Shown in pieces: positions 1 through 64,000 of a stretch of DNA of 64,000 bases. The position numbers were made by a program, and so were the translations under genes. This DNA comes from Streptomyces chattanoogensis (GTDB lineage Bacteria > Actinomycetota > Actinomycetes > Streptomycetales > Streptomycetaceae), in the NCBI RefSeq assembly GCF_001294335.1, contig NZ_LGKG01000196.1, forward strand, positions 346,349 to 410,348. Reading direction: 5' to 3'. The stretch's first letter is position 1. The number at the start of each line of letters is the position of its first letter. The notes beneath the pieces were generated by a model. That model was not told the origin of the DNA and did no database searches. It worked only from the letters and a program-made list of their open reading frames with translations.

Positions 1-647
1 AGCCACTCCGGGTCCGGCACGACCTCGCCGTAGACCCTCAGGCGGGCTATGCCGCCGTCGGGGTGCTGCTTGAGGCGCAGGTGGGTGAAGCGGCGCTCGA
101 CGGTGACCTCGAAGCCGTTGGCGGCGTGGCCGCGGACGGGCGTGCGCGGGACCAGCTCCTCCCACTTCACGTCGTCGGCGAGCAGGTCCTCGGGGCTGGG
201 GCTGCCCGGGAGCGCGGTGGCCTCGAGGGTGATCTGCTGCGGGTAGTTGCCGCGGAAGTGGGCGGTGTCGACGATGACGCCGCGGATCACGCCGGGGGCG
301 GCGAGGCGGATCAGCGCCCAGTCGTGCTCGTCGTCGGTCGGGAAGGGGTGGTCGCCGTCGGCGCCGCGGCGGCGTCGGGTCTCCCAGCCGTCCATGATCT
401 TGCCCTTGTGGCCGAAGTGCTCGGGGTCGAAGACCGCCGGGCCCGGCTTCAGCAGGTTCTCGCGCTCGGCGAAGAACTCGTCGTTCGCGGCGATCACACC
501 GGCGCCGAAGCGGCGGTCGGCGAGATCGACGAGCGAGGTGAAGGGGAAGTCCCCGCCGCGGTAGTCGGCGTAGGGGTCACCGCCGCCGTACGGGTTGGCG
601 TCGTTGGCGTGCGGATCGGTGGAGTCGGCGGCCGGGGTGGCGGTCAT
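1..647 (-). CDS. alc: Allantoicase, 5' part only (3' end outside window)
   Basis: Allantoicase hydrolyses allantoate to ureidoglycolate and urea in purine catabolism, in the cytoplasm. The first 215 codons are visible, read from ATG at 647 toward base 1 with no stop, so the C-terminal part lies beyond the window. Recognisable family segments are FGAGVIAANDEFF near residue 47, the stretch GKIMDGWETRRRR near residue 85, and IRLAAPGVIRGVIVDTAHF near residue 110. An AAGGGC ribosome site lies just before the ATG. The gene runs the same way as the LysR gene behind it. A 13-base box about 60 nt upstream is repeated upstream of the eamA-type gene, suggesting common control. The family call is firm; activity is inferred. 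Confidence 0.9.
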   Translation of the reverse strand, partial: MTATPAADSTDPHANDANPYGGGDPYADYRGGDFPFTSLVDLADRRFGAGVIAANDEFFAERENLLKPGPAVFDPEHFGHKGKIMDGWETRRRRGADGDHPFPTDDEHDWALIRLAAPGVIRGVIVDTAHFRGNYPQQITLEATALPGSPSPEDLLADDVKWEELVPRTPVRGHAANGFEVTVERRFTHLRLKQHPDGGIARLRVYGEVVPDPEW

Positions 648-706
648 CGTTGCCCTTCGGTGCGGAGGCTGGTGCGGACCCGTCCACGGTCGCAGGCCCC
701 ACCCCA

Positions 707-727
707 CAGGTCCATCGAAAGTTCTTG
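707..727 (-). promoter_or_regulatory. Shared upstream box, copy 1 (allantoicase)
   Basis: CAGGTCCATCGAA followed by AGTTCTTG lies 60 nt before the allantoicase start. The same 13 bases recur at 2979-2991 before the EamA transporter gene at almost the same distance (54 nt). Between the two lies the LysR gene. It may be a LysR operator or a shared promoter element. A separate inverted repeat GTTCA-N7-TGAAC is at 736-752. Confidence 0.4.
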
Positions 728-771
728 ACGGTTATGTTCAGCAGGATTGAACGGTCACGGGGGTTAAACCG

Positions 772-1722
772 TCAGCCGATGTGAGCTTCGCCCGGTGCCT
801 GGGCGGCCGCCGCATGCCGCAGCGCGGCCAGTACGCGGGCCAGGCCCGGCGCCCCCTCGGAGCCGCGCCGGGCGGCCGCCACCACATGGCGGCGCGGCTG
901 GTCGGCGTGCAGCACCCGGAGAGCCACCCCGGCGCCCCGCTCCCCGCGCGACACCGCGCCGCCCCCCGCCATCGCCATCCGCGGCACCAGCGCCACCCCC
1001 ATCCCCGCCGCGACCATCGCCAGAATCGCGCTCCAGTCCGCCGCCGCATGCGCCTGCTCCGGCACGAACCCCGCGTTCTCGCAGGCCGTGGTGGTGATCT
1101 GCGACCAGGGCCCGCTGCTGCCGAAGATCCAGGGCTCGTTGGCCAGATCCGCCAGCCGCAGCCCCGGTTCGGCGGCCAGCGGATGCCCGGCCGGCAGCGC
1201 CACGTCCAGCGGGTCGGCCAGCAGCGAGACCCGGCTGAACTTCGGGTCACGGGGCGTCGGGGCATGCGCGGCCAGCGACAGCGCGAGATCGACGCTGCCC
1301 TCCGCCAGCAGCTCGTACGCGGCCTCCGCCTCCGCCTCCCGTACGGCGACCGACAGGCCCGGATGCGTACGCCGCAGCTCCTGGACGGCGGGCACCACCA
1401 GGGCGGGAATGGCCGTGGAGAACGCGCCGACCCGGACCTGTCCGGCCTCGCCCTGGAGGTAGTCCAGGAGTTCCGCGTCCGCCCGCTCGAGCTGGGCGAA
1501 CACCGCCTCGGCGTGCCGCAGCACCAGCTGCGCGGCGTCGGTCAGCCGCACCCGGCGTCCATGCGCCTCCAGGAGCGTGACGCCGAGCTGCCTGGCCAGG
1601 CCCGTCAGCTGCTGCGAGACCGCCGAGGGCGTCATGTGCAACGCCTCGGCGGTCGCGGTGACCGTACCCAGCTCTTGGAGGGTGCGCAGGATACGCAGCT
1701 TTTTGATGTCCCAGTCGGCCAT
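772..1722 (-). CDS. LysR-family transcriptional regulator
   Basis: A 316-residue LysR-type regulator of normal family length. Residues 8-65 form the winged helix-turn-helix with the typical LRTLQELGTVTATAEAL and MTPSAVSQQL segments. Residues about 93-300 are the type 2 periplasmic-binding-like effector domain, beginning GQVRVGAFSTAIPALVVPA. It starts at ATG 1722. It sits between an allantoicase gene and an EamA exporter gene, all on the minus strand, and those two neighbours share an upstream box. LysR proteins usually act on adjacent genes, so these are the first targets to test. The effector cannot be read from sequence. Confidence 0.93.
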   Translation of the reverse strand: MADWDIKKLRILRTLQELGTVTATAEALHMTPSAVSQQLTGLARQLGVTLLEAHGRRVRLTDAAQLVLRHAEAVFAQLERADAELLDYLQGEAGQVRVGAFSTAIPALVVPAVQELRRTHPGLSVAVREAEAEAAYELLAEGSVDLALSLAAHAPTPRDPKFSRVSLLADPLDVALPAGHPLAAEPGLRLADLANEPWIFGSSGPWSQITTTACENAGFVPEQAHAAADWSAILAMVAAGMGVALVPRMAMAGGGAVSRGERGAGVALRVLHADQPRRHVVAAARRGSEGAPGLARVLAALRHAAAAQAPGEAHIG

Positions 1723-1764
1723 ACGCGGCAGCGTACGCTGCGGTTTCTCCCCACGTTTTCGGCT

Positions 1765-1887
1765 TTCCCGCCGTGGTGGCTTCTCGCCGTTGCGCCTGCG
1801 GCGGGCCGATCCGCTGCGCTTTGCCAGGGCCGTACGTTGTCGGCCTCCCCGCCGTGGGTGCCTCTCGCCGTTGCGCCTGCGGCGGGC
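1765..1887. repeat. Two 42-bp imperfect direct repeats in an intergenic region
   Basis: The lysR-eamA gap (1723-2007) holds two copies of a 42-bp unit at 1765-1806 and 1846-1887, 81 bp apart. They share CTCGCCGTTGCGCCTGCG and differ at about four positions. Both lie upstream of lysR on its own strand. I see no coding potential. They resemble a small dispersed Streptomyces intergenic repeat; function is unknown. Confidence 0.6.
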
Positions 1888-2007
1888 GTGGGTTGTACGG
1901 GAGCGGTGCCCCTCCTCCGGACTTCGTCCTGCGGAGCGGCCCCTCCCGTGGGTGGGGGAAGAGGCCGGTGGGGGCTGGTGTGGTTCGTTCGCTGCGGGCA
2001 GGTGGCG

Positions 2008-2925
2008 TCAGCGTTTGTTTCCGGCGCCGAGTGCGACGCCCGCGACGATCAGGGCCATGCAGACCGTCTGCATGACGCCCACGGGCTCGTCCAGGACCGC
2101 GGACGACAGCAGCGCCACACAGACCGGCTGGAGGTAGTAGACGATCCCGGCCCGTGCGGCGCCGACCAGGGCGATGGCCTTGTTCCAGGTGAAGTAGGCG
2201 ACGGCGGACGAGAAGACGCCGATGTAGAGAAGCGGGGCGACGGTCCCGGTGGTGGGGGCGAAGCCGCCTTCGACGGCAAGGCTCACTGCGTACGCCGGGA
2301 GCAGCATCGCCGCGCCCAGCGCGAAGGTCATGAAGAGGAACGGAACCCCGCCGATCTCCCGGGGACGGCGGCGCAGCAGGGCGCTGTAGCCGGCGAAGGC
2401 GGCCGTCGCGGCGAGCATCCACAGATCGCCGGTGGCGAAGTCGAGATGGAGGACGGCCGCCGGTGAGCCCTTGCCGACCAGCGTCACCACACCCGCCAGC
2501 GCGAGCGCCATTCCGGCGGTCCGCCGCCCGCCGAGCCGCTCCCCGCCGCGGGCGAACAGGGCGATCAGCACCGGCGAGGCCGCCGCGATCATGGCCATGT
2601 TGGTGGCGGAAGTGCTGCGCCCCGCCTGGTAGATGAGGGTGTTGAAGAGGGTGACGCCCAGCAGGGCGGCCAGCGCCAGGAAGCCGAGGTGCCGGCGGAT
2701 GACCGGCCACTGGCGGCGGACCGGCGCAGCGGCGAGCGGCGCCACCGCGAGCAGCGCGATGATCCACCGCCAGAAGGCGGTCTGGACGGGCGGGACGGTG
2801 TCGTGCAGGGCGCGGGCGATGACGAAGTTGCCGGACCAGACGACGGTCGCCGTCAGGGCGAGCGCCAGGCCGGAGCTCTGCGCGGACGGTGTGCGGGGGG
2901 CGCGGACCCGTTCCAGGACTGCCAC
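2008..2925 (-). CDS. EamA-family (DMT superfamily) transporter
   Basis: A multi-pass membrane protein of the drug/metabolite transporter superfamily, 305 residues from the chosen GTG at 2925. That start follows a strong GAGGAGAGG site with a 5-nt gap; a GTG at 2958 would add 11 residues but has a poorer site. About ten hydrophobic helices are visible in two EamA halves, the first opening LALTATVVWSGNFVIARAL and the second GDLWMLAATAAFAGYSALL. The C-terminal half ends with the typical LDEPVGVMQTVCMALIVAG segment. These proteins usually export amino acids or small metabolites; the substrate is not predictable. It lies behind the LysR gene and shares an upstream box with the allantoicase gene. 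Confidence 0.92.
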   Translation of the reverse strand: MAVLERVRAPRTPSAQSSGLALALTATVVWSGNFVIARALHDTVPPVQTAFWRWIIALLAVAPLAAAPVRRQWPVIRRHLGFLALAALLGVTLFNTLIYQAGRSTSATNMAMIAAASPVLIALFARGGERLGGRRTAGMALALAGVVTLVGKGSPAAVLHLDFATGDLWMLAATAAFAGYSALLRRRPREIGGVPFLFMTFALGAAMLLPAYAVSLAVEGGFAPTTGTVAPLLYIGVFSSAVAYFTWNKAIALVGAARAGIVYYLQPVCVALLSSAVLDEPVGVMQTVCMALIVAGVALGAGNKR

Positions 2926-2978
2926 GGTTTCCTCTCCTCGGGGGCGGTGGGACTCCACCGTGACAGCCCGGGAACCAT

Positions 2979-2999
2979 CAGGTCCATCGAATAGTTTTG
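2979..2999 (-). promoter_or_regulatory. Shared upstream box, copy 2 (EamA transporter)
   Basis: CAGGTCCATCGAA followed by TAGTTTTG, 54 nt before the transporter start, in a locally AT-rich stretch (2990-3025). The first 13 bases are identical to 707-719 upstream of the allantoicase gene, in the same orientation. Confidence 0.4.
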
Positions 3000-3037
3000 T
3001 TTGTTTCTTTTAGGGAAATTGAATGGTTGGGGCGGCC

Positions 3038-4015
3038 TCAGCCGCGGGCGGCCTCACGGCGGGCCCGGATGGCCGCCTGGCGCTCGTCGAACTTCCGCGC
3101 CTGGCCGTCCAGGCCGTCCATGAAAAGCCCCAGCTCCTCCTGGGCGCGCAGCCCGGCGGGTCCCAGGCCGCCGATCTCCAGCACCTTGAGGAAGCGCAGG
3201 ACGGGCTGCAGTACGTCGTCGTGGTGGATGCGCAGGTTGTAGATCCCGCCGATGGCCATCCGGGCGGCGGCCCGCTCGAAGCCAGGCATGCCGTGGCCGG
3301 GCATCCGGAAGCCGGTGACGACGTCGCGTACGGCGCACATGGTCTGGTCGGGCGCCATCTCGAAGGCCGCGCCGAGCAGATTGCGGTAGAAGACCATGTG
3401 GAGGTTCTCGTCGGTGGCGATCCGGGCCAGCATCCGGTCGCAGACGGGGTCGCCGGAGTGGTGGCCGGTGTTGCGGTGCGAGATCCGGGTGGCCAGCTCC
3501 TGGAAGGCGACATACGCCACGGAGTGCAGCATGCTGTGCGAGTTGTCGGACTCGAAGCCCTCCGACATATGGGACATCCGGAACCGCTCCAGCTCGACCG
3601 GGTCCACCGCGCGGCTGGTGAGCAGGTAGTCGCGCATCACGATGCCGTGTCGGCCCTCCTCCGCGGTCCAGCGGTGCACCCAGGTGCCCCAGGCGCCGTC
3701 CCGGCCGAAGAGGGTGGCGATCTCGTGGTGGTAGCTGGGGAGGTTGTCCTCGGTCAGCAGGTTGACCACCAGTGCGATCCGGCCGATGTCGGTGACCTTG
3801 GACTGCTCGATCGACCAGGGCTCACCGCCCAGCGGGCCGTCGAAGTTCCGCCCGTCGCTCCAGGGGACGTACTCGTGCGGCATCCATTCCTTGGCGACCT
3901 TCAGATGCCGGTTGAGCTCCTTCTCGACGACCTCTTCGAGTGCGTAGAGGAGCTGTGCGTCGGTCCAGGCGGCCTGGCCGCGCTCTCCGTTGTGGCGGGC
4001 GGGGGCGATGGTCAC
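3038..4015 (-). CDS. desA: Acyl-[acyl-carrier-protein] desaturase (ferritin-like di-iron)
   Basis: Soluble fatty-acid desaturase of the plant stearoyl-ACP desaturase family, which introduces a cis double bond into acyl-ACP using oxygen, ferredoxin and a di-iron centre. It has 325 residues, normal for the actinobacterial DesA group. The iron-ligand segments are visible as WTAEEGRHG near residue 115 (ExxH) and ATDENLHM near residue 206. It starts at GTG 4015. The gene is monocistronic, with an EamA gene 112 bp downstream. Upstream is a dense array of CCTACG/CGTAGG half-sites (4039-4096), so transcription is probably controlled by a dedicated regulator. The family call is firm; the gene symbol follows common actinobacterial usage. 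Confidence 0.93.
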   Translation of the reverse strand: MTIAPARHNGERGQAAWTDAQLLYALEEVVEKELNRHLKVAKEWMPHEYVPWSDGRNFDGPLGGEPWSIEQSKVTDIGRIALVVNLLTEDNLPSYHHEIATLFGRDGAWGTWVHRWTAEEGRHGIVMRDYLLTSRAVDPVELERFRMSHMSEGFESDNSHSMLHSVAYVAFQELATRISHRNTGHHSGDPVCDRMLARIATDENLHMVFYRNLLGAAFEMAPDQTMCAVRDVVTGFRMPGHGMPGFERAAARMAIGGIYNLRIHHDDVLQPVLRFLKVLEIGGLGPAGLRAQEELGLFMDGLDGQARKFDERQAAIRARREAARG

Positions 4016-4038
4016 GGGGGAACTCCGGGGGACGACGA

Positions 4039-4096
4039 AACCTACGGTGTCGCAGGCGGGGGACCTACGGGGCCGTAGGTTACGTCATCGTAGGTT
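4039..4096 (-). promoter_or_regulatory. Operator array upstream of the desaturase
   Basis: Four copies of one half-site lie 24-81 nt before the desaturase GTG: AACCTACG at 4039-4046, a palindrome ACCTACGG-GG-CCGTAGGT at 4063-4080 with perfect 8-bp arms, and CGTAGGTT again at 4089-4096. The 4074-4081 and 4089-4096 copies are direct repeats with a 15-bp period. This is typical of a dimeric repressor binding cooperatively over a promoter. The regulator is not identified in this window. Confidence 0.7.
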
Positions 4097-4210
4097 GGGC
4101 CCGGTTAAAGACGCCCCCCTCCCCAAACCGGTGGAAATCCACTCGATAGGCACTCCGCAACCCCTTTTTCACCTGCGGAAACGCCCCCCAATAGCGCGGG
4201 GCATACAAAA

Positions 4211-4246
4211 GGGCGCCCACCGGTTCGTATGAACCGGTGGGCGCCC
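4211..4246 (-). terminator. Strong hairpin terminator after the 82-residue gene
   Basis: Perfect 16-bp stem (4211-4226 with 4231-4246) and a GTAT loop, followed on the minus strand by TTTT (4207-4210). It lies 38 bp after the stop of the small membrane-protein gene and insulates it from the desaturase operator. Confidence 0.85.
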
Positions 4247-4284
4247 TCGAGGCGTCACGGAGGCTTGCGCCCCGCCCTGTGATG

Positions 4285-4533
4285 TCAGCCCTTGGCCTGC
4301 TTGCGGGACTTGTCGCCCGCGATGACCAGCCCGGCGATGACCAGGAAGAGCACGATGGGTGCGACGACATAGAGGCCGAGCGTCTCGACCACGTTCAGGC
4401 CCGGACCCGGGTCGTCACCGTCGTCGGGGATGGCCGCAGCCGCAAACACGGGGGACGACATCATCAGCATCAGCGCGGTGCCGGCCGTGATGGTCCCGGC
4501 GCGCAGGGCATTCTTCTTGACCTTGTGGCTCAC
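4285..4533 (-). CDS. Small secreted/membrane-anchored protein of unknown function
   Basis: An 82-residue protein I do not recognise as a named family. Residues 1-32 look like a signal peptide (KKNALRAGTITAGTALMLMM, then an AxA site around SSPVFAAAA). A short acidic stretch IPDDGDDPGPG follows, then one hydrophobic helix (about residues 50-72, LGLYVVAPIVLFLVIAGLVI) and a basic tail DKSRKQAKG. The predicted form is a single-pass membrane peptide with a tiny exported loop. The start is GTG 4533; the ribosome site is weak. It has its own strong terminator. The reading frame carries typical high-GC codon bias, so I take it as real. Confidence 0.75.
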   Translation of the reverse strand: MSHKVKKNALRAGTITAGTALMLMMSSPVFAAAAIPDDGDDPGPGLNVVETLGLYVVAPIVLFLVIAGLVIAGDKSRKQAKG

Positions 4534-4606
4534 GGAGTCAACGTATCCGACGCCCCGACGCCCCGCGCGCCCGGGGTGGCGTGCGGGGTGCGCAGCGGCG
4601 GAGGTC

Positions 4607-6751
4607 TCAGCGCCCGCCGTTGCCGAATTCCCGCATCAGGGTGTGCAGTCGGGGCGATGCGGCCAGCTGTTCAAGGGTCTGCGGGCGGCCGTCCGGGTCC
4701 GCGATCGGCAGGCGCCAGTTCGGGTATTCGTCCCAGGTCCCGGGGAGGTTCTGGGGGCGGCGGTCGCCCACCGCGTCCGGGAGCCAGATCCCGACCAGCC
4801 GCGCGGGGGTGCGCAGCAGGAAGCGGTGTACGGCCCGGACCGCGGCCTCCTCGTCGGCCGGGCCCTCCGGCAGCAGGCCGTGCCGGGTCAGCTCGCCCAG
4901 CCATGCGGCGAGTTCGCAGGTCGCGCGGGAGCGTTCGCGTTCCGGCGGGCCGGTGAGCAGGCCGAGCCGCTCGCGCAGTGCGATGTCCTCGCCGGTGAGC
5001 CGGGCGGCGGTGGTCGGCAGGTCGTGGGTGGTGGCGGTGGCCAGACAGCCGGTGCGCCATTCCTCGGGGGCGAGGATGCGCGCCTCGGCGGGCGCTTCGG
5101 CATCGCCGGCCTCACTGGCGGCGTCCGCCGCCGCGTAGTCCCGCTCGAACCACAGCACCGAGGTGCCCAGGACCCCGCGCTCGGCGAGCGCCTCCCGGAC
5201 GCCCGGCTCGACCGTCCCCAGGTCCTCGCCGATCATCGCGGCGCCCGCCCGGTGCGCCTCCAGGGCCAGGAGGGAGAGCATCGCCTCGCCGTCATAGCGG
5301 ACGTAGGCCCCCTCCGTCGGCGGCCGGCCCTCCGGCACCCACCAGAGCCGGAAGAGGCCCATGACGTGGTCGATGCGCAGTCCGCCGGCGTGCCGCAGCA
5401 GGCCGCGCAGCAGATCGCGGTACGGGGCGTAGCCGGAGGCGGCCAGGGCGTCGGGGCGCCAGGGCGGCAGGCCCCAGTCCTGGCCGCGGGCGTTGAAGGC
5501 GTCGGGGGGCGCGCCGATGGACATGCCGGCGGCGAAGGCGTCCTGCTGGGCCCAGGTGTCGGCTCCGGTGGGGTGGACGCCGACCGCGAGGTCGTGGACC
5601 AGTCCGATGTCCATCCCGGCGTCCCGCGCGGCGCGCTGCGCGGCCGCCAGCTGCTGGTCGGTGAACCAGGCCAGGCGGCAGTGGAAGTCGATGCGGTCGA
5701 GGAGTTCGGCGCGCAGCCGGGCGGTGCCGGGCGAGCGGGGGCCGCGCAGCCCGGCGGGCCAGGCGCGCCAGTCGGGTCCGTGCCGCTCGGCGAGGGCGCA
5801 CCAGGTGGCGTGGTCCTCCAGGGGCGTGCCCTGCTCGGCGAGGAAATCGCAGTAGGCGGCGCGCCGTCCCGGCGAGAGCGGGACCGCGCAGAGCATTTCC
5901 AGGGCCTCGCGTTTGAGCTCCCAGACGGCGTCCCGGTCGATCAGTGCGCCGCGTTCGAGGACGTCCGTACGCAGGGTGCGGGCGCGGGCGGCGAGGGCGT
6001 CGGCCCGCCGGCGCTCGGAGCCGGTCAGGTGGGCGTACTCCGGGATGTGCTCGATCCGCAGATGGACCGGGTCGGGGAAGCGGCGCGAGGAGGGGCGGTA
6101 GGGGGACGGGTCGGCGGGCGGGCCGGGGACGGCGGCGTGCAGCGGGTTGAGCTGGACGAAGCCGGTGCCGAGGGCGCGGCCCGACCAGGCGGCGAGGTCC
6201 GCGAGGTCCCCCAGGTCGCCCATGCCCCAGGAGCGGCGGGACAGGAGGGAGTAGAGCTGGACCAGGAAGCCGTGTGCGCGGCCGGGCGGGGCGGGCACCC
6301 GGTCGGGGGCGACGATCAGCCGGGCGCGGGCGGTGCGGCCGTCGGGGGCCTGCGCGTGGAGGGTGTGGACCCCCAGGGGGAGGTCCGGAGGGAGTGCCGG
6401 GCCAAGAGAGGGGGGCCGGTCCGGGGGTGCGGCCGGCATGGGGTCCGGCGGCCGGGCGTCCGCGTCCCCGCCGCGCTCGGTCTCGACCCGCACAACGGTG
6501 CCCTCGGGCAGATCGCCGAGGTCGGGCGGGCGGCCGGGGCGGGCCACGACGGTGCCGGGGAGCAGGCGGCGGCCGGCTCCGTCCTCGTACGCGGTCAGGG
6601 CGGCGCGTACGGCATCGGGCGTCGAGGCGTCGACACCTAAGGCGGCGAGCACGGCGACAACGGTGTCGTCGCCGATGTGGAGGGTCCTGCCCGGCGAGGG
6701 TTCGTAGCACGTGGCGATGCCGTGCAGCCGGGCCAGCCGCGCACGGCCCAT
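4607..6751 (-). CDS. malQ: 4-alpha-glucanotransferase (amylomaltase, GH77)
   Basis: Transfers alpha-1,4-glucan segments between maltodextrins in the cytoplasm, part of maltodextrin and glycogen metabolism. The 714 residues fit the long actinobacterial form with an N-terminal extension of about 150 residues. GH77 landmarks are QLYSLLSRRSWGMGDLGDL near residue 185, GLVHDLAVGVHP, GGLRIDHVMGLFRLWW and AAMIGEDLGTVEPGVREAL (catalytic-region acid residues), and ATTHDLPTTAARLTGED. It starts at ATG 6751, 6 bp after the stop of a small upstream ORF, and its GAGG ribosome site overlaps that stop (TGAGGACCC), so the two are probably translationally coupled. The family call is firm. Confidence 0.96.
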   Translation of the reverse strand: MGRARLARLHGIATCYEPSPGRTLHIGDDTVVAVLAALGVDASTPDAVRAALTAYEDGAGRRLLPGTVVARPGRPPDLGDLPEGTVVRVETERGGDADARPPDPMPAAPPDRPPSLGPALPPDLPLGVHTLHAQAPDGRTARARLIVAPDRVPAPPGRAHGFLVQLYSLLSRRSWGMGDLGDLADLAAWSGRALGTGFVQLNPLHAAVPGPPADPSPYRPSSRRFPDPVHLRIEHIPEYAHLTGSERRRADALAARARTLRTDVLERGALIDRDAVWELKREALEMLCAVPLSPGRRAAYCDFLAEQGTPLEDHATWCALAERHGPDWRAWPAGLRGPRSPGTARLRAELLDRIDFHCRLAWFTDQQLAAAQRAARDAGMDIGLVHDLAVGVHPTGADTWAQQDAFAAGMSIGAPPDAFNARGQDWGLPPWRPDALAASGYAPYRDLLRGLLRHAGGLRIDHVMGLFRLWWVPEGRPPTEGAYVRYDGEAMLSLLALEAHRAGAAMIGEDLGTVEPGVREALAERGVLGTSVLWFERDYAAADAASEAGDAEAPAEARILAPEEWRTGCLATATTHDLPTTAARLTGEDIALRERLGLLTGPPERERSRATCELAAWLGELTRHGLLPEGPADEEAAVRAVHRFLLRTPARLVGIWLPDAVGDRRPQNLPGTWDEYPNWRLPIADPDGRPQTLEQLAASPRLHTLMREFGNGGR

Positions 6752-6757
6752 GGGTCC

Positions 6758-7027
6758 TCAGACCTCCATGGACTCCGTGCCCAGCCCCGTGGCCGTCGGT
6801 TCGCTGGTCAGCGGCAGCTCGGCGGAGATCGGGACCTCGCTGGTCAGCGGCGCGGCGTCGGCGAGCGGCGGCTCGCTGGTGAGCGGCGGCTCGGCGAAGC
6901 TGAAGGATCCGGAGCCGTCGAGCCCCGAGTCGGGACCGGAGACCCCGTCGAAGAGGTCCGGCTCGGTCGGCGCGTCGCCCGGTTTGGCGGACAGCGCATC
7001 AAGGAGCAGCTGAGCGGATGCGGCCAT
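6758..7027 (-). CDS. Small acidic PLTSE-repeat protein coupled to malQ
   Basis: An 89-residue acidic protein of no family known to me. It has a good GGAGGG site 6 nt before ATG 7027 and ends 6 bp before malQ, whose ribosome site overlaps its stop. The N-terminus (MAASAQLLLDALSAKPGD) is weakly helical. The second half is repetitive, with PLTSE at three places and variants PPLAD and VPISAE. It has no cysteine, signal peptide or membrane helix. The setting suggests a translational leader or a regulatory partner of MalQ. A peptide-precursor role was considered, but no modifying enzyme is nearby. I judge the gene real from its ribosome site and spacing; function is unknown. Confidence 0.6.
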   Translation of the reverse strand: MAASAQLLLDALSAKPGDAPTEPDLFDGVSGPDSGLDGSGSFSFAEPPLTSEPPLADAAPLTSEVPISAELPLTSEPTATGLGTESMEV

Positions 7028-7412
7028 GAGGCCCTCCGTTCATCGGTAATGGGACAGGTCTGCCCTACCCACTCGACACGATCGCAGACGCTTTTACCCA
7101 TTAGACGTGACTCAGCTCACACCGCACACGCAGGCGATTTCACGGTTGGGCCGTTCGACTGACGCAGGGAGTCCGGGCAAACGGGGTATCGCGACGGAAG
7201 TTCTGCGGGCACCGGGGCCCGGCGGGCCACCGCCCCCTCCCCGGCCGTCCTCCTCCGGGCCCCCGAGGGCAGGAGGCACCCCCGACGCGCGGTTGACCCC
7301 CTTACCGACACAATGGTGAGCTGACCGCCGAAGGTCTGTCCGAACGGGCATCGGCGGCATACAGGGGGGCCGGTGCGAACCGGCGTGCGGATGAGGGGAC
7401 GAGGAGCGAGCC
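7028..7412. other. Divergent intergenic region, malQ operon and GH84 gene
   Basis: 385 bp between two outward-facing genes. The half next to the malQ operon (7040-7110) is less GC-rich and is the likelier promoter. The right half is C- and G-rich with no convincing inverted repeat. The GH84 ribosome site GAGGAG is at 7401-7406. No further gene is seen. Confidence 0.4.
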
Positions 7413-10400
7413 GTGCGGGTCCGGGGCGTATGGAGCGGCGGAAGTTTCGGCAAGGGCAGCAGGGGCGGCGGCGCGGGCCCCAAGGCGCGCGTGGCGGGAA
7501 CCGCCGCGCTGGCCGCCGCGGTCATCTCCGGGCTGCTCGGCGGCGCGCCCGGCGCCCAGGCGGCGCCCGCGGACCCGTCGGTCGGCACCCCCGACCGGCC
7601 GGACCGCCCGGCGGACGCCGGCACCCCGCCCGCCGTCTGGCCGCGCCCCCAGTCGATGCGGGAGCTCGCCGCCGCCGTTCCGCTCGGCGGCGAGGCGGCG
7701 CTGGTGGCGGCGCCGGACACCGACCCCTACACCCTGGACGTGGTGCGCGGCCTGCTGCGCGACGCCGGTGTACGCAAGGTCCACCAGGTGGCGCCCGGCG
7801 ACCGGCTGCCCCCGGCCGGGCCCGTGATCTACCTCGGCGCACCGGCCGCGGACGCGCTGCGGGCGCTGAAGGCGCCCGGCCGCGGCGATCTGCCCGCCGG
7901 CGGCTACCGCCTCGCCGTCGGCCAGGCCGCCGGCCGCGACACGGTGGCGCTGGACGGCGTCGGCCCGGACGGCCTCTTCCACGCCGCGCAGACGCTGCGG
8001 CAGCTGGTCACCGACGGTCCGGAGGGCCGCCGGCAGCTGGCCTCGGTCGTCGTACGGGACTGGCCGGGCACGGCGGTGCGGGGCACCACCGAGGGATTCT
8101 TCGGACAGCCCTGGAGCCGGGCGCAGCGGCTGGCGCAGCTCGATTTCATGGGCCGTACGAAGCAGAACCGCTACCTCTACGCGCCGGGCGACGACCCCTT
8201 CCGCCAGACACGGTGGCGCGACCCCTATCCGGCGGCGCAGCGCGCCGACTTCCGGGCGCTGGCCGAGCGGGCCCGCGCCAACCACGTCACCCTGGGCTGG
8301 GCGGTCGCACCCGGCCAGGCGATGTGCATGTCGTCGGAGGACGACCTGCGGGCGCTGCGGCGCAAGGTGGACGCGATGTGGGCGCTGGGGGTGCGCTCCT
8401 TCCAGCTGCAGTTCCAGGACGTCAGCTACAGCGAATGGCACTGCGACGCCGACGAGGAGGCCTTCGGCAAGGGGCCGGAGGCGGCCGCCAAGGCGCAGGC
8501 CAGGGTCGCGCGGGCGCTCGCCGGCCATCTCGCCGAGCGGTATCCGGGCTCCGCGCCGCTGTCGGTGATGCCGACCGAGTACTACCAGAACGGCTCCACC
8601 GCCTACCGCGAGGCGCTGGCCGGGGCGCTCGGCGACCGGGTGGAGGTGGCCTGGACCGGCATCGGCGTGGTGCCGCGCACCATCACCGGCGGCGAACTGT
8701 CCACCGCCCGGGAGGCGTTCGGCCACCCCCTCGTCACCATGGACAACTACCCGGTCAACGACTACGCCCAGGACCGGATCTTCCTCGGCCCCTACACCGG
8801 CCGCGAGCCGGCCGTCGCCACCGGCTCCGCCGCGCTGCTCACCAATGCCATGGAGCAGCCGGTGGCCTCCCGTATCCCGCTCTTCACGGCCGCCGACTAC
8901 GCCTGGAACCCGCGCGCCTACCGCCCGGCGGAGTCCTGGGAGGCGGCCATCGACGACCTGGCGGGCGGCGACCGGCGGGCCCGCGCCGCGCTCCGCGCCC
9001 TGGCCGGGAACGACGCCTCCTCCGTCCTCGGGTCCCAGGAGTCGGCGTATCTGCGGCCGCTCATGGACCGTTTCTGGAAGGCCCGGGAGTTTGCCCTGAA
9101 TCATGGCCGGCCGGGCAAGGATGCGTCGTTGGCCGAGGCTGCCGAGGCCCTGCGGAGCGCGTTCCGCACGATGAGCACCGCGCCCGAGGGCCTGAGCGCG
9201 GACCTGGCGGCCGAAGTGCGGCCCTGGGCCGAGCAGTTGGGCCGTTACGGGCGGGCGGGCGAGGCGGCCGTCGACACCCTGATGGCGCAGGCACGGGGCG
9301 ACGGGGATGCCGCCTGGACCGCCCAGCGCACGGTGCAGCGGCTGCGCAAGGAGGCGGAGCGGAGCCCGGCGACGGTCGGCAAGGGGGTGCTCCTGCCGTT
9401 CCTGGAGCGGGCGATGACCGAGGCCGATGCCTGGACCGGGGTACGGGCCGGCGGCCCGAAGCCCACGGAGGGCGCCGATCCCACCTCGCTGACCGTTCCG
9501 TTCGAGCGGGCCCGCCCGCTCACCGCGGTCACCGCGCTCACCGATCCGGGTCCCTCGGCGGGTGCCGTCTCCCTGGAGGCGCATGTCCCGGGCGAGGGCT
9601 GGCGCCGCCTGGGCCGGCTCTCCCCCACCGGCTGGACCGAGTCCCGCACGCCCGGCCTGCGCGCCGACGCCGTACGGCTGTCCTGGCGGGGGGCCGCCGC
9701 CGCGCCCTCCGTCCACGCCGTCACGCCCTGGTTCGGCGACACCCCGGCGGCCGGGCTGGAGCTGGCCCGCAAGGAGTCGGACGCTCAGACCGGCGGCACC
9801 GCGACGGTGGATGCCCTGGTCTTCTCCCGCCGCCCCGCCGATGTCAGCGAGGAGCTCCGGGTCAAGGCGCCCAGGGGCTTCACCGTTCATGCGCCGCACC
9901 GGGTCACCGCCCCGCGCGGCGGCACGGCGACGGTCCGGATCACGGTCGACGTCCCCGAGGACGCGCGCTCAGGCACCTATGAGATCCCCGTCACCTATGC
10001 CGGACAGGAACAGGTCCTGACCGTACGGGCCTACCCGCGCACCGGCGGCCGCGATCTTGCACGCGGCGCCGCGGCCACCTCCTCCGGCGACGAGACCGCC
10101 GACTTCCCCGCCTCGGCGGCCACCGACGGCGACCCCAGGACCCGCTGGTCGTCCCGCCCCGACGACCACGCCTGGCTGCAGTTCCCGCTCCCCCGCCCCA
10201 CCCGCCTGGGCCGGCTCGTCCTGAACTGGCAGGACGCCTACGCCACCCGCTACCGCATCCAGGTCTCCCCCGACGGCCGCACCTGGCGCACCGCGGCCGT
10301 CGTCAACGATGGCAAGGGCGGCCGCGAGTCCGTCCGCATGGACGCCGGGGACACCCGCTATGTCCGTATCCAGGGTGAGAAGCGGGCGACGCGGTTCGGA

Positions 10401-10490
10401 TATTCGCTGTGGTCGGTGGAGGCGTATGCGGTGGCCTCCGGCGAGCCGGACTCAGGCCGCGGGGACGGTCACGATCACGGCCGTCGCTGA
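7413..10490 (+). CDS. Secreted GH84-family beta-N-acetylglucosaminidase/hyaluronidase-like protein
   Basis: A 1025-residue exported multidomain protein. Residues 1-50 are a signal peptide ending GAPGAQA. Residues about 65-190 are a GH20b-like N-terminal domain (LPAGGYRLAV, DGLFHAAQTLRQL). Residues about 195-480 are the GH84 barrel (GTTEGFFGQPWSRAQRL, KQNRYLYAPGDDPF, TWTGIGV-like VAWTGIGVV, MDNYPVNDYAQDR). A NEW3-like beta domain follows near 780-880 and an F5/8-type carbohydrate-binding domain at about 890-1015. GH84 enzymes normally have two adjacent aspartates (FDD); here the site reads LQFQDVS, with Gln335-Asp336, so the substrate-assisting first Asp is lost. It starts at GTG 7413 after GAGGAG. 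It may be a weakened enzyme or a binding protein. Confidence 0.88.
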   Translation: MRVRGVWSGGSFGKGSRGGGAGPKARVAGTAALAAAVISGLLGGAPGAQAAPADPSVGTPDRPDRPADAGTPPAVWPRPQSMRELAAAVPLGGEAALVAAPDTDPYTLDVVRGLLRDAGVRKVHQVAPGDRLPPAGPVIYLGAPAADALRALKAPGRGDLPAGGYRLAVGQAAGRDTVALDGVGPDGLFHAAQTLRQLVTDGPEGRRQLASVVVRDWPGTAVRGTTEGFFGQPWSRAQRLAQLDFMGRTKQNRYLYAPGDDPFRQTRWRDPYPAAQRADFRALAERARANHVTLGWAVAPGQAMCMSSEDDLRALRRKVDAMWALGVRSFQLQFQDVSYSEWHCDADEEAFGKGPEAAAKAQARVARALAGHLAERYPGSAPLSVMPTEYYQNGSTAYREALAGALGDRVEVAWTGIGVVPRTITGGELSTAREAFGHPLVTMDNYPVNDYAQDRIFLGPYTGREPAVATGSAALLTNAMEQPVASRIPLFTAADYAWNPRAYRPAESWEAAIDDLAGGDRRARAALRALAGNDASSVLGSQESAYLRPLMDRFWKAREFALNHGRPGKDASLAEAAEALRSAFRTMSTAPEGLSADLAAEVRPWAEQLGRYGRAGEAAVDTLMAQARGDGDAAWTAQRTVQRLRKEAERSPATVGKGVLLPFLERAMTEADAWTGVRAGGPKPTEGADPTSLTVPFERARPLTAVTALTDPGPSAGAVSLEAHVPGEGWRRLGRLSPTGWTESRTPGLRADAVRLSWRGAAAAPSVHAVTPWFGDTPAAGLELARKESDAQTGGTATVDALVFSRRPADVSEELRVKAPRGFTVHAPHRVTAPRGGTATVRITVDVPEDARSGTYEIPVTYAGQEQVLTVRAYPRTGGRDLARGAAATSSGDETADFPASAATDGDPRTRWSSRPDDHAWLQFPLPRPTRLGRLVLNWQDAYATRYRIQVSPDGRTWRTAAVVNDGKGGRESVRMDAGDTRYVRIQGEKRATRFGYSLWSVEAYAVASGEPDSGRGDGHDHGRR

Positions 10491-10491
10491 T

Positions 10492-10534
10492 ACGGGCCGG
10501 GCCCGGCGGTGGACGACCGCCGGGCCCGGCCCGT
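10492..10534. terminator. Bidirectional terminator between GH84 and HNH genes
   Basis: Perfect 19-bp stem (10492-10510 with 10516-10534) and a 5-base loop GGACG. It sits between two convergent genes, 1 bp after the GH84 stop and 20 bp from the HNH stop. It has no T-run, as is common in Streptomyces. Confidence 0.85.
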
Positions 10535-10554
10535 ACGTACGGAAAGACCCGGAT

Positions 10555-11091
10555 CTACGCCGATACGGCATCGATCCGGGCCAAGGCATCATCCGCGCCG
10601 TACGGCTGCAAGTACGGCAGCCAGCGCGGGTCCCTATGCCCTGTCCCGATGATCCGCCACGCCAGTCCTGACGGCGGGGCGGGCTGATGGCGCAGCCGCC
10701 AGCCGATCTCGGCGACATGGCGATCGGCCTTGACGTGATTGCAGCGGCGGCACGCGGCGACCACGTTCTCCCAGGTGTGCTGGCCTCCCCGGCTGCGCGG
10801 GATGACGTGGTCGACGCTGGTTGCGACGCCACCGCAGTACATACAGCGCCCGCCGTCGCGGGCGAAGAGGGCCCGGCGGGTCAGGGGCACGGGGCCTCGA
10901 AAGGGCACCCGCACAAACCGCTTCAAGCGGACCACACTCGGAGCGGGTATCACGCGGGTTGCGCTGTGCATCAGGGCGCCGGACTCCTCGAGACTCACAG
11001 CCTTCTCATTGAGTACGAGGATGAGCGCGCGGCGGAGCGGTACGACGCCGAGCGGCTCGTACGACGCGTTGAGGACCAGGACATGCGGCAC
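10555..11091 (-). CDS. HNH endonuclease
   Basis: A 178-residue HNH-family nuclease of the type conserved across actinobacteria as a single chromosomal gene. The N-terminal part (VLVLNASYEPLGVVPLRRAL) is typical of this group. The HNH core follows: CMYCGG zinc pair, SVDHVIPRSRGGQHTWENVV with the catalytic His in DHV, then CRRCNHVKADR. It starts at GTG 11091, 6 nt after AAGGAGG. It is not next to a phage, intein or restriction gene, so a housekeeping DNA-repair or processing role is more likely than mobility. The natural substrate is unknown. Confidence 0.93.
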   Translation of the reverse strand: MPHVLVLNASYEPLGVVPLRRALILVLNEKAVSLEESGALMHSATRVIPAPSVVRLKRFVRVPFRGPVPLTRRALFARDGGRCMYCGGVATSVDHVIPRSRGGQHTWENVVAACRRCNHVKADRHVAEIGWRLRHQPAPPSGLAWRIIGTGHRDPRWLPYLQPYGADDALARIDAVSA

Positions 11092-11389
11092 GGGTGCCTC
11101 CTTGTACGCCGGCGGCGCGTGGCTCGCGCCGGGACGATCTCCCCCAGTGTCCCCCGGTGCCTGGTCGGAGCGCCACCATCACCGAGTAACGGGCCGGAGG
11201 TGTTTTCCACCACACCGCCGCACTTCCCGACGGATCCGGCCCTTCCCGGTCGTTCCGGCCGTCTCCGGGACTCTTCTCACTCGAACACGGGGACGGACCG
11301 CACCCGTTGCCCCGTTAGTGTGGTTGGTCTGCCCGGTCGACGACATCCACCGAGGCCCGGGTCAGCTGTCCCACACGGAAGGTTCTGCT

Positions 11390-12481
11390 GTGTACTGGTC
11401 CGCTTCGACGGCCGCTACCGCGCCCCTCGGCGCCGCAACACCCGGCGCACACGCCTCCACCTCGCTCGACGAGGCCACCCAGAAGGCCACCAACGCCGCC
11501 GGCTGGGTGGAGGAGAACTGGGGGACGTGGGTCGAGTCCGGCCTGAAGATCCTGCTGATCATCGTGATCGCGGTGGTGCTTCGGCATGTGATACGGCGCA
11601 CCATCACCAAGCTCATCGAGCGGATGAACCGCACCGCGGCCGCCGCCCAGGGCACCGCGCTGGGCGGCCTGCTCGTCAACGCCGAACGCCGCCGTCAGCG
11701 CTCCGAGGCCATCGGCTCGGTCCTGCGCAGCGTCGCCTCCTTCGTGATCATGGGCACGGCCGCCCTGACGGTGCTCTCCGTCCTCCAGATCAACCTGGCG
11801 CCGCTGCTGGCGAGCGCCGGTGTGGCCGGCGTCGCCATCGGTTTCGGCGCCCGCAACCTCGTCACCGACTTCCTCTCCGGCGTCTTCATGATCCTCGAGG
11901 ACCAGTACGGCGTCGGCGACGAGATCGACGCGGGCGTGGCCACCGGTACGGTCATCGAGGTCGGCCTGCGCGTCACCAAGCTGCGCGGCCCCAACGGCGC
12001 CATCTGGTACATCCGCAACGGCGAGGTGAAGCGGATCGGCAACCTCAGCCAGGGCTGGTCGACGGCCGGTGTGGACGTGATGATCGCCGCCGACCAGGAC
12101 CTGCGGCGGGCCCGGGACATCATCACCGCCGCCGGCGAGGTGATGTCCAAGTCGGAGCCCTGGAACGAGCAGTTGTGGGAGCCGGTGCAGGTCCTGGGCC
12201 TGAGCGAGGTCCACCTCGACACCGTCACCATCAGCGTCTCGGCCAAGACCATGCCCGGCAAGGCCCTCGGCGTCGAACGCGAACTCCGCTGGCGCATCAA
12301 GCACGCCCTGGACGAGGCCGACATCCACCTCGCCCGCCGCCCAGTTCCCGAGGAGGAAACGGAAGAGGCCGCACCGGCCGACCCCACCGCCTCCATGGCG
12401 GCCCCGTCGGCCCTCAACAACCCGCTGTCCCCCCAATCGACGGCCACGGAACCGCTCTCCGGTCCCCCGCTGGGCAAGTAA
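11390..12481 (+). CDS. Small-conductance mechanosensitive channel (MscS family)
   Basis: A 363-residue membrane channel that opens under osmotic stretch. The start is GTG 11390, 7 nt after GGAAGG; longer in-frame forms run through the HNH gene and are not credible. Three helices are visible: LKILLIIVIAVVLRHVI near residue 45, SVASFVIMGTAALTVLSVL near residue 110, and the pore helix LLASAGVAGVAIGFGARNLV near residue 135. The MscS beta domain follows (FMILEDQYGVGDEIDAG, GTVIEVGLRVTKLRGPNG, YIRNGEVKRIGNLSQGW). The last 50 residues are acidic and Pro/Ser-rich. A classical terminator follows. Confidence 0.94.
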   Translation: MYWSASTAATAPLGAATPGAHASTSLDEATQKATNAAGWVEENWGTWVESGLKILLIIVIAVVLRHVIRRTITKLIERMNRTAAAAQGTALGGLLVNAERRRQRSEAIGSVLRSVASFVIMGTAALTVLSVLQINLAPLLASAGVAGVAIGFGARNLVTDFLSGVFMILEDQYGVGDEIDAGVATGTVIEVGLRVTKLRGPNGAIWYIRNGEVKRIGNLSQGWSTAGVDVMIAADQDLRRARDIITAAGEVMSKSEPWNEQLWEPVQVLGLSEVHLDTVTISVSAKTMPGKALGVERELRWRIKHALDEADIHLARRPVPEEETEEAAPADPTASMAAPSALNNPLSPQSTATEPLSGPPLGK

Positions 12482-12515
12482 CGCTCCCCGGGGCCGCTGT
12501 CCCCGCCCCTGCCTC

Positions 12516-12553
12516 ACCGGCCGCGCCGCCATGGCGCGGCCGGTTCCGTTTTT
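12516..12553 (+). terminator. Rho-independent terminator after the MscS gene
   Basis: Perfect 12-bp stem ACCGGCCGCGCC (12516-12527) with 12533-12544, loop GCCAT, then TCCGTTTTTT. It lies 35 bp past the stop. The rest of 12482-12816 holds no gene. Confidence 0.9.
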
Positions 12554-12783
12554 TGCGGTTCAGAGGTTCCGGTCATTTTTCGGCTTCTTCCCGCCGCACC
12601 TGCGGAAGCACGCCGACACCTCGCCGACCCGCCGACGGCATCTGTTTCAGGACTGACAGCATGCGCGGGCACGGCGATCACGTCGGGTCGCCCGCATTGC
12701 CCCCGGCGCACCACCCTCGGCACGTCGGCACGTCGCCCCCATTGACGGCGTCCCGCCCCGCGCCCTACCTTCCTGTCCATCAT

Positions 12784-12800
12784 TTGGAAGGTTTCCTAAC
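12784..12800 (+). promoter_or_regulatory. Probable ROK operator before the repressor gene
   Basis: TTGGAAGGTTTCCTAAC contains the inverted repeat GGAA-GGT-TTCC and lies 17 nt before the ROK gene start. Actinobacterial ROK repressors commonly bind TTAGGAAA/TTTCCTAA-type palindromes, so autoregulation is likely. No equally good copy was found before the binding-protein gene. Confidence 0.5.
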
Positions 12801-12816
12801 AGATGTGGGGGCAGTC

Positions 12817-14010
12817 ATGGCCGGTGTGCAGGGCACGCAAGGGACGCCCGGGACGCCGCGCGTGCTGCGGGCCATGAATGACCGGGCGGCGCTCGATCTG
12901 CTGGTGTCGCAGGGGCCGTTGACCCGTACGCAGATCGGTGAGCTGACCGGGCTGTCGAAGCCGACGGCCTCGCAGCTGCTGGCGCGGCTGGAGGCCGCGG
13001 GGCTGGTGCGCACGACCGGGAATGTGACCGGGCGGCCGGGGCCGAATGCGCAGTTGTACGAGGTCAACCCGGTCGCGGCGCATGTCGCCGCGCTGGCCGT
13101 GGACCAGGAAGGGATCACCGCGGCGGTCGCCGACATCACCGGGCGGGTGCTCGGGGAGGCACGGGTCGGGACGGACGCGGTGGACGAGGAGGCGCCGCAC
13201 CGTACGGCGCGGCTGGTGGCGAAGGCCGTGGACGGGGCGCTGGCCAAGGCCGGGCTGGGGCGCGAGCGGCTGCACGGGGCGGTGATCGGCACGCCCGGCG
13301 CGCTGGACCCGGAGACCGGTGCGCTGCGCTATGCACCGCACCTGCCCGGCTGGCACTCGCGGCGGCTGAAGGAAGAGCTGGCGGAGGTGCTGGGCACACC
13401 GGTCGTCATGGAGAACGATGTGAATCTGGCGGCCGTTGCCGAGCAGCATGACGGGGCCGCGCAGGACTTCGACGACTTCGTGCTGGTGTGGGTCGACGAG
13501 GGCGTCGGCGCCGCGATCGTGCTGGGCGGGCAGCTGTTGCGCGGCGCCACCGGCGGCGCGGGGGAGATCGGGTACATGCCGCTGCCCGACGCCCCGCTGT
13601 CCCGGGGCGGCGACCGCAGCGCCGCGCGCCCGGATGCCGGCGGTGGGTTCCAGCGGCTCGTCGGGTCGCCGAGTGTGGTCGCGCTGGCGCAGGAGTACGG
13701 CGCCCCGGAGGTCCGTACGGTCGCGGAGGCGCTGGAGCGCGACGCGGTGCGGGAGGAGGTGGCCAGGCGACTGGCCACCGGGCTGGCGGCGGTGGTCGCG
13801 GTGGTCGACCCGCGGCTGGTGGTGCTGTCCGGCGAGGTCGCCCAGGCCGGCGGGGAGGAGCTTCGGGTGCTGGTCGAGGAGGAATTCACCGGCCTCGCGC
13901 TGCCGCGGCCGGAACTGCGGATCAGCGATATCGGCGGAAATCCGATTCTTATCGGCGCACTGCGGACGGCACTCGCCGGGGCGCGCGATGCGGTGTTCAC
14001 CACCGCATGA
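12817..14010 (+). CDS. ROK-family transcriptional repressor
   Basis: A 397-residue ROK (repressor, ORF, kinase) protein. Residues about 12-75 are a MarR-like winged helix (LLVSQGPLTRTQIGEL, LSKPTASQLLARLEAAGLV). Residues 90-390 form the actin-like ROK domain (GTPGALDPETGALRYAPHL, VVMENDVNLAAVAEQ, WVDEGVGAAIVLGGQLLRG, GGAGEIGYMPL). The phosphate-binding DxGxT is replaced by DQEGIT and the Cys-rich zinc motif after GEIG is missing, so it should be a sugar-sensing repressor without kinase activity. ATG 12817 is preferred over GTG 12805 because of the nearby GGGGG. It stands directly before an ABC sugar operon that it probably controls. Confidence 0.93.
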   Translation: MAGVQGTQGTPGTPRVLRAMNDRAALDLLVSQGPLTRTQIGELTGLSKPTASQLLARLEAAGLVRTTGNVTGRPGPNAQLYEVNPVAAHVAALAVDQEGITAAVADITGRVLGEARVGTDAVDEEAPHRTARLVAKAVDGALAKAGLGRERLHGAVIGTPGALDPETGALRYAPHLPGWHSRRLKEELAEVLGTPVVMENDVNLAAVAEQHDGAAQDFDDFVLVWVDEGVGAAIVLGGQLLRGATGGAGEIGYMPLPDAPLSRGGDRSAARPDAGGGFQRLVGSPSVVALAQEYGAPEVRTVAEALERDAVREEVARRLATGLAAVVAVVDPRLVVLSGEVAQAGGEELRVLVEEEFTGLALPRPELRISDIGGNPILIGALRTALAGARDAVFTTA

Positions 14011-14101
14011 GAACCCGAACCCGGCCTGCCGCGTAACGCATCACACGACTCGTTCGTCAACTTCCCCTGCCGTGAAGCGCGGGGCGCAAAGGGAGTCTGC
14101 C

Positions 14102-15442
14102 ATGCCGTTTTCCCGTATGCGTATCCCTCTGTCCGTGGCGCTGGCCTGCGCCGGGCTTCTCGTGTCGGCCTGCGCCCGGCCGAGCGTCGGCAGTGACCGG
14201 GACGATCCGACGAAACCGGTGACGCTCAGGTTCTGGCACGGCTGGTCCGCCGCCGGTGAGGTGAAGGCGATCGAGGACAGCGTCGCCCGCTTCGAGAAGC
14301 GGCACCCCCACATCACGGTGAAGGTGACCGGGAACGTCACCGACGAGACGGTGAATCAGGCGCTGCGGGCGGGCGGGGACGAGGCGCCGGATGTGGTGTC
14401 GTCGTTCACCACCAACAACGTGGGGCAGTACTGCTCGTCCGGCATGTGGGCGGATCTCGATCCGTTCATGAAGAAGACCGGAGTGGACAAGGAGAAGGTG
14501 TTCCCGAAGACCTTCCTCGATTACACGAGTTATGCGGGAAAGCAGTGTGCGCTGCCGCTGCTCGCGGATTCCTATGGGCTCTACTACAACAAGGACGCCT
14601 TCCGGGAAGCCGGGATCGCACGGCCGCCGCGGACGATGTCGGAGCTGGAACGGGACGCCGTGCGACTCACCCGGCGTACCGGGGACGGGTCGTACGAGCG
14701 GGTCGGGATCATGCCCAACTTCCGGCTCTACCAGAACAGTCCGGACCGGCTGTTCGCACAGTGGGGGCCGACGTACTTCGACCGACAGGGCAAGGCGCGG
14801 CTGGCCAGGGACCCGCGCACGAAGGAGTTCTTCGCCACCCAGCGCGGGCTGATCCGGGCGCAGGGCGGCTATGCGGCGCTGGAGAGGTTCCGTACGACCT
14901 TCGGCGAGGAGATGTCCTCGCAGAACGCCTTTCTGACACAGAAGGTGGCGATGCACATGGACGGCGAATGGCGTGGGCTGATGCTCAGGGACAAGAAGGC
15001 GCCGTTCCGCTGGGGCACGGCGCCGATGCCGGTGCCGGACGACCGGGCGGAGACATACGGCCGCGGATATCTGACCGGTACGGTCGCGGGCATCGCGCAC
15101 AGCAGCCGGCATCAGAACGCGGCGTGGGAACTGGTGAAATTCCTGACCGTCGACACGGATCAGGTGGTGCGGTTCGCCAATGCCATCCATAACGTGCCGT
15201 CGACGAAGGCGGCGCTGAAGTCCCCGGGCCTGGACGCCGATCCGGCGTTCCGCACCTTCCTGGACATCGCGCGGAATCCGCACAGCACCGCGATTCCGCC
15301 GTCCGTCAACGGCGGCCAGTACATCGTCGCACTGCAGGACTTCGCATACGACGTCGAGGCCGGAAAGGTCCCCGATCTGGACGAGGGGCTGCGGGCGCTC
15401 GACGCGCACATCGACGCCGACACCCTCCAGTCGGAGAACTGA
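14102..15442 (+). CDS. ABC transporter sugar-binding lipoprotein
   Basis: An extracellular solute-binding protein of family 1 with 446 residues. The signal peptide ends in the lipobox LVSAC, making Cys24 the lipidated residue. The mature protein opens VTLRFWHGWSAAGEVKAIED, the usual start of this fold, and carries NAAWELVKFLT near the C-terminus. It starts at ATG 14102 after GGGAG. It is the first gene of a five-gene operon with two permeases, a GH4 glycosidase and a sugar kinase; no ATPase gene is present, so a shared MsiK-type ATPase elsewhere is probably used, as is usual in Streptomyces. The ligand is probably an oligosaccharide; its identity is inferred only from the neighbours. Confidence 0.94.
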   Translation: MPFSRMRIPLSVALACAGLLVSACARPSVGSDRDDPTKPVTLRFWHGWSAAGEVKAIEDSVARFEKRHPHITVKVTGNVTDETVNQALRAGGDEAPDVVSSFTTNNVGQYCSSGMWADLDPFMKKTGVDKEKVFPKTFLDYTSYAGKQCALPLLADSYGLYYNKDAFREAGIARPPRTMSELERDAVRLTRRTGDGSYERVGIMPNFRLYQNSPDRLFAQWGPTYFDRQGKARLARDPRTKEFFATQRGLIRAQGGYAALERFRTTFGEEMSSQNAFLTQKVAMHMDGEWRGLMLRDKKAPFRWGTAPMPVPDDRAETYGRGYLTGTVAGIAHSSRHQNAAWELVKFLTVDTDQVVRFANAIHNVPSTKAALKSPGLDADPAFRTFLDIARNPHSTAIPPSVNGGQYIVALQDFAYDVEAGKVPDLDEGLRALDAHIDADTLQSEN

Positions 15443-15495
15443 CGGAAAAGAGAAGAGAACTCACCGGAACCGACGAGAACGTACGGAGGCCCGCC

Positions 15496-16455
15496 TTGGT
15501 ATCCACCGCCCTCGCGCCACCGCCCGGCCTGCGCCGCAAGCGCAACCGGGAGCGACTGCGCACCCTCGGATTTCTCTCCCCCTGGCTGGCCGGGTTCTGC
15601 GTCTTCTTCGGCTATCCGCTGATCGCCACCGTCTATTTCTCGTTCATGCACTACAACCAGATCCAGGAGCCCGATTTCGTGGGGCTGCGGAACTGGACCT
15701 ATGTCCTGACGCAGATGCCGCTGTTGGGACCCGCGCTGGGGAACACGCTGTGGCTGGTCGTGGTGATGGTCTCGCTGCGGGTCGTCTTCGGGCTGGGCAT
15801 CGGGATGCTCGTCACCAGGATCAGGACGGGCGCCGGATTCTTCCGTACGGCGTTCTATCTCCCGTATCTGGCGCCCCCGGTGGCCGCGACCGTGGCCTTC
15901 GTCTTTCTGCTCAACCCCGGCACGGGACCGGTCGACGAAATCCTCGGCGCCGTCGGGCTCCCGGCCCCCTCCTGGTTCAACGACCCCGGCTGGGCCAAGC
16001 CGTCCCTGGTCCTGCTCTCCCTGTGGGGCATCGGCGACCTGATGGTGATCTTCATGGCGGCGCTGCTGGACGTGCCGAAGGAGCAGTACGAGGCCGCCGA
16101 GCTGGACGGGGCGGGCGCCTGGGGGAAGTTCCGGTACGTCACCTGGCCGTCGATCACCCCGGTCGTGCTGTTCGCGGTGGTCACCGGCGTCGTCCAGACC
16201 ATGCAGTACTACACCCAGGCGCTGGTCGCCGGAAAGCTCGCCTCCGGCGTCTCCGTCGGCCCCGGCACGGTCATCCAGCCCGGCTACCCCGACCACTCCA
16301 CCCTCACCGTCCCCCAGCTCGTCTACTCCCTCGGCTTCCAGAACTTCAACACCGGCGCGGCGTGCGCGCTCTCCCTCGTGCTGTTCGCCCTCGCCATGGC
16401 CGTCACCACCCTGCTGATGCGCAGGCGCGCCGGCCTGCTCCCGGCGGAGGACTGA
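15496..16455 (+). CDS. ABC sugar permease, MalF/UgpA type
   Basis: A 319-residue inner-membrane permease with six predicted helices, the first at GFLSPWLAGFCVFFGYPLI. The EAA loop that docks the ATPase reads YEAAELDGAGAWGKFRYVTW near residue 200. It starts at TTG 15496, 6 nt after a clear GGAGG; no ATG or GTG gives as good a site. It is the second gene of the sugar operon, 53 bp behind the binding-protein gene and 6 bp before the partner permease. Confidence 0.95.
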   Translation: MVSTALAPPPGLRRKRNRERLRTLGFLSPWLAGFCVFFGYPLIATVYFSFMHYNQIQEPDFVGLRNWTYVLTQMPLLGPALGNTLWLVVVMVSLRVVFGLGIGMLVTRIRTGAGFFRTAFYLPYLAPPVAATVAFVFLLNPGTGPVDEILGAVGLPAPSWFNDPGWAKPSLVLLSLWGIGDLMVIFMAALLDVPKEQYEAAELDGAGAWGKFRYVTWPSITPVVLFAVVTGVVQTMQYYTQALVAGKLASGVSVGPGTVIQPGYPDHSTLTVPQLVYSLGFQNFNTGAACALSLVLFALAMAVTTLLMRRRAGLLPAED

Positions 16456-16461
16456 TCCGGT

Positions 16462-17292
16462 ATGAGGCGCAGCCGGACGCTGCACTGGATCGCCGTACAC
16501 GCCGTGGCCGTCGCCGCCGCGCTCTTCTTCGTCCTGCCCTTCCTGTTCGTCTTCCTGACGTCCGTCATGGGCGACGAGCAGGCGATGAGCGGCGAGCTCT
16601 GGCCGACCGCATGGCACTGGTCCAACTACGCCACGGTCTTCCGGACGCCCGGCTTTCTGGACTGGTGGCGGAATTCGCTGCTGTACGCCGGGCTCGGCAC
16701 CCTCTTCACCGTCTGCTCGGCGGTCCCCGTGGCGTACGCCCTGGCCCGGTTCCGCTTCCGGGGCCGCCGTACGGCCATGATCCTGGTCGTCTCGACGATG
16801 ATGCTGCCGCCCCAGGTCATCGTCATCCCGATGTATCTGGTGTGGGCCCAGCAGCTCCATCTCTCCGGGACGCTCTGGCCGCTGATCATCCCCATGGCGT
16901 TCGGCGACGCGTACTCCGTCTTCCTGCTGCGGCAGTTCCTGCTCACCATCCCCCGGGAGTACACCGAGTCCGCCAGGGTGGACGGCTGCGGCGAGCTGCG
17001 CACCCTGCTGCGCATCATCGTGCCGATGGCCAGACCCGGCATCGCCGCGGTGGCCCTCTTCCAGTTCTTCTTCTGCTGGAACGACTACTTCGGCCCGCAG
17101 ATCTACGCCGCGCAGAACCCCGCCTCCTGGACGCTCTCCTACGGCCTGGAGTCCTTCAAGAGCGCCCACAACGTCAACTGGAACCTGACCATGGCCGCGA
17201 CGCTGCTGGTCATGGCCCCCGTGATCGTCGTGTTCTTCTTTGCGCAAAAGGCCTTCGTCGAAGGCGTCACACTCACCGGAGTGAAGGGCTGA
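16462..17292 (+). CDS. ABC sugar permease, MalG/UgpE type
   Basis: A 276-residue partner permease with six predicted helices. The EAA-like loop reads EYTESARVDGCGELRTLLRI near residue 170. The N-terminus is a membrane helix (IAVHAVAVAAALFFVLPFL) and the C-terminus ends FFFAQKAFVEGVTLTGVKG, typical of MalG-type subunits. It starts at ATG 16462 with GGAGG 11 nt upstream inside the previous gene. The 9-bp gap to the next gene shows an operon. Confidence 0.95.
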   Translation: MRRSRTLHWIAVHAVAVAAALFFVLPFLFVFLTSVMGDEQAMSGELWPTAWHWSNYATVFRTPGFLDWWRNSLLYAGLGTLFTVCSAVPVAYALARFRFRGRRTAMILVVSTMMLPPQVIVIPMYLVWAQQLHLSGTLWPLIIPMAFGDAYSVFLLRQFLLTIPREYTESARVDGCGELRTLLRIIVPMARPGIAAVALFQFFFCWNDYFGPQIYAAQNPASWTLSYGLESFKSAHNVNWNLTMAATLLVMAPVIVVFFFAQKAFVEGVTLTGVKG

Positions 17293-17301
17293 TCCCGAGA
17301 G

Positions 17302-18609
17302 ATGAAACTTGCCGTGGTCGGCGGAGGCTCGACCTACACCCCCGAACTCATCGACGGTTTCGCGCGGTTGCGCGACGTCCTGCCCGTGACGGAGCTCGTG
17401 CTCATCGACCCGGCCGCCAGCCGGCTGGAGCGGGTGGGCGGTCTGGCCCGGCGGATCTTCGCCCGGCAGGGCCACCCGGGCCGGATCAGCTGGACCGGTG
17501 ATCTCGATGCCGGTGTCGACGGCGCCGATGCGGTCCTCCTCCAGCTGCGCGTCGGCGGACAGGCCGCCCGCAACCAGGACGAGACCTGGCCGCTGGAATG
17601 CGGCTGCGTCGGCCAGGAGACCACCGGGGCGGGCGGGCTCGCCAAGGCGCTGCGTACCGTCCCGGTCGTCCTGGACATCGCCGAGCGGGTACGCCGCCGC
17701 AGCCCCGGTGCCTGGATCGTGGACTTCACCAACCCCGTCGGCATCGTGACGCGCGCACTGCTCACCCAGGGCCACAAGGCCGTCGGGCTGTGCAATGTCG
17801 CCATCGGCTTCCAGCGGAAGTTCGCCAGGCTGCTGGGGGTGGCACCGGATCAGGTCGAGCTGGACCACATCGGCCTCAACCACCTCACCTGGGAGCGGGC
17901 GGTACGGGTCGCCGGTGAGGACGTCCTCCCCAGGCTGCTCGCCGAGCACGGCGACGCGGTGGCCGACGATCTGCGCATGCCGCGCTCGCTCCTGGACCGC
18001 CTCGGCGTCATCCCCTCCTACTACCTGCGCTACTTCTACCGCCATGACGCGGTGGTACGGGAGTTGCGCGGCAAGCCGTCCCGTGCGGCGGAGGTCGGGG
18101 CGATCGAGCGGCAGCTGCTGGACATGTACGCGGACCCCTCGCTGGACGAGAAGCCGGAGCTGCTGAGCAAGCGCGGCGGGGCGTACTACTCGGAAGCGGC
18201 GGTGGCGCTGACCTCCTCGCTGCTGCGCGGGACGGGCACCTCCGGCGGCGTGGGCGGCGCGGGCACCTCGGGCGGCGGGAACGACCCGGGCGACATCCGG
18301 ATCGTCAACACCTCCAACCACGGCGCCCTTCCCTTCCTGCCCGACGATGCGGTGATCGAGGCGCCGGCGGTGGTGAGCCCGGCGGGCGCCCGGGTGGTGC
18401 CCGTACGGCCGCTGGAACCCCTCTACGCCGGGCTGACCGCCCACGTCACCGCCTATGAACACCTGGCCCTGGAGGCGGCCCTGAAGGGCGGCCGGGACCG
18501 GGTCTTCACCGCCCTCCTCGCCCACCCCCTCATCGGCCAGGCCGACCCCGCCGACCGGCTCACCGACGCACTGATCGCGCACAACCGGGAGCACCTCACG
18601 TGGGCCTGA
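17302..18609 (+). CDS. GH4 family 6-phospho-beta-glucosidase
   Basis: An NAD+ and Mn2+ dependent glycosidase of family GH4, 435 residues. The Rossmann motif is VVGGGSTYTPELIDGFARL at residues 4-22. Metal and catalytic segments are GLCNVAIGFQ near residue 155 and IGLNHLTW near residue 193; the VDFTNPVGIVTRAL segment is diagnostic. A Gly-rich insertion (TSGGVGGAGTSGGG, about residues 314-327) precedes the C-terminal ASNHGALPFLP-like TSNHGALPFLPDD. GH4 enzymes of this branch hydrolyse 6-phosphorylated beta-glucosides. That is unusual beside an ABC transporter, which does not phosphorylate its cargo; the kinase gene overlapping its end by 10 bp may supply the phosphate. Confidence 0.92.
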   Translation: MKLAVVGGGSTYTPELIDGFARLRDVLPVTELVLIDPAASRLERVGGLARRIFARQGHPGRISWTGDLDAGVDGADAVLLQLRVGGQAARNQDETWPLECGCVGQETTGAGGLAKALRTVPVVLDIAERVRRRSPGAWIVDFTNPVGIVTRALLTQGHKAVGLCNVAIGFQRKFARLLGVAPDQVELDHIGLNHLTWERAVRVAGEDVLPRLLAEHGDAVADDLRMPRSLLDRLGVIPSYYLRYFYRHDAVVRELRGKPSRAAEVGAIERQLLDMYADPSLDEKPELLSKRGGAYYSEAAVALTSSLLRGTGTSGGVGGAGTSGGGNDPGDIRIVNTSNHGALPFLPDDAVIEAPAVVSPAGARVVPVRPLEPLYAGLTAHVTAYEHLALEAALKGGRDRVFTALLAHPLIGQADPADRLTDALIAHNREHLTWA

Positions 18610-19580
18610 CAGGCACGGCGCTCGCCGTCGACGCGGGCAACAGCAAGACGGATGTGGCCCTGGTGACCGCGGACGGAAGACTGCTGGGGACCGCCCGGGG
18701 CGGCGGCTTCCAGCCCTCGGTGGCGGGCCCGCGGCGCGCCGTGGACGTCCTCGCTCCGCTCGTCACCGGCGTACTGGCACAGGCGGGAGCCTCGGGCCCG
18801 GTCGGGCATCTCTCCGCCTGTCTCGCCAATGCCGACCTGCCCGTCGAGGAGGTCGGCCTGACCGCGGAGATCGCCCGCCGCGGCTGGGCGGACACGGTCA
18901 CGGTCGCCAACGACACCTTCGCGCTGCTGCGGGCCGGCCTGGCGGACGCGGGCACGCAGACGGGGGTCGCGGTGGTGTGCGGGGCGGGCATCAACTGCGC
19001 GGGCCTCGGACGCCACGGGGCCACCGCCCGCTTCCCCTCCCTCGGCCGCATCTCCGGCGACTGGGGCGGCGGTTCCCACCTCGCCGATGAGGCCCTGTGG
19101 TGTGCGGCCCGCGCCGAGGACGGCCGCGGCGAACCCACCGACCTGGTCCGCGCCCTGCCCGCCCACTTCGGCCTCGCCACCATGCTCGCCCTCATCGAGG
19201 CCCTCCATCTGCGGCGCATCCCCGACCGCCGGCGCCACGAACTGACCCCCGTCCTCTTCGGCGTCGCCGCCGCCGGCGATCCCGTCGCCCGCGCCATCGT
19301 GGCCCGGCAGGCGGAGGAGGTCGCCCTCCTGGCCGCGGTCGCCCTGGAGCGCCTGGGCCTCCTCACCGAGCCCACCCCCGTCATCCTCGGCGGCGGCGTC
19401 CTGGCGGCCCGCCACCCGCTGCTGCACGACCGACTGACCCAACTCCTCGCGGAGCGCGCCCCGATGGCCGTACCGCAGGTGGTCACGGCGCCGCCGGTAC
19501 TGGGGGCGGCGCTGTATGCGCTGGACCGGGCGGGGGCGGGGCCGGACGCCTATGAGCGGCTGAGGGAGGCTTGGGGCTGA
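18600..19580 (+). CDS. BadF/BcrA-type sugar kinase (N-acetylglucosamine kinase-like)
   Basis: A 326-residue actin-fold kinase of the BadF/BadG/BcrA family, the group that includes N-acetylglucosamine kinase. Phosphate-binding motifs are VDAGNSKTDVAL at residue 10 and VVCGAGINCAG near residue 125; GRISGDWGGGSHLADEAL near residue 150 and ILGGGVLAARHPLL near residue 265 are further family landmarks. The start is GTG 18600, overlapping the GH4 stop by 10 bp, so the two are translationally coupled. I infer it phosphorylates the imported sugar or its hydrolysis product; whether it acts before or after GH4 cannot be seen. It ends inside the 3' end of the opposing small gene. Confidence 0.88.
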   Translation: MGLTGTALAVDAGNSKTDVALVTADGRLLGTARGGGFQPSVAGPRRAVDVLAPLVTGVLAQAGASGPVGHLSACLANADLPVEEVGLTAEIARRGWADTVTVANDTFALLRAGLADAGTQTGVAVVCGAGINCAGLGRHGATARFPSLGRISGDWGGGSHLADEALWCAARAEDGRGEPTDLVRALPAHFGLATMLALIEALHLRRIPDRRRHELTPVLFGVAAAGDPVARAIVARQAEEVALLAAVALERLGLLTEPTPVILGGGVLAARHPLLHDRLTQLLAERAPMAVPQVVTAPPVLGAALYALDRAGAGPDAYERLREAWG

Positions 19581-19909
19581 AAGGCGCCCATCACCCGCCC
19601 CCAGCCCACCTGCACGCTGCGCCCCCGGTGCGTCTCCGTGCGGTCGCCCGGGGCCAGCACGATGTCGGTGGTGGGGTCATGGCCGCCGTCGCGTTCCGTG
19701 ATGACCGTGACGTGATGGTCGGTGTCGTTGACGACGAGGGTGGGGGTGCCGTCCGGTGCGGGGGTGAGGGGGTAGTGGCCGGCCGGGTCGATGTAGGTGC
19801 TGGCTCCGATGGTGAGGAAACCGCTGGCCGGCGGGGCGTGGGCGGAGGCTGCGGCGCCGCGTGCCGTCACGGCGGCAAGGGGTCTGAAGAGCTGTGCCAC
19901 ACGTCCCAT
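19550..19909 (-). CDS. Small secreted protein of unknown function
   Basis: A 119-residue protein, unrecognised. It starts at ATG 19909, 7 nt after GGGAGG. The N-terminus (VAQLFRPLAAVTARGAAASA) may be a short export signal. The rest is predicted beta-rich: STYIDPAGHYPLTPAPDG, then LVVNDTDHHVTVITERDGG, then DIVLAPGDRTETHRGRSVQV. It overlaps the convergent sugar-kinase gene by 31 bp at the 3' ends. Good codon bias and the ribosome site argue that it is real. It could be a small cell-surface beta-sandwich. Confidence 0.65.
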   Translation of the reverse strand: MGRVAQLFRPLAAVTARGAAASAHAPPASGFLTIGASTYIDPAGHYPLTPAPDGTPTLVVNDTDHHVTVITERDGGHDPTTDIVLAPGDRTETHRGRSVQVGWGRVMGAFQPQASLSRS

Positions 19910-20075
19910 GAGGAGCCTCCCGTATGCCGTCCATGCACCGTCCGCGCATCGTCACGCGCATCGTCCGCGCATCACCTTCGTCACTTAGAGTAGTTGACGT
20001 GGGGTGCATCGGGCAGCGGCGCGCGGGAGCGGAACGAGGGGCGTGCAAGGTGCCGTACGCGCCCCGGCCGGCCGG

Positions 20076-20768
20076 TCAGTCGTCCAGCGGCAGGGCCAGA
20101 TCGCGGACATGACCGGCGAGCAGGAGGACGGCGGCGTCGACCGCGGCCTGCGGGTCCTGGGCGCGGATGGCGTCGGTGAGACGAGCGTGCGGGTCGGTGG
20201 GGGCCGCGGTGGCGGTGTCGAGGCAGGCGGCGCGGCGCAGTTCCTCGCGGAGGGCGGCGCTGAGGGAGCGGTAGATGTCGGCGAGTACGGGGTTGGCGCC
20301 GGCCTCGGCGACCAGGATGTGGAACTCGGCGTCGGCCGCGGTGAAGGCATCCGTGTCCTGCGCGGCGAGGGCGGCCTTGCGGCGGGCCAGGGCGGCTTCG
20401 ATACCGGCGAGCTGGGTCTCGGTCCGGTGCTTGGCGGCCTGCCGGGCGGCGACGACGTCGAGGCCCTGGCGGACCTGGGTGACATGGGTGAGTTCGGCGC
20501 GCTCCAGGCGGCGGCGGAGGGCGACCGCGCTGTCGTCGTCGGAGATCACGAAGGTGCCGTCGCCCTGCCGGGGTTCGAGGAGTCCGGAGTGGACCAGGGA
20601 GCGGACGGCTTCGCGTACCGAGGCGCGGCTGACGCCCAGCGTCTCGGAGAGTGCGTTTTCGGGCGGAATGCGGCTGCCCACGGGCCAGACGCCGGTCACG
20701 ATCTGCTCGCGGATCTCATCGGTCGCGGTCTCCACCAGCGACACCCTGCCCTTGCGCACCGCTTGCAC
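20076..20768 (-). CDS. GntR-family regulator, FadR/FCD subfamily
   Basis: A 230-residue regulator. Residues 10-75 are the GntR winged helix (EIREQIVTGVWPVGSRIPPE, LSETLGVSRASVREAVRSL, LLEPRQGDGTFV). Residues 90-220 are the all-helical FCD effector domain, with metal-ligand-type residues in DAEFHILVAEAGANPVL. It starts at GTG 20768, 8 nt after GGAGGG. FCD regulators sense organic acids, sugar acids or amino acids. It has no obvious partner in its own direction and divides the sugar operon from the glutamate-sensing operon; its target is unknown. Confidence 0.93.
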   Translation of the reverse strand: MQAVRKGRVSLVETATDEIREQIVTGVWPVGSRIPPENALSETLGVSRASVREAVRSLVHSGLLEPRQGDGTFVISDDDSAVALRRRLERAELTHVTQVRQGLDVVAARQAAKHRTETQLAGIEAALARRKAALAAQDTDAFTAADAEFHILVAEAGANPVLADIYRSLSAALREELRRAACLDTATAAPTDPHARLTDAIRAQDPQAAVDAAVLLLAGHVRDLALPLDD

Positions 20769-21022
20769 GCGATCACCCTCCGGTCACGGTTCGCAGGTTG
20801 GTGGCCTGATGGCTTGATGTCCGGCGTCCGGCCGTCCTGGGGGCAACTGTAGTGCCGCTCGCCGGACGCCAGGCCGGACGCCGGACAGAAAGATCAGGTC
20901 AATCGCGGTGTGGTTGTCGGTGAGTGCAGACATACTGCTGCCCGTGCACCGGTTCTCGTGAGCGCGCGCGTCAGGCGCTGCGCGCGAGCGGCCGGGCCGC
21001 CGACGACGGAGGGGGAGGTTCG

Positions 21023-22513
21023 GTGTCGTCAGAAGCGTCCGTGTCACCCATGCCGTCCGCGGCGCCCGCATCGTCCCTGTCGTCCGCAGCGCCCCCGTCG
21101 TTCGCCTCGTCGGAGCAGACCACGCGGCCGGCGCCGGCGGAGCCCGCGGGCGGCGGCCCCGCACCCGCGCCCCGCCGCCGTACGGCATGGGCCGACGGGC
21201 TGGACGAGCTGCGCGCCGCGGCGACGACCGAGCCGGGGCGCCTGCGGGTGATCGGCGCCGTGCTCGCCCTGCTGGTGCTGGTGTTCGGTGCGGTCGCGGC
21301 CTGGGAGGTGGCCGACCGGGCGGCGGCCGCGGACGACGTGGTCGGGCGCAGCCAGCCGCTGAGCGCGGACGCGGCGCGCATCTACCGCTCGCTGGCGGAT
21401 GCGGACACGACCGCCGCCGGGGGCTTCCTGGCGGGCGGGGAGGAGAGCCGGGCGACCCGCGACCGGTATGCCCAGGACCTGGCGACGGCCGCCGGGCTGC
21501 TGGTCAAGGCCTCGTCCGGCACGCGGGGTTCGGACCGGGCCGATGCGCAGATAGCCGCGCTCAGCAAGGCGCTGCCGCGGTACGCGGGTCTGGTCGAGAC
21601 GGCGCGGACGAACAACCGGCAGGGGCTGCCCCTCGGGGGCGCCTATCTGCGGTACGCCAACGACCAGATGCGCAGGGAACTCCTGCCCGCCGCCCGGGCG
21701 TTGTACGACGCGGAGAACGACCGGCTGGCGGCGGACTACGCCGCGGCGAAGGCCTGGCCGTGGCTCGCGCTGGCGGCCGGGTTGCTCGCCGTCGGGGCGC
21801 TGGGGTGGGCGCAGCGGCGGGACTACCGGCGGACGAACCGGGTGTTCAACCGGGGGCTGCTGGCGGCGACGGCGGCCTGCCTGGCCGCCCTGGTGTGGCT
21901 GGTGGCCGGGCATGCGCTGGCGCGGTCGGGGCTGAGCGATTCCTATGAGCGCGGGACGCGGTCGTTGCGGGTGCTCCACGAGGCCCGGATCGATGCGCTG
22001 CAGGCACGGGGGGACGAGAATCTGACGCTGGTGGCACGGGGAGCGGTGCTGACCGGCGACCAGAAGGACTTCTACGAGGCCGGCTTCCGCACGGGGATGG
22101 CGGATCTGGTGGGTGCGGGCAGGAAAGGAAACGCCGCGGGCGGCAGCAGGCTGGGGAAGGCGCTGGCGCTGGCGGACGACGAGGCGGGCCGGCGGCCGGT
22201 GCGGGATGCTCTCCGGCACGTACGGCAGTGGCAGGCGCGGCACGCCGAGGCGCGGGCGGCGGACGAGAAGGGCGCCTACGAGCAGGCTCTGGCCAAGGTG
22301 ATCGGCGGCGACCGGCCGACGCGGGAGTCCTTCGACCGGGTGGACGCCGAGCTGCAGCGGGCACTGGCGCACGAGCAGCAGGAGTTCCGGTCGGCGGCGG
22401 ACGGCGGACGGGCGGCGCTCGGCGGACTGGCGGCGGGGGCCGCGGTGCTGGCGGTGCTGGGTGCGGTGGGTGCGGTGCTGGGTATCGGGCGCAGGCTGTC
22501 GGAGTACCGGTGA
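21023..22513 (+). CDS. glnX: GlnX-like transmembrane sensor protein
   Basis: A 496-residue membrane protein, read here as the GlnX partner of GlnH and PknG by position and topology. After about 70 low-complexity residues there are four helices: LRVIGAVLALLVLVFGAVAAW, then an exported helical domain of about 130 residues, PWLALAAGLLAVGALGW, LLAATAACLAALVWLVAGHAL, a second exported helical domain of about 160 residues, and a last helix LGGLAAGAAVLAVLGAVGAVL. The two exported domains resemble sensor four-helix bundles. GTG 21023 follows GGGGAGG by 5 nt. It ends GTGA-overlapped with the glnH-like gene. In mycobacteria GlnX relays amino-acid binding by GlnH to the kinase PknG. Confidence 0.82.
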   Translation: MSSEASVSPMPSAAPASSLSSAAPPSFASSEQTTRPAPAEPAGGGPAPAPRRRTAWADGLDELRAAATTEPGRLRVIGAVLALLVLVFGAVAAWEVADRAAAADDVVGRSQPLSADAARIYRSLADADTTAAGGFLAGGEESRATRDRYAQDLATAAGLLVKASSGTRGSDRADAQIAALSKALPRYAGLVETARTNNRQGLPLGGAYLRYANDQMRRELLPAARALYDAENDRLAADYAAAKAWPWLALAAGLLAVGALGWAQRRDYRRTNRVFNRGLLAATAACLAALVWLVAGHALARSGLSDSYERGTRSLRVLHEARIDALQARGDENLTLVARGAVLTGDQKDFYEAGFRTGMADLVGAGRKGNAAGGSRLGKALALADDEAGRRPVRDALRHVRQWQARHAEARAADEKGAYEQALAKVIGGDRPTRESFDRVDAELQRALAHEQQEFRSAADGGRAALGGLAAGAAVLAVLGAVGAVLGIGRRLSEYR

Positions 22514-23562
22514 GGGGGCCGGGTGATGGGGACATGAAGCCTGGTGACGAGGGCAGGACGAGGCGGGCGCGGGCCTTGCTGAATCTGCGTGCCGCGCTGG
22601 CACCGGTCGCGGCGGGGATCGGTGTGATGGCGGCGGCCGCGGCGGTGCTGGTACCGACGCTGGGCGGGCACGCCTTCGACGACGGACCGGCCTGGCACAA
22701 GGCGCCGCCGCCCGTACGCGGAACGTCGCAGACGCGGCCCGCCGAGGAGCGCTGTACGGCGCAGAACGCCGCGCAGAGCTTGCGTCCGTCGGCGGACGAC
22801 GGCCCGGCGGTGGACCGGATCAAGGAGAAGGGCCAGCTGGTCGTGGGGGTCGACCAGAACACGTACCGATGGGGGTACCGCGACCCGGGCACCGGCAAGC
22901 TGCAGGGCTTCGACATCGATCTGGCCCGGGCCATAGCCAGGGACATCCTGGGGCCGGACGCCAAGGTCGTCTTCCATGCGGTGCCGACCAACCAGCGGAT
23001 ACCGGCGCTGCAGAAACGCAGCGTCGACATGGTGGTGCGGACGATGACGATCAACTGCGCGCGCAAGGAGAAGGTGGCGTTCTCGACGGCGTACTTCCAG
23101 GGCGGGCAGCAGGTGCTGGCGCCCAGGAAGTCGCCGGTGACGGCGTTCGACGACTCGCTCCGGGGCAAGCGGGTGTGCACGGCGGCCGGTTCGACGGGCG
23201 AGGCGGAGCTGACGAAGCAGCGGCACGGCGCGACGGTGCTGACGGTGCCCAATCAGCTCGACTGTCTGGTACGGCTCCAGCTGGGCCGGGCGGACGCGGT
23301 GGTGACGGACAACGCACTGGCCGCGGCGCAGGCGGCGCAGGATCCGACCGTGGAGCTGAAGGGCAGGCCGTTCACCGACGAGCCGTACGGCGTGGCGATG
23401 AACAAGGCCGACACGGATCTGGTCCGGCGGGTCAACAAGGTGCTGGACGACTACCGGGGCGGCGGGGCCGCCGACAGCCCCTGGATGCAGGCGTACCGCA
23501 AGTGGCTGCGGGCCGATCTGCCGCGGATATACGGGCCGCCGTCGCCGGAGTACAGCGACTGA
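22510..23562 (+). CDS. glnH: GlnH-like glutamate/aspartate-binding protein
   Basis: A 350-residue solute-binding protein of family 3. An N-terminal hydrophobic anchor (ALAPVAAGIGVMAAAAAVLV) exports it. The binding fold opens GQLVVGVDQNTYRWGYRDP and continues GFDIDLARAIARDILG, RSVDMVVRTMTINCARKEK, and KRVCTAAGSTGEAEL with DAVVTDNALAAAQ. No permease or ATPase gene accompanies it, so it acts as a sensor rather than in uptake. GTG 22510 overlaps the previous stop (GTGA) and has GGAG 5 nt upstream; ATG 22534 is the alternative. It is inferred to signal through GlnX to PknG. Confidence 0.88.
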   Translation: MRGPGDGDMKPGDEGRTRRARALLNLRAALAPVAAGIGVMAAAAAVLVPTLGGHAFDDGPAWHKAPPPVRGTSQTRPAEERCTAQNAAQSLRPSADDGPAVDRIKEKGQLVVGVDQNTYRWGYRDPGTGKLQGFDIDLARAIARDILGPDAKVVFHAVPTNQRIPALQKRSVDMVVRTMTINCARKEKVAFSTAYFQGGQQVLAPRKSPVTAFDDSLRGKRVCTAAGSTGEAELTKQRHGATVLTVPNQLDCLVRLQLGRADAVVTDNALAAAQAAQDPTVELKGRPFTDEPYGVAMNKADTDLVRRVNKVLDDYRGGGAADSPWMQAYRKWLRADLPRIYGPPSPEYSD

Positions 23563-23740
23563 GCACACGTCACGGCCGCCCGGGGTGCACAAGCCGCTCA
23601 TGCGCCCGTACGGCGACTGATCGGCCCAAGAAGCGATGGTTGCCTTCACTATGGGAAGGGAGGGGATGGCGGGAGCAGTTCACCGAGCGACCCAGGCGCA
23701 CCAACCGCCGTGTGCCGTACGCGTATTGGAGAGGTGATCG

Positions 23741-25081
23741 ATGGGGGTCCCTGGGCCCTGCCCCGGATCCGCGGGGCGGCAACCTGCCCCGGTGCCGGAC
23801 CGGGAGGAGGTGGACCGCGCCCTGGCACGGCTCGGCGCCGAGTACGAAGCGATAGAGACCTCGCTGCTCGCGTTGCAGGATCACGCCGGCCGCCGGCTGC
23901 TGGAGGGCGGCGGCCTGTCGGGCACCACCAAGGAGCGCTGGGCCGCCGCCGAACGCTCCATCACGGTCCTGTGGTCGCTTTTCGACACCTACACCGCCGC
24001 GCTGACGGCGGCACGGGAGCTGCGGGCGCGGCGCCGCTGGCCGTCCCCCGACGATCTCGCGGAGCTGTCGGAGCTGCTGTACGGCAGCGGGCTGACGGTG
24101 TCCGGCGAGGCGGCGGACGACAGCTCGGTGGACGGCCCGCAGGAGCGCTTCAGCCTGGAGGAGCTCGTCGCGCGGATGAACGGCCTCTACGCCCGGTCGC
24201 TCGATGTCATCGTCGCGGCCGACGCCGTGTGGTCGACGCTGCCGGCCCGGATAGATCTGCTGTCGGCCGAGCTGCGCCGGACGCGTTCGCTGGCGCACTC
24301 GGTCGGGGTGCGCCCCGGTGCGCATCCGGCGGGCGACGACCTGGAGCGGATCACGGACGAACTGGCCCGGCTGCGCGACCGGGTGATCGCGGATCCGCTG
24401 GCGTTCTGGGTGTCGTCGTCGACGGGCAGTTCCGCGCCCGGTGGCGGCCGGCCGGACACCGGGCGCTACGACCGGGCGGCGCGCGCCCTGGAGGACGTAC
24501 GGCGGGAGATCGAGGCGGTGCTGGACGTCCGGCAGGACGCCGAGCGGAGGCTGATGCAGCTGCGCGATGTGCTCTCCCGGGCCGACCGGACGCTGACCGA
24601 GGCGCGCCAGGCCCGCGGCGAGGTGCTGGCGAAGATCGCCGCGTCCGAGGTCCCGGCCGTCAGCGGCCCGTCCACGGCGCTGTACGAGCAGCTGGCGGCG
24701 GCCGCGGAGTACCGCAGGCGGGCGCAGTGGCACCGGCTGTCGCCGCTGCTGGAGAGCCTGGAGGAGCGGGCCGAGGAGGAACTCCACCGGGCCCGCGAAT
24801 CGTTGACCGCGGTGACGGCCCCGCTGGCCGTACGGGCCGAGCTGCGCGGCCGGCTGGACGCGTACAAGGCGAAGGCCGCCCGGCACGGCATGGCCGGGGA
24901 TCCGCTGCTGCTGGAGCGGTACGACGTGGCCCGCCGGATGCTGTGGAGCGCGCCGTGCGATCTGCGGGCGGCCGAGCAGGCGGTGTGGCGTTATCAGCAG
25001 GCGGCGGCCGAGGCGCTGGTGCCGGAGCAGGCGGAGCATGGGCCGGAGGAACCGGCCCGGGACGGCAGGGGAGAGAAGTGA
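23741..25081 (+). CDS. Cytoplasmic coiled-coil protein of the pknG operon
   Basis: A 446-residue, almost wholly helical protein of no named family known to me. It has no signal peptide or membrane helix. Long heptad-like runs appear at residues 25-100, 155-215 and 245-400 (for example ALEDVRREIEAVLDVRQDAE and ESLEERAEEELHRARESL). It starts at ATG 23741, 178 bp after glnH, and its stop is GTGA-overlapped with pknG, so it is translated together with the kinase. The mycobacterial glnX-glnH-pknG set lacks such a gene, which makes it a candidate scaffold or substrate of the Streptomyces version. Confidence 0.8.
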   Translation: MGVPGPCPGSAGRQPAPVPDREEVDRALARLGAEYEAIETSLLALQDHAGRRLLEGGGLSGTTKERWAAAERSITVLWSLFDTYTAALTAARELRARRRWPSPDDLAELSELLYGSGLTVSGEAADDSSVDGPQERFSLEELVARMNGLYARSLDVIVAADAVWSTLPARIDLLSAELRRTRSLAHSVGVRPGAHPAGDDLERITDELARLRDRVIADPLAFWVSSSTGSSAPGGGRPDTGRYDRAARALEDVRREIEAVLDVRQDAERRLMQLRDVLSRADRTLTEARQARGEVLAKIAASEVPAVSGPSTALYEQLAAAAEYRRRAQWHRLSPLLESLEERAEEELHRARESLTAVTAPLAVRAELRGRLDAYKAKAARHGMAGDPLLLERYDVARRMLWSAPCDLRAAEQAVWRYQQAAAEALVPEQAEHGPEEPARDGRGEK

Positions 25082-27573
25082 CGCAGGACGGGGGGCCGGT
25101 GGCGGTGCACGGCGGCGTCCGCTGTCAGCGGCCGGGCTGTGCGGGCCGGTACGACGACGCCGGCGGCGGCGAGCTGTACTGCGATGTCTGCCGGCTGGCG
25201 CCGGTGGTCTCGGCGGACGGGCTGCTGTCGTCGCCGGCGACGGAGATCACGGGGCGGGTGCCGGAGGACGAAAGGGCGGGCCGGGACGGCTCCTCGTCCG
25301 CCTCCGGGAGCGCCGGTGAGCCGACGCGGCAGATGCCGGGCCCGGCCGTCCCGGTGCCGGAGCGCCGTACGGACAGCGTCGCGGGCTCCGGGGCATCGGG
25401 GTCCGCGGCGTCCTCGGGGCCCTCCGGGTCGGCACGTGGCCGGCTGGGCGCCGGGCTGGTGACCGTGCCCCAGGTGCCGCGGCCCGATCCGCACACCGCC
25501 GTACTGGAGCGGCCGGAGGTCCCCGAACGGAAGCGGTTCTGCAGCCGGGGCGACTGCGGGGCGGCGGTGGGGCGGGCGCAGGGCGGCCGGCCGGGCCGTA
25601 CGGAAGGGTTCTGCACCAAGTGCGGCCATCCGTACAGCTTCGTGCCCAAGCTGCGCCCCGGGGACATGGTGCACGGCCAGTACGAGGTCGTCGGCTGTCT
25701 GGCGCACGGCGGGCTCGGCTGGATCTATCTGGCCGTCGACCGTGCGGTGGCCGACCGGTGGGTGGTGCTCAAGGGCCTGCTGGACACCGGTGACGAGGAG
25801 GCGCTGGCGGTCGCGGTGTCCGAGCGGCGGTTCCTCGCCGAGATCGAGCACGCCAACATCGTGCGGATCTACAACTTCGTGGAACACCTCGACCCGTCGA
25901 CGGGCAGCCTGGACGGCTACATCGTCATGGAGTACGTCGGCGGCAAATCGCTCAAGGACATCGCCAACGACCGGCGCACGCCCCAGGGGCGGCGCGATCC
26001 GCTGCCGGTCGAGCAGGCCTGTGCGTACGGCATCGAGGCGCTGGAGGCGCTCGGCGAGCTGCACCGCCGCAACCTGCTGTACTGCGATTTCAAGGTCGAC
26101 AACGCCATCCAGCAGCACGACCAGCTCAAGCTGATCGACATGGGCGCGGTGCGCCGGATGGACGACATCCGGAGCCCGATCTACGGCACGATCGGCTACC
26201 AGGCGCCGGAGATAGCCGAACTCGGCCCGTCGGTGGCCTCCGACCTCTACACCGTCGCCCGCACCCTGGCCGTCCTCACCTTCGACTTCCAGGGCTATAC
26301 GAACGTCTTCGCGGACTCCCTCCCGGACCCCGAGCACATCGAGGTGTTCCGCACCTACGAGTCCTTCTACCGGCTGCTGGTGCGGGCCACGGACCCGGAC
26401 CGGTCGCGCCGCTTCGCCTCCGCGGAGGAGATGGCCGAGCAGCTGACAGGGGTGCTGCGGGAGGTGGTGGCGCTGCAGTCGGGCGAGCAGCGCCCGGCGC
26501 CGTCGCAGCTCTTCGGGCCGGAACTGCGCGTGGTGGACACGGAGTTGATGACGGTCGAGGAGGGCGCGGGGTCGCTGCTGGGTGCCCGCGGCGCGGCACC
26601 GGAAGCCGTGGCTGCGGGCGGGCCCGTGCTCCGGCCCCTGGACGCCGCCCGTGTGGCCCTCGCGCTGCCGGTGCCGCGGGTGGATCCGGCCGATCCCAAC
26701 GCCGGTTTCCTGGCCGGGCTGATGACCGTCGCCCCGGCGGAGCTGCTGCCCGCGCTGCGCTCGGCGCCCGCCGACTCCCCGGAGCTGCGGCTGCGCGCGC
26801 TGCGCGCCCGCCTGGAGACGGGCGACGGCCCGGCCGCGCAGGCCCTGCTGAGCTCCGTCGAGGCGGAGCCCGCTGCGCGCGCGGCCGGCGACTGGCGGAG
26901 GGTGTGGAACCGCGGCCTGGTGTCCCTGGCCTGCGGGGACCGCGAGAGCGCCGCGCTGGCTTTCGACGCGGTCTACGACGCCTTCCCCGGCGAACCCGCG
27001 CCGAAGCTGGCGCTGGCGGTCTGCGCGGAGCTGCTCGGGCAGCTGGAGACCGCCGCGGAGTACTACCGCCTGGTGTGGACGGCCGATCACGGCTTTGTGA
27101 GCGCCGCGTTCGGGCTGGCCCGGGTGCGGCTGGCGGCCGGTGACCGCGGCGGCGCGGTGGAGGCGCTGGAAGCCGTACCGGAAGCGTCCATTCATCACAC
27201 CGCGGCGCGCATTGCGGCGGTGCGCGCGCGGCTGCGGCAGCGCCCACCGCACGACGCGCTGCTCGATGATCTTCAGGCCGCCGCCCGAGAGGTGGCGCGG
27301 CTGGCGGAATTCGGACTGGACGCCGGGCGCCGCGAACAACTGGCCACCGAGGTACTGGGCAGCGCCCTGGACTGGGTACTCTCCGGTAGCCACGGTGCCC
27401 CGCCCGGGGGCGGACGGCCACCGTCGCTGCTCGGCAGCGCGCTGGACGAACGCGGCCTGCGGTTCGGGCTGGAGAGGTCGTACCGCCTGCTGGCGCGGCT
27501 GGCGCAGCGTGGCGAGGAAAGGATCGAGCTGGTGGAACGGGCCAACCGCTTCCGCCCCAGGACGTGGGTGTGA
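25078..27573 (+). CDS. pknG: Serine/threonine protein kinase PknG
   Basis: An 831-residue soluble kinase that controls glutamate and 2-oxoglutarate metabolism in mycobacteria. Two N-terminal Cys4-type zinc segments are visible (CQRPGC with CDVC near residues 16-40; CSRGDC with CTKCGHPYSF near residues 155-190), the rubredoxin-like part. The kinase domain, about 200-480, has the loop CLAHGGLGWIYLAVD, VVLKG lysine, YIVMEYVGGKSLKDIA, the PknG-type catalytic segment LLYCDFKVDN in place of HRD, IDMGAVRRMDD, and GYQAPEI. The last 300 residues are TPR-like. GTG 25078 overlaps the previous stop. It is followed 1 bp later by a PP2C phosphatase gene. Confidence 0.95.
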   Translation: MTQDGGPVAVHGGVRCQRPGCAGRYDDAGGGELYCDVCRLAPVVSADGLLSSPATEITGRVPEDERAGRDGSSSASGSAGEPTRQMPGPAVPVPERRTDSVAGSGASGSAASSGPSGSARGRLGAGLVTVPQVPRPDPHTAVLERPEVPERKRFCSRGDCGAAVGRAQGGRPGRTEGFCTKCGHPYSFVPKLRPGDMVHGQYEVVGCLAHGGLGWIYLAVDRAVADRWVVLKGLLDTGDEEALAVAVSERRFLAEIEHANIVRIYNFVEHLDPSTGSLDGYIVMEYVGGKSLKDIANDRRTPQGRRDPLPVEQACAYGIEALEALGELHRRNLLYCDFKVDNAIQQHDQLKLIDMGAVRRMDDIRSPIYGTIGYQAPEIAELGPSVASDLYTVARTLAVLTFDFQGYTNVFADSLPDPEHIEVFRTYESFYRLLVRATDPDRSRRFASAEEMAEQLTGVLREVVALQSGEQRPAPSQLFGPELRVVDTELMTVEEGAGSLLGARGAAPEAVAAGGPVLRPLDAARVALALPVPRVDPADPNAGFLAGLMTVAPAELLPALRSAPADSPELRLRALRARLETGDGPAAQALLSSVEAEPAARAAGDWRRVWNRGLVSLACGDRESAALAFDAVYDAFPGEPAPKLALAVCAELLGQLETAAEYYRLVWTADHGFVSAAFGLARVRLAAGDRGGAVEALEAVPEASIHHTAARIAAVRARLRQRPPHDALLDDLQAAAREVARLAEFGLDAGRREQLATEVLGSALDWVLSGSHGAPPGGGRPPSLLGSALDERGLRFGLERSYRLLARLAQRGEERIELVERANRFRPRTWV

Positions 27574-27574
27574 C

Positions 27575-28942
27575 ATGGGTGTGACTGGGCCGTCCCGCTG
27601 CCGGAGCTGCGCGGAGCCGCTCGACGCGGGGGACAATTTCTGCGGACGGTGCGGCGCGGACCTCGTGGTGCCCGCCGCGCCGGGGTACGGCGCGGTGCCG
27701 CCGCCTCCGTCGTACGCCCCGATGGTCGGTGCGCCCGCCGGGGCACCCTCAGGGGCGCCGGCCGGGCCGCCGCCGCCGGATCCCACGACGCGGATCCCGG
27801 ACGAGGAGATCGCGGGCGAGGGCGCCCCCGGTGCGGACGCCCCGCGTCCGGGCGCCGCCCGGCGGCCTGTCGACCCCCGGGTCGCCGGGTACGAAGTGGT
27901 CGCCGACGCCGCCGCGGAGGCGGCCGGAGCCGCACGGAACGCCAAGGCGGCCCGGGACGGAGCCGACGGCGGCGGCACCGGTGAGGCGCCCCCCGGGGAC
28001 GCCCCCGCCCCCGAGCAGACCGACCCGCCCGACGACACCCTCCACCTCTGCGCGATCTGCCACTCCGGCGCCCTGACGCCCGAGGGCTTCTGCGAGCACT
28101 GCGGACGCGCCCAGCCCCGCGAACGCAACCACATGGAGCACGAGCTGGCGGGCATCGCGGCCGTCAGCGACCGGGGCCACCGGCACCACCGCAACGAGGA
28201 CTTCTTCGCACTGCGGGCCATGGCGCTGCCGGACGGTTCGCCCGCCGTGGTCGCGCTGGTCTGCGACGGCGTCTCCTCGGCGACCCGGCCGGACGAGGCC
28301 TCCCGGGCGGCGTCCGAGGCCGCGGGCGAGGCGCTGCTGGCGTCGCTGCCGCGCGGTACGCACCCCCAGCAGGCGATGCACGACGCCGTCCTGGCGGCCT
28401 CGGCGGCGGTCGACGCGCTGGCCGCCGATCCCTCCCTCGCGCACGACGAGCACCGCCAGCAGAACGCCCCGGCCTGCACCTTCGTGGGGGCCGCGGTCGG
28501 CGGCGGGCTGCTGACCATCGGCTGGGTCGGCGACAGCCGCGCGTACTGGATCCCCAACGACCGTACGGCGCCCCCGGCCCGGCTCACCGAGGACGACTCC
28601 TGGGCCGCGCAGATGGTCGCCAACAACCTGATGTCCGAGGCGGAGGCGAACGCCGATGAGCGGGCGCATGCCATCACCGGCTGGCTCGGCGCGGATGCGT
28701 ACGAGGTCGAGCCGCACACCGTGACGTTCAAGCCGGACGGTCCGGGTGTGGTGGTGGTCTGCACGGACGGGCTGTGGAACTACGCCGACTCCGCCGCCCA
28801 GATGGCATCGGTGCTGCCCGTCGACTCCCCGGACCGCCCGCTGAACGCCGCTCAGGCCCTTGTCACCCACGCCCTCGACGGCGGGGGCCATGACAACGTC
28901 ACGGTGGCGGTGGTGCCGTTCCCGGCGCCGGCGCGCGGCTAG
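27575..28942 (+). CDS. PP2C-family protein phosphatase with N-terminal zinc ribbons
   Basis: A 455-residue serine/threonine phosphatase, the likely antagonist of PknG. Two zinc-ribbon-like Cys motifs precede the enzyme: CRSCAEPLDAGDNFCGRC at residues 8-25 and CAICHSGALTPEGFCEHCG near 160. They are joined by a Pro/Ala/Gly linker. The PP2C domain, about 185-455, shows SDRGHRHHRNEDFF, VCDGVSSATRPDEAS, IGWVGDSRAYW, CTDGLWNYA and GGGHDNVTVAVV, so the metal-binding aspartates are intact. ATG 27575 begins 1 bp after the pknG stop. Kinase and phosphatase are therefore made together. Confidence 0.94.
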   Translation: MGVTGPSRCRSCAEPLDAGDNFCGRCGADLVVPAAPGYGAVPPPPSYAPMVGAPAGAPSGAPAGPPPPDPTTRIPDEEIAGEGAPGADAPRPGAARRPVDPRVAGYEVVADAAAEAAGAARNAKAARDGADGGGTGEAPPGDAPAPEQTDPPDDTLHLCAICHSGALTPEGFCEHCGRAQPRERNHMEHELAGIAAVSDRGHRHHRNEDFFALRAMALPDGSPAVVALVCDGVSSATRPDEASRAASEAAGEALLASLPRGTHPQQAMHDAVLAASAAVDALAADPSLAHDEHRQQNAPACTFVGAAVGGGLLTIGWVGDSRAYWIPNDRTAPPARLTEDDSWAAQMVANNLMSEAEANADERAHAITGWLGADAYEVEPHTVTFKPDGPGVVVVCTDGLWNYADSAAQMASVLPVDSPDRPLNAAQALVTHALDGGGHDNVTVAVVPFPAPARG

Positions 28943-29441
28943 GGCCATGACAGCGGACCGGCTCTCCCGACGACTCCCCGGCCAATACACCCAGGGATTA
29001 CCCCACTTGCGCATGATTTCCGGATATCGACATCACTCGGGAAATACCGGGCGCGCGGTTCCTTTTCCGTTCATTCCCGTGCCGGAGGGCGGTTCGTCAC
29101 AGCTCCTTCCACAAAGGCGCGTACCGGCCGCACGGAAGCCCACAACTCGGGCAATAGGGGTCGCGATACCGCGAATTCCGGCCGGTCCGCACCGCCACCG
29201 AATACCCCCGGGAATGCGGACACTGCGAAACTCCTTGCGAAGGTGGTGGGCGTCGCCGATGCGGCGACCGGTACTGTGCGACTGAAGGCGAAGGTGACCG
29301 GCGCGTACGCGATGACCCTCGCGACGCGCTCGCAAAAGCCATTTGCCCGAAGAAACACCCAGTGACACAGCCGAAGAAACAACCGCGAGCAGTACCGAGC
29401 AGTACCACCGGAAGAAAAGGTACGGAGGGGGAAGAACCGAC
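28943..29441. other. 499-bp gap inside the signalling cluster
   Basis: No convincing gene. The stretch 28975-29060 is noticeably less GC-rich and may hold a promoter for the FHA gene. A short minus-strand reading frame ends with CPSCG but has no ribosome site or matching codon bias. GAGCAGTACC is tandemly repeated near 29387-29406. It may be a decayed gene. Confidence 0.4.
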
Positions 29442-30938
29442 ATGCCGACCTGCCCGAACGGACACCAGTCGGTGGCCGAAGACTGGTGCGAGGTGTGCGG
29501 CCACCGGATGGCAGGCGCTGTCCCCCCGCCGCCCTCCTTGCCTGCGGGGTTCCTGAACACTCCGCCGCCCGGCCAGCCCGCACCGCCGCCGCCCCAGCAG
29601 CCGGGCCCGCCGCCTGCGGACCCGCAGGGACCGCCGCCGGGGTCCTTCGCCCCGCCGCCCGGCCAGCCCGGCCCCGGCACCCAGGGCGGTTACGGCTTCC
29701 CGCCACCGGCCCCCGGCCCGGCCCAGGGCCCTGGCGCCCAGGGCGGCTACGGCTTCCCGCCGCCCGCACCCGGACCGGGACCGGCGCCCGGTATGCCCGG
29801 CCCCGATCAGTCCGCGCCGTCCGAGGCGTGCCCGCAGTGCGGTACGCCGCGCATGGCGAACGCGCCGTTCTGCAACAACTGCCACTACAACTTCCTGACC
29901 CACACCGCGACATCCACGTCGCCTCCGGGGTCCTTCGCCCCGCCGCCCGGCCAGCCCGGCCCCGGCACCCAGGGCGGCCAGGACGGTTACGGCTTCCCGC
30001 CGCCGGCTCCCGGCCCCCAGGGCGGCTACGGCTTCCCGCCGCCCGCACCGCAGCAGCCGCAGCAGCCGTTCGAGCAGCAGCCCCCCTTCGGGCAGCAGCC
30101 TCCCTTCGAACAGCAGCAGCCGCAACAGGGTCCCCCGCCCGGCCAGCCCGGCCCCGGCGGCTTCCCCGGCCAGCCCGGCCCCGGTATGCCCGGCCCCGGC
30201 CCGGCCGGCCAGCCCGGTCCCCCGCCGCCGCAGGGCGACGACTGGACGCTGAACCCGCCGAGCGCACATCAGGCCGCGGCCCCGCCGATGGCCCCGCCCG
30301 CGCCCGGCCCCGGCCCGCAGGCCCCGTTCGAGCAGCAGCCGCCCGCGCCGTTCCCGCCGCAGCAGCCCGCTCCGTTCGAGCAGCCGCACCAGCAGCCGCC
30401 GTTCGAGCAGCAGCCCGGCCCGTACGACCCGCAGCAGCCGCAGCAGCAGGGCCCCCCGCCCGAGCAGCAGTGGAACGGCGGCCCCGGCCCGGGTCCCGCG
30501 GCGCCGCCGCAGGGTGCGCAGCCGGTCGTCGGTGACGGCTGGGTGGTGGCCATCGCGCCGGACCGCGAGTACTTCATGGCGATGATGGGCCGCAGCGGCC
30601 CGGAGGCGGCCGGGCTCAACCTGCCCGCGTACTCCCCCGAGCAGGTGCTCCCGCTCGCCAACGGCCAGATCGCGGTCGGCCGTCGCCGCAACAGCACCGG
30701 CGAGGCCCCGGACATCGATCTGGGCAGCCCGCCGGAGGACCCGGGCGTCTCGCACCAGCACGCGCTGCTGGTGCAGCAGCAGGACGGCAGCTGGGCGGTG
30801 GTGGACCAGAACTCCACCAACGGCACCACGATCAACCTCGCCGAGGACCCGATCCAGCCGTATGTGCCGGTGCCGCTGCACGAGGGCGACCGGGTGCATG
30901 TGGGGGCCTGGACGACGCTGACGATCCGCCGGGCCTAG
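29442..30938 (+). CDS. FHA-domain protein with zinc ribbons and PQG-rich repeat linker
   Basis: A 498-residue phosphothreonine-reader protein. Two zinc-ribbon-like Cys motifs are near the start (CPNGHQSVAEDWCEVCGH at residues 4-21; CPQCGTPRMANAPFCNNC near residue 130). About 250 residues of Pro/Gln/Gly linker follow, with GGYGFPPPAPGP occurring several times. The C-terminal FHA domain, about 400-498, has AVGRRRNSTG, VSHQHALLV, and NSTNGTTINL. ATG 29442 follows GGAGGGGG by 10 nt. In mycobacteria the FHA protein GarA is the PknG target; this protein is the obvious equivalent here, though the N-terminal phosphorylation motif of GarA is not evident. Confidence 0.88.
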   Translation: MPTCPNGHQSVAEDWCEVCGHRMAGAVPPPPSLPAGFLNTPPPGQPAPPPPQQPGPPPADPQGPPPGSFAPPPGQPGPGTQGGYGFPPPAPGPAQGPGAQGGYGFPPPAPGPGPAPGMPGPDQSAPSEACPQCGTPRMANAPFCNNCHYNFLTHTATSTSPPGSFAPPPGQPGPGTQGGQDGYGFPPPAPGPQGGYGFPPPAPQQPQQPFEQQPPFGQQPPFEQQQPQQGPPPGQPGPGGFPGQPGPGMPGPGPAGQPGPPPPQGDDWTLNPPSAHQAAAPPMAPPAPGPGPQAPFEQQPPAPFPPQQPAPFEQPHQQPPFEQQPGPYDPQQPQQQGPPPEQQWNGGPGPGPAAPPQGAQPVVGDGWVVAIAPDREYFMAMMGRSGPEAAGLNLPAYSPEQVLPLANGQIAVGRRRNSTGEAPDIDLGSPPEDPGVSHQHALLVQQQDGSWAVVDQNSTNGTTINLAEDPIQPYVPVPLHEGDRVHVGAWTTLTIRRA

Positions 30939-30952
30939 CCCCGTACGGTCCG

Positions 30953-30979
30953 GGGGCGTGACCTTTCGGGTCACGCCCC
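30953..30979 (+). terminator. Terminator after the FHA gene
   Basis: GGGGCGTGACC (30953-30963) pairs perfectly with 30969-30979 around a TTTCG loop, 14 bp past the stop. It separates the signalling cluster from the haemoglobin gene. Confidence 0.8.
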
Positions 30980-31004
30980 TCGCCGTATCTGCCACCATGG
31001 ACGG

Positions 31005-31409
31005 GTGAACAAGATTCCGCGCGGCACGCTTCAGGAGCAGACCTTCTACGAACAGGTCGGTGGCGAGGAGACCTTCCGGCGTCTGGTGCACCGCTTCTAC
31101 CAGGGCGTCGCCGAGGACCCGTTGCTGCGGCCGATGTACCCGGAAGAGGACCTGGGCCCGGCCGAGGAGCGCCTCGCGTTGTTCCTGATGCAGTACTGGG
31201 GCGGTCCCCGCACCTACAGCGACGGCCGAGGCCACCCCCGGCTGCGCATGCGGCACGCCCCGTTCACCGTCGACCGGGCCGCACACGACGCCTGGCTGAA
31301 GCACATGCGCGACGCCGTCGACTCCCTCGGCCTCGCCGAGGAACACGAGACGCAACTGTGGAACTACCTCACCTACGCAGCTGCCTCGATGATCAACACG
31401 GCAGACTGA
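31005..31409 (+). CDS. glbO: Group II truncated haemoglobin
   Basis: A 134-residue haem protein of the 2-on-2 globin group II, binding oxygen or NO and protecting against reactive nitrogen. Landmarks are TFYEQVGGEETFRRLVHRFY at the start, YPEEDLGPAEERLALFLMQYWGG (read in two parts), RMRHAPFTV containing the proximal-histidine region, and AWLKHMRDAVDSL with the conserved Trp G8. It starts at GTG 31005. It is flanked by hairpins on both sides, so it is probably transcribed alone. Confidence 0.95.
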   Translation: MNKIPRGTLQEQTFYEQVGGEETFRRLVHRFYQGVAEDPLLRPMYPEEDLGPAEERLALFLMQYWGGPRTYSDGRGHPRLRMRHAPFTVDRAAHDAWLKHMRDAVDSLGLAEEHETQLWNYLTYAAASMINTAD

Positions 31410-31433
31410 GGCCGGCCGGAGCGACGGCCGGCC
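31410..31433. terminator. Convergent terminator after glbO
   Basis: GGCCGGCC at 31410-31417 pairs with 31426-31433 around an 8-base loop, between convergent genes whose stops are 33 bp apart. Confidence 0.6.
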
Positions 31434-31442
31434 CTTCCGCCG

Positions 31443-32177
31443 TCACACCGGGGTGACTGTGATCCCCGAGAGCCCCGTCAGCCCCTCCGGTCCCCCGGTC
31501 CGTACGGCGACCGATCCGTAGGGGGTGCTCAGCCGCAGCCAGCCGGCCGCGGCGAGCAGGCTCAGCTGCTGGTGTCCGGGCTGCGGGGCGTGGGCGCGGT
31601 GCGGGGGCGCACCGGCGAGGGCGGCCGACCGGGCCGGACGCAGAAAGCCCAGCGACTGCGCGGCGTGTGCGGCACGCAGCGGGAGATGGGTGTCGCCCAG
31701 GGTCCGCGACCAGATCTCGCGGCCGATGCGGTCGCGTGCGGCGCGGGTACGGTGCTGCGGCGGCAGCTCCGCATCGCGGGCGCGGAATTCGGCGACCGCA
31801 CCGGCCACCGTGCGCAGCACGGCCTCGGGGTCCGGCAGTCCCGGCACCCGCCGCCAGCCGCCGCGCGGGGGCAGCACTCCGGCCCACGGCGGGCCGGTGA
31901 CGGGAGCGGGCACGCTCAGCACGCCCTCCGCCGACGCCTCGACGCCTTCGAGGAGTTCACCGGCCGAGACGGTGACGTCCACGGTGATGCCGTCGTCGGC
32001 GAGCCGTGCCGTACGGATCGCCAGCACCTCGAACGACGGCGGGCGGCCGAAGACGGCGAGCACCCCGCTGCCGGCCTGGAGCCGTACCGCGGCCGCACGG
32101 TCGTAATGGATCAGCCGGGCCAGGAAGGCGGCGAGATCCGCCGCCTCCCCGGCATCGGCCAGACGCAGCGCCGTCAT
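31443..32177 (-). CDS. Conserved actinobacterial protein of unknown function
   Basis: A 244-residue soluble protein; I recognise no domain. It begins MTALRLADAGEAADLAAFLA and contains AVRLQAGSGVLAVFGRPPSF, LEGVEASAEGVLSVPAP and IGREIWSRTLGDTHLPLRAA. The start is fixed by an ATGA overlap with the thioesterase gene before it (ATG 32177, TGA ending at 32174). It is therefore the third gene of the ettA-thioesterase operon. No signal peptide or membrane helix is seen. Confidence 0.8.
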   Translation of the reverse strand: MTALRLADAGEAADLAAFLARLIHYDRAAAVRLQAGSGVLAVFGRPPSFEVLAIRTARLADDGITVDVTVSAGELLEGVEASAEGVLSVPAPVTGPPWAGVLPPRGGWRRVPGLPDPEAVLRTVAGAVAEFRARDAELPPQHRTRAARDRIGREIWSRTLGDTHLPLRAAHAAQSLGFLRPARSAALAGAPPHRAHAPQPGHQQLSLLAAAGWLRLSTPYGSVAVRTGGPEGLTGLSGITVTPV

Positions 32178-32620
32178 CGCGCGACGGCCCCCTCCCGACG
32201 CCCCTCCTGGTGCGAGGCGTCGTCCAGGAACTCCTTGAGGATGGCCTTCTCCTCCGCGGTGATGCGGCGGGGATGCCCCTCGGTGAAGTTGTACGGGACG
32301 ACGACCGTCGAGGCGCGGAGGTAGACGGTGTCCTCGTCCTTCACCTCGTAGGCGATGGTCATCGACGCGGCGGTGACCTTGGTCACCCACAGCTCGATGG
32401 TCACCGGGGCGTGCCGGTGCACCAGCTGCCGCACATAGTCGATCTCGTGCCGGGCGACGACCGATCCGCCCGTGAACGCCGTACTGCCGCCCCCCGGCGC
32501 CAGCCGTCGCGTGAAGTCGATCCGCGCCTCTTCGAGGTAGCGGACGAACACCGCATTGTTGACATGGCCGAAGGCGTCCATGTCCGACCAGCGCAGGGGG
32601 CAGGAGTAGAGGTGTCGCAC
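32174..32620 (-). CDS. Acyl-CoA thioesterase (4-hydroxybenzoyl-CoA thioesterase family)
   Basis: A 148-residue hotdog-fold thioesterase. The family signature is LRWSDMDAFGHVNNAVFVRY near the start, with the catalytic Asp in DMD. HEIDYVRQLVHRHAPVTIEL and VVVPYNFTEGHPRRI follow. It starts at GTG 32620, 5 bp after the ettA stop, and overlaps the next gene by ATGA. It hydrolyses acyl-CoA esters; the physiological substrate is unknown. Co-transcription with ettA is conserved in my recollection of actinobacteria. Confidence 0.92.
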   Translation of the reverse strand: MRHLYSCPLRWSDMDAFGHVNNAVFVRYLEEARIDFTRRLAPGGGSTAFTGGSVVARHEIDYVRQLVHRHAPVTIELWVTKVTAASMTIAYEVKDEDTVYLRASTVVVPYNFTEGHPRRITAEEKAILKEFLDDASHQEGRREGAVAR

Positions 32621-32625
32621 GTCGG

Positions 32626-34290
32626 TCAGCCCCGGGTCAGCTTCTTGTACGTCGCGCGGTGCGGACGGGCCGCCTCCGCACCGAGGCGCTCGATCTTGTT
32701 CTTCTCGTACGACTCGAAGTTGCCCTCGAACCAGAACCACTTGGATTCGCCCTCGTACGCCAGGATGTGCGTGGCGACCCGGTCGAGGAACCACCGGTCG
32801 TGGGAGACGACCACGGCGCAGCCGGGGAACTCCAGCAGCGCGTTCTCCAGCGAGGAGAGCGTCTCGACGTCGAGGTCGTTGGTCGGCTCGTCGAGGAGGA
32901 GCAGGTTGCCGCCCTGCTTGAGGGTGAGCGCCAGGTTCAGGCGGTTGCGCTCACCACCGGAGAGCACCCCGGCCGGCTTCTGCTGGTCCGGGCCCTTGAA
33001 CCCGAACGCGGAGACATACGCCCGCGAGGGCATCTCCACGTGGCCGACGTTGATGTAGTCCAGCTCGTCGGAGACCACGGCCCACAGGGTCTTCTTGGGG
33101 TCGATGTTCTCGCGGCTCTGGTCGACGTAGGAGATCTTGACGGTCTCGCCGACCTTGATGTCGCCGGAGTCCGCGGCTTCCAGGCCCTGCAGCATCTTGA
33201 ACAGCGTGGTCTTGCCGGCACCGTTCGGGCCGATGATGCCGACGATGCCGTTGCGCGGCAGCGTGAAGCTCAGGTCGTCGATCAGGACCTTCTCGCCGAA
33301 GGCCTTGTTGAGCTTCTCGACCTCGACGACGACGTTGCCCAGACGCGGGCCCGGCGGGATCTGGATCTCCTCGAAGTCCAGCTTCCGCATCTTGTCGGCC
33401 TCGGCCGCCATCTCCTCGTAACGCGCCAGACGCGCCTTGGACTTGGCCTGCCGCCCCTTGGCGTTGGAGCGCACCCACTCCAGCTCTTCCTTCAGGCGCT
33501 TGGCACGCTTGGCGTCCTTCTGGCCCTCGACCTTCAGACGGGTCTGCTTGGTCTCCAGGTACGTGGAGTAGTTGCCCTCGTAGCCGATGGCGCGGCCGCG
33601 GTCGAGCTCCAGGATCCAGCCGGCGACGTTGTCGAGGAAGTACCGGTCGTGGGTGACGGCGACGACGGTGCCGGGGTACTTGGCCAGGTGCTGCTCCAGC
33701 CACTGGACGGACTCGGCGTCCAGGTGGTTGGTGGGCTCGTCGAGGAGCAGCAGGTCGGGGGCCTCCAGCAGCAGCTTGCACAGCGCGACGCGGCGGCGCT
33801 CACCACCGGAGAGGTTGGTGACCGGCCAGTCGCCGGGCGGGCAGCCCAGCGCGTCCATCGCCTGCTCGAGCTGGGTGTCCAGGTCCCACGCGTTGGCGTG
33901 GTCCAGGTCCTCCTGGAGCTTGCCCATCTCCTCCATCAGCGCATCGCTGTAGTCGGTCGCCATCAGCTCGGCGACCTCGTTGAAGCGGTGGAGCTTGCCC
34001 ATGATCTCGGCGGCGCCGTCCTGCACGTTCTGCAGCACGGTCTTGGACTCGTCCAGCGGCGGCTCCTGCAGGAGCATGCCGACGGTGTAGCCCGGGGAGA
34101 GGAACGCGTCACCGTTCGACGGCTGCTCGAGACCGGCCATGATCTTCAGCACCGTGGACTTACCGGCGCCGTTGGGACCCACGACACCGATCTTCGCGCC
34201 CGGCAGGAAGCTCAGCGTCACGTCGTCAAGGATGACCTTGTCGCCGTGCGCCTTGCGCGTCTTGCGCATCGTGTAGATGTACTCAGCCAA
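32626..34290 (-). CDS. ettA: Energy-dependent translational throttle protein EttA (ABC-F)
   Basis: A 554-residue ABC-F ATPase that binds the ribosomal E site and gates entry into elongation according to energy state. Two ABC domains are present: Walker A GPNGAGKST with signature NLSGGERRRVAL and LLLDEPTNHLD in the first, GPNGAGKTT with VLSGGERNRLNL and LLLDEPTNDLD in the second. The arm and linker region (YEGNYSTYLETKQTRLKVE, RQAKSKARLARYEEM) is typical of EttA. It has no membrane domain. It starts at TTG 34290 with a weak ribosome site, and heads an operon with a thioesterase and an unknown protein. Confidence 0.97.
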   Translation of the reverse strand: MAEYIYTMRKTRKAHGDKVILDDVTLSFLPGAKIGVVGPNGAGKSTVLKIMAGLEQPSNGDAFLSPGYTVGMLLQEPPLDESKTVLQNVQDGAAEIMGKLHRFNEVAELMATDYSDALMEEMGKLQEDLDHANAWDLDTQLEQAMDALGCPPGDWPVTNLSGGERRRVALCKLLLEAPDLLLLDEPTNHLDAESVQWLEQHLAKYPGTVVAVTHDRYFLDNVAGWILELDRGRAIGYEGNYSTYLETKQTRLKVEGQKDAKRAKRLKEELEWVRSNAKGRQAKSKARLARYEEMAAEADKMRKLDFEEIQIPPGPRLGNVVVEVEKLNKAFGEKVLIDDLSFTLPRNGIVGIIGPNGAGKTTLFKMLQGLEAADSGDIKVGETVKISYVDQSRENIDPKKTLWAVVSDELDYINVGHVEMPSRAYVSAFGFKGPDQQKPAGVLSGGERNRLNLALTLKQGGNLLLLDEPTNDLDVETLSSLENALLEFPGCAVVVSHDRWFLDRVATHILAYEGESKWFWFEGNFESYEKNKIERLGAEAARPHRATYKKLTRG

Positions 34291-34432
34291 GAGAAACCGT
34301 CCGGCAGGTTTGGATCTATCAGGGATCTGTCAGGTCTGTATGCGCTCCGCCGCCCGGTCCGTGATGCGGCGCGGCCGTGCGAGGGCAGATACACCCATCT
34401 TGCCGTACGGCCGTGCCCGGAAGGAAACGAGT

Positions 34433-34494
34433 ACGCCCGCGGCCCCGGATACGCCCGCGGCCCCGGAGCGGATGCTGCGCTCCGGGGCCGCGGG
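34433..34494 (-). terminator. Hairpin with adjoining direct repeat, downstream of surface-protein gene
   Basis: Perfect 17-bp stem (34454-34470 with 34478-34494), loop GATGCTG. It is preceded by a direct repeat of ACGCCCGCGGCCCCGGA at 34433-34449 and 34451-34467. It lies 100 bp past the surface-protein stop on that gene's strand and before the ettA promoter, so it probably terminates the former. Confidence 0.7.
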
Positions 34495-34525
34495 GTGACC
34501 GCCCGGCTACTGCCGGTGCCGCCAG

Positions 34526-34615
34526 GCCTTCTTGCGGGCCTTCTTACCGGGCCCTGTTACCGGGCCTTCTCACTGAGCGTTGTCACTGGGCCTTGTTACT
34601 GGGCCTTCTTCTTAC
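34526..34615 (-). repeat. 13-bp tandem repeat running through a stop codon
   Basis: Six to seven degenerate units of about 13 bp (GCCTTCTTACCGG-type on the plus strand: 34526, 34538, 34551, 34564, 34577, 34590, 34603). The array includes the last codons and the TAA stop of the surface-protein gene and continues 70 bp past it. Confidence 0.8.
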
Positions 34616-35975
34616 GGAGGAAGAAGACCGCGCCGCCGCCGACCAGGACCAGGGCGACCGCGACACCCGCGATCATCGGGGTGGCGCTGCTCGAACCGGT
34701 CTCGGCGAGGTCGGTGCCGTGGCCGCCGGTGGTGCCGCCCGTCGCGGGGGTGGGCTTCGGGGCGGGCGTGCTGCCGCCGCTGCCGGCGGTCTTGCAGTCC
34801 AGGACGCCGGAGAAGGTCTTCTTGAAGCCGCCCTCCCCCTTGATCGTGATCTCGTACGGCTGGTCCTCGGCCACCGGTACGGTCACAGTCTGCGACTTGC
34901 CCGGTGCGACCTCGTAGTCCTTGCCGGAGAGCTGGAAGCGGAACGCCTCATCACCCTTGTTACTGGCGGTGACGTCCACGCCGCCCTTGGCGCAGTTCTT
35001 GTCGGCGGTGATCGCCGGGATGGCGCCCTGCTTCTTCCAGGAGACCGTGGCGGCCGCGGAGACCGTGGACTCGCTGGAGCCGGCCAGGATCTGGGTCTGG
35101 CTCTTGGCGTGCTCGCCGATGCCGGTGAAGGCGCGGCCGACCGGGACCTTGGTGGCGGCCTGGGCGGTCACCGAGGTGCTGCCGTCGGCGGCACCCTTGG
35201 GCACGTCGAAGAACAGCTGGGTGCCGTCGGCGGCGCTGGTGACGGGCTTGCCGTCCTTGCCGACGACCTTGACACCGGACGGCACGTCGGCGGCCGGGGA
35301 GAGCGTGACGCTGTCGGCGTTGGTGTGCACGGTGACCGGGCCGATCCTGCTGCCGGACTTGCCGGAGACGGCCGGCGGGTCCAGGGTCAGCGAGGCCTTG
35401 GGCTCGGAGACGCTCTGGGCGGACTTCTCCAGGTAGTCGGCGAGCTTCTCGGCCGCCGGGTCGACCGCGTCCACCTTGACGTGGTCGGAGAAGCGCCAGA
35501 TCGCGACCTGGGTGCCGGCCGCGGCGGTCTTCTCGGTGAGGTTCCCCGCGTGGGCCTTGGCGGCGAGCGCCGCCAGGTCGTTCACCTGCGGGTAGGAGTT
35601 CTGCAGAATCCAGCGGATCTTGCCCGCGTCGCCGTTGTTGTGCAGCGACGAGGCGCTCCAGGGCACTTCCTGGTACTTCGCCTGCTGCTGGGTCGGGTTG
35701 TGGATGTCGATGCAGTACGTCTGCAGCGTGCCGCCGTTGTCGACCGACATCTCGAAGAGCCCCGCACCGACGCGCTGGTCCTGCCCGTCGGTGTGCACGA
35801 TCGCCTGGTCGAAGGTCTTCAGACCGCCGAGCGTCGCGGTGGCGCCTCCCTGCGCGGGGGGCGTGTCCTCCGCCGCGGCGGTACCCGCGGTGGCTATCGC
35901 GCCCGCCGCGACCAGGCCGGAGGCCACGACCGCAGCGGCAAGACGGGCTGCGCCCCGCCTTTTCATAGCAAGCAT
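34596..35975 (-). CDS. Thioester-domain (TQXA) surface protein with LAETG sortase signal
   Basis: A 459-residue cell-wall-anchored protein. A signal peptide (AAAVVASGLVAAGAIATAG, ending near TAAAEDTPP) is followed by a TQXA thioester domain, where Cys in TYCIDIHNPTQQ and Gln in GTQVAIWRFSDHV can form the internal Cys-Gln thioester used for covalent adhesion. Beta-sandwich stalk domains fill about 200-410. The C-terminus has a Pro/Thr stretch, LAETG, a membrane helix (MIAGVAVALVLVGGGAVFFL) and RKKKAQ: an LAxTG substrate of class E sortase. It starts at ATG 35975. It probably mediates attachment of hyphae to surfaces. Confidence 0.93.
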   Translation of the reverse strand: MLAMKRRGAARLAAAVVASGLVAAGAIATAGTAAAEDTPPAQGGATATLGGLKTFDQAIVHTDGQDQRVGAGLFEMSVDNGGTLQTYCIDIHNPTQQQAKYQEVPWSASSLHNNGDAGKIRWILQNSYPQVNDLAALAAKAHAGNLTEKTAAAGTQVAIWRFSDHVKVDAVDPAAEKLADYLEKSAQSVSEPKASLTLDPPAVSGKSGSRIGPVTVHTNADSVTLSPAADVPSGVKVVGKDGKPVTSAADGTQLFFDVPKGAADGSTSVTAQAATKVPVGRAFTGIGEHAKSQTQILAGSSESTVSAAATVSWKKQGAIPAITADKNCAKGGVDVTASNKGDEAFRFQLSGKDYEVAPGKSQTVTVPVAEDQPYEITIKGEGGFKKTFSGVLDCKTAGSGGSTPAPKPTPATGGTTGGHGTDLAETGSSSATPMIAGVAVALVLVGGGAVFFLRKKKAQ

Positions 35976-36285
35976 GAAATTCCCCTCTGGGCGAGGCGGT
36001 CGAATGGGGGAGGGTGCCTCGCCGGAAAGTTCCCGAAGGACTCAACAGCCGAACTGGTCAGCCCCCGTGAGTACTCGTCGGATCCTATGGAGCGGGCGCA
36101 TCACGGTCCCCAGGAATGGCGCCCCATAAGCGATCCGAATCGCAATCGTTACCGACATCAGGCATCCTCACCTTGCACTATCGATAAATCTCCGGGACTT
36201 ATCGGGACACTGGGGGCAGGAAAGGGCGCGGCAGCTGCCGTCGGCGCTTCCTGTGCGCGAGCAGCGGGCGGCCCCTGATGTCTTC
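35976..36285. other. Upstream region of the surface-protein gene
   Basis: 310 bp with no gene. It should hold the promoter of the surface-protein gene in the 35980-36180 part, where AT content rises (36130-36190). The right end is the 3' flank of ssbB. No clear hairpin is seen. Confidence 0.35.
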
Positions 36286-36783
36286 TCAGGCGGGCCGTTC
36301 CGGGAGCGGGTTGGACACATCAGGGCCCGGCTCGGCATCCGGGCCCCCGGCCGGTGGCTCGCCCGACGCCTGCGGCGCCCCTTGCTGCGGTGGCACCGGC
36401 TCCGACCGCATCCGCGTAATACGGCGGAATGCGGCGGTGCCGCGGGCGAGGTCGTGGCCGATCGCGAGGGCGTCGACCTCCGCCGAGAACCAGCGCTGCC
36501 CGCCCCGCTCGGGTGGCTGCTCCCCTTCCCGCAGCCGCAACCGGCCCTGCACCACGAGCGGTTCCCCCACCGCGACGGACGCGGCGACATTGTCCGCGAG
36601 GCCGCGCCAGGACCGGACCGTATAGAAACTCGTCTCCCCGTCGGTCCAGCATTCCCGCGTACGGTCGTAGCGCCGGACCGTCGTCGCGAGCCGGAACCTC
36701 GCCACCGGCACCCCCGCCGCCGTCAGCCGGTGCTCCACCGCCGTCGCGGCATTGCCCACCAGCGTCACCATCGTGTCGTTCAT
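36286..36783 (-). CDS. ssbB: Single-stranded DNA-binding protein paralogue SsbB
   Basis: A 165-residue OB-fold protein. Residues 3-110 are the SSB fold (VTLVGNAATAVEHRLTAAG, VARFRLATTVRRYDR, SFYTVRSWRGLADNVAASV, LVVQGRLRLRE). The tail is Pro/Gly-rich and ends LPERPA, lacking the acidic DDDIPF-type tip that recruits replication partners. It is therefore the SsbB-type paralogue, which in S. coelicolor acts in chromosome segregation during sporulation, rather than the replicative SSB. It starts at ATG 36783, 9 nt after GGGAGG. It lies directly downstream of two membrane GTPase genes. Confidence 0.9.
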   Translation of the reverse strand: MNDTMVTLVGNAATAVEHRLTAAGVPVARFRLATTVRRYDRTRECWTDGETSFYTVRSWRGLADNVAASVAVGEPLVVQGRLRLREGEQPPERGGQRWFSAEVDALAIGHDLARGTAAFRRITRMRSEPVPPQQGAPQASGEPPAGGPDAEPGPDVSNPLPERPA

Positions 36784-36916
36784 CGGACCCGCCTCCCCCG
36801 CTTCTGCACGTCTCCCGCGTGCACCGGTTCCATGCTGCACGGACCCGGCGGATGCCGCGGCGGCCTGTGGACAACGGCCGGGCTGTGGACAACCCGGCCA
36901 CCCTGGAGGGGGATTC

Positions 36917-38959
36917 CTACGCGCCCGACGCCACCGCGTACTGCTCGCGCACCTCGCGATAGCGCAACAGCTCGGCCGCGACCGGCTCCAGGACCCGGGC
37001 CCGGCCGCACCCCGCCGCCGCGCTGCGCAGCCGCCGCTCGGCCTCCTGCCCGTACCGCCGGGCCGGGCCGCGCGCCGCCGCCCGGCACAGCAACGCCAGC
37101 GCCGGGCCGCCCACCGACCCGATGACCGCGGGCAGCAGCGCGGAGAGCCACGCCGCCGACTCGACCACACCGGCGGCGATGCCCAGCAGCGACAGCAGGC
37201 CGACGACCTGCAGTACGAGCAGCAGTCCCTGCAGCGCGGCGGCCACCGTCCACCACCGCGGCCGCCCGGCGGGCCCGCCCTGCAGGGACTGCTCCGCTTC
37301 GGCCGTCGCCCTGTCCAGCGCCTCCGGCAGCCCCTCCGCACCCCGGCCCGCCGCCTCGCGCACCGCCTGGGCCCAGGGCGCCGGCAGCCCGCGCGCCGCC
37401 TCGCCCGCCACGGCCCGTACGGCCTGCTCCACCACCGGACGCGCCGCGGCCCGGCCGTCCGGCTGCGCCCCGGTGCACGGCGCGGCGGCCCCTGACCGAC
37501 GCTGCCCGCCCTGCCGGACCACCGACCGCTGCGTTGCCGTGACCGGCCGCCCCTCCTCCCGCACCCGCTGTCTGCGCCGCCGGGTCCACGGCAGGCCGCA
37601 GGCCCGCTCCGCATGCCGCAGCCAGTCGCGTTCCACCGCGCGCCCGGTGGCGACCGCGCCCACCGCGTCCGCCAGCCGGTCCTCGAACTCCGCGCGGGCG
37701 CGTTCCGTCAGCGCGACCCGGGACTGTGCGACATACATGGACCGCAGCCGCTCGGCCGCCGCGTCCACATCCGCCGCCAGCCGCCGGTCCGCCGCACCGC
37801 GTTCCGCCACGAACTGGCCCAGCGCCTCCCGCAGTTCCGCCACCCCGTCGCCGGTCGCGGCGGACAGTGCGAGCACCGCCGCACCGGGCTCACCGTGTTC
37901 GCCGAGCGCCAGCCCGTCCTCGTCCAGCAGCCGGCGCAGATCGTCCACCACCTGGTCCGCGGCGTCCCCCGGCAGCCGGTCCACCTGGTTGAGGACGACG
38001 AACATCACCTCGGCGTAGCCCGCCAGCGGCCGCAGATACCGCTCGTGCAGCACCGCATCCGCGTACTTCTCCGGGTCCACCACCCAGATCACCGCGTCCA
38101 CCAGCGTCAGCATCCGGTCCACCTGGTCGCGGTTGCCGGTGTCCGAGGAGTCGTGGTCGGGCAGATCGAGCAGGATCAGCCCGCGCAGATCGGGGGTGCC
38201 GTCCGGCGCGAGATGGCGCCGCCAGGACGGTACGGCCAGCCGGTCCAGCAGCCCGTCCGCACCCGGCGGCCCGCCCGGCCAGACGCACGCCACCAGCTCC
38301 GAGGTCGTCGGGCGGCGCGCCCCGACCTGCGAACGAGCCGCCCCTACCAGCGCGTTGAACAGCGACGACTTACCGCTCCCGGTGGCCCCGGCGATGGCGA
38401 CGACGGTGTGCTCCCCGGAGAGCCGGTAGCGCTCCCGCGCCGCGTCCAGCACCCGCCCCGCCTCGGCCAGGCACTCCCCGTCGAGCCGGGACCGGGACAG
38501 TGCGATCAGCTCCCGCAGGGCGTCCAGCCGCGCCCGCAGCTCGGCCGTCCGGGCGCCGCGGGCCCGCTCCCGCTCCCGCTCGTACGCAACGCCGTGCGCG
38601 CCGATTCCCGGGCCACCCGCCGGGCCGCCCCTGGTCTCGCGCGCCCCGCCGTCCCCCATCACCTCCACGGCAAGGGCGAATTCCATGTCCGCTTCCATGT
38701 CCGCATCCGCATCCGCCGCCGCGTCCCGGCCGGCGTCGCGCACCGGATCCACCGCAAGCAGCGGCTCCACCAGCGGCCCTGCGGAGGAACCGCCCCGCGG
38801 CCCGAACACCCGCCGCCGCGCGCCCGTCCCGGCCCCGCCCCGCACCCGCCGCGCGATCAGCCCGTCGTCCCAGGCGCCGTCGGTCCCCGCGGCACCGGCC
38901 CGGCCCTCCCCCGGCTCTCCCGCGTCCGCCTGCTCCGCACCCGCCTCGAAATCCCTCAC
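36917..38959 (-). CDS. Membrane-associated GTPase (second of a pair)
   Basis: A 680-residue GTP-binding protein. After about 160 Gly/Glu-rich residues comes a helical stretch, then the G domain: P-loop [18 protein letters not shown] near residue 215, [16 protein letters not shown]3 DLPDHDS, and G4 [11 protein letters not shown]. The C-terminal third has two hydrophobic helices ([20 protein letters not shown] and [20 protein letters not shown]), so it is membrane-bound. GTG 38959 overlaps the preceding stop (GTGA), so its synthesis is coupled to that of the first GTPase. Paired paralogues of this kind look like dynamin-type or GTPase partners; the cellular role is unknown. Distance to ssbB is 133 bp. 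Confidence 0.88.
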
Positions 38960-40740
38960 CCCGACACCGCCCTCTCCGCCCTCTCCACCCTCTCCACCTC
39001 CGTCACTTGCTCCTTCTCCCTCTGCAGCACCGACAGAGCGGCGATCAGCTCGGCCTGCTGGTCGAGCGGTACGGCGAGTTGGTCCAGAGGGGCCAGCCGC
39101 CGCTCGCGCTCGCCGTCCAGGGCGCGCTCCAGGTACGTCGCCAGCAGCCGGCTGCCGCGGTCGCACAGCCGCAACGCGCTGTGCGCACCCAGCAGCTCGG
39201 CGAGGTTCTCTCCCGCCGTACGGGCGCGCCGGCCGCCCAGCAGCGCCGTGGCCAGCAGCGCAGCCGACTCCTCCGGCTCCACGGATCCCGCCCGCTCGCC
39301 GCCGGGCCCGCTCCGTGCCTCGTCCCGCTCTTCCTCGGCCAGTTCCTCCAGACAGCGCCGCCAGCGCCGCACCACCACACCGAGCCGCTCACCCGCCCCC
39401 GCGGCGCCCGCGGCCGCCGTCGCCGCGACCTCCGCCGCCGCCGGATCGCGGCGCCACGCCTCCGCGGCCCGCTCGTCCGCCTCGTCGACGGCACAGGCCA
39501 GCAACGACGTCAGCCCCTGAGTCAGCGCGTCCAGCAGCTCCTTCGGCCCTCCACCGGACCCGTGGTCCCGCCAGTGGGCGCGTGCGTCCCCGGCCAGCAC
39601 CTCACCGGCCGCGACCTCGCTCCGCACCCGCTCCGCGGCCCGCTCGTAGGCCTCCTCGACCCGGCCGGTCAGCCGCAGCGCCGCGGCATGCTGGGCGGCG
39701 GCGGCACTGGCCAGTGCGGGCAGCCGGCTGCGCAGCGAGGCGATGACGCCGGAGGCGGTACGGTCCGCGGCGGCGGCCCGGGCGGCCGGGTCCTGGGCAT
39801 GCCGCTCCAGCCAGTCCCGCAACGCCGCGACGGCCGTGGCGGGCAGCAGCCCGCTGCCGCCGCCGGCCGATTCGGGCAGCTCGGGAATGGTGAACCGGGG
39901 GACATGGCCGAGCCCGGCGTGGTGGAGCATTTCGGCGTACCGCCCGGAGATGTCCGTGACGATCTGATGCGGCACCCGGTCCAGCACGGTCACCAGCGTG
40001 ACGTCGTACTCCTTGGCCGTACGCAGGAGATGCCAGGGCACCGCATCCGCGTACCGCGCGGCCGTGGTCACCAGCACCCACACATCCGCCGCACAGATCA
40101 GCTCGGCAGCCAGCTCCCGGTTCCGCGCGACCAGCGAATCGATGTCCGGGGCGTCCAGCAGTGCCAGCCCGCTGGGCAGCGCCGGATCCGTCTCGATCCG
40201 CACCATCGGCATCCCCGATTCGCCCCCGCCCCCTCCCTGTGCGCCGTACCCGCCCGCCGCATCCCCGTCGAACTCCGCTTCCCCGTCGTAATCGCACTCC
40301 GCGTCCCCCTGCACCCGCCGGTCCCCCGCCATCCCCTCCCCGTGGCCGCCGCCGTCCTGGCCGGGCACCCACACCCGGGTCAGCTGCGGCAGCACCCGCT
40401 GCCCGGCGAACCACCGGTGATCGTCGGGATGGCAGACCAGCACCGGCGTACGCGTCGTCGGCCGCAGCACCCCCGCCTCCGAGACCCGCCGCCCCACCAG
40501 CGAATTGACCAGGGTGGACTTGCCCGCCCCGGTGGACCCGCCGATAACGGCCAGCAGCGGTGCCTGAGGCGACCGCAGTCGGGGAATCACATAGTCGTCG
40601 AGCTGGGCGAGCAGCTCGGCCCGGTTGCGCCGGGCCCGGGCGGCGCCCCGCAGTGGCAGTGGAAAGCGTGCGGCGTCGACGCGCTCACGCAGTACGGACA
40701 GTGCGTCAAGGAGCCGGGGTCGTACGTCCAAGGTCGCCAC
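38956..40740 (-). CDS. Dynamin-like/ATP-GTPase-fold protein (first of a pair)
   Basis: A 594-residue P-loop protein of the same group as its downstream partner. Motifs are [20 protein letters not shown] near residue 65, [17 protein letters not shown]3-like [16 protein letters not shown], and [10 protein letters not shown] in the G4 position. An acidic insertion (about residues 130-160) precedes G3. The rest is helical with no definite membrane helix. The start is taken as GTG 40740 but has no good ribosome site, so a later start is possible. It is coupled by overlap to the second GTPase gene. Hetero-oligomer formation is inferred. Confidence 0.85.
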
Positions 40741-41044
40741 ATGTGCAGAATGCCCAATTTCGATGGGTTTTTGAAGCGTATGGGCCCGTGTGTGCGCCGT
40801 AAGAAATCCCCATAGAACGGGACAAGTGATTCATGAGACGATCGTGGCAACTGAGGCGCAGGCATAACGAGTACACAACACCCGGCGCGCCAGACGGCAA
40901 AAACAGTGCAGGATTCGTACCTGCCTGCGATTATCGGGATCGCTTCACCGAACCTCCACAACGTGCCACGGAGGTGAAGCAACCGGTACGAGGCACCCGG
41001 ACCCCTATCCTTGTCCGCGGTCCGTGATCCACGTCCACCGCCCG
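40741..41044. other. Intergenic region between GTPase operon and tRNA
   Basis: 304 bp. The left half (40745-40830) is less GC-rich and should hold the GTPase-operon promoter on the minus strand. The right half leads to the tRNA gene on the plus strand. No open reading frame with a ribosome site was found. Confidence 0.4.
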
Positions 41045-41117
41045 GCCCCCGTAGCTCAGCGGATAGAGCAGGTGCCTTCTAAGCACTTGGCCGCAGGTTC
41101 GAGTCCTGCCGGGGGCG
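41045..41117 (+). tRNA. tRNA-Arg (anticodon UCU)
   Basis: The cloverleaf folds fully. Acceptor GCCCCCG (41045-41051) pairs with CGGGGGC (41110-41116), with discriminator G at 41117. The D stem is GCTC/GAGC, the anticodon stem GGTGC/GCACT (one G-U pair) with loop CTTCTAA and anticodon TCT (41078-41080), and the T arm is GCAGG-TTCGAGT-CCTGC. It reads AGA/AGG, rare codons in this genome. CCA is not encoded. Confidence 0.97.
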
Positions 41118-41124
41118 CTTTTCC

Positions 41125-41151
41125 AGACCTTCCCTTCGGGAAGGTCTTTTT
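41125..41151 (+). terminator. Rho-independent terminator after tRNA-Arg
   Basis: AGACCTTCCC (41125-41134) pairs with GGGAAGGTCT (41138-41147), loop TTC, followed by TTTT. It lies 8 bp after the tRNA. Confidence 0.92.
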
Positions 41152-41458
41152 GCTGTCCGGTGCGCGGGAGATGCAGCGGGTGCGGGCACATGCGGCCCCT
41201 CCGCCGGGACCGGCTCAACTGCGCTTTTCGGGGAGCGTGTTCTTCAGCGGGCGGGGAGAGTCGGCGGACTCATCCGCTTATTCGCATTTTCGGGACGGGG
41301 CTCTCACATTCATCCCGCCGCCGAACCACGTCAACAGCCCACCGGACAAACGCTCTACGGATTCCACCGCCCTACGACACGGAGCACGCGACGGAGTGGA
41401 GGCCCCAGGACCACTACTGCTAGTGTGCGCACGGTCACAGTAGGCAATCAGGCCGCTA
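41152..41458. other. Upstream region of the short rodlin gene
   Basis: No gene seen. Together with the conserved leader at 41459-41487 this is the regulatory region of the first gene of the surface-protein cluster. It does not carry the long block found upstream of the other rodlin-leader genes. Confidence 0.35.
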
Positions 41459-41487
41459 TGTACAGGTAATGAAGGGCCGAAGGTTCC
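41459..41487 (+). promoter_or_regulatory. Rodlin-type leader, copy 1
   Basis: TGTACAGGTAATGAAGGGCC followed by GAAGGTTCC and the ATG. Closely related leaders stand before 44526, 46441 and 54622 on the minus strand. GAAGG serves as ribosome site. Confidence 0.65.
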
Positions 41488-41739
41488 ATGCGCAAGCTTC
41501 AGCAGGTCGCGATCGTCGCCACAGCAGCAGCCGGCGGTCTGTCCGTCATCAGTGCCGGCGCCGGCACCGCCTACGCCGGCGGCCACGAGCCGAAGGTGAA
41601 GCCCATCTTCCGTCCGTACCAGGAGTGCAGTCCGCAGACGTTCGCGCAGGCCAAGTTCCCGATCGACGCCCTGCTCGGCGCCTCCGCGAACTTCGACACC
41701 ACCTGCGGCCAGTTCAACCACGCCTTCACCAAGCACTGA
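41488..41739 (+). CDS. Short rodlin-like secreted protein
   Basis: An 83-residue protein: a signal peptide (RKLQQVAIVATAAAGGLSVI, cleavage after AYA near residue 30) and a 53-residue mature part. The mature part contains the rodlin signature PIFRPYQECSPQTF followed by LLGASANFDTTCGQFNH. Full rodlins, such as the one at 45917-46441, continue with VHCTQANGQ-type repeats; here the protein stops after the second Cys region. Rodlins organise chaplin fibrils into the rodlet layer of aerial hyphae and spores. The leader and terminator are both of the rodlin type. It may be a short natural variant or a truncated copy. Confidence 0.85.
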   Translation: MRKLQQVAIVATAAAGGLSVISAGAGTAYAGGHEPKVKPIFRPYQECSPQTFAQAKFPIDALLGASANFDTTCGQFNHAFTKH

Positions 41740-41758
41740 GGGCGGACGCGACGCCGTC

Positions 41759-41793
41759 ACGGGCTCTTCGGGGGTGCCCCCCGGAGAGCCCGT
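41759..41793 (+). terminator. Rodlin-type terminator, copy 1
   Basis: ACGGGCTCT (41759-41767) pairs with AGAGCCCGT (41785-41793), with an inner G5/C5 stem, then TTTGCGTGCG. The same layout follows the full rodlin gene (45850-45884, minus strand), including TTTGCGTGCG. Confidence 0.75.
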
Positions 41794-41993
41794 TTGCGTG
41801 CGGCACGACGGAATACGTCGCGGGCGGTACGGCCGGACGAGTGATCCACCCCGGGCCGCCCGCACCCGTTCCGGCCCGCCGATGCCCACACACCGCCCAG
41901 GACGCGAAGCAGCCACTGAGCCGGCCCTCGTTCGATGCCCCTAGCGCCCGGCGCGTCGCTGCGCAACTGCGGAACATTTCGTATTAGTTTTTT

Positions 41994-42051
41994 GTAACTG
42001 TACGAAGTCGATCAATTACTGATCGCATCCGCTCGATTTACCGGAGAAGAT
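41994..42051 (+). promoter_or_regulatory. CRSHD-type leader, copy 1, with CGATC-N7-GATCG
   Basis: Conserved stretch GTAACTGTACGAAGTCGATC onward to CCGGAGAAGAT before the ATG. It contains the inverted repeat CGATC (42009-42013) N7 GATCG (42021-42025), 26 nt from the start codon. It recurs before three other CRSHD genes. GGAGAAG is the ribosome site. Confidence 0.7.
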
Positions 42052-42378
42052 ATGCGCAAGCTTCAGAAGGCTGCCGTCATGGTCGCCGCCCTCGGCACCA
42101 TCGGCCTCCTCGGTGCCGGCACCGCCTACGCCGACGGCGGGTACAGCGGCGGCAAGGGCGACAAGGGCGAGAAGGCCGGCAGCCTCTACAACATCAAGCA
42201 GGGCAGCTCGTGCCGGTCGCACGACCTGAACGTCGACGTCCTGGGCGAGGTCGGGGTCCTCAACGGCGTGCTGGGCAACGCACTCGGCGGCGAGGGCGCC
42301 GCGGGTGCACAGTCCACGCCGATCGGCTCGAGCATGGGCTGCAACGACAGCTTCGGCAGCGGCGGCGGCGGAAAGTAA
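42052..42378 (+). CDS. CRSHD-family small secreted protein 1 (chaplin-like core)
   Basis: A 108-residue exported protein of a family repeated five times in this region. The signal peptide (LQKAAVMVAALGTIGLLGAG) is cleaved after AYA near residue 28. A Gly/Lys-rich spacer follows, then the conserved domain: SSCRSHDLNVDVLGEVGVLN, then GVLGNALGGEG, AQSTPIGSSMGC, and a Gly-Ser tail. The core VGVLNGVLGNALG matches the chaplin pattern VGxLNPxxGNxxxN, but the cysteines lie outside it. It starts at ATG 42052 after GGAGAAG and is followed by the shared terminator. Function is not known; a hyphal surface or amyloid role is inferred from neighbours. Confidence 0.85.
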   Translation: MRKLQKAAVMVAALGTIGLLGAGTAYADGGYSGGKGDKGEKAGSLYNIKQGSSCRSHDLNVDVLGEVGVLNGVLGNALGGEGAAGAQSTPIGSSMGCNDSFGSGGGGK

Positions 42379-42385
42379 GCGAAAT

Positions 42386-42430
42386 GGGTCCCGGTGTCCG
42401 AGCCACAGGCCGGCGCCGGGGCCCGTTTTC
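42386..42430 (+). terminator. GAGCCACAGGCC-loop terminator, copy 1
   Basis: GGGTCCCGGTGTCCG (42386-42400) pairs imperfectly with CGGCGCCGGGGCCC (42411-42424), loop AGCCACAGGC, followed by GTTTT. It belongs to a set of five related hairpins after the paralogous genes. Confidence 0.8.
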
Positions 42431-42507
42431 GACCTTCTACACGGTCCGGGCGCGGACCGGTTCGCGGTGCGTGGCGCCCGGACACCAATCACAAAGGAAC
42501 CCAGCAC

Positions 42508-42906
42508 ATGTTCAGTCGGAAGAAGATCGCAGCCGTCTCGGCGCTCTTGGGCGGCCTCGCCGCGACCTGCGCCGGCGCCAGCCAGGCGTATGCCGGTGGG
42601 ACTTCGGGCAACTGCGCCCGTGACATCACGGGCAACGTCAACTGCCTCCAGAAGAACACTTCCTACATCACGGAGGACGGCAGGTACACCGTCAAGCAGG
42701 CGCAGAACTGTGCGTCGATGCAGCCGGTCTCCTGGCCCGCACAGGGCCTGCTGAACACTGGGAGCTCACAGATCGGACCCACCGCGAACTGCTCCAACAC
42801 GGCACCGGCGCCCGAAGAGCACGCCGAGCCGGCGCCGGCCCCCGAGCCCAACGCGCCCACCGCACCGGCACCGGCGGCGCCGTCGGCGCCGGCACCGGCG
42901 GCCTGA
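42508..42906 (+). CDS. MFSRKK-type small secreted protein 1, Pro/Ala tail
   Basis: A 132-residue exported protein. The signal peptide is MFSRKKIAAVSALLGGLAA with cleavage after AYA near residue 29. The mature part has four cysteines (GNCARDI, NCLQKNTS, NCASMQPV, NCSNTAPAP) and ends in about 45 residues of Pro/Ala/Glu repeats (PAPEPNAPTAPAPAAP). It is the paralogue of the protein at 53545-53892; their upstream 45 bp, including CACAAAGGAAC before the start, are nearly the same. It follows a CRSHD gene by 129 bp, as its paralogue does. Function is unknown; the Pro-rich tail suggests a wall-spanning spacer. Confidence 0.8.
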   Translation: MFSRKKIAAVSALLGGLAATCAGASQAYAGGTSGNCARDITGNVNCLQKNTSYITEDGRYTVKQAQNCASMQPVSWPAQGLLNTGSSQIGPTANCSNTAPAPEEHAEPAPAPEPNAPTAPAPAAPSAPAPAA

Positions 42907-43017
42907 GAACGGCTGCCCCGCACTTCTCGAACGGTGGCGGGCCGAACCGCGTTGATCCCGGTCCGGCCCGCCACCGTTTGCGCGCCCGCGCCGGGCTCCG
43001 GGAGAACAGCACGAAAA

Positions 43018-43058
43018 GGGGTTCCGGCGCCGAGCCACAGGCTCGGCGCCGGAACCCC
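43018..43058. terminator. GAGCCACAGGCTC-loop terminator, copy 2 (bidirectional)
   Basis: Perfect 19-bp stem (43018-43036 with 43040-43058) closed by an ACA loop, flanked by AAAA on the left and TTT on the right. It separates two convergent genes. Confidence 0.88.
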
Positions 43059-43086
43059 TTTCGGTTGGCTGCGCGGCTGCCGGCGC

Positions 43087-43365
43087 TCAGAGAGCGCTGT
43101 TGTTGCAGCCCATGGACGCACCCATCCTGGTGGTCTGCCCACCCGGGTGTCCCTCACCGTTGAGCGCGTTGCCCGCCAGGCCGTTGAGGGCTCCGACCGA
43201 CCCGAGGATGTCGACGTTCATGTCGTGCGACCGGCACGAGGTGCTCTGCGTGACGCCGATGTCATGGGCACCCGCCTCCCCGTGGGCCGAGGCGGTACCG
43301 GCGCCGAGGGCGCCCACGCTGCCGAGGACGGCGCCCACGAAGGCAGCCTTCTGAAGCTTGCGCAT
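43087..43365 (-). CDS. CRSHD-family small secreted protein 2
   Basis: A 92-residue exported protein. The signal peptide LQKAAFVGAVLGSVGALGAG is cleaved after ASA near residue 28. The spacer HGEAGAHDIGVTQS is short. The conserved domain is TSCRSHDMNVDILGSVGALN, GLAGNALNGEG, GQTTRMGASMGCNNSAL, with two cysteines. ATG 43365 follows GGAGAAGAA; longer in-frame forms would remove the signal peptide. It is the shortest form of the family and shows the minimal unit: signal, two Cys, chaplin-like VGALNGLAGNALN core. Confidence 0.83.
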   Translation of the reverse strand: MRKLQKAAFVGAVLGSVGALGAGTASAHGEAGAHDIGVTQSTSCRSHDMNVDILGSVGALNGLAGNALNGEGHPGGQTTRMGASMGCNNSAL

Positions 43366-43432
43366 TTCTTCTCCGGTGATTGAGCGGATGCGATCTGCAA
43401 CAGATCGACTTCTTACAGTGGCGTAGGTTCGA
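43366..43432 (-). promoter_or_regulatory. CRSHD-type leader, copy 2
   Basis: Inverted repeat CGATC (43391-43395) N7 GATCG (43403-43407), 26 nt from ATG 43365, followed in the gene's direction by CATCCGCTCAATCACCGGAG. The similarity to the other copies fades beyond about 65 bp. The remainder of 43433-43674 shows no gene. Confidence 0.65.
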
Positions 43433-43674
43433 GAGGGAATTCGCCGCACCGCCCGGCACGGCATCGACAGACCGGACGGGCGGAGGGCCCTATAGCTGGG
43501 CACGGACCGAGAGGTTGCCCCGCTCCCGCGGAAAGAGCCGCGGAGGCAGGGCAGTTACAGCGGGCCCGCCGGGCGGTTCGCGCCGGCCCCGCGGGCGTTC
43601 AACGGCGGCCGGCGGCCCCGCCTGCCCCATTGCTGCACTCCGGGGTGGGGGCCGGGCCGTACCGACGTGAACGG

Positions 43675-44526
43675 TCAGGAGAGTCGGGGCAGATCGAGCT
43701 GCCCCACCGGAGCCGCCGCGAGACGTCCGAGACCGACCGGGGAGACCTGCGGGACACCCGGGGCGACCAGCGGGTTGATCAGCGGATTGACCTGGGGATT
43801 CACCTGCGGGTTGACCTGGGGGGCGACCTGCGGGGCGTGCTGCGGGGGAACGACCTGCGGGACGACGACCTCCGGCGCGACCTGCGGGGTGACCTGCGGG
43901 GCAGCCTGGGGGACCACCTGCGGCATCACCTGCGGAACGACCGGCTGCTGAGCAGGAGCGGCCGCCTGCGGGGCAGGCTGCGGGGCCGCCTGCGGGGCAG
44001 CCTCCTGCTGATGCGAGGCGTGACTGGCGGAAGCCTGCGAAGCGCCCTGCGAGCTGGCGTATGCGGTGGTGTGGGGGCCGTCGTGCTCCGGGGCGGCCTG
44101 CGGCGCCGGAGCGGCCTGCGGGGCCGGCGGCTGCGGAGCGGGAGCCGGGGCGGGAGCGGCCTGCGGGGCCGGCGGCTGCGGAGCGGGGGCCGGAGGTGCC
44201 GGCGGCTGCGGGGCGGGGGCGGCCTGCGGCTGGTAGGCGGGCTGGGGAGCCGGAGCCGGCTGCGGCTGGTAGACCGGCTGCGGAGCGGGAGCCGGCTGCG
44301 GCTGATACGCCGGCTGCGGCTGGTAGGCCGGCTGGGGGGCGGCCTGCGGCTGGTACGCCGGCTGCGGAGCGGGAGCCGGCTGCGGCTGATACGCCGGCTG
44401 CGGAGCGGGAGCCGGGGCGGCCCCGTACCCGACGGGGGGAGCGTCGGCATGGCTGACCCCGGCGCCGATTGCGGACAGACCGCCGGCCGCCGCGACGACG
44501 AGCATGGCCTGATGAAGCTTGCGCAT
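43675..44526 (-). CDS. Pro/Gln-rich repeat protein with rodlin-type leader and signal peptide
   Basis: A 283-residue exported low-complexity protein. The signal peptide RKLHQAMLVVAAAGGLSAIG is almost that of the rodlin at 45917-46441. The mature part has three blocks: tandem AYQPQPAPAPQP and PPAPQAAPAP repeats (about residues 35-150), a Ser/His-rich bridge (AYASSQGASQASASHASHQQ) shared in style with the rodlin, and PQVxPQV repeats (about 190-250) ending VNPLINPLVAPGVPQVSPVG. No cysteine and no RPYQECSP rodlin domain is present. It starts at ATG 44526. It looks like a rodlin relative that kept only the repetitive half; Gln-rich PQ repeats may favour assembly or wall spanning. Confidence 0.78.
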   Translation of the reverse strand: MRKLHQAMLVVAAAGGLSAIGAGVSHADAPPVGYGAAPAPAPQPAYQPQPAPAPQPAYQPQAAPQPAYQPQPAYQPQPAPAPQPVYQPQPAPAPQPAYQPQAAPAPQPPAPPAPAPQPPAPQAAPAPAPAPQPPAPQAAPAPQAAPEHDGPHTTAYASSQGASQASASHASHQQEAAPQAAPQPAPQAAAPAQQPVVPQVMPQVVPQAAPQVTPQVAPEVVVPQVVPPQHAPQVAPQVNPQVNPQVNPLINPLVAPGVPQVSPVGLGRLAAAPVGQLDLPRLS

Positions 44527-44555
44527 GGAACCCTCGGCCCTTCATTGCCTGTACA
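44527..44555 (-). promoter_or_regulatory. Rodlin-type leader, copy 2
   Basis: TGTACAGGCAATGAAGGGCC then GAGGGTTCC before ATG 44526; differs from copy 1 at few positions. The upstream stretch to about 44615 also matches the rodlin gene at 46441 (AGCAATAAGCAAT and TTAGCGCGCGC-like parts). Confidence 0.65.
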
Positions 44556-45300
44556 TGGAAATCTGCATTGCTTATTGCTGTCTTGCGCGCGCTAACAGTG
44601 GTAATCCCGGGGGTTCACGCCCTGCGCACCCCGTGTCGGACCACGGTGAAAGCCTCCCGCAGGCCCTCGACGGCACTCGCTGCGCTGCCTTCCAACGCTC
44701 CTCGAAGCCGACGGCGGATCCCATCGCCTCTCCTCTGAATTCACGTCAGACAACATTGCCGGCGTAGTCGCCACGGGCCGCCCCGGCACCAAGGAAGAGC
44801 ATTTCCGGGCAGGCGGCCCACGGGCCCATTCGCTGTTCTCTCCCAGGGGGCAACGAGATTTCCCCTGGTCGGGACACGGGAACCGATGCGCGGTCACCCA
44901 TTTGCCACGTTCCGCTTATCGGGCTGTCGGCGGCGGCCCGGCCGCTCTTCGGGCCGCAGCCGGTGCAGAAGGCGGGGGCGGCATCGCGGTGACGGGAAAG
45001 ACGGAATTCACCCCGGCGCGTTCGAGGGGCCGGGTGGTGCCGGGGCGAGACGCCGTGCGCGCTTTCGACTGTGGGCAAGGCATTCCCACCCCCGCCCGCC
45101 GAACCGGCCGCGCCAGTTGACGAACATTCAGCCGAGGGGATCCATTCGGCAATGGCGGCACGGGAATTGATTTCGTGTCAGGTGGGGCTGCTCAGGCAGG
45201 GCTGCCTGTGGCGATCCAGCAATGCAGCCCCATCAACCGGACCGGCCGTGCGGGACAGGCGACTCTGCCCGTCTCTCACGGCCGGTCCGGAACATCGAAA
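44556..45300. other. Long upstream region of the PQ-rich gene
   Basis: About 745 bp without a credible gene, although several frames are open. It contains conserved block A (44836-44908), also present upstream of two other rodlin-leader genes. A large regulatory region or remains of a lost gene would explain it. Confidence 0.4.
44836..44908 (-). promoter_or_regulatory. Conserved far-upstream block A
   Basis: About 70 bp shared with 46630-46700 and 54886-54957; common strings include CCTGGTCGGG, CAACGAGATTTC and CGGTCACCC with TTTGCC. It lies 310 bp before ATG 44526. Confidence 0.6.
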
Positions 45301-45302
45301 AC

Positions 45303-45340
45303 GGCCCCGGCATCGGCCTGGTGGCTCGGATGCCGGGACC
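45303..45340 (-). terminator. GAGCCACCAGGCC-loop terminator, copy 3
   Basis: Stem between GGCCCCGGCATC and GATGCCGGGACC (one mismatch), loop CGGCCTGGTGGCTCG on the plus strand, 33 bp beyond the stop of the minus-strand CRSHD gene 3; AAAA (45297-45301) gives the T-run on the minus strand. Confidence 0.78.
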
Positions 45341-45373
45341 TCTTTCGCTTACCTACGCGACTGCCCGATGGGC

Positions 45374-45655
45374 TCAGAGAGCGCTGTTGTTGCAGCCCAT
45401 GGACGAGCCGAGGGTGGTGGACTGCGCACCCGCGGGGCCCTCGCCGTTGAGCGCGTTGCCCAGCACGCCGTTGAGGATCCCGACCTCGCCGAGGATGTCG
45501 ACGTTCAGGTCGTGCGATCTGCAGGAGCTGCCCTGCTTGATGTCGAACTTGTTGCCCGCCGGCTTCCCGCCGTCGGCGTAGGCGGTGCCCGCGCCGAGGA
45601 TGCCGATGCTGCCCAGGGCGGCGGCCACGACGACAGCCTTGTGAAGCTTGCGCAT
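45374..45655 (-). CDS. CRSHD-family small secreted protein 3
   Basis: A 93-residue exported protein. The signal peptide LHKAVVVAAALGSIGILGAG is cleaved after AYA near residue 27. A spacer DGGKPAGNKFDIKQG leads into the domain SSCRSHDLNVDILGEVGILN, GVLGNALNGEG, AQSTTLGSSMGCNNSAL. It matches CRSHD protein 1 through the whole domain apart from a few residues. It starts at ATG 45655 with GGAGAAGAA. Leader, gene and terminator are all copies of the same three-part unit. Confidence 0.85.
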   Translation of the reverse strand: MRKLHKAVVVAAALGSIGILGAGTAYADGGKPAGNKFDIKQGSSCRSHDLNVDILGEVGILNGVLGNALNGEGPAGAQSTTLGSSMGCNNSAL

Positions 45656-45770
45656 TTCTTCTCCGGAAGGTTGAGCGGCTGCGATCTGTGAGGGATCGAC
45701 TTCGTACAGTTACGGAGACTAATCACGAAATATCCTGAAGTCGCGTAGCGACGCGCCGGATTGTATGATC
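45656..45770 (-). promoter_or_regulatory. CRSHD-type leader, copy 3 (long form)
   Basis: Inverted repeat CGATC (45682-45686) N7 GATCG (45694-45698), 26 nt from the start. Similarity to copy 4 (48485-48600) continues for about 115 bp, through GTAACTGTACGAAG, GACTTCAGGATA, CCGGCGCGTCG and ATACAATCC (gene strand), so the promoter itself is conserved. Confidence 0.75.
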
Positions 45771-45849
45771 GAGGGCTTGAAGCCTGCCCGTGCCGAGCTC
45801 TGTACGGCCGGATGCACGCGCCGCGTTCGGTCAGTCACGCCGCACGCAA

Positions 45850-45884
45850 ACGGGCCCTTCGGGGTGCTCCCCCGAAGGGCCCGT
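45850..45884 (-). terminator. Rodlin-type terminator, copy 2
   Basis: Perfect 15-bp stem ACGGGCCCTTCGGGG (45850-45864) with 45870-45884, loop TGCTC; on the minus strand TTTGCGTGCG follows, as after the short rodlin gene. Confidence 0.88.
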
Positions 45885-45916
45885 GGCGGGCGTGATGCGC
45901 GGCGGCCTCAGTGGTC

Positions 45917-46441
45917 CTACCTGGCGTGGGCGTAGGCGTTGGACTGGCTGTTGGTCTGGCCGTTGGCCTGGGTGCAGTGGACGCCCGAGGTCTGCGGGGC
46001 GGCAAGCAGGCCGACCGGGACGTTGGCGTCGAGCAGCGACTGGGGGCTGCACTCCTGGTACGGGCGGAAGAGGTTGTTCTGGTCCTGCATGCCGCCGCCC
46101 AGCAGGGAGCCCTGCGGGGCGGCCTGCGGCGCGGTCGGCGAGGAGACCTGCGGGGAAATCTGCGGGCTGAGCTGGGGGTTGAGCTGTGGCGAGACCTGCG
46201 CCCCGGACTCCTGCGGGGCAGCGCCCTGCGGGGCGTCCTGCTGCGGAGAAGCGTGCGACCCGGAAGCGTGCGAAGTGGCCTGCGAAGCGCTCCAGGCCTG
46301 GGGGCCGTCCGGCTGCGGAACGGGCGGCGAGGCGGCACCGTTGTACGCCATGGGAACGTCGGCGGAGCTGGCGCCGATACCGATGGCGGACAGTCCGCCG
46401 GCCGCTGCGAAGACGAGCGCGACCTGATGAAGCTTGCGCAT
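45917..46441 (-). CDS. rdl: Rodlin with PQ-rich N-terminal insertion
   Basis: A 174-residue rodlin, the protein that arranges chaplin fibrils into the paired-rod surface layer of aerial hyphae and spores. The signal peptide RKLHQVALVFAAAGGLSAIG ends near ASS-AD. The C-terminal rodlin domain (about residues 110-174) contains NNLFRPYQECSPQSLLDANV, PVGLLAAPQTSGVHCTQANG, and QTNSQSNAYAHAR, with both cysteines. Between them lies a linker of about 85 residues with ASQATSHASGSHASPQQ and QLNPQLSPQISPQ repeats. Such a long PQ linker is more than I expect from RdlA/RdlB (about 130 residues). It starts at ATG 46441. Only this one full-length rodlin is in the window. Confidence 0.9.
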   Translation of the reverse strand: MRKLHQVALVFAAAGGLSAIGIGASSADVPMAYNGAASPPVPQPDGPQAWSASQATSHASGSHASPQQDAPQGAAPQESGAQVSPQLNPQLSPQISPQVSSPTAPQAAPQGSLLGGGMQDQNNLFRPYQECSPQSLLDANVPVGLLAAPQTSGVHCTQANGQTNSQSNAYAHAR

Positions 46442-46470
46442 GGAACCCTCGGCCCTTCGTTACCTGTGCA
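46442..46470 (-). promoter_or_regulatory. Rodlin-type leader, copy 3
   Basis: TGCACAGGTAACGAAGGGCC then GAGGGTTCC before ATG 46441. The conserved upstream part extends to about 46530. Confidence 0.65.
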
Positions 46471-46629
46471 TGGAAATCTGATTGCTTATTGCTCTTTTGT
46501 GCGCGCTGACAGTGGTAATCCTGGGGTTTCACACCCTGCGCACCCCCGTGCGGGACCACGATGGAGACCTCTCGCAGGCCCACGACACCACGTGTCGCAA
46601 CCGCCCTCCCGACGGGCCCATTCACCGTG

Positions 46630-46700
46630 TTCTCTCCCAGGGGCAACGAGATTTCGCCTGGTCGGGTCACGGAAGACGGCGTGTGGTCACCCGTTTGCCA
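46630..46700 (-). promoter_or_regulatory. Conserved far-upstream block B
   Basis: The second copy of the 70-bp block (see 44836-44908), 189 bp before the rodlin start. It shares TTCTCTCCCAGG, CCTGGTCGGGTCACGG and GGTCACCCGTTTGCC with the other copies. No gene lies in 46442-46825. Confidence 0.6.
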
Positions 46701-46825
46701 ACTGGCGTGAATCATTTCGGGTGTTGATGGCCCGCCTGGGCAATGGGCGGTGACAGGCGGTGGGGCGTGCACAACTGCGGTGTGAATACCTCCCGTTGGA
46801 GGACCGGCCTCGGGGCGGACATCAC

Positions 46826-46865
46826 ATGAGTGTGGGGCCCGGCGGTTGCCGGGCCCCACACTCAT
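46826..46865 (-). terminator. Terminator after the chaplin gene
   Basis: Perfect 18-bp stem (46826-46843 with 46848-46865), loop GGTT, 43 bp past the chaplin stop. Confidence 0.88.
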
Positions 46866-46908
46866 ACATGACAGAGCGACAGTTTCGAACGGCTGTCACT
46901 GCCTACAT

Positions 46909-47442
46909 TCAGTCGCGCGCGGCGACTCGGCGGCCCCGGCGGTAGAGCAGGACGCCACCGATGATCATCGCCGCACTGGCGCCGGCCGGAATCGCCAGGC
47001 TGACCTTTTCCGCACCGGTGCGTGCCAGCTCGGGGCGAACGGGGGCCGCAGCGTGGAGCTGGTGGCGCTGGTGCTGCTGGACGTGCTGGTGGTGATGCTT
47101 GATCGCGCGAGTGACGACCGGAGGCGCCGCCTGACGGTGGCGGTGAGTCGGCTTGGCGCGGTGCTGCTGCGGCTTGTGACGCATCTCCGAGTGGTGCCCG
47201 TGCCCGTGCTCGACATTGGCGCAGCGGTTGCCGATAGCGGGGTTGAGCGCTCCGACCACATTGACCGTGTTGCCGCAGATGTTGGCCGGGATGTGGATCG
47301 GCACCTGAATCAGGTTGCCGGAGAGTACGCCGGGAGAACCGACGGCAGCCCCGTGGGCGCCGCTGTCGGCGAGGGTCGTGCCCGCACCCATGAGCAGCAG
47401 GCCGCCGGTGGCAGCCGAAGCGGCAATGACCTTTTTGATCAC
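46909..47442 (-). CDS. chp: Sortase-anchored chaplin with one chaplin domain and a His-rich stalk
   Basis: A 177-residue chaplin. The signal peptide (KKVIAASAATGGLLLMGAG) is cleaved after TLA near residue 25. One chaplin domain follows (about residues 36-75): GVLSGNLIQVPIHIPANICG, NTVNVVGALNPAIGNRCAN, with both cysteines. A stalk of about 50 residues is unusually rich in His and Gln (HGHHSEMRHKPQQHR, IKHHHQHVQQHQRHQ). The C-terminus has LARTG, a membrane helix and RRGRRVAARD, an LAxTG class E sortase signal. Known long chaplins carry two chaplin domains; here there is one. GTG 47442 follows AAGGAG by 5 nt. It would anchor the hydrophobic layer to the wall. Confidence 0.92.
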   Translation of the reverse strand: MIKKVIAASAATGGLLLMGAGTTLADSGAHGAAVGSPGVLSGNLIQVPIHIPANICGNTVNVVGALNPAIGNRCANVEHGHGHHSEMRHKPQQHRAKPTHRHRQAAPPVVTRAIKHHHQHVQQHQRHQLHAAAPVRPELARTGAEKVSLAIPAGASAAMIIGGVLLYRRGRRVAARD

Positions 47443-47758
47443 GTGACTCCTTCTTAGCAGTGCGGTCACGGCCGCGGACCGCACAAGCCTCAACGAGGCC
47501 GGAAGGGGAAGGCTACGAATCCGGCATTTCGATCACTCATTCAGCTTGGCGCATACGCTCACTCGGCTGACGAGTGACGTCATTCCGATTTTATGGAGAG
47601 GTTTTCCCCGTGGCGGTCACTTCCGGGAAAAGCCGAGGACAGGGGCTGTCCTTTGATGATCCGGCCGCCCGAGCCCGCCGGCACAACGGCCCGACCGCCC
47701 CCTGCCCGCCTTTGATTGCGGACCCCGAAATGACCCCGACGGACCATTCGGCGGGCCG
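47443..47758. other. Chaplin upstream region
   Basis: 316 bp with no gene. It contains the inverted repeat TCACTCG-GCTGA-CGAGTGA at 47559-47577, 117 nt before the chaplin start, and lower GC around 47510-47600, so the chaplin promoter is probably here. Confidence 0.5.
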
Positions 47759-47989
47759 TCAGAAAATGAGCTTTTCGACGCCCGATGCGCCGGTCCCGGC
47801 CGGGCGGTCAAGCGGGTTGAGCACCTCGAACGGCACGTGGCCCACCTGCAGCCCGCCGATGTTGGAGTTCAGCCTCACGGGATCGCCGACGATGCCGAGG
47901 ACGCCGGGGCCGGGATCGGCGTGGGCGGGGGCGGAGAAGGCCCCGGCGAGAGCGAGGGCTGCCACGAAGGTGGCGAGTGCGCGGCGCAT
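47759..47989 (-). CDS. Small secreted protein with a VLNPL motif
   Basis: A 76-residue exported protein not known to me. The signal peptide (RRALATFVAALALAGAFSAP) ends AHA near residue 24. The 52-residue mature part, DPGPGVLGIVGDPVRLNSNI then GGLQVGHVPFEVLNPLDRP, has no cysteine and is rich in V, L, G and N; VLNPL recalls the LNP of chaplins. It starts at ATG 47989 after AGGAG. It is oriented like the chaplin gene but 316 bp upstream, so probably separate. It may be another small surface-layer component. Confidence 0.75.
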   Translation of the reverse strand: MRRALATFVAALALAGAFSAPAHADPGPGVLGIVGDPVRLNSNIGGLQVGHVPFEVLNPLDRPAGTGASGVEKLIF

Positions 47990-48484
47990 AGCGGCTCCTG
48001 CTTCATTTCGTGTCATTCGCGTGCTGCGTGCACAGCGCACCCTTCCACTCGTGCGGGACTGGCTCCGGCATCTGCGCCATGCACGCCGAGCGATCACCTG
48101 ATCGCACGGTCGCGAAAGGCTTGCGCGCGATTTTCCAGGAAGTGCGCACCGTTACGCCGCACGGGGGAATTCCATGGCCTCTGCTCGCGGGCACCGCACC
48201 GCACGGTCCTCGGCAGGGATTTCGCCCGGCCTCGCCGGGGCAGGAGGCGCGTATCGCGTCAGCAGCGAACTCCGGCGCCCCGTGACGCGAAATCGGGCTG
48301 GAATCCGGGAGGTGCCGGGCCATGTTTCCGGGGTCGCCGCTCCCTACTCGACCGCTCGTTGATATGCAGCTTGGCCTAATAGGTGGTGCGCGCAGGGCCG
48401 AACAGGTGGTGCGCCACGGCGGGCCCGACTGCGCCGGACCGTAAATGCCCTGATCTGCTCGGAGTGAGCGGGAAAACGAGCGCT
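47990..48484. other. Divergent intergenic region
   Basis: About 495 bp between the small secreted-protein gene and the fourth CRSHD leader. Open frames are present, but none has a ribosome site, signal sequence or similarity to neighbours. No hairpin or repeat stands out. Confidence 0.35.
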
Positions 48485-48600
48485 CCATCATACAATCCGG
48501 CGCGTCGTTGCGCGACTTCAGGATAATTGGCTATTAGCCTCCGTAACTGCACGAAGTCGATCGATCACAGATCGCATCCGCTCAACCTTCCGGAGAAGAA
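48485..48600 (+). promoter_or_regulatory. CRSHD-type leader, copy 4 (long form)
   Basis: Inverted repeat CGATC (48558-48562) N7 GATCG (48570-48574), 26 nt before ATG 48601. The match to copy 3 runs through ATACAATCCGGCGCGTCG (48490 onward), GACTTCAGGATA and CCGTAACTG. GGAGAAGAA is the ribosome site. Confidence 0.75.
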
Positions 48601-48906
48601 ATGCGCAAGCTTCGCACGGCTGCCATCGTGGCCGCCGCCCTCGGCACCCTCGGCATCCTCGGCGCCGGCACCGCGTACGCCGATGGCGGTTACGGCGGCA
48701 AGAGCAGCGGCGGCAGCAGCGGCTCCTCGTTCGAGATCAAGCAGGGCAGCTCCTGCAGATCGAAGGACACGAACGTCGACATCCTCGGCGAGGTCGGGAT
48801 CGCCAACGGCCTGGGCGGCAACCTGCTCGGCGGCGAGGGCGCCGCGGGAGCGCAGTCCACCACGCTCGGCTCGTCCATGGGCTGCAACAACAGCGTCGGC
48901 AAGTAA
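48601..48906 (+). CDS. CRSHD-family small secreted protein 4
   Basis: A 101-residue exported protein. The signal peptide LRTAAIVAAALGTLGILGAG is cleaved after AYA near residue 27. A Gly/Ser spacer (GGYGGKSSGGSSGSS) precedes the domain SSCRSKDTNVDILGEVGIAN, GLGGNLLGGEG, AQSTTLGSSMGCNNSVGK. It is the most divergent of the four free-standing copies (SKDT for SHDL, VGIANGLGGN for VGILNGVLGN). It starts at ATG 48601. Both cysteines are kept. Confidence 0.85.
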   Translation: MRKLRTAAIVAAALGTLGILGAGTAYADGGYGGKSSGGSSGSSFEIKQGSSCRSKDTNVDILGEVGIANGLGGNLLGGEGAAGAQSTTLGSSMGCNNSVGK

Positions 48907-48930
48907 GCACCGGCCAGTAGCGGAAAAGAG

Positions 48931-48964
48931 CCCCGGTGTCCGAGCCACAGGCCGGACACCGGGG
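48931..48964 (+). terminator. GAGCCACAGGCC-loop terminator, copy 4
   Basis: CCCCGGTGTCCG (48931-48942) pairs perfectly with CGGACACCGGGG (48953-48964), with inner GCC/GGC pairs closing an ACA loop. Confidence 0.85.
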
Positions 48965-49021
48965 CCTTGTTCTGAGCGTGCGGCCGGCGCGCGGGCCGTC
49001 CGGGCCCGGCGCCGCGGCCGG

Positions 49022-50008
49022 TCAGGCGATGCGCCGGATCCGGGGGAAGGACGCCGCCGCGGCGAGGAACAGCCAGGTGGTGATGACGAAGGGCCAGCTG
49101 AGGGTGCGTCCGCCGAACGGCGCGAAGTAGGCGTTCAGGGCGGCCGTCAGAACCGTCGTGACGGCGACGGCCACCAGGGTGTACAGCGCGTTCGGCACCG
49201 TCCTGGCAAGGAACAGGCCGCCCATGGCGACGGCCACGAGGACCGCGTTGTAGCCGTAGACGCCCGCGGCGACCGCAGCCGGCGGGGCGCCCAGGGCCCA
49301 GGACAGGAGTACGGCCACGGCACTGCCGGCGACGGCGGCCAGCCCGTAGCGGATCCCGCCGACGAAGAGCCCCACCAGCATGATCGCGCCGACGTACCAG
49401 TGTGCCGACAGGCCGACCTGGGAGATGTTGGCGAAGAACCCGTGCCACAGGTCGGTCCAGGTGTACGCCGTGCCGGGGGCGGCGGCGATCGGCAGAGCCG
49501 CGGTGCTGCCGCCGGGCCAGACCCGGGTGAAGGCCGGGGCCGCCGCCAGTACCGCTCCGACGACCACACAGAACGGCGCGGTCAGCACCGGCAGCCGCCA
49601 GGGCGCCACCAGGGCGGTCAGCGCCGCGAAGGCCAGTACGCAGACGACGGCACCGCCGATGGTCAGCAGGTATGTCGAGGGGTGGGGGCCCAGGAAGACG
49701 TACAGGGCGATGCCGGTCAGACAGCCGCAGAAGCCCTGCGTTCCCATGTCGATGATGTACCGGTCGACACCCACCGCGTACGCGGTCGCGGTGGCGACCA
49801 CGGCGCCCAGCAGCCCGAAGACGCCCCCCTGCCAGCTGCTCACGAAGAGCGCGAGCGTGAACAGGACACCGGTCCAGACATTCGTCAGCAGGCTGAACTG
49901 GCCGAAGCTGCGGACCAGCTGTGCCGCGAGGCGGACCGGGCCGGGCAGCGCGGGGGGCTCCGCGGTGGTGTCGGGTCCGTCCGGCTTCCAGGTGTCGGGG
50001 GTGATCAC
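49022..50008 (-). CDS. Urea transporter (UT family)
   Basis: A 328-residue integral membrane protein of the urea transporter family, a passive urea channel. About ten helices in two homologous halves are visible. Family landmarks are FGQFSLLTNVWTGVLFTLAL near residue 35, a first-half segment GFCGCLTGIALYVFLGPHP near residue 92, and the second-half equivalent GVYGYNAVLVAVAMGGLFL near residue 245. GTG 50008 follows AGGAGG by 5 nt. It lies 95 bp behind the transglutaminase-like gene and may be its operon partner, which would tie urea to that pathway. The allantoicase gene at the start of the window also makes urea but is too far away for common transcription. Confidence 0.92.
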   Translation of the reverse strand: MITPDTWKPDGPDTTAEPPALPGPVRLAAQLVRSFGQFSLLTNVWTGVLFTLALFVSSWQGGVFGLLGAVVATATAYAVGVDRYIIDMGTQGFCGCLTGIALYVFLGPHPSTYLLTIGGAVVCVLAFAALTALVAPWRLPVLTAPFCVVVGAVLAAAPAFTRVWPGGSTAALPIAAAPGTAYTWTDLWHGFFANISQVGLSAHWYVGAIMLVGLFVGGIRYGLAAVAGSAVAVLLSWALGAPPAAVAAGVYGYNAVLVAVAMGGLFLARTVPNALYTLVAVAVTTVLTAALNAYFAPFGGRTLSWPFVITTWLFLAAAASFPRIRRIA

Positions 50009-50103
50009 GGTGCCTCCTAGGCGGTCCGGGTACGCCGCCGTGCCCGCTGCGGGAGGTGGGGCCCGCTCTGCGCACGGACCGCGGCGCACCGCCGCGTCCG
50101 GCC

Positions 50104-50784
50104 CTACGGCAGGACGCCTTGCGGCAGGGCGTGTGTCGAGGGCAGAGGGTGTGTCGAGGACACGGCGTGCGGGTGTTCCGGGGCGTGCGGCTTTGACGGA
50201 GCGTCAGGATCGTGGGCCGTCGGCGAAGCGTCAGGGGCCGCCGTTTCAGGGGCGAGCTGCCACTGCCCGCCGTCCTCGCGGAGAGCGAGGACGTGTCCGC
50301 TCCCCGTGTGTGCCCCCGGCCCCGAGAACCAGCGGGCGTCGCTCGGGTCCCACCAGCGGTTCCCGACCCGGAGCACCTCGTGGTGCACCGTGTTCCGCCC
50401 GATCCACGCGTCGTTGACCTGCGCCTCGTTCCAGACGGCCCGCCAGTGCGCGGGGGCCATCGGCGGGGTCAGCACCGCGGCGCGGGCCCGCGTGTGCGGT
50501 ACGGACTTCCGGGTGAGGAGCGCCGCCGCCACATCGGCGTGCACCCCGCAGTCGCCGACGAGGTCACCGTGGTCCACCAGGTCACACCAGTGCGCCGGCC
50601 ACTGCACGGGCCCCCACCGGAAGAGCCCGGGGACGGCGGCGAGCGCGGTCCCTGTGTCCCCGTAGTGCATGAGCTGGGCGAACACGCTGTGCTTGACCAT
50701 CTCGCAGCACGCCTTCGGGTGACTGGCCACCTGGGACAGTTCGATCCGGTCGAACCGCTTCAGATCCCCCATCAGTCCACTCAT
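50104..50784 (-). CDS. Transglutaminase-like protein (Cys-His-Asp fold)
   Basis: A 226-residue soluble protein of the transglutaminase/papain-like superfamily by motif reading. The proposed triad is Cys in LVGDCGVHADVAAALL (near residue 78), His in TVHHEVLRVGNRWWDPSD (near residue 134) and Asp in the same WWDPSD segment, with the spacing usual for this fold. The last 45 residues are His/Pro/Ala-rich and probably disordered. ATG 50784 overlaps the stop of the fusion gene before it (ATGA), so both are made together. In small-molecule pathways such folds act as amide ligases, acyltransferases or proteases. I do not recognise the exact family. Confidence 0.72.
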   Translation of the reverse strand: MSGLMGDLKRFDRIELSQVASHPKACCEMVKHSVFAQLMHYGDTGTALAAVPGLFRWGPVQWPAHWCDLVDHGDLVGDCGVHADVAAALLTRKSVPHTRARAAVLTPPMAPAHWRAVWNEAQVNDAWIGRNTVHHEVLRVGNRWWDPSDARWFSGPGAHTGSGHVLALREDGGQWQLAPETAAPDASPTAHDPDAPSKPHAPEHPHAVSSTHPLPSTHALPQGVLP

Positions 50785-53360
50785 GGCTGCCCCAATTCCC
50801 GCGGCGCGGTCCCGCGCCCGAACTCGTAGGCCATGGAGGTGTCGTATCCGCCGCACATGCCGAATGCGAGGTAGTCGCCCTCCCGGACGTCGGTGAGGTC
50901 CAGCCGGACCGACAGCACGTCGTGTTCCATGCAGGACCTGCCCAGAATCCAGCTCCAGCCGGGGCGCAGCGGTTCCCAGCGGGAGCCGTCGAACCTGGCC
51001 ACGGGATGTGGATGGAAGGGCGCCTCGGGCATATCGCCTTCGGCCGCGTCGACGACGATGTCATAGCCGCGGTGCGATGCCCGGCGCGCCAGAACCTGTG
51101 TCACCACCGCGGCCGACGGCTGGGTGAGGAGCTTGCCCGGCTCCATCACCAGCAGCGGATCGCCGTCGCGGGCGGCGGCGGGACCGTTCGCGCGCACATA
51201 GTCCAGCGAGGCGCGCAGATACGACAGGTCGTCGACATGCCAGCCGCCGCCGATGTCCAGTACGGCCGGTGGCCCGCCCAGCAGGTCCGCCAGGGGATCG
51301 GCCGCACTGAGCGCCGCCACGCATTCGCGCTCCCAGCGCGGTGCGCCCAGGACGCTCTGGGCGAAGTGGAAGTGCATCCCCCATCCGGCTCCGAGGCGAT
51401 CGGCGAGGGTGCCGAGCAGCCGGGCCGCCTCCACCATGGTGTCGCGCTCGTGCAGCGGGACGCCGAAGCGGCTGATGAGCCCGGTGGGCGCGACACGCAC
51501 CCCGACGACCTCGGCTTCCAGCTGGAAGCCGTTGTCCAGAAGGTCACCGAGCCTGCTCAGTTCCGCCAGGGAGTCGGCGAAGAAGGCGAAGCAGCGGACG
51601 CGGTCGGTGGCGGGCCACCATTTCGCGGGCCCGTTGAGGATCGCGCGTTCCGGCGCCATGCCGTGCCGCTCGGCCGCTTCGAGCTCGGCCAGGCTGATCG
51701 CCTCGGCGGCCAGACCGAGCCGCGCGGCCTCACGCAGGACGGCGGGCTGCGGGCAGGTCTTCACGCTGTGCGCGAGGAGCACCCGGCCGATCCCCTCCAC
51801 TTCCTGCCGCAGGGCCTGGACCCGCTCGGTGAAAAGGGGAAGGAGGACCTGCCGGTACGGAGTGGCCGCGTTCCCCGGGGGGTCGAGCAGCCTCTCGAAG
51901 CCTTCGGTGTGCGCGGCCGGTTCCTTTGTCCGGGTGGCCGGCCGTTCCGCAGGTGCGGGCCGTCCTTCCACGCGCCCGGCCGGCATCCCGTTGTGTGCGG
52001 GCGCCCCCACCGCCCCCGCGCATTCGGCCGTTTCCACCGATTCCGCGAAATCCGCCGTTTCTCCTGCTCCCGCGTATTCGGCAGCCACGCCGATCCGTGC
52101 GGCGGATCCCGGGTTCGGGTGGCTCTCGACCGGCTCGTCGGCGTCCTCGGGCGGGAGCAGGCGCCGTTGGCCCAGCGACGGCATTCCCGAATGCCGCTTG
52201 TCGCCCGGACGGGAGATTCCGCCGGCGACCCAGGCGATGGGGGTGATGCCCAGGGCCGGGTGGACCGGGATCTCCTCCACCACGCGGGTGAAACCCGGCG
52301 TGAGCCGTCTGCCGCGGTCGGCGGGCCGTCCCGCGACCAGGGCGGCGGGCAGGTTGGCGCCGCACACCGAGGTGCCGTGGATCCAGGCGGGGAAGCGCGG
52401 ATTGATCTCCATGAGCGTCAGTTCGCCGCTCCAGCTGCGGATGAGCTCCAGTTCGCCGGCGCCGGTCCACCCGGCGTCGGCGACCAGGTCCGCCAGCCGC
52501 TCGCGCATGGCCTCGTCCAGCTCGGCGACCTCGCCGGCCCAGGTCTTGCCCTCGGTCGTGACCATCGCCTTGGTGATGAAGACCGCGTCGAGCAGCCGGC
52601 CGTCCAGACCGCAGAACGCGATGCTGCACTCCTGGCCGGCCACATGCGCTTCCAGATGCCAGCTGCCGCCCCACGTCCGCTGGACCACATCGCCCAGGGC
52701 CAGCGCGGCCCCGGCGGTGTAGGCGCGGTGTGCGTCGTAGTGCTGGCCCTTGACCCACACCCCGTACGGGGACCGGCGGATGAACCGGTCGATGGCCTCC
52801 CAGCTGGTGTCGGTCTCGTACTCCGCGGCGCGCAGGCCGAGCCGTTCCGCCGCTTCGACCGGAGGTTTGCCCACCAGCTCCAGTGCGGCCTTCGAGGGCC
52901 CCAGGATCCGGTCATGGGAGCCGAGCTCCCGTGCCAGCAGCCGGACTTCCAGATCCAGACAGGGGATCAGGACCGCGTCCTCGGGCTCCAGAAGGCGGTC
53001 CATCTGCTCGATCCACGTGGGGAGGTGCGCCTCGCGCCATGCGGGGAGACAGACCAGGTCGTCGAGAAGCTCCGAGTGCAGGCCCGAACTCTCCCGCGAA
53101 TAGTCCAGCCCGACGATCCGGAGTCCGGGCCGGGCGAGACGCAGGGAACGGGCGACGCTCAGGCCCGGCGAGGGGTTCGGGCCACTGTGCATACCGCTGA
53201 CGAAGACCGTGCCGACCTCCGTCCCGGGACCCCCGGCGCTCGCGGCGTTCTCCGGGCGCGGGGTGCTCCCCTGTGGTGCCTCAGGCCTGGTGACATCCCT
53301 GCTCGCGCCCGCCGGCTCGCGTCCGTTGTGCTCTGTTTGAAGCCCCATGCCGAACATCAT
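50781..53360 (-). CDS. ATP-grasp / PLP-dependent decarboxylase fusion enzyme
   Basis: An 859-residue two-domain enzyme. Residues about 65-410 are an ATP-grasp ligase (IPCLDLEVRLLARELGSHD, GVWVKGQHYDAHRAY with ATP-binding lysine, GELTLMEINPRFPAW with the metal ligands). A low-complexity linker of about 80 residues follows. Residues about 480-855 are an alanine-racemase-fold decarboxylase (ornithine/diaminopimelate type): PLP lysine in LLAHSVKTCPQPAVL, AVLDIGGGWHVDD, LLVMEPGKLLTQPSA, the GRSCMEHDVL active-site segment, and CGGYDTSMAYEFGRG. No clear ribosome site is seen; ATG 53360 is used, and ATG 53348 is possible. It is overlapped by a transglutaminase-like gene. It may ligate and decarboxylate an amino acid. 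Confidence 0.85.
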   Translation of the reverse strand: MMFGMGLQTEHNGREPAGASRDVTRPEAPQGSTPRPENAASAGGPGTEVGTVFVSGMHSGPNPSPGLSVARSLRLARPGLRIVGLDYSRESSGLHSELLDDLVCLPAWREAHLPTWIEQMDRLLEPEDAVLIPCLDLEVRLLARELGSHDRILGPSKAALELVGKPPVEAAERLGLRAAEYETDTSWEAIDRFIRRSPYGVWVKGQHYDAHRAYTAGAALALGDVVQRTWGGSWHLEAHVAGQECSIAFCGLDGRLLDAVFITKAMVTTEGKTWAGEVAELDEAMRERLADLVADAGWTGAGELELIRSWSGELTLMEINPRFPAWIHGTSVCGANLPAALVAGRPADRGRRLTPGFTRVVEEIPVHPALGITPIAWVAGGISRPGDKRHSGMPSLGQRRLLPPEDADEPVESHPNPGSAARIGVAAEYAGAGETADFAESVETAECAGAVGAPAHNGMPAGRVEGRPAPAERPATRTKEPAAHTEGFERLLDPPGNAATPYRQVLLPLFTERVQALRQEVEGIGRVLLAHSVKTCPQPAVLREAARLGLAAEAISLAELEAAERHGMAPERAILNGPAKWWPATDRVRCFAFFADSLAELSRLGDLLDNGFQLEAEVVGVRVAPTGLISRFGVPLHERDTMVEAARLLGTLADRLGAGWGMHFHFAQSVLGAPRWERECVAALSAADPLADLLGGPPAVLDIGGGWHVDDLSYLRASLDYVRANGPAAARDGDPLLVMEPGKLLTQPSAAVVTQVLARRASHRGYDIVVDAAEGDMPEAPFHPHPVARFDGSRWEPLRPGWSWILGRSCMEHDVLSVRLDLTDVREGDYLAFGMCGGYDTSMAYEFGRGTAPRELGQP

Positions 53361-53544
53361 CAGCAGAGCTTTCGCCGCGCGCACCCGGTGACGGCCGCCA
53401 GGGTGAGGCGCCGCGACGGCCCGCCGGCCGCGGCCGCGGAGTGCGGGCCGCCGGGGGCCGTCGACGGCGGGGCGGTCCGCATCCGCCCGGAACCGTAGTG
53501 CCGGACGCGGGATCAACCCGGTCCGGCCGTCCGCCGTTCGCTCC

Positions 53545-53892
53545 TCAGATCCCGAAGTGCGGCAGCTTGATGTGCTGGGGCAGCCGGACCGTGTTGGAGC
53601 AGTGCACGATCGGGCCGGCCTTCGTGGCCCCGCTGCCCAGGAAGCCGAGTTCGGGCCACAGCACGCGGTCGCGGGCGACCGTCGAGCAGCTCTTCCGCTG
53701 CTTGATGATGATCTTGCCGTCCTTGCTCCGGTGGACGGCCTGGCCCTTGTAGACGCAGGTGCGGTCGCCCGACGCGGCGCGGGTGCAGTCGCCCGAGGAG
53801 TCTCCGGCATACGCCTGGGTGGCACCGGCGCAGGTCACGGCGGCGGCGCCCAGGAGCGCCGAGACGGCTGCGATCTTCTTACGACTGAACAT
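53545..53892 (-). CDS. MFSRKK-type small secreted protein 2
   Basis: A 115-residue exported protein, paralogue of 42508-42906. The signal peptide MFSRKKIAAVSALLGAAAV matches at almost every position, with cleavage after AYA near residue 29. The mature part has four cysteines at corresponding places (GDCTRAA, TCVYKGQ, KSCSTVAR, HCSNTVRL). It lacks the Pro/Ala tail and instead ends LPQHIKLPHFGI. It starts at ATG 53892 with AAAGGAAC upstream, as in the paralogue. It follows a CRSHD-domain gene on the same strand, repeating the arrangement seen at 42 kb in inverted orientation. Confidence 0.8.
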   Translation of the reverse strand: MFSRKKIAAVSALLGAAAVTCAGATQAYAGDSSGDCTRAASGDRTCVYKGQAVHRSKDGKIIIKQRKSCSTVARDRVLWPELGFLGSGATKAGPIVHCSNTVRLPQHIKLPHFGI

Positions 53893-53975
53893 GTGCGGCG
53901 TTCCTTTGCGATCGATGCCCGGGCGCGGTCACCGCGTACCGGTGTGCGCCCGGGCCCTGAAGAGGATCGGAAAAC

Positions 53976-54015
53976 GGGCCCCGGCGCCGGGCCTGTGGCT
54001 CGGACGCCGGGACCC
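53976..54015 (-). terminator. GAGCCACAGGCC-loop terminator, copy 5
   Basis: GGGCCCCGGCG on the left pairs with CGCCGGGACCC on the right (bulged), loop CCGGGCCTGTGGCTCGGA; on the minus strand the loop reads GAGCCACAGGCC. It follows the chimeric gene by 40 bp. AAAA at 53971-53974 supplies the T-run. Confidence 0.78.
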
Positions 54016-54055
54016 CTTTCACTGGTTTTCTGGAGGGTCTGCCTGCCGAGGGCGA

Positions 54056-54622
54056 TTACTTGGCGAGGGCGGTGTTGTTGCAGCCCAGGCTCGAGCCCTG
54101 CCTGGTGCTCTGCTTGCCCGGGTGGCCCTCACCGTTGAGCGCGTTGCCCAGCACACCGTTGAGGAGCCCGACCTGGCCGAGGATGTTGACGTTCAGGTCG
54201 TGCGTGCGGCACGAGGTGCTCTGCTTGATCTTGGTTTCCTTGCCCTTTTCCTTTCCCGGCCACGACTGGGGGGCGGGCTGCTGCGGCGCGGGCGCCTGCG
54301 GGGCGTAGACCTGCGGCGCGGGCTGCTGCGGGGCAGGCTGCGGCGCGGGGGCCTGAGGGGCGTAGTACTGGGGGGCGGGCTGCTGCGGCGCGGGGGCCTG
54401 AGGGGCGTAGTACTGCGGGGCGGGCTGCTGCGGGGCCATCTCGTGGTGCGGGTAGGCACCCTGCGCACTGGCCCCCGCAGCGGACTGCGAAGTGGCCCAT
54501 GCAGTGACCTGCGGGCCGCCACCCTGGTACCCGTAGCCGTCGGCGAAGCTGACGCCGGCGCCGATGGTCGACAGCGCACCGGCCGCTGCGACGACGATCA
54601 CGACGTTGTGAAGTTTGCGCAT
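54056..54622 (-). CDS. Chimeric secreted protein: rodlin-type leader, PQ repeats, CRSHD domain
   Basis: A 188-residue exported protein joining two families of this region. The signal peptide RKLHNVVIVVAAAGALSTIG and the leader DNA are of the rodlin type. Residues about 35-130 carry QVTAWATSQSAAGASAQGAY and repeated PQQPAPQYYAPQAPAP units with several Tyr. The C-terminal 55 residues are a complete CRSHD domain: STSCRTHDLNVNILGQVGLL, NGVLGNALNGEG, KQSTRQGSSLGCNNTALAK. The gene ends with the CRSHD-type terminator. It starts at ATG 54622. The natural reading is a recombination between a rodlin-like gene and a CRSHD gene, and it links the two groups functionally. Confidence 0.82.
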   Translation of the reverse strand: MRKLHNVVIVVAAAGALSTIGAGVSFADGYGYQGGGPQVTAWATSQSAAGASAQGAYPHHEMAPQQPAPQYYAPQAPAPQQPAPQYYAPQAPAPQPAPQQPAPQVYAPQAPAPQQPAPQSWPGKEKGKETKIKQSTSCRTHDLNVNILGQVGLLNGVLGNALNGEGHPGKQSTRQGSSLGCNNTALAK

Positions 54623-54651
54623 GGAACCTTTGACCCTTCATTACATGTACA
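54623..54651 (-). promoter_or_regulatory. Rodlin-type leader, copy 4
   Basis: TGTACATGTAATGAAGGGTC then AAAGGTTCC before ATG 54622. Upstream, 54660-54710 holds TGACTACTGA and TATCAGTAGTC (minus strand), an inverted repeat in an AT-rich stretch that is the probable promoter. Confidence 0.6.
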
Positions 54652-54885
54652 CGGAGACCTGCGAGACTACTGATAGTAAGGATATACACACCGTCAGTAG
54701 TCAATGCGGGATTTCACCCCCTTGTGCACTTTGTGTCGACCTCTGCACCTTTTCGGCGTCGGCGGCATGGAATGCGGAAGGGAAATAGGAAAATAGGAAA
54801 TCGGGTGGCGATGCGGCCCGCCCGGTGCGAGCCCGGACCGGATAAAAGCCGCTGACGACTCACATGACACTCCCTCGGACAAACC

Positions 54886-54957
54886 TTCCTCCGAGAGGGA
54901 AACGAGAATTCCCCCTGGTCGGGTCACGGGACCCAGCGCGCGGTCACCCGTTTGCCC
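54886..54957 (-). promoter_or_regulatory. Conserved far-upstream block C
   Basis: The third copy of the 70-bp block, 264 bp before ATG 54622, sharing CCCCTGGTCGGGTCACGGG and CGGTCACCCGTTTGCC. The rest of 54652-55205 shows no gene; the end towards 55205 belongs to the next gene on the plus strand. Confidence 0.6.
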
Positions 54958-55205
54958 ACCGGTGCCCCACTGCGGGGCAGCCGCTCGCCCCAGGCGCTCT
55001 GCACCAACTCATCGCCGTATAAGGCAACTTGACGCGTGAGCCGGTGGCGCTTCGGCCGTGGGGCCCGCGGGTCCGTATGCCCCGGTGCCGGACCTTCCCG
55101 TCAGCCGTACGCCGGGGGTACGCGGCCGCCCCGACCGGTCCGCGGATATCGTGACGGGCCGGAGAGACGGCGCCGGCGCGGCGGGCCGGGTGACGAGGGG
55201 GTGCG

Positions 55206-56982
55206 GTGGGCGAGCGGCGGGACGGCTGGATACGGGTTCCCGTCGGGGCCGAGGCGGGGCGGTGGGACACCCGGGGACGCTGCCTGCGCGTGCTGTTCGT
55301 CGTGCACAACGTGACCTCCGCGACCCGGCTGCTGGACGTACTGCCGCTGTTCCGGGACGACCTGCGGGTGCAGATGCTGGCGACCTGTACGGAATCGTCG
55401 CCGTTCCAGGCCGGGGTGGCGGAGCTGCTGGCCGGGGTCGGCGTACCGGTGCTGCCGTGGTCGCAGGCGCTGCAGACGCCGGTGGACCTGGCGGTCTCGG
55501 CGAGTTTCGGAGGCCAACTGCACCGCATCCAAGGGGAGTTGGCGGTCCTTTCCCATGGCGTTGGATACAATAAGACGCTGGCCACGCCGGGAGCCGGGAG
55601 CCGGGAGCCGGGAGCCGGGAGCCGGGAGCCGGGAGCCGGGTCCGGACGGTGCGCCGGTGTTCGGGATGTCGGAGGAGTGGCTGCTCGCGGACGACGGCTC
55701 CCCCGTCGCGCAGGCGATGGTCCTCTCCCACCCCGAACAGCTGGCGCGTCTGCGTACCGCCTGCCCCCGCGCCGTCCCCACGGCCGTACTCGCCGGGGAC
55801 CCCTGCTTCGACCGGATGCTGGCCGCCCTCCCGCACCGCGACCGCTTCCGCCGGGCGCTCGGCGTCCGCGACGGCCAGCGGCTGCTGATCCTCAACTCCA
55901 CCTGGAATCCGGAGTCGCTCTTCGGTGACGGCGGCGCCGAGGACCTGCTCCCCTCCCTCCTCCCCCGCCTGACCGGCGAACTCGCCGCGGACGACTACCG
56001 CCTCGCGGCCGTACTGCACCCCAACATCTGGCACGGACACGGCCCCGGCCAGATCAGGGCCTGGCTGCACCGCGCGCGGCGCGGCGGCCTGACCCTGCTG
56101 GACCCGCTGGAGGGCTGGCGGCAGGCGCTGATCGCCGCCGACGCGGTCATCGGGGACCACGGCTCGGTGACGTACTACGCCGCCGCCCTGGGCACCCCCG
56201 TCCTCCTGGGCGCCGCACCGCTGGCCGGGCTCGACCCGCACTCCCCGGTGGCCGGCTTCGTCCGTACGGCCCCCCGCCTCGACCCCCACGCCCCGCTGCC
56301 GCACCAGATCGAGACGCTGATCGCCGGGCACCGCCCCCTCCCGGGCCCCGCGGAGCTGACCACATCCGTACCCGGCAAATCCGCGGCACTGCTGCGGGAG
56401 TTGTTCTACGGCCTCATCGGGATACCCGAACCCGTCGAACCCGCGACGCTCGACCCGCTGCCCCTTCCGCCGTACGAACCGCCGCTGCGCACCGCTCCGA
56501 TGCGGGTGCTGACCCGGCCGGTGGAGGGCGGCGGTATCGCGGTACGGCGGTTCGCCGAGCCCGCCTACGAGCCGGCCGGGGACGCGACGCAGACGGGGGG
56601 CGGGGCGGCCCATCTGGCCGTGCACGAGGACCAGGCCGAGCACGACGCGGTGGCACCGGCCGATGTGATCTTCCGCTACGGGGCGGCGGACGATCCCCGG
56701 CTGGGCCCGCCGGACAGGTGGGGCGCGGAGGTCCTGGCGCGGTGGCCGAACTGCGCGCTCGCGGCGTACATCACGGCCCCCGACGCCTGCACCGTACGCA
56801 CCCGGGCGGGTGCGGTGCTGCGGATCGCCGGCCCGCCGTCCGGTCCCGATCCGGCCGCCTGTGCCTCCGCGCTGTACGCCGCGCTGGCGGGTGGTGCGGC
56901 ACTTGACGACCTGGTGGCGCGCGGGCTGTCCGTACACACCGGCGGCACGGCCCACCGGGTGACGGTCACGCCGCCCGGCTGA
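55206..56982 (+). CDS. GT-B/CDP-glycerol-transferase-like gene, frameshifted at a 7-bp repeat
   Basis: One gene read in two frames. The 5' frame opens at GTG 55206 after GAGGGGG: CLRVLFVVHNVTSATRLLDV, a Rossmann start, through LAVSASFGGQLHRIQGELAV and LSHGVGYNKTLA. It then enters seven GGGAGCC units (55589-55637), runs out of frame and stops at 55928. The 3' frame (open from 55555) continues FGMSEEWLLADDGSPVAQAM, LAVLHPNIWHGHGPGQIR and DAVIGDHGSVTYYAAALGTP to 56982. Six or nine repeats would join the halves into about 590 residues. The fold resembles CDP-glycerol glycerophosphotransferases, so a wall-polymer role is possible. The split may be phase variation, a fixed mutation or an assembly error. 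Confidence 0.75.
55589..55637 (+). repeat. Heptanucleotide repeat (GGGAGCC)x7 inside a coding sequence
   Basis: Seven perfect tandem copies with no interruption, flanked by GCCACGCC and GGGTCCGG. Three units encode GAGSREP in any frame without a stop. Each copy gained or lost shifts the frame by one base. With seven copies the downstream part is out of frame. Confidence 0.97.
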
Positions 56983-57003
56983 CGGTCGCCCTGTCCGGGT
57001 AGG

Positions 57004-59193
57004 TCACGCCGCTTCGCACCGCCGGCGCAACGCCTCCAGGTGGCCGAGGTGGAAGCCCGCCCCCTCGTCCCTGAGCAGGGAGATCGCCTCCTCGAGCGGC
57101 GGGCGTGCGGCGGCCGGATCGCCGGCGTCCAGGTGGGTCTCGGCGAGGTCGGTGAGCGTGCGGGCCGTGTTGTACGCCTCGGCGCTGTCGCGGAAGAAGC
57201 GCAGCGCCCGCGCCAGCCGCTGCCGGGACTCGGCCCAGCGGCCGAGGCCCCGGAGTGCCCGCCCCCGATGGCGCTCCAGCAGCGCGCGGGCACGCGGCAC
57301 ATCGGCGGCCCCCTCACCGTCCTCGCCTATGGCCAGCAGCAGGCCGTCGGCCTCGTCGAAACGCTCGTAGGCATCCTGGAAGCGCCACTGCCGCAGCCTC
57401 AGCAGCCCCAGCGTCTCCACGGCGGTGGCCTGGCCACGGAGATGTCCCGCGCGCTCTTCGGCGCGGGCCGCGGCCAGCAGCTCCGCTTCCGCTTCCTCGT
57501 ACCGGCGCAGCTCCACCAGGGCCAGCGCGAGTTGGGTGTACATCCGGCCGGCCATCCGGCAGGCGGCGGGCGACGCGCTCTCCGTACCGCGGTCGGCGGC
57601 GCGCACGCCGGACCGGAGCGCGGGGAGCAGCTCGTCGTGCCGGCCGGTCTTGAGCTGTACCGACCACAGGGCCTCGCAGAGCTGGACCACGGAGTCACGG
57701 TCCTCGAACTCCTCCGCGGCCCGCACCGCTTCGAGGATCTGGCCGAGCTCGCCGCCGAGCGCGGCCAGCGCCTCGCCCGGGGTGGAATACGGGCCCGGCT
57801 CCAGCCGGTCGTACAGGGGGCCCAGGTGCCAGCGCTGCGGGAGTACAGCGCGGTCGGCACGGACCGCGAAGCGCAGGGCCCAGGCCACGCCGCGCGAGAC
57901 GGCGGCGGAGCAGGCGGCGATGCCGTCCTCGCGCACGGCGGCCGCTTCGGCATGGCGCCGCACGGAGGGGCGGAAGCGGTAGCGGCCCGCGGCTGTGGTC
58001 TCCAGCAGCCGGCGGTCGGCCAACTCTGCCAGCAGCGCTTCGGCTTCCGGTTCGCCGATGCCGGCGATGGCGGCCGCCGAGGCAGCCCCGACGGCGGGCC
58101 ACGGACGCAGCGCCAGCAGCCGGTAGAGGCGCCCGGCGCCCGGCCCCAGCTCCTGGTACGCGTCCTCGGCGGCGTGCCGTACCGGGTCGTCGGCGGGGTC
58201 GGTGGTGGGGGTGTGGGTGGGGTCGCTCGAGGGACGGGTGGCGGGGTCGTTGTCGTACACGGCGGGCTCCTGGTCCGGGCGGGGCGGCTCGGCCAGCCGT
58301 ACGGCGGCCGCGCGCAGGGCGAACGGTGAGCCGGCGCATCTGGCCAGCACCTGTGGCAGTGCGACGCCCGCCGCGGTCAGGGTTTCCTTGTCGGTGAGCA
58401 GGCCCAGCAGAGCGCGGGCGTCGTTGTCGGCCAGCGGCCCGACGGGAACGGGCACCGCGTCCAGCCCGCTCAGCGGCCGCCGGGCCACCACGACCGTGAA
58501 CACCCCTGGCGCCGACGTCAGCAGCGGCTGCACCTGCGCCGCGGACCGGGCGTGATCAAGGACGACAAGCAGCCGGCGGTCACCGATGCTCGTGCGGTAC
58601 AGATCCGCCCGGTCCTCGACCGCCGGCGGAATCCCGTCGTCGGCGAACCCCAGCTGCTGCAGAAGACCGCGCAGTACGGTGCCCTGATCCAGCGCGGCGA
58701 CCGCGGAAGGCCCGCGCAGGTCCATATACAGCTGGCCGTCGGGGAACCGGTCCCCATGCGCACAGCCCCAGTGCACGGCCAGCGCGCTGGTCCCGATCCC
58801 CTCGGGGCCGTGAATCAGCACCACCCGCGGACGCCCGTCGGCCTTCCGTCCCGCCTCACGGTCGATCCGCTTCATCGCGGTCTGACGGTCGGTGAAAAAC
58901 CGTACGGAGCTGGGCAGCCTGCGCGGCACGGCAGCCACGCCCCCGGGCCGGGGAGCGCTGCGCAGCCATGCGTCCAGCGCCCGGGCGTGCACCTGGTCGC
59001 GCCGCGCCCCCTCCACCAACAGCTCCGCCAGCGCCTCACGCTCAGCGCTTCCGACGGGCGCCGCCACCTCTCGCCCGGCTATCCGCCGCGCCAACACCCC
59101 CACCGACTCCCAGGCACGCTTCCCGGCTTCATTGGCCATGGAACCGGCCACCGCCCCAAGAGCCCCCGTCACCATCACGACGAGATCCACCAT
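57004..59193 (-). CDS. STAND NTPase with NB-ARC-like domain and TPR repeats
   Basis: A 729-residue protein of the AfsR/NB-ARC-TPR type without a DNA-binding domain. An N-terminal hydrophobic helix (VDLVVMVTGALGAVAGSM) may tie it to the membrane. The NTPase core, about 130-400, has Walker A VLIHGPEGIGTSALAVHW (GxxGxGT variant), RRLLVVLDHARSAAQVQPL as Walker B, VVVARRPLSGL, and LPQVLARCAGSPFALRAAA. A winged-helix-like part (AEALLAELADRRLLETTAAG) and about 300 residues of TPR helices follow. Start ATG 59193 is 9 nt after AAGGGGGG. An in-frame run of six ATGs lies 40-72 nt further upstream. Such proteins are signal switches; the trigger is unknown. Confidence 0.86.
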   Translation of the reverse strand: MVDLVVMVTGALGAVAGSMANEAGKRAWESVGVLARRIAGREVAAPVGSAEREALAELLVEGARRDQVHARALDAWLRSAPRPGGVAAVPRRLPSSVRFFTDRQTAMKRIDREAGRKADGRPRVVLIHGPEGIGTSALAVHWGCAHGDRFPDGQLYMDLRGPSAVAALDQGTVLRGLLQQLGFADDGIPPAVEDRADLYRTSIGDRRLLVVLDHARSAAQVQPLLTSAPGVFTVVVARRPLSGLDAVPVPVGPLADNDARALLGLLTDKETLTAAGVALPQVLARCAGSPFALRAAAVRLAEPPRPDQEPAVYDNDPATRPSSDPTHTPTTDPADDPVRHAAEDAYQELGPGAGRLYRLLALRPWPAVGAASAAAIAGIGEPEAEALLAELADRRLLETTAAGRYRFRPSVRRHAEAAAVREDGIAACSAAVSRGVAWALRFAVRADRAVLPQRWHLGPLYDRLEPGPYSTPGEALAALGGELGQILEAVRAAEEFEDRDSVVQLCEALWSVQLKTGRHDELLPALRSGVRAADRGTESASPAACRMAGRMYTQLALALVELRRYEEAEAELLAAARAEERAGHLRGQATAVETLGLLRLRQWRFQDAYERFDEADGLLLAIGEDGEGAADVPRARALLERHRGRALRGLGRWAESRQRLARALRFFRDSAEAYNTARTLTDLAETHLDAGDPAAARPPLEEAISLLRDEGAGFHLGHLEALRRRCEAA

Positions 59194-59232
59194 GCCGTCG
59201 GTCCCCCCTTGCACACGAGTGCCCTGCCCCGT

Positions 59233-59268
59233 CATCGACATCGACATCGACATCGACATCGACATCGA
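59233..59268 (-). repeat. Hexanucleotide repeat (CATCGA)x6 giving six tandem in-frame ATGs
   Basis: Six perfect CATCGA copies. On the minus strand they read ATGTCG units, so ATG occurs at 59265, 59259, 59253, 59247, 59241 and 59235, all in frame with the STAND gene at 59193. It lies 8 bp from the monooxygenase stop. No Shine-Dalgarno site precedes it. Confidence 0.92.
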
Positions 59269-59276
59269 CAACAACG

Positions 59277-60605
59277 CTATCGGTCGGGGTGGGGCTGATG
59301 GGGGCCGGTCTGGGTGGGCGCCGCACCGAGCAGGGCCGGGTAGTCCGGGAGGGTGAGGGCGGCGGAGAGAGTGTGGCCCTGGTCGAGCAGGGCTTGGACG
59401 GTGGCGGGGTCGTTCAGGGCTGCGTTGCGGGCGTCTATTGCCTCCTGGGTTGCCGGGGCGAGGAATTCGCCTGTGTATCGGCCGCCTTCCTGACATGCGG
59501 TCACATACGGGCGGAGGAGCTCTTCGTAGCGGGTGAAGGCCGCGGTGTGGTCACCGTCCGCCAGGGCCAGCTCGCCCGCCAGGACGTAGGCGCCGACCGC
59601 CGCGGAGCCGGTGCCCATGCCGCCCAGCGTGGCGCCGTATGCGGCGTCGCCCAGCAGGGCGATGCGGCCGGTGGACCAGTGCGGGACATCGACCCGGCTG
59701 ATGGAGTCGAAGTAGAGGTCGTCCGCGGCCCACACGGTGTCGATCACCTCCGGTGTCCGCCAGCCGGCGCCCGTGTACGCCTGGGCTATCGCCTTCTTCT
59801 GGGACTGCGGATCGCGGCGGTCGTAGGACAGCTCCCCCTGGGATGCGAAGACGCAGAAGGTCTCGCCCGCGTAACCCGGCTCGGCGGTGCGCCGGGGAGC
59901 CCGGCCGACGGTTGCCAGACGGCCGGGCTCGGAGTAGCCGACCGGTCGGGCGCCGAGCCCGGCGGCGTCCTGCGGCAGATCCCAGCCGGCCACGTAATAG
60001 CCGAGGTGGCTGACGAATTCCTCCTCCGGGCCGAAGGTGAGCCGGCGGACCGTGGAGTGCAGGCCGTCCGCGCCGACCACGAGGTCGAAGGTGCGCGGTG
60101 CGCCGCGTTCGAAGGTGACATGAACGCCGTCGTCGGCCTCGGTCAGGGAGGTGAGGGAGTCGCCGAAGAGGTACTCGGTGGCGGCGGCTGCGCATCCTGG
60201 AGAGCCGGGGCCGCCGACGGGGACGCGGAGGCTGTGCTCGTAGAGGATGCGGGAGAGCTCCGAGCGGAGGATCTCCAGCTCGCCGCCCGCGAACTCCGGT
60301 GGCATCGCGGCCAGTTCATCACCCCGGGCATCGATGAAGGTCATGGGACTGCCGCCGGTGGCCCGGCTCCTGATGGCGTCCAGGACGCCCATCCGCTGCA
60401 GTACGGACAGCTGCACCGCACCGCGGAAGTCGACCGCGAAGCCGCCGCCGCGCAGAGCCGGGGCCACCTCGATCACGGTGGGCCGGTAGCCGTAGCGCGC
60501 GAGCCAGTAGGCCAGGGCCGGGCCCGCCACGCTGGCGCCGGAGATCAGGACCGTCTGCGGTCGAGCCGAAGCCGTGGTCGTGGTCGTGATTGGTGGCTGC
60601 GTCAT
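59277..60605 (-). CDS. FAD-dependent monooxygenase (PheA/TfdB, TetX-like family)
   Basis: A 442-residue flavoprotein hydroxylase. The FAD dinucleotide fold is at residues 18-48 (VLISGASVAGPALAYWLARY, the GxGxxG variant GASVAG). DLVVGADGLHSTVRRLTFG near residue 165 is the DG motif and RIALLGDAAYGATLGGMGTG near residue 290 the GD motif. It starts at ATG 60605, 6 nt after GGGGGAG. It is divergent from a TetR-family regulator gene with 136 bp between, an arrangement typical of drug-inactivating or aromatic-hydroxylating enzymes. The substrate is unknown. Confidence 0.93.
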   Translation of the reverse strand: MTQPPITTTTTASARPQTVLISGASVAGPALAYWLARYGYRPTVIEVAPALRGGGFAVDFRGAVQLSVLQRMGVLDAIRSRATGGSPMTFIDARGDELAAMPPEFAGGELEILRSELSRILYEHSLRVPVGGPGSPGCAAAATEYLFGDSLTSLTEADDGVHVTFERGAPRTFDLVVGADGLHSTVRRLTFGPEEEFVSHLGYYVAGWDLPQDAAGLGARPVGYSEPGRLATVGRAPRRTAEPGYAGETFCVFASQGELSYDRRDPQSQKKAIAQAYTGAGWRTPEVIDTVWAADDLYFDSISRVDVPHWSTGRIALLGDAAYGATLGGMGTGSAAVGAYVLAGELALADGDHTAAFTRYEELLRPYVTACQEGGRYTGEFLAPATQEAIDARNAALNDPATVQALLDQGHTLSAALTLPDYPALLGAAPTQTGPHQPHPDR

Positions 60606-60741
60606 CGCATGCTCCCCCGCGAAGGGGCCGGTCCGTCGTCGGCCGACCCTCGTGAATGACACCGACACAAGAAACTGTATCCGACGGACACTGATTTGTG
60701 TACCTCGGAAACAGTTCGGTGAGCGGATTTAGGATGCGGGG
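60606..60741. promoter_or_regulatory. Divergent promoter region, monooxygenase and TetR
   Basis: The short gap between divergent genes has an AT-richer centre (60655-60725). A small palindrome TCCGACGGA lies at about 60681-60689, and GAAAC elements flank it (GAAACTGT near 60670, GAAACAGT near 60708). It is the expected TetR operator; the exact site is uncertain. Confidence 0.4.
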
Positions 60742-61503
60742 GTGGCGGGAGATGACGAGAAGCGCAGCGTGTTCGGGGAGCAGGCGGGCAGCGTGGAGCT
60801 GCTGTGGGGCGGGCGTGAGCGGCCCAGCCGTGGCCCGAAGCCGGGGCTGAGCCTGGAGCGGATCACACGTACGGCCATGGCCATCGCCGATCTCGGCGGG
60901 CTCGGGGCGGTCTCCATGCAGCGGGTCGCGGGCGAACTGGACTTCACCAAGATGTCCTTGTACCGCTATGTCCCGGGCAAGACGGAGCTGGTGGCCCTGA
61001 TGGTCGACACCGCCATGGGGGAACCGCCCGCCCCGGCCGACGGCGCCGCCGGCAACTGGCGGACCGCGCTGCGCGACTGGGCCGAGCAGCTGGCGGCGGC
61101 CTTCCGGCGTCACCCCTGGCTCCTGGAGGCGGCCACCGGCCCGCGCATCATGGGGCCCAACGAGCTCGGCTGGACCGAACGCGCCCTCGCCGCACTCGCG
61201 GACACCGGCCTCAACGGCGGCGAGCAGCTGGACGCCGTGGTCGTCGTGACCGGCCACATCCGGGCCATCACACAGGTGTCGGCTTCACTGGGACTGGGCA
61301 GCACGCAGGCCAAGGAGCCCGAGCAGGTGATGAGCGCGCTGCTGAACGAACTGCTCGTCGGGCGCTCCGACCGGTTCCCGGCCCTGACCGCCGCCCTCGC
61401 CTCCGCCGCGGAGACCGATTCCCGCGACCAGTCCCTGGAGTTCGGACTGGAGCGCATCCTGGACGGCCTGGAGGCGTATATCGCGCGCCGGGCCGCCCCG
61501 TAG
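60742..61503 (+). CDS. TetR-family transcriptional regulator
   Basis: A 253-residue regulator. Residues 32-85 are the TetR helix-turn-helix (LERITRTAMAIADLGGLGAV, SMQRVAGELDFTKMSLYRYV, PGKTELVALMVD). The C-terminal domain is of the TetR_C_1 type seen in tetracycline-like repressors (WRTALRDWAEQLAAAFRRHP, FGLERILDGLEAYI). It starts at GTG 60742 after AGGA. It stands divergent from the FAD monooxygenase and probably represses it and itself. Its stop is 26 bp from the stop of the MreB-like gene. Confidence 0.94.
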   Translation: MAGDDEKRSVFGEQAGSVELLWGGRERPSRGPKPGLSLERITRTAMAIADLGGLGAVSMQRVAGELDFTKMSLYRYVPGKTELVALMVDTAMGEPPAPADGAAGNWRTALRDWAEQLAAAFRRHPWLLEAATGPRIMGPNELGWTERALAALADTGLNGGEQLDAVVVVTGHIRAITQVSASLGLGSTQAKEPEQVMSALLNELLVGRSDRFPALTAALASAAETDSRDQSLEFGLERILDGLEAYIARRAAP

Positions 61504-61529
61504 CCCGCCCCACGGCCCGTCCCCTACGG

Positions 61530-62753
61530 CTACAACCGCACCGTCCTGCGCGGCCGTTCCTTCGCGCCCGTCAGCATGCCGTGCAGCGAGGCGAATTCGT
61601 CGACGCACTTGGCGGTGCCGTTGACGACGCAGTCCAGCGGCTGGTCGGCGACCGTCACCGGGACCCCCATTTCCTGCTGCAGTCGCAGATCCAGGCCCCG
61701 TAGCAGGGCGCCGCCGCCGGTCAGGGCGATACCGCGCTCGATGATGTCGCCGGAGAGCTCCGGCGGGCAGGCGTCGAGGGTGTGGTGGACGGCGCGGATG
61801 ATGGCGTCGACGGGCTCGGTGAGCGCCTCGCGGATCTCCTCCTCGGTGATTTCCTGGATGCGGGGCAGACCGCTGATGTGGTCGCGGCCCCGGACGGTGA
61901 AGGAGGTGCGGCGCTGCGGTGCGCCGCCCTCGTCGGTGTCGGAGGCGACATCGGAGGCGGTGCCGGAGGGAGCGTCGGAAGCGGCGTCGGCGGAGGAGTC
62001 GGGGGAAGAGTCGGAGGCGGCGCGCGGAGCCGGGACCCGGGCCGCCGAGCCGATGGCCATCTTGATGTCCTCGGCGGTGCGTTCGCCGATGGCCAGGGCG
62101 TGCTTCTTCTTGACGTGCGCGGCGATGGCGGCGTCCAGGGCGTCGCCGGCGATCCGTACGGACTGGGCGGTGACCAGGCCGCCCATGGAGACGACGGCGA
62201 CCTCGGTGGTGCCGCCGCCGATGTCCACCACCATGCAGCCGACGGGTTCGTCGACGGGGAGGCCGGCGCCGATCGCGGCGGCCATCGGCTCCTCGATGAG
62301 GTGGACTTCGCGGGCTCCGGCGCTGCGGGCGGAGTCGATGACGGCACGGCGCTCGACGCCGGTGATGCCGGAGGGGACGCAGATGACCACCCGCGGCCTG
62401 GCGAACCGGCGGCTGGGCAGGGCCTTCTTCATCAGGGCGCGCAGCATCTGCTCGGCGGCGGTGAAATCGGCGATGACGCCTTCGCGCAGGGGGCGCATCG
62501 CGGTGATCCCGGAGGGGGTGCGGCCGATGGTGCGCTTGGCGTCCGAGCCGACGGCGATGACCTCGCCGGTGACGTTGACGGCGACGACGGACGGCTCGTT
62601 CAGCACCACGCCCTTGCCGCGCGCGTAGACCAGGGTGTTGGCGGTACCGAGGTCGATGCCGATGTCGTAGGCGCCGGACGGTGCCGCGGGCCGGTCGGGG
62701 GATCCGTCGGCGGTGTGGCCGGACGACGCTCTCGAGGAAGTGCTGGACGCCAT
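61530..62753 (-). CDS. MreB/Mbl-like actin homologue with acidic insertion
   Basis: A 407-residue bacterial actin. Phosphate 1 is IGIDLGTANTLVYARGKG near residue 30; SRRFARPRVVICVPSGITG, MVVDIGGGTTEVAVVSMGG (phosphate 2), GERTAEDIKMAIGSA, and GIALTGGGALLRGLD (adenosine) follow. Between the GSA segment and the DHISGLPRIQEIT strand lies an insertion of about 45 residues, rich in Asp/Ser/Ala (SDSSPDSSADAASD), absent from ordinary MreB. It starts at ATG 62753; ATG 62798 would add 15 residues. It has no mreC/mreD neighbours, so it is a stand-alone paralogue, perhaps acting in spore-wall formation. Confidence 0.9.
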   Translation of the reverse strand: MASSTSSRASSGHTADGSPDRPAAPSGAYDIGIDLGTANTLVYARGKGVVLNEPSVVAVNVTGEVIAVGSDAKRTIGRTPSGITAMRPLREGVIADFTAAEQMLRALMKKALPSRRFARPRVVICVPSGITGVERRAVIDSARSAGAREVHLIEEPMAAAIGAGLPVDEPVGCMVVDIGGGTTEVAVVSMGGLVTAQSVRIAGDALDAAIAAHVKKKHALAIGERTAEDIKMAIGSAARVPAPRAASDSSPDSSADAASDAPSGTASDVASDTDEGGAPQRRTSFTVRGRDHISGLPRIQEITEEEIREALTEPVDAIIRAVHHTLDACPPELSGDIIERGIALTGGGALLRGLDLRLQQEMGVPVTVADQPLDCVVNGTAKCVDEFASLHGMLTGAKERPRRTVRL

Positions 62754-62863
62754 GGGGAGATCGGGTGCTCTCTCGACTGGGTGACAAACTTCGGGCATTG
62801 CGGAGCAGAGGGAACCTTTACCGCACCGAAGGCAAAGGTGTCCATTGCGGGCACTCAACAAGA

Positions 62864-64000
62864 CTACTGGGCGGGCGGAATGGTTCCTTCCGTATCCGTC
62901 GCGGCCGAACCCTCCACCGCCTCCGCGAGGTCGTCGAGGGCATCCAGGAGGAGCTCCGCGGCACGGAGTGCGACGCCCTGGCTCTCAGATTCGGCGTCCC
63001 AGCGCTCCCATACGGCGCGCAGCGCGCTCCAGTCCAGCCGGTCGCGTTCCCGTACGGCATGGGCGGCGCGCTCCAGGGACGGGCGGAGTTCGGCGGCGAA
63101 GGCGGCGGCGCCGGGGGACGGTTCGGCGTCGTTGTCGGGGAGATGGGCCTCCATGATCATCGTGACCCGGCCCATGGTGGCGAGGGCGGCGCCGGCCGCG
63201 GTGGCCGAGGTGCGGGAGAGGCCGCGGTGGCGCACGGGTTCCTTTTCCGCGCGGGCCTCACTCTCCTCCCAGGCGGCGCGGGCCGCACGGGCGTCGAGGA
63301 GGGCCTCGCGGACCTGCCGGGGGCGGCGTTCGGCGGGCCGGGCGTAGCGGTCCAGTACGGCGAGCGCATAACGGCCGTTGGCCTCCAGCCATTCGGCGAG
63401 GCGCTCGCGCAGCCTGGGCGTTTCCCAGGCCGGGAAGAGCGCGTACGAGAGCATGGCGAGCAGCCCGCCGAGCAGGGTGAGCACCACGCGTTCCGCGACG
63501 GTCTGGGTCCAGCCCTCGCCGGCGATGCCGAGCAGGAAGATGACATATCCGGCCACGCAGGCCGAGGTGACCGAGACGCCGGTGCGCATCAGCAGGTACA
63601 TGAGGAAGACGAAGACGACGGCGAGCCCGGCGCAGACAGCGGGGCCGGGGTGGGCCAGGGCCATGACCCCGCCGCTGATGGCGACGCCGACGAGGGTGCC
63701 GCTGAAGCGGGCCACACCGCGCGAGTAGGTCTGGCCGAAGTCGGGGCGCATCACCATGACGGAGGTGAGCGGCGCCCAGTAGCCGTGGCCGAAGGGGAGG
63801 GCGGTGCCCAGGAGATAGCCGCAGACGGCCACGGCGCTGACGCGCAGGGCGTGCCGGAAGATGTGGGAGGACCAGCGGGCCTCGCGGCGCAGGGCCCGCA
63901 GGGCGACCGGGACGAGGCGGGGGACGCTGGGGCGCAGCAGATGGCTGCCCACTTCCCGCCCGCCCTGCCCGCCTTCCTCCCGCCCGCCCTGCCCGCGTTC
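62864..64000 (-). CDS. FUSC-family membrane protein, 3' part (5' end outside window)
   Basis: At least 378 residues of an inner-membrane protein of the FUSC group (aromatic-acid exporter-like). The frame stays open to the window edge, so the GTG at 63952 is not necessarily the start; FUSC proteins are often 600-700 residues. Visible are helices from VSAVAVCGYLLGTALPFGHG, YWAPLTSVMVMRPDFGQTYS (the signature), GTLVGVAISGGVMALAHPG, VCAGLAVVFVFLMYLL and VVLTLLGGLLAMLSYALFPAW, then a helical cytoplasmic domain of about 180 residues. At the right edge a 24-nt direct repeat encodes GGQGGRE twice. The substrate is unknown. Confidence 0.86.
   Translation of the reverse strand, partial: ERGQGGREEGGQGGREVGSHLLRPSVPRLVPVALRALRREARWSSHIFRHALRVSAVAVCGYLLGTALPFGHGYWAPLTSVMVMRPDFGQTYSRGVARFSGTLVGVAISGGVMALAHPGPAVCAGLAVVFVFLMYLLMRTGVSVTSACVAGYVIFLLGIAGEGWTQTVAERVVLTLLGGLLAMLSYALFPAWETPRLRERLAEWLEANGRYALAVLDRYARPAERRPRQVREALLDARAARAAWEESEARAEKEPVRHRGLSRTSATAAGAALATMGRVTMIMEAHLPDNDAEPSPGAAAFAAELRPSLERAAHAVRERDRLDWSALRAVWERWDAESESQGVALRAAELLLDALDDLAEAVEGSAATDTEGTIPPAQ

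Follow-up and report, generated by a model that had tools for sequence, protein, structure and literature searches.

The window analysed here, 64,000 nucleotides of Streptomyces chattanoogensis DNA, carries an island of secreted-protein genes in which five CRSHD, two RPYQ and two MFS genes are found together with a chaplin gene (Table 1). All five CRSHD open reading frames are real and their translations agree with those of an earlier note made on this DNA, and the start of CRSHD2 is most likely the ATG at 43365 rather than the GTG at 43503. The CRSHD architecture is a signal peptide followed by a core of approximately 55 residues with two cysteines spaced as C-x42-C, and the genome as a whole has 10 such genes. 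Searched as a degenerate DNA pattern, the C-R-S-H-D block has 4 matches in the window against 0.17 expected, a number reached by 0 of 100 shuffles; the CRSHD4 block has SKD where the other four have SHD, and CRSHD2 joins one CRSHD subtype from other species (tree support of 0.57). The gene previously called a chaplin is indeed one, with a PF03777 match of 91.8 bits, and its Gram_pos_anchor match (14.4 bits) lies under the cut-off of 20. Rodlins, which had also been placed in the window, are not borne out: a profile of 12 rodlin-like sequences, taken mostly from beside chaplins in other genomes, matches nothing there at E<=1, and the other small secreted proteins are of different families. The 283-residue Ala/Pro/Gln-rich protein has no Pfam match, and MRKLHKAA proteins resembling it are found in other islands by regular expression only. 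A thioester-domain surface protein (Pfam TED) is encoded near the island at 34596-35975. Among 33 short RPYQ genes for which 1 kb or more of upstream sequence is available, 8 have a tRNA gene within 1 kb upstream (6 Thr-TGT and 2 Arg-TCT, that of the window included).

Table 1. Genes and upstream elements of the island, in order of position in the window.
Feature	Position	Strand	Remarks
tRNA-Arg (TCT)	41045..41118	+	ARAGORN; 0.37 kb upstream of short RPYQ gene, same strand
Motif B of short RPYQ gene	41458..41490	+	
Short RPYQ protein	41488..41739	+	83 aa, signal peptide, RPYQECSPQ...C
Motif A of CRSHD1	41994..42013	+	GTAACTGTACGAAGTCGATC, 0 mismatches
Palindrome/hairpin upstream of CRSHD1	42009..42025	+	CGATC..GATCG
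CRSHD1	42052..42378	+	108 aa
MFS1	42508..42906	+	secreted 'MFSRKK' family, 132 aa, Pro/Ala-rich tail; profile match G000:C196:388946-389182
CRSHD2	43087..43365	-	92 aa counted from ATG 43365
Motif A of CRSHD2	43403..43422	-	3 mismatches
Secreted Ala/Pro/Gln-rich protein	43675..44526	-	283 aa
Motif B of Ala/Pro-rich gene	44524..44556	-	
CRSHD3	45374..45655	-	93 aa
Motif A of CRSHD3	45694..45713	-	0 mismatches
Long RPYQ protein	45917..46441	-	174 aa, Pro/Gln-rich middle, C-terminal RPYQECSPQ domain
Motif B of long RPYQ gene	46439..46471	-	
Chaplin	46909..47442	-	one ChpA-C domain, LPXTG-like (LARTG) sorting signal
Sigma-BldN-like promoter of chaplin	47490..47517	-	CGTAGC-N16-CGTTGA, one mismatch
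Motif A of CRSHD4	48543..48562	+	1 mismatch
CRSHD4	48601..48906	+	101 aa, SKD variant
MFS2	53545..53892	-	secreted four-cysteine protein, 115 aa
CRSHD5	54056..54622	-	188 aa, Pro/Gln-rich linker and CRSHD core

The suggestion that these proteins form an undescribed class stands, in that CRSHD is a family of Streptomycetaceae proteins that lacks a curated name and, judging by sequence, is secreted. A search with one member returns 428 proteins at E<=1e-3, of which the best 120 were listed, and the family is thereby well beyond chance. Exactly two cysteines are present in 120 of 123 CRSHD proteins (three in the other 3), C45 and C88 are invariant in an alignment of 57 rows, and a Sec-type signal peptide (MRKL, a hydrophobic stretch and AxA) can be read from the sequence. 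We found no convincing Pfam, NCBIfam or PDB family for CRSHD, nor a convincing match to any enzyme, inhibitor or phage family. Structure prediction with AlphaFold2 gave unusable models for CRSHD and MFS (mean pLDDT of 51.8 and 51.2, respectively).

The earlier note overlooked that CRSHD is part of a larger module, inherited together with two other families of secreted proteins, RPYQ and the four-cysteine MFS. Profile searches of 199 Streptomyces genomes found CRSHD in 29, and RPYQ and MFS in an identical set of 28, all of which lie within the 29 (Fisher p of 3e-33 for co-occurrence, relatedness ignored). S. noursei and S. natalensis are among the carriers of the island (loci L013 and L018). 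The clustering with chaplin reported for the window recurs among the 76 loci obtained from the 80 of 255 related stretches that were kept, where 19 of the 45 island loci include a chaplin versus 0 of 31 stand-alone CRSHD loci; the remaining 26 island loci, some of them incomplete, have none. Chaplins have a background density of approximately 1 per Mb, the 9.13-Mb genome of this strain having 9 matches. Replacement of chaplins by the island was rejected, as chaplin number does not differ between genomes that have it and those that lack it (p 0.57). In plasmid searches, CRSHD was found in 3 Streptomyces replicons and long RPYQ in 1; SapC, SapD and SapE of the plasmid SCP1 are spore proteins.

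So patchy a presence of small, secreted, multicopy proteins with two cysteines, together with the different tRNA genes that adjoin short RPYQ in 8 of 33 cases, might also be expected of factors secreted for competition (peptides active against microbes or fungi, or inhibitors) and spread through diversifying exchange. We consider this improbable, as the sequences are strongly conserved across species and not diversified, neither the gene list of the block nor Pfam scans of 17 window proteins revealed a recognisable gene for immunity, dedicated export or maturation, and Pfam, NCBIfam and PHROGs yielded no match to a toxin, inhibitor or defence family. That the module provides the substrate hyphae with an extracellular matrix or adhesive glue, or forms a protein set cross-linked in the wall, as opposed to an aerial coat, appears to us similarly unlikely. 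The Pro/Gln-rich long members (the long RPYQ protein, the 283-residue protein and CRSHD5) are consistent with such a role, as is the thioester-domain protein, which is also encoded in loci L018 and L066; however, it is limited to these 2 of the 76 named loci, and bacterial transglutaminase (PF09017) occurs in 10 of the 199 genomes and shares only one of them (G090) with the island. Cross-linking of the module proteins by transglutaminase was rejected, the co-occurrence of PF09017 over the 199 genomes showing no association.

The core had been described as chaplin-like, with cysteines lying outside it. Chaplins (ChpA-H; PF03777 ChpA-C, formerly DUF320) and CRSHD are alike in being secreted, small and multicopy with two cysteines and a short VGxLNxxxGN sequence, and chaplin genes are often genomic neighbours of CRSHD genes. 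The VGxLNxxxGN resemblance holds, yet as a local match of only 13 columns, and kinship beyond it does not: the profile score of 18.0 over these columns was reached by 2 of 200 column permutations, and with more chaplins a score of 18.7 was reached by 0 of 100 (highest permuted 18.6), such that the match appears to rise weakly above the permuted controls. The cysteines do lie outside the CRSHD core, but this is no difference from chaplins, since chaplin cysteines flank the core too. What differs is their spacing, C-x17-C in 44 of 44 chaplin domains and C-x42-C in 225 of 236 CRSHD cores, figures obtained with selection patterns that include these cysteines and, for chaplins, allow little freedom in their spacing; the remaining 11 cores, shortened by the extraction pattern or without a cysteine, show at most one cysteine in the extracted sequence. 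Chaplins are defined in a passage of one report by three GN motifs 12-13 residues apart (PMC13251363), and three or more GN, by count and not by spacing, are present in all 44 chaplin domains (three or four) versus 5 of the 236 CRSHD cores (three). Mean GRAVY is 0.43 for chaplin domains (n=44), -0.13 for the CRSHD core (n=224) and -0.17 for rodlins, and the "highly hydrophobic domain" of chaplins does not describe the CRSHD core. Furthermore, with HMMER filters on and at E<=10, PF03777 matches 0 of 57 CRSHD members, the CRSHD and chaplin models have no matched ORF in common, and chaplins are present in all 199 genomes whereas the CRSHD core profile finds its 29. By these comparisons, CRSHD is not a chaplin. 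The core is far closer to the MFS family (profile score 31.6; highest permuted 17.4, with 0 of 200 permutations reaching the score and one false MFS row, L020, removed from the permutation tests), which on this measure is related to CRSHD. A strongly diverged chaplin, in which a common ancestor's VG-LN-GN core was retained while the loop grew larger and the second cysteine shifted, would accommodate the local profile match, the neighbouring chaplin genes and the DUF320 or chaplin names given to a few CRSHD and RPYQ proteins by automatic UniProt-type annotation, but is at odds with the PF03777 result, the GN counts and cysteine spacing, the distribution, the separate model matches and the closeness to MFS, and we hold it to be still less likely than the two alternatives above.

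Rodlins (RdlA and RdlB) are, like CRSHD, secreted by Streptomyces and carry two cysteines, and their overall hydropathy is similar, but they show no profile similarity to it; a rodlin pair adjoins one island (locus L057). Rodlin kinship was rejected, as the hhalign scores were equalled by permutations in 68 of 100 cases for CRSHD, 29 of 100 for RPYQ and 32 of 100 for MFS. In the part of the same report that deals with them, CwpA and CwpB of Actinoplanes missouriensis are chaplin-free proteins proposed to render the hyphal surface hydrophobic (PMC13251363); as described there they are sortase-anchored and single-copy, whereas CRSHD is multicopy and without a sorting signal.

Motif A precedes CRSHD1 to CRSHD4; it is absent within 3 mismatches from CRSHD5, the upstream region of which is of class B. 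In this genome it has 7 sites at up to 3 mismatches, every one just upstream of a CRSHD gene, and the reversed pattern has 0. It is present in 12 of 12 island genomes versus 3 of 12 others, each of these 3 with one 3-mismatch site. A looser pattern assigns 90 of 159 upstream regions to class A, and as such motif A is common but not universal. The motif overlaps the palindrome. Of the 159 regions, 52 fit a stricter motif pattern and 34 remained after near-duplicate removal, 30 of which were aligned with 3 window genes (L019, L042, L061 and L068 excluded). Hairpin pairing is kept in 97.0% of the cells of this alignment, and its 11 double-change cells were equalled by 0 of 500 shuffles; the number of hairpin pairs showing double changes, 2, was reached by 311 of 500. 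A strong RNA structure was rejected, single-sequence folding being ordinary (z of 0.24, -0.66, -0.34 and -1.15), and given this ordinary folding despite some covariation the palindrome may be a DNA operator as readily as an RNA hairpin.

The promoter of the window chaplin resembles the sigma-BldN consensus, CGTAAC-N16-CGTTGA, quoted in an excerpt of earlier work (PMC2375139). Within 200 nt of upstream sequence, none of the five CRSHD genes has such a site at up to 2 mismatches, in a scan that is not sensitive, given that only 3 of 21 chaplin ORFs of other loci have one. Sigma-70-like promoters were not found, where 0.7 were expected. Chaplin-like control of CRSHD is not supported, the chaplin's being the only sigma-BldN-like promoter apparent in the window.

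A passage of a 2014 review of streptomycete development gives the exoskeletal proteins as chaplins, rodlins and SapB-like peptides (PMC4255298). It is reasonable to postulate, at about even confidence, that the CRSHD module comprises accessory, co-inherited extracellular surface proteins that act beside the chaplins under separate control. The CRSHD, RPYQ and MFS proteins would be exported, one disulphide would close each mature CRSHD, and the proteins would assemble into a layer or filler beside the chaplin sheath, either on the hyphae or spores or around them, presumably as an optional outer component that roughly one in seven Streptomyces species uses and whose expression depends on a regulator distinct from sigma-BldN. 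Their mode of action would be like that of chaplins or rodlins, with many similar secreted subunits and no enzyme, while belonging to neither family. More tentatively, and with considerably less confidence, the module could constitute a complete second exoskeleton, built of CRSHD subunits, RPYQ and MFS partners and Pro/Gln-rich linkers. This coat would adjoin the chaplin/rodlin sheath without depending on it for assembly and would have a dedicated regulator, and its genes would relocate together from one chromosomal site to another.

If the module is a further surface layer, the coat of these organisms would be modular and species-specific. Even otherwise, three secreted families that lack a Pfam match, co-occur in 28 of the 199 genomes and have a cluster and promoter elements in common, all presently annotated as 'hypothetical protein', constitute a functional unit.

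The genome that contains the window is 9.13 Mb in size (G000, with the window at G000:C196:346349-410348), and the five open reading frames that the earlier note had picked out are real, sharing both a signal peptide and a roughly 55-residue core. This family (CRSHD) displays 19 invariant columns, both cysteines included, in an alignment of 57 rows, and exactly two cysteines are present in 120 of 123 CRSHD proteins. A single member matched 428 proteins at E≤1e-3; the best 120 of these were labelled hypothetical or secreted protein or were nameless, apart from a few 'DUF320' labels, and the organisms given among them were Streptomyces or Streptacidiphilus. The core model was found in 15/150 Streptomycetaceae genomes (4/17 genera), and the full-length model in 5/396 genomes of the phylum, three of which (G013, G107, G346) match the N-terminal region only. 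CRSHD is without a name among curated families: Pfam and NCBIfam held nothing near cut-off for any of the five window proteins and PHROGs no match, while the best NCBIfam result for 57 relatives was an unrelated enzyme model (E 0.0027, 7 members matching) and the best PDB match reached only E 0.53. No open-access paper found by full-text search, as judged from titles and the starts of abstracts, describes the family, and an earlier description elsewhere is possible.

CRSHD forms one module with two other secreted families of the same block, RPYQ (characterised by the motif RPYQECSPQ) and a four-cysteine family that we label MFS after MFSRKK. Among the same 199 Streptomyces genomes, RPYQ and MFS occur in an identical 28, all within the 29 that carry CRSHD; the 29th (G148) has a single weak CRSHD match. 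Neighbourhoods were sampled at 76 named loci, drawn from the best 80 of 255 matches. RPYQ or MFS was present in 45 of these (islands), 19 of which also hold a chaplin, usually 0.5-2 kb off; the 31 loci with CRSHD and neither partner hold none. With a chaplin density of about 1 per Mb (from 9 matches in G000), roughly one would be expected in the 813 kb of island loci, an excess to which no formal probability is attached because the loci share descent. In Streptomyces sp. LUP47B (L057) the island is flanked on one side by a rodlin/chaplin group and on the other by a long chaplin, and a partial rodlin match is found at the edge of L016. The genes flanking the window's island rarely recur (an ABC protein in 4/76 loci, others in 1 to 2, several in 0), and a tRNA lies just upstream of the short RPYQ gene in 8/33 cases (6 Thr-TGT, 2 Arg-TCT); the island is therefore located at more than one chromosomal position. 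A regular-expression search alone picked up another secreted family (MRKFQRVAVVAA..., ITAVANSSANAVA) in many other islands (L058, L065, L071, L045 and others, e.g. L071:11619-11948); it was not seen in the window. Within the interrupting segment tabulated here, the long ORF matches a PLP decarboxylase (PF02784), with ATP-grasp matches below cut-off, and the other two genes have relatives in just 1/76 loci, L016. Thioester domains are of a type found in surface adhesins.

Other window features in and around the island
Feature	Position	Strand	Remark
Urea transporter (PF03253), unassigned 250-aa protein, long ORF	49022-53825	-	interrupt island
Small secreted protein (DPGPGVLGIVGDPVRLNSNIGG...) adjoining chaplin	47759-~48010	-	relative in 1/76 named loci, L016
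Secreted protein with thioester domain (TED)	34596-35975	-	relatives in L018, L066

The nearest relative of CRSHD is the MFS family (profile score 31.6, reached by 0/200 permutations, versus a permuted maximum of 17.4; P 1.2e-5 in a second comparison). RPYQ showed no similarity to CRSHD, chaplins or rodlins, 106/200, 74/200 and 29/100 permutations, respectively, being equally good. The earlier note had ascribed a chaplin-like core to CRSHD, which holds in part: the two profiles have 13 columns in common (VGxLNxxxGN), scoring 18.0 with 17 chaplin domains (reached by 2/200 column permutations) and 18.7 with 44 (0/100 as high, maximum 18.6). This match is suggestive at most, and CRSHD is judged not to be a chaplin. 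At least three GN motifs occur in 44/44 chaplin domains but in 5/236 CRSHD cores, the cysteines are spaced by 17 in chaplins and 42 in CRSHD, mean GRAVY is 0.43 against -0.13, and PF03777 is found in 199/199 Streptomyces genomes whereas the CRSHD core model is found in 29/199. The Pfam chaplin model (ChpA-C) matched 0/57 CRSHD relatives at E≤10 and neither window RPYQ protein. The resemblance is possibly convergent or very remote. Among CRSHD and RPYQ proteins, some carry 'chaplin' or 'DUF320' as an automatic UniProt-type name, and these labels look misleading.

A 20-nt element, motif A (GTAACTGTACGAAGTCGATC), has 7 sites in G000 at ≤3 mismatches, all just upstream of CRSHD genes (7 of the 10 in that genome), and the reversed pattern has 0. 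Twelve other island genomes contain 38 sites; 28/28 at ≤2 mismatches and at least 6/10 at 3 mismatches lie just upstream of one of the CRSHD matches listed, and 3/12 non-island genomes have one 3-mismatch site each. A palindrome overlaps the end of motif A; its pairing is conserved, two positions showing compensatory changes, but its stability as RNA is not unusual. A second upstream motif occurs three times in G000, 5' of both RPYQ genes and an Ala/Pro-rich gene. Upstream of the window chaplin lies CGTAGC-N16-CGTTGA, which differs at one position from the sigma-BldN consensus (taken from PMC2375139). No such site at ≤2 mismatches was seen at the window CRSHD, RPYQ or MFS genes (background 29/2000 stretches), and the module is therefore not obviously in the chaplin regulon. 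Similar G+C-rich hairpins lie 3' of CRSHD1, 3, 4 and 5 (numbered along the window), three followed by TTTT (GGTCCCGG..CCGGGGCC-GTTTTC), and suggest, on sequence grounds, that the paralogues have common terminators.

When 64 members taken from 19 chosen loci were placed in a tree, the window genes 43365, 48600 and 54622 each clustered with genes of other species (support 0.57, 0.86 and 0.99, respectively) rather than with each other, and as such the paralogues look old; genes 42051 and 45655 pair (0.80). Structure prediction gave no usable model for CRSHD or MFS. Judging from their signal peptides, the CRSHD proteins would be exported, and the two cysteines would allow a single disulphide in each. 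Although moderate hydropathy and a promoter unlike the chaplin's count against surface assembly, multicopy subunits, the lack of matches to enzyme families and the association with chaplins suggest that the proteins may assemble on the hyphal surface.
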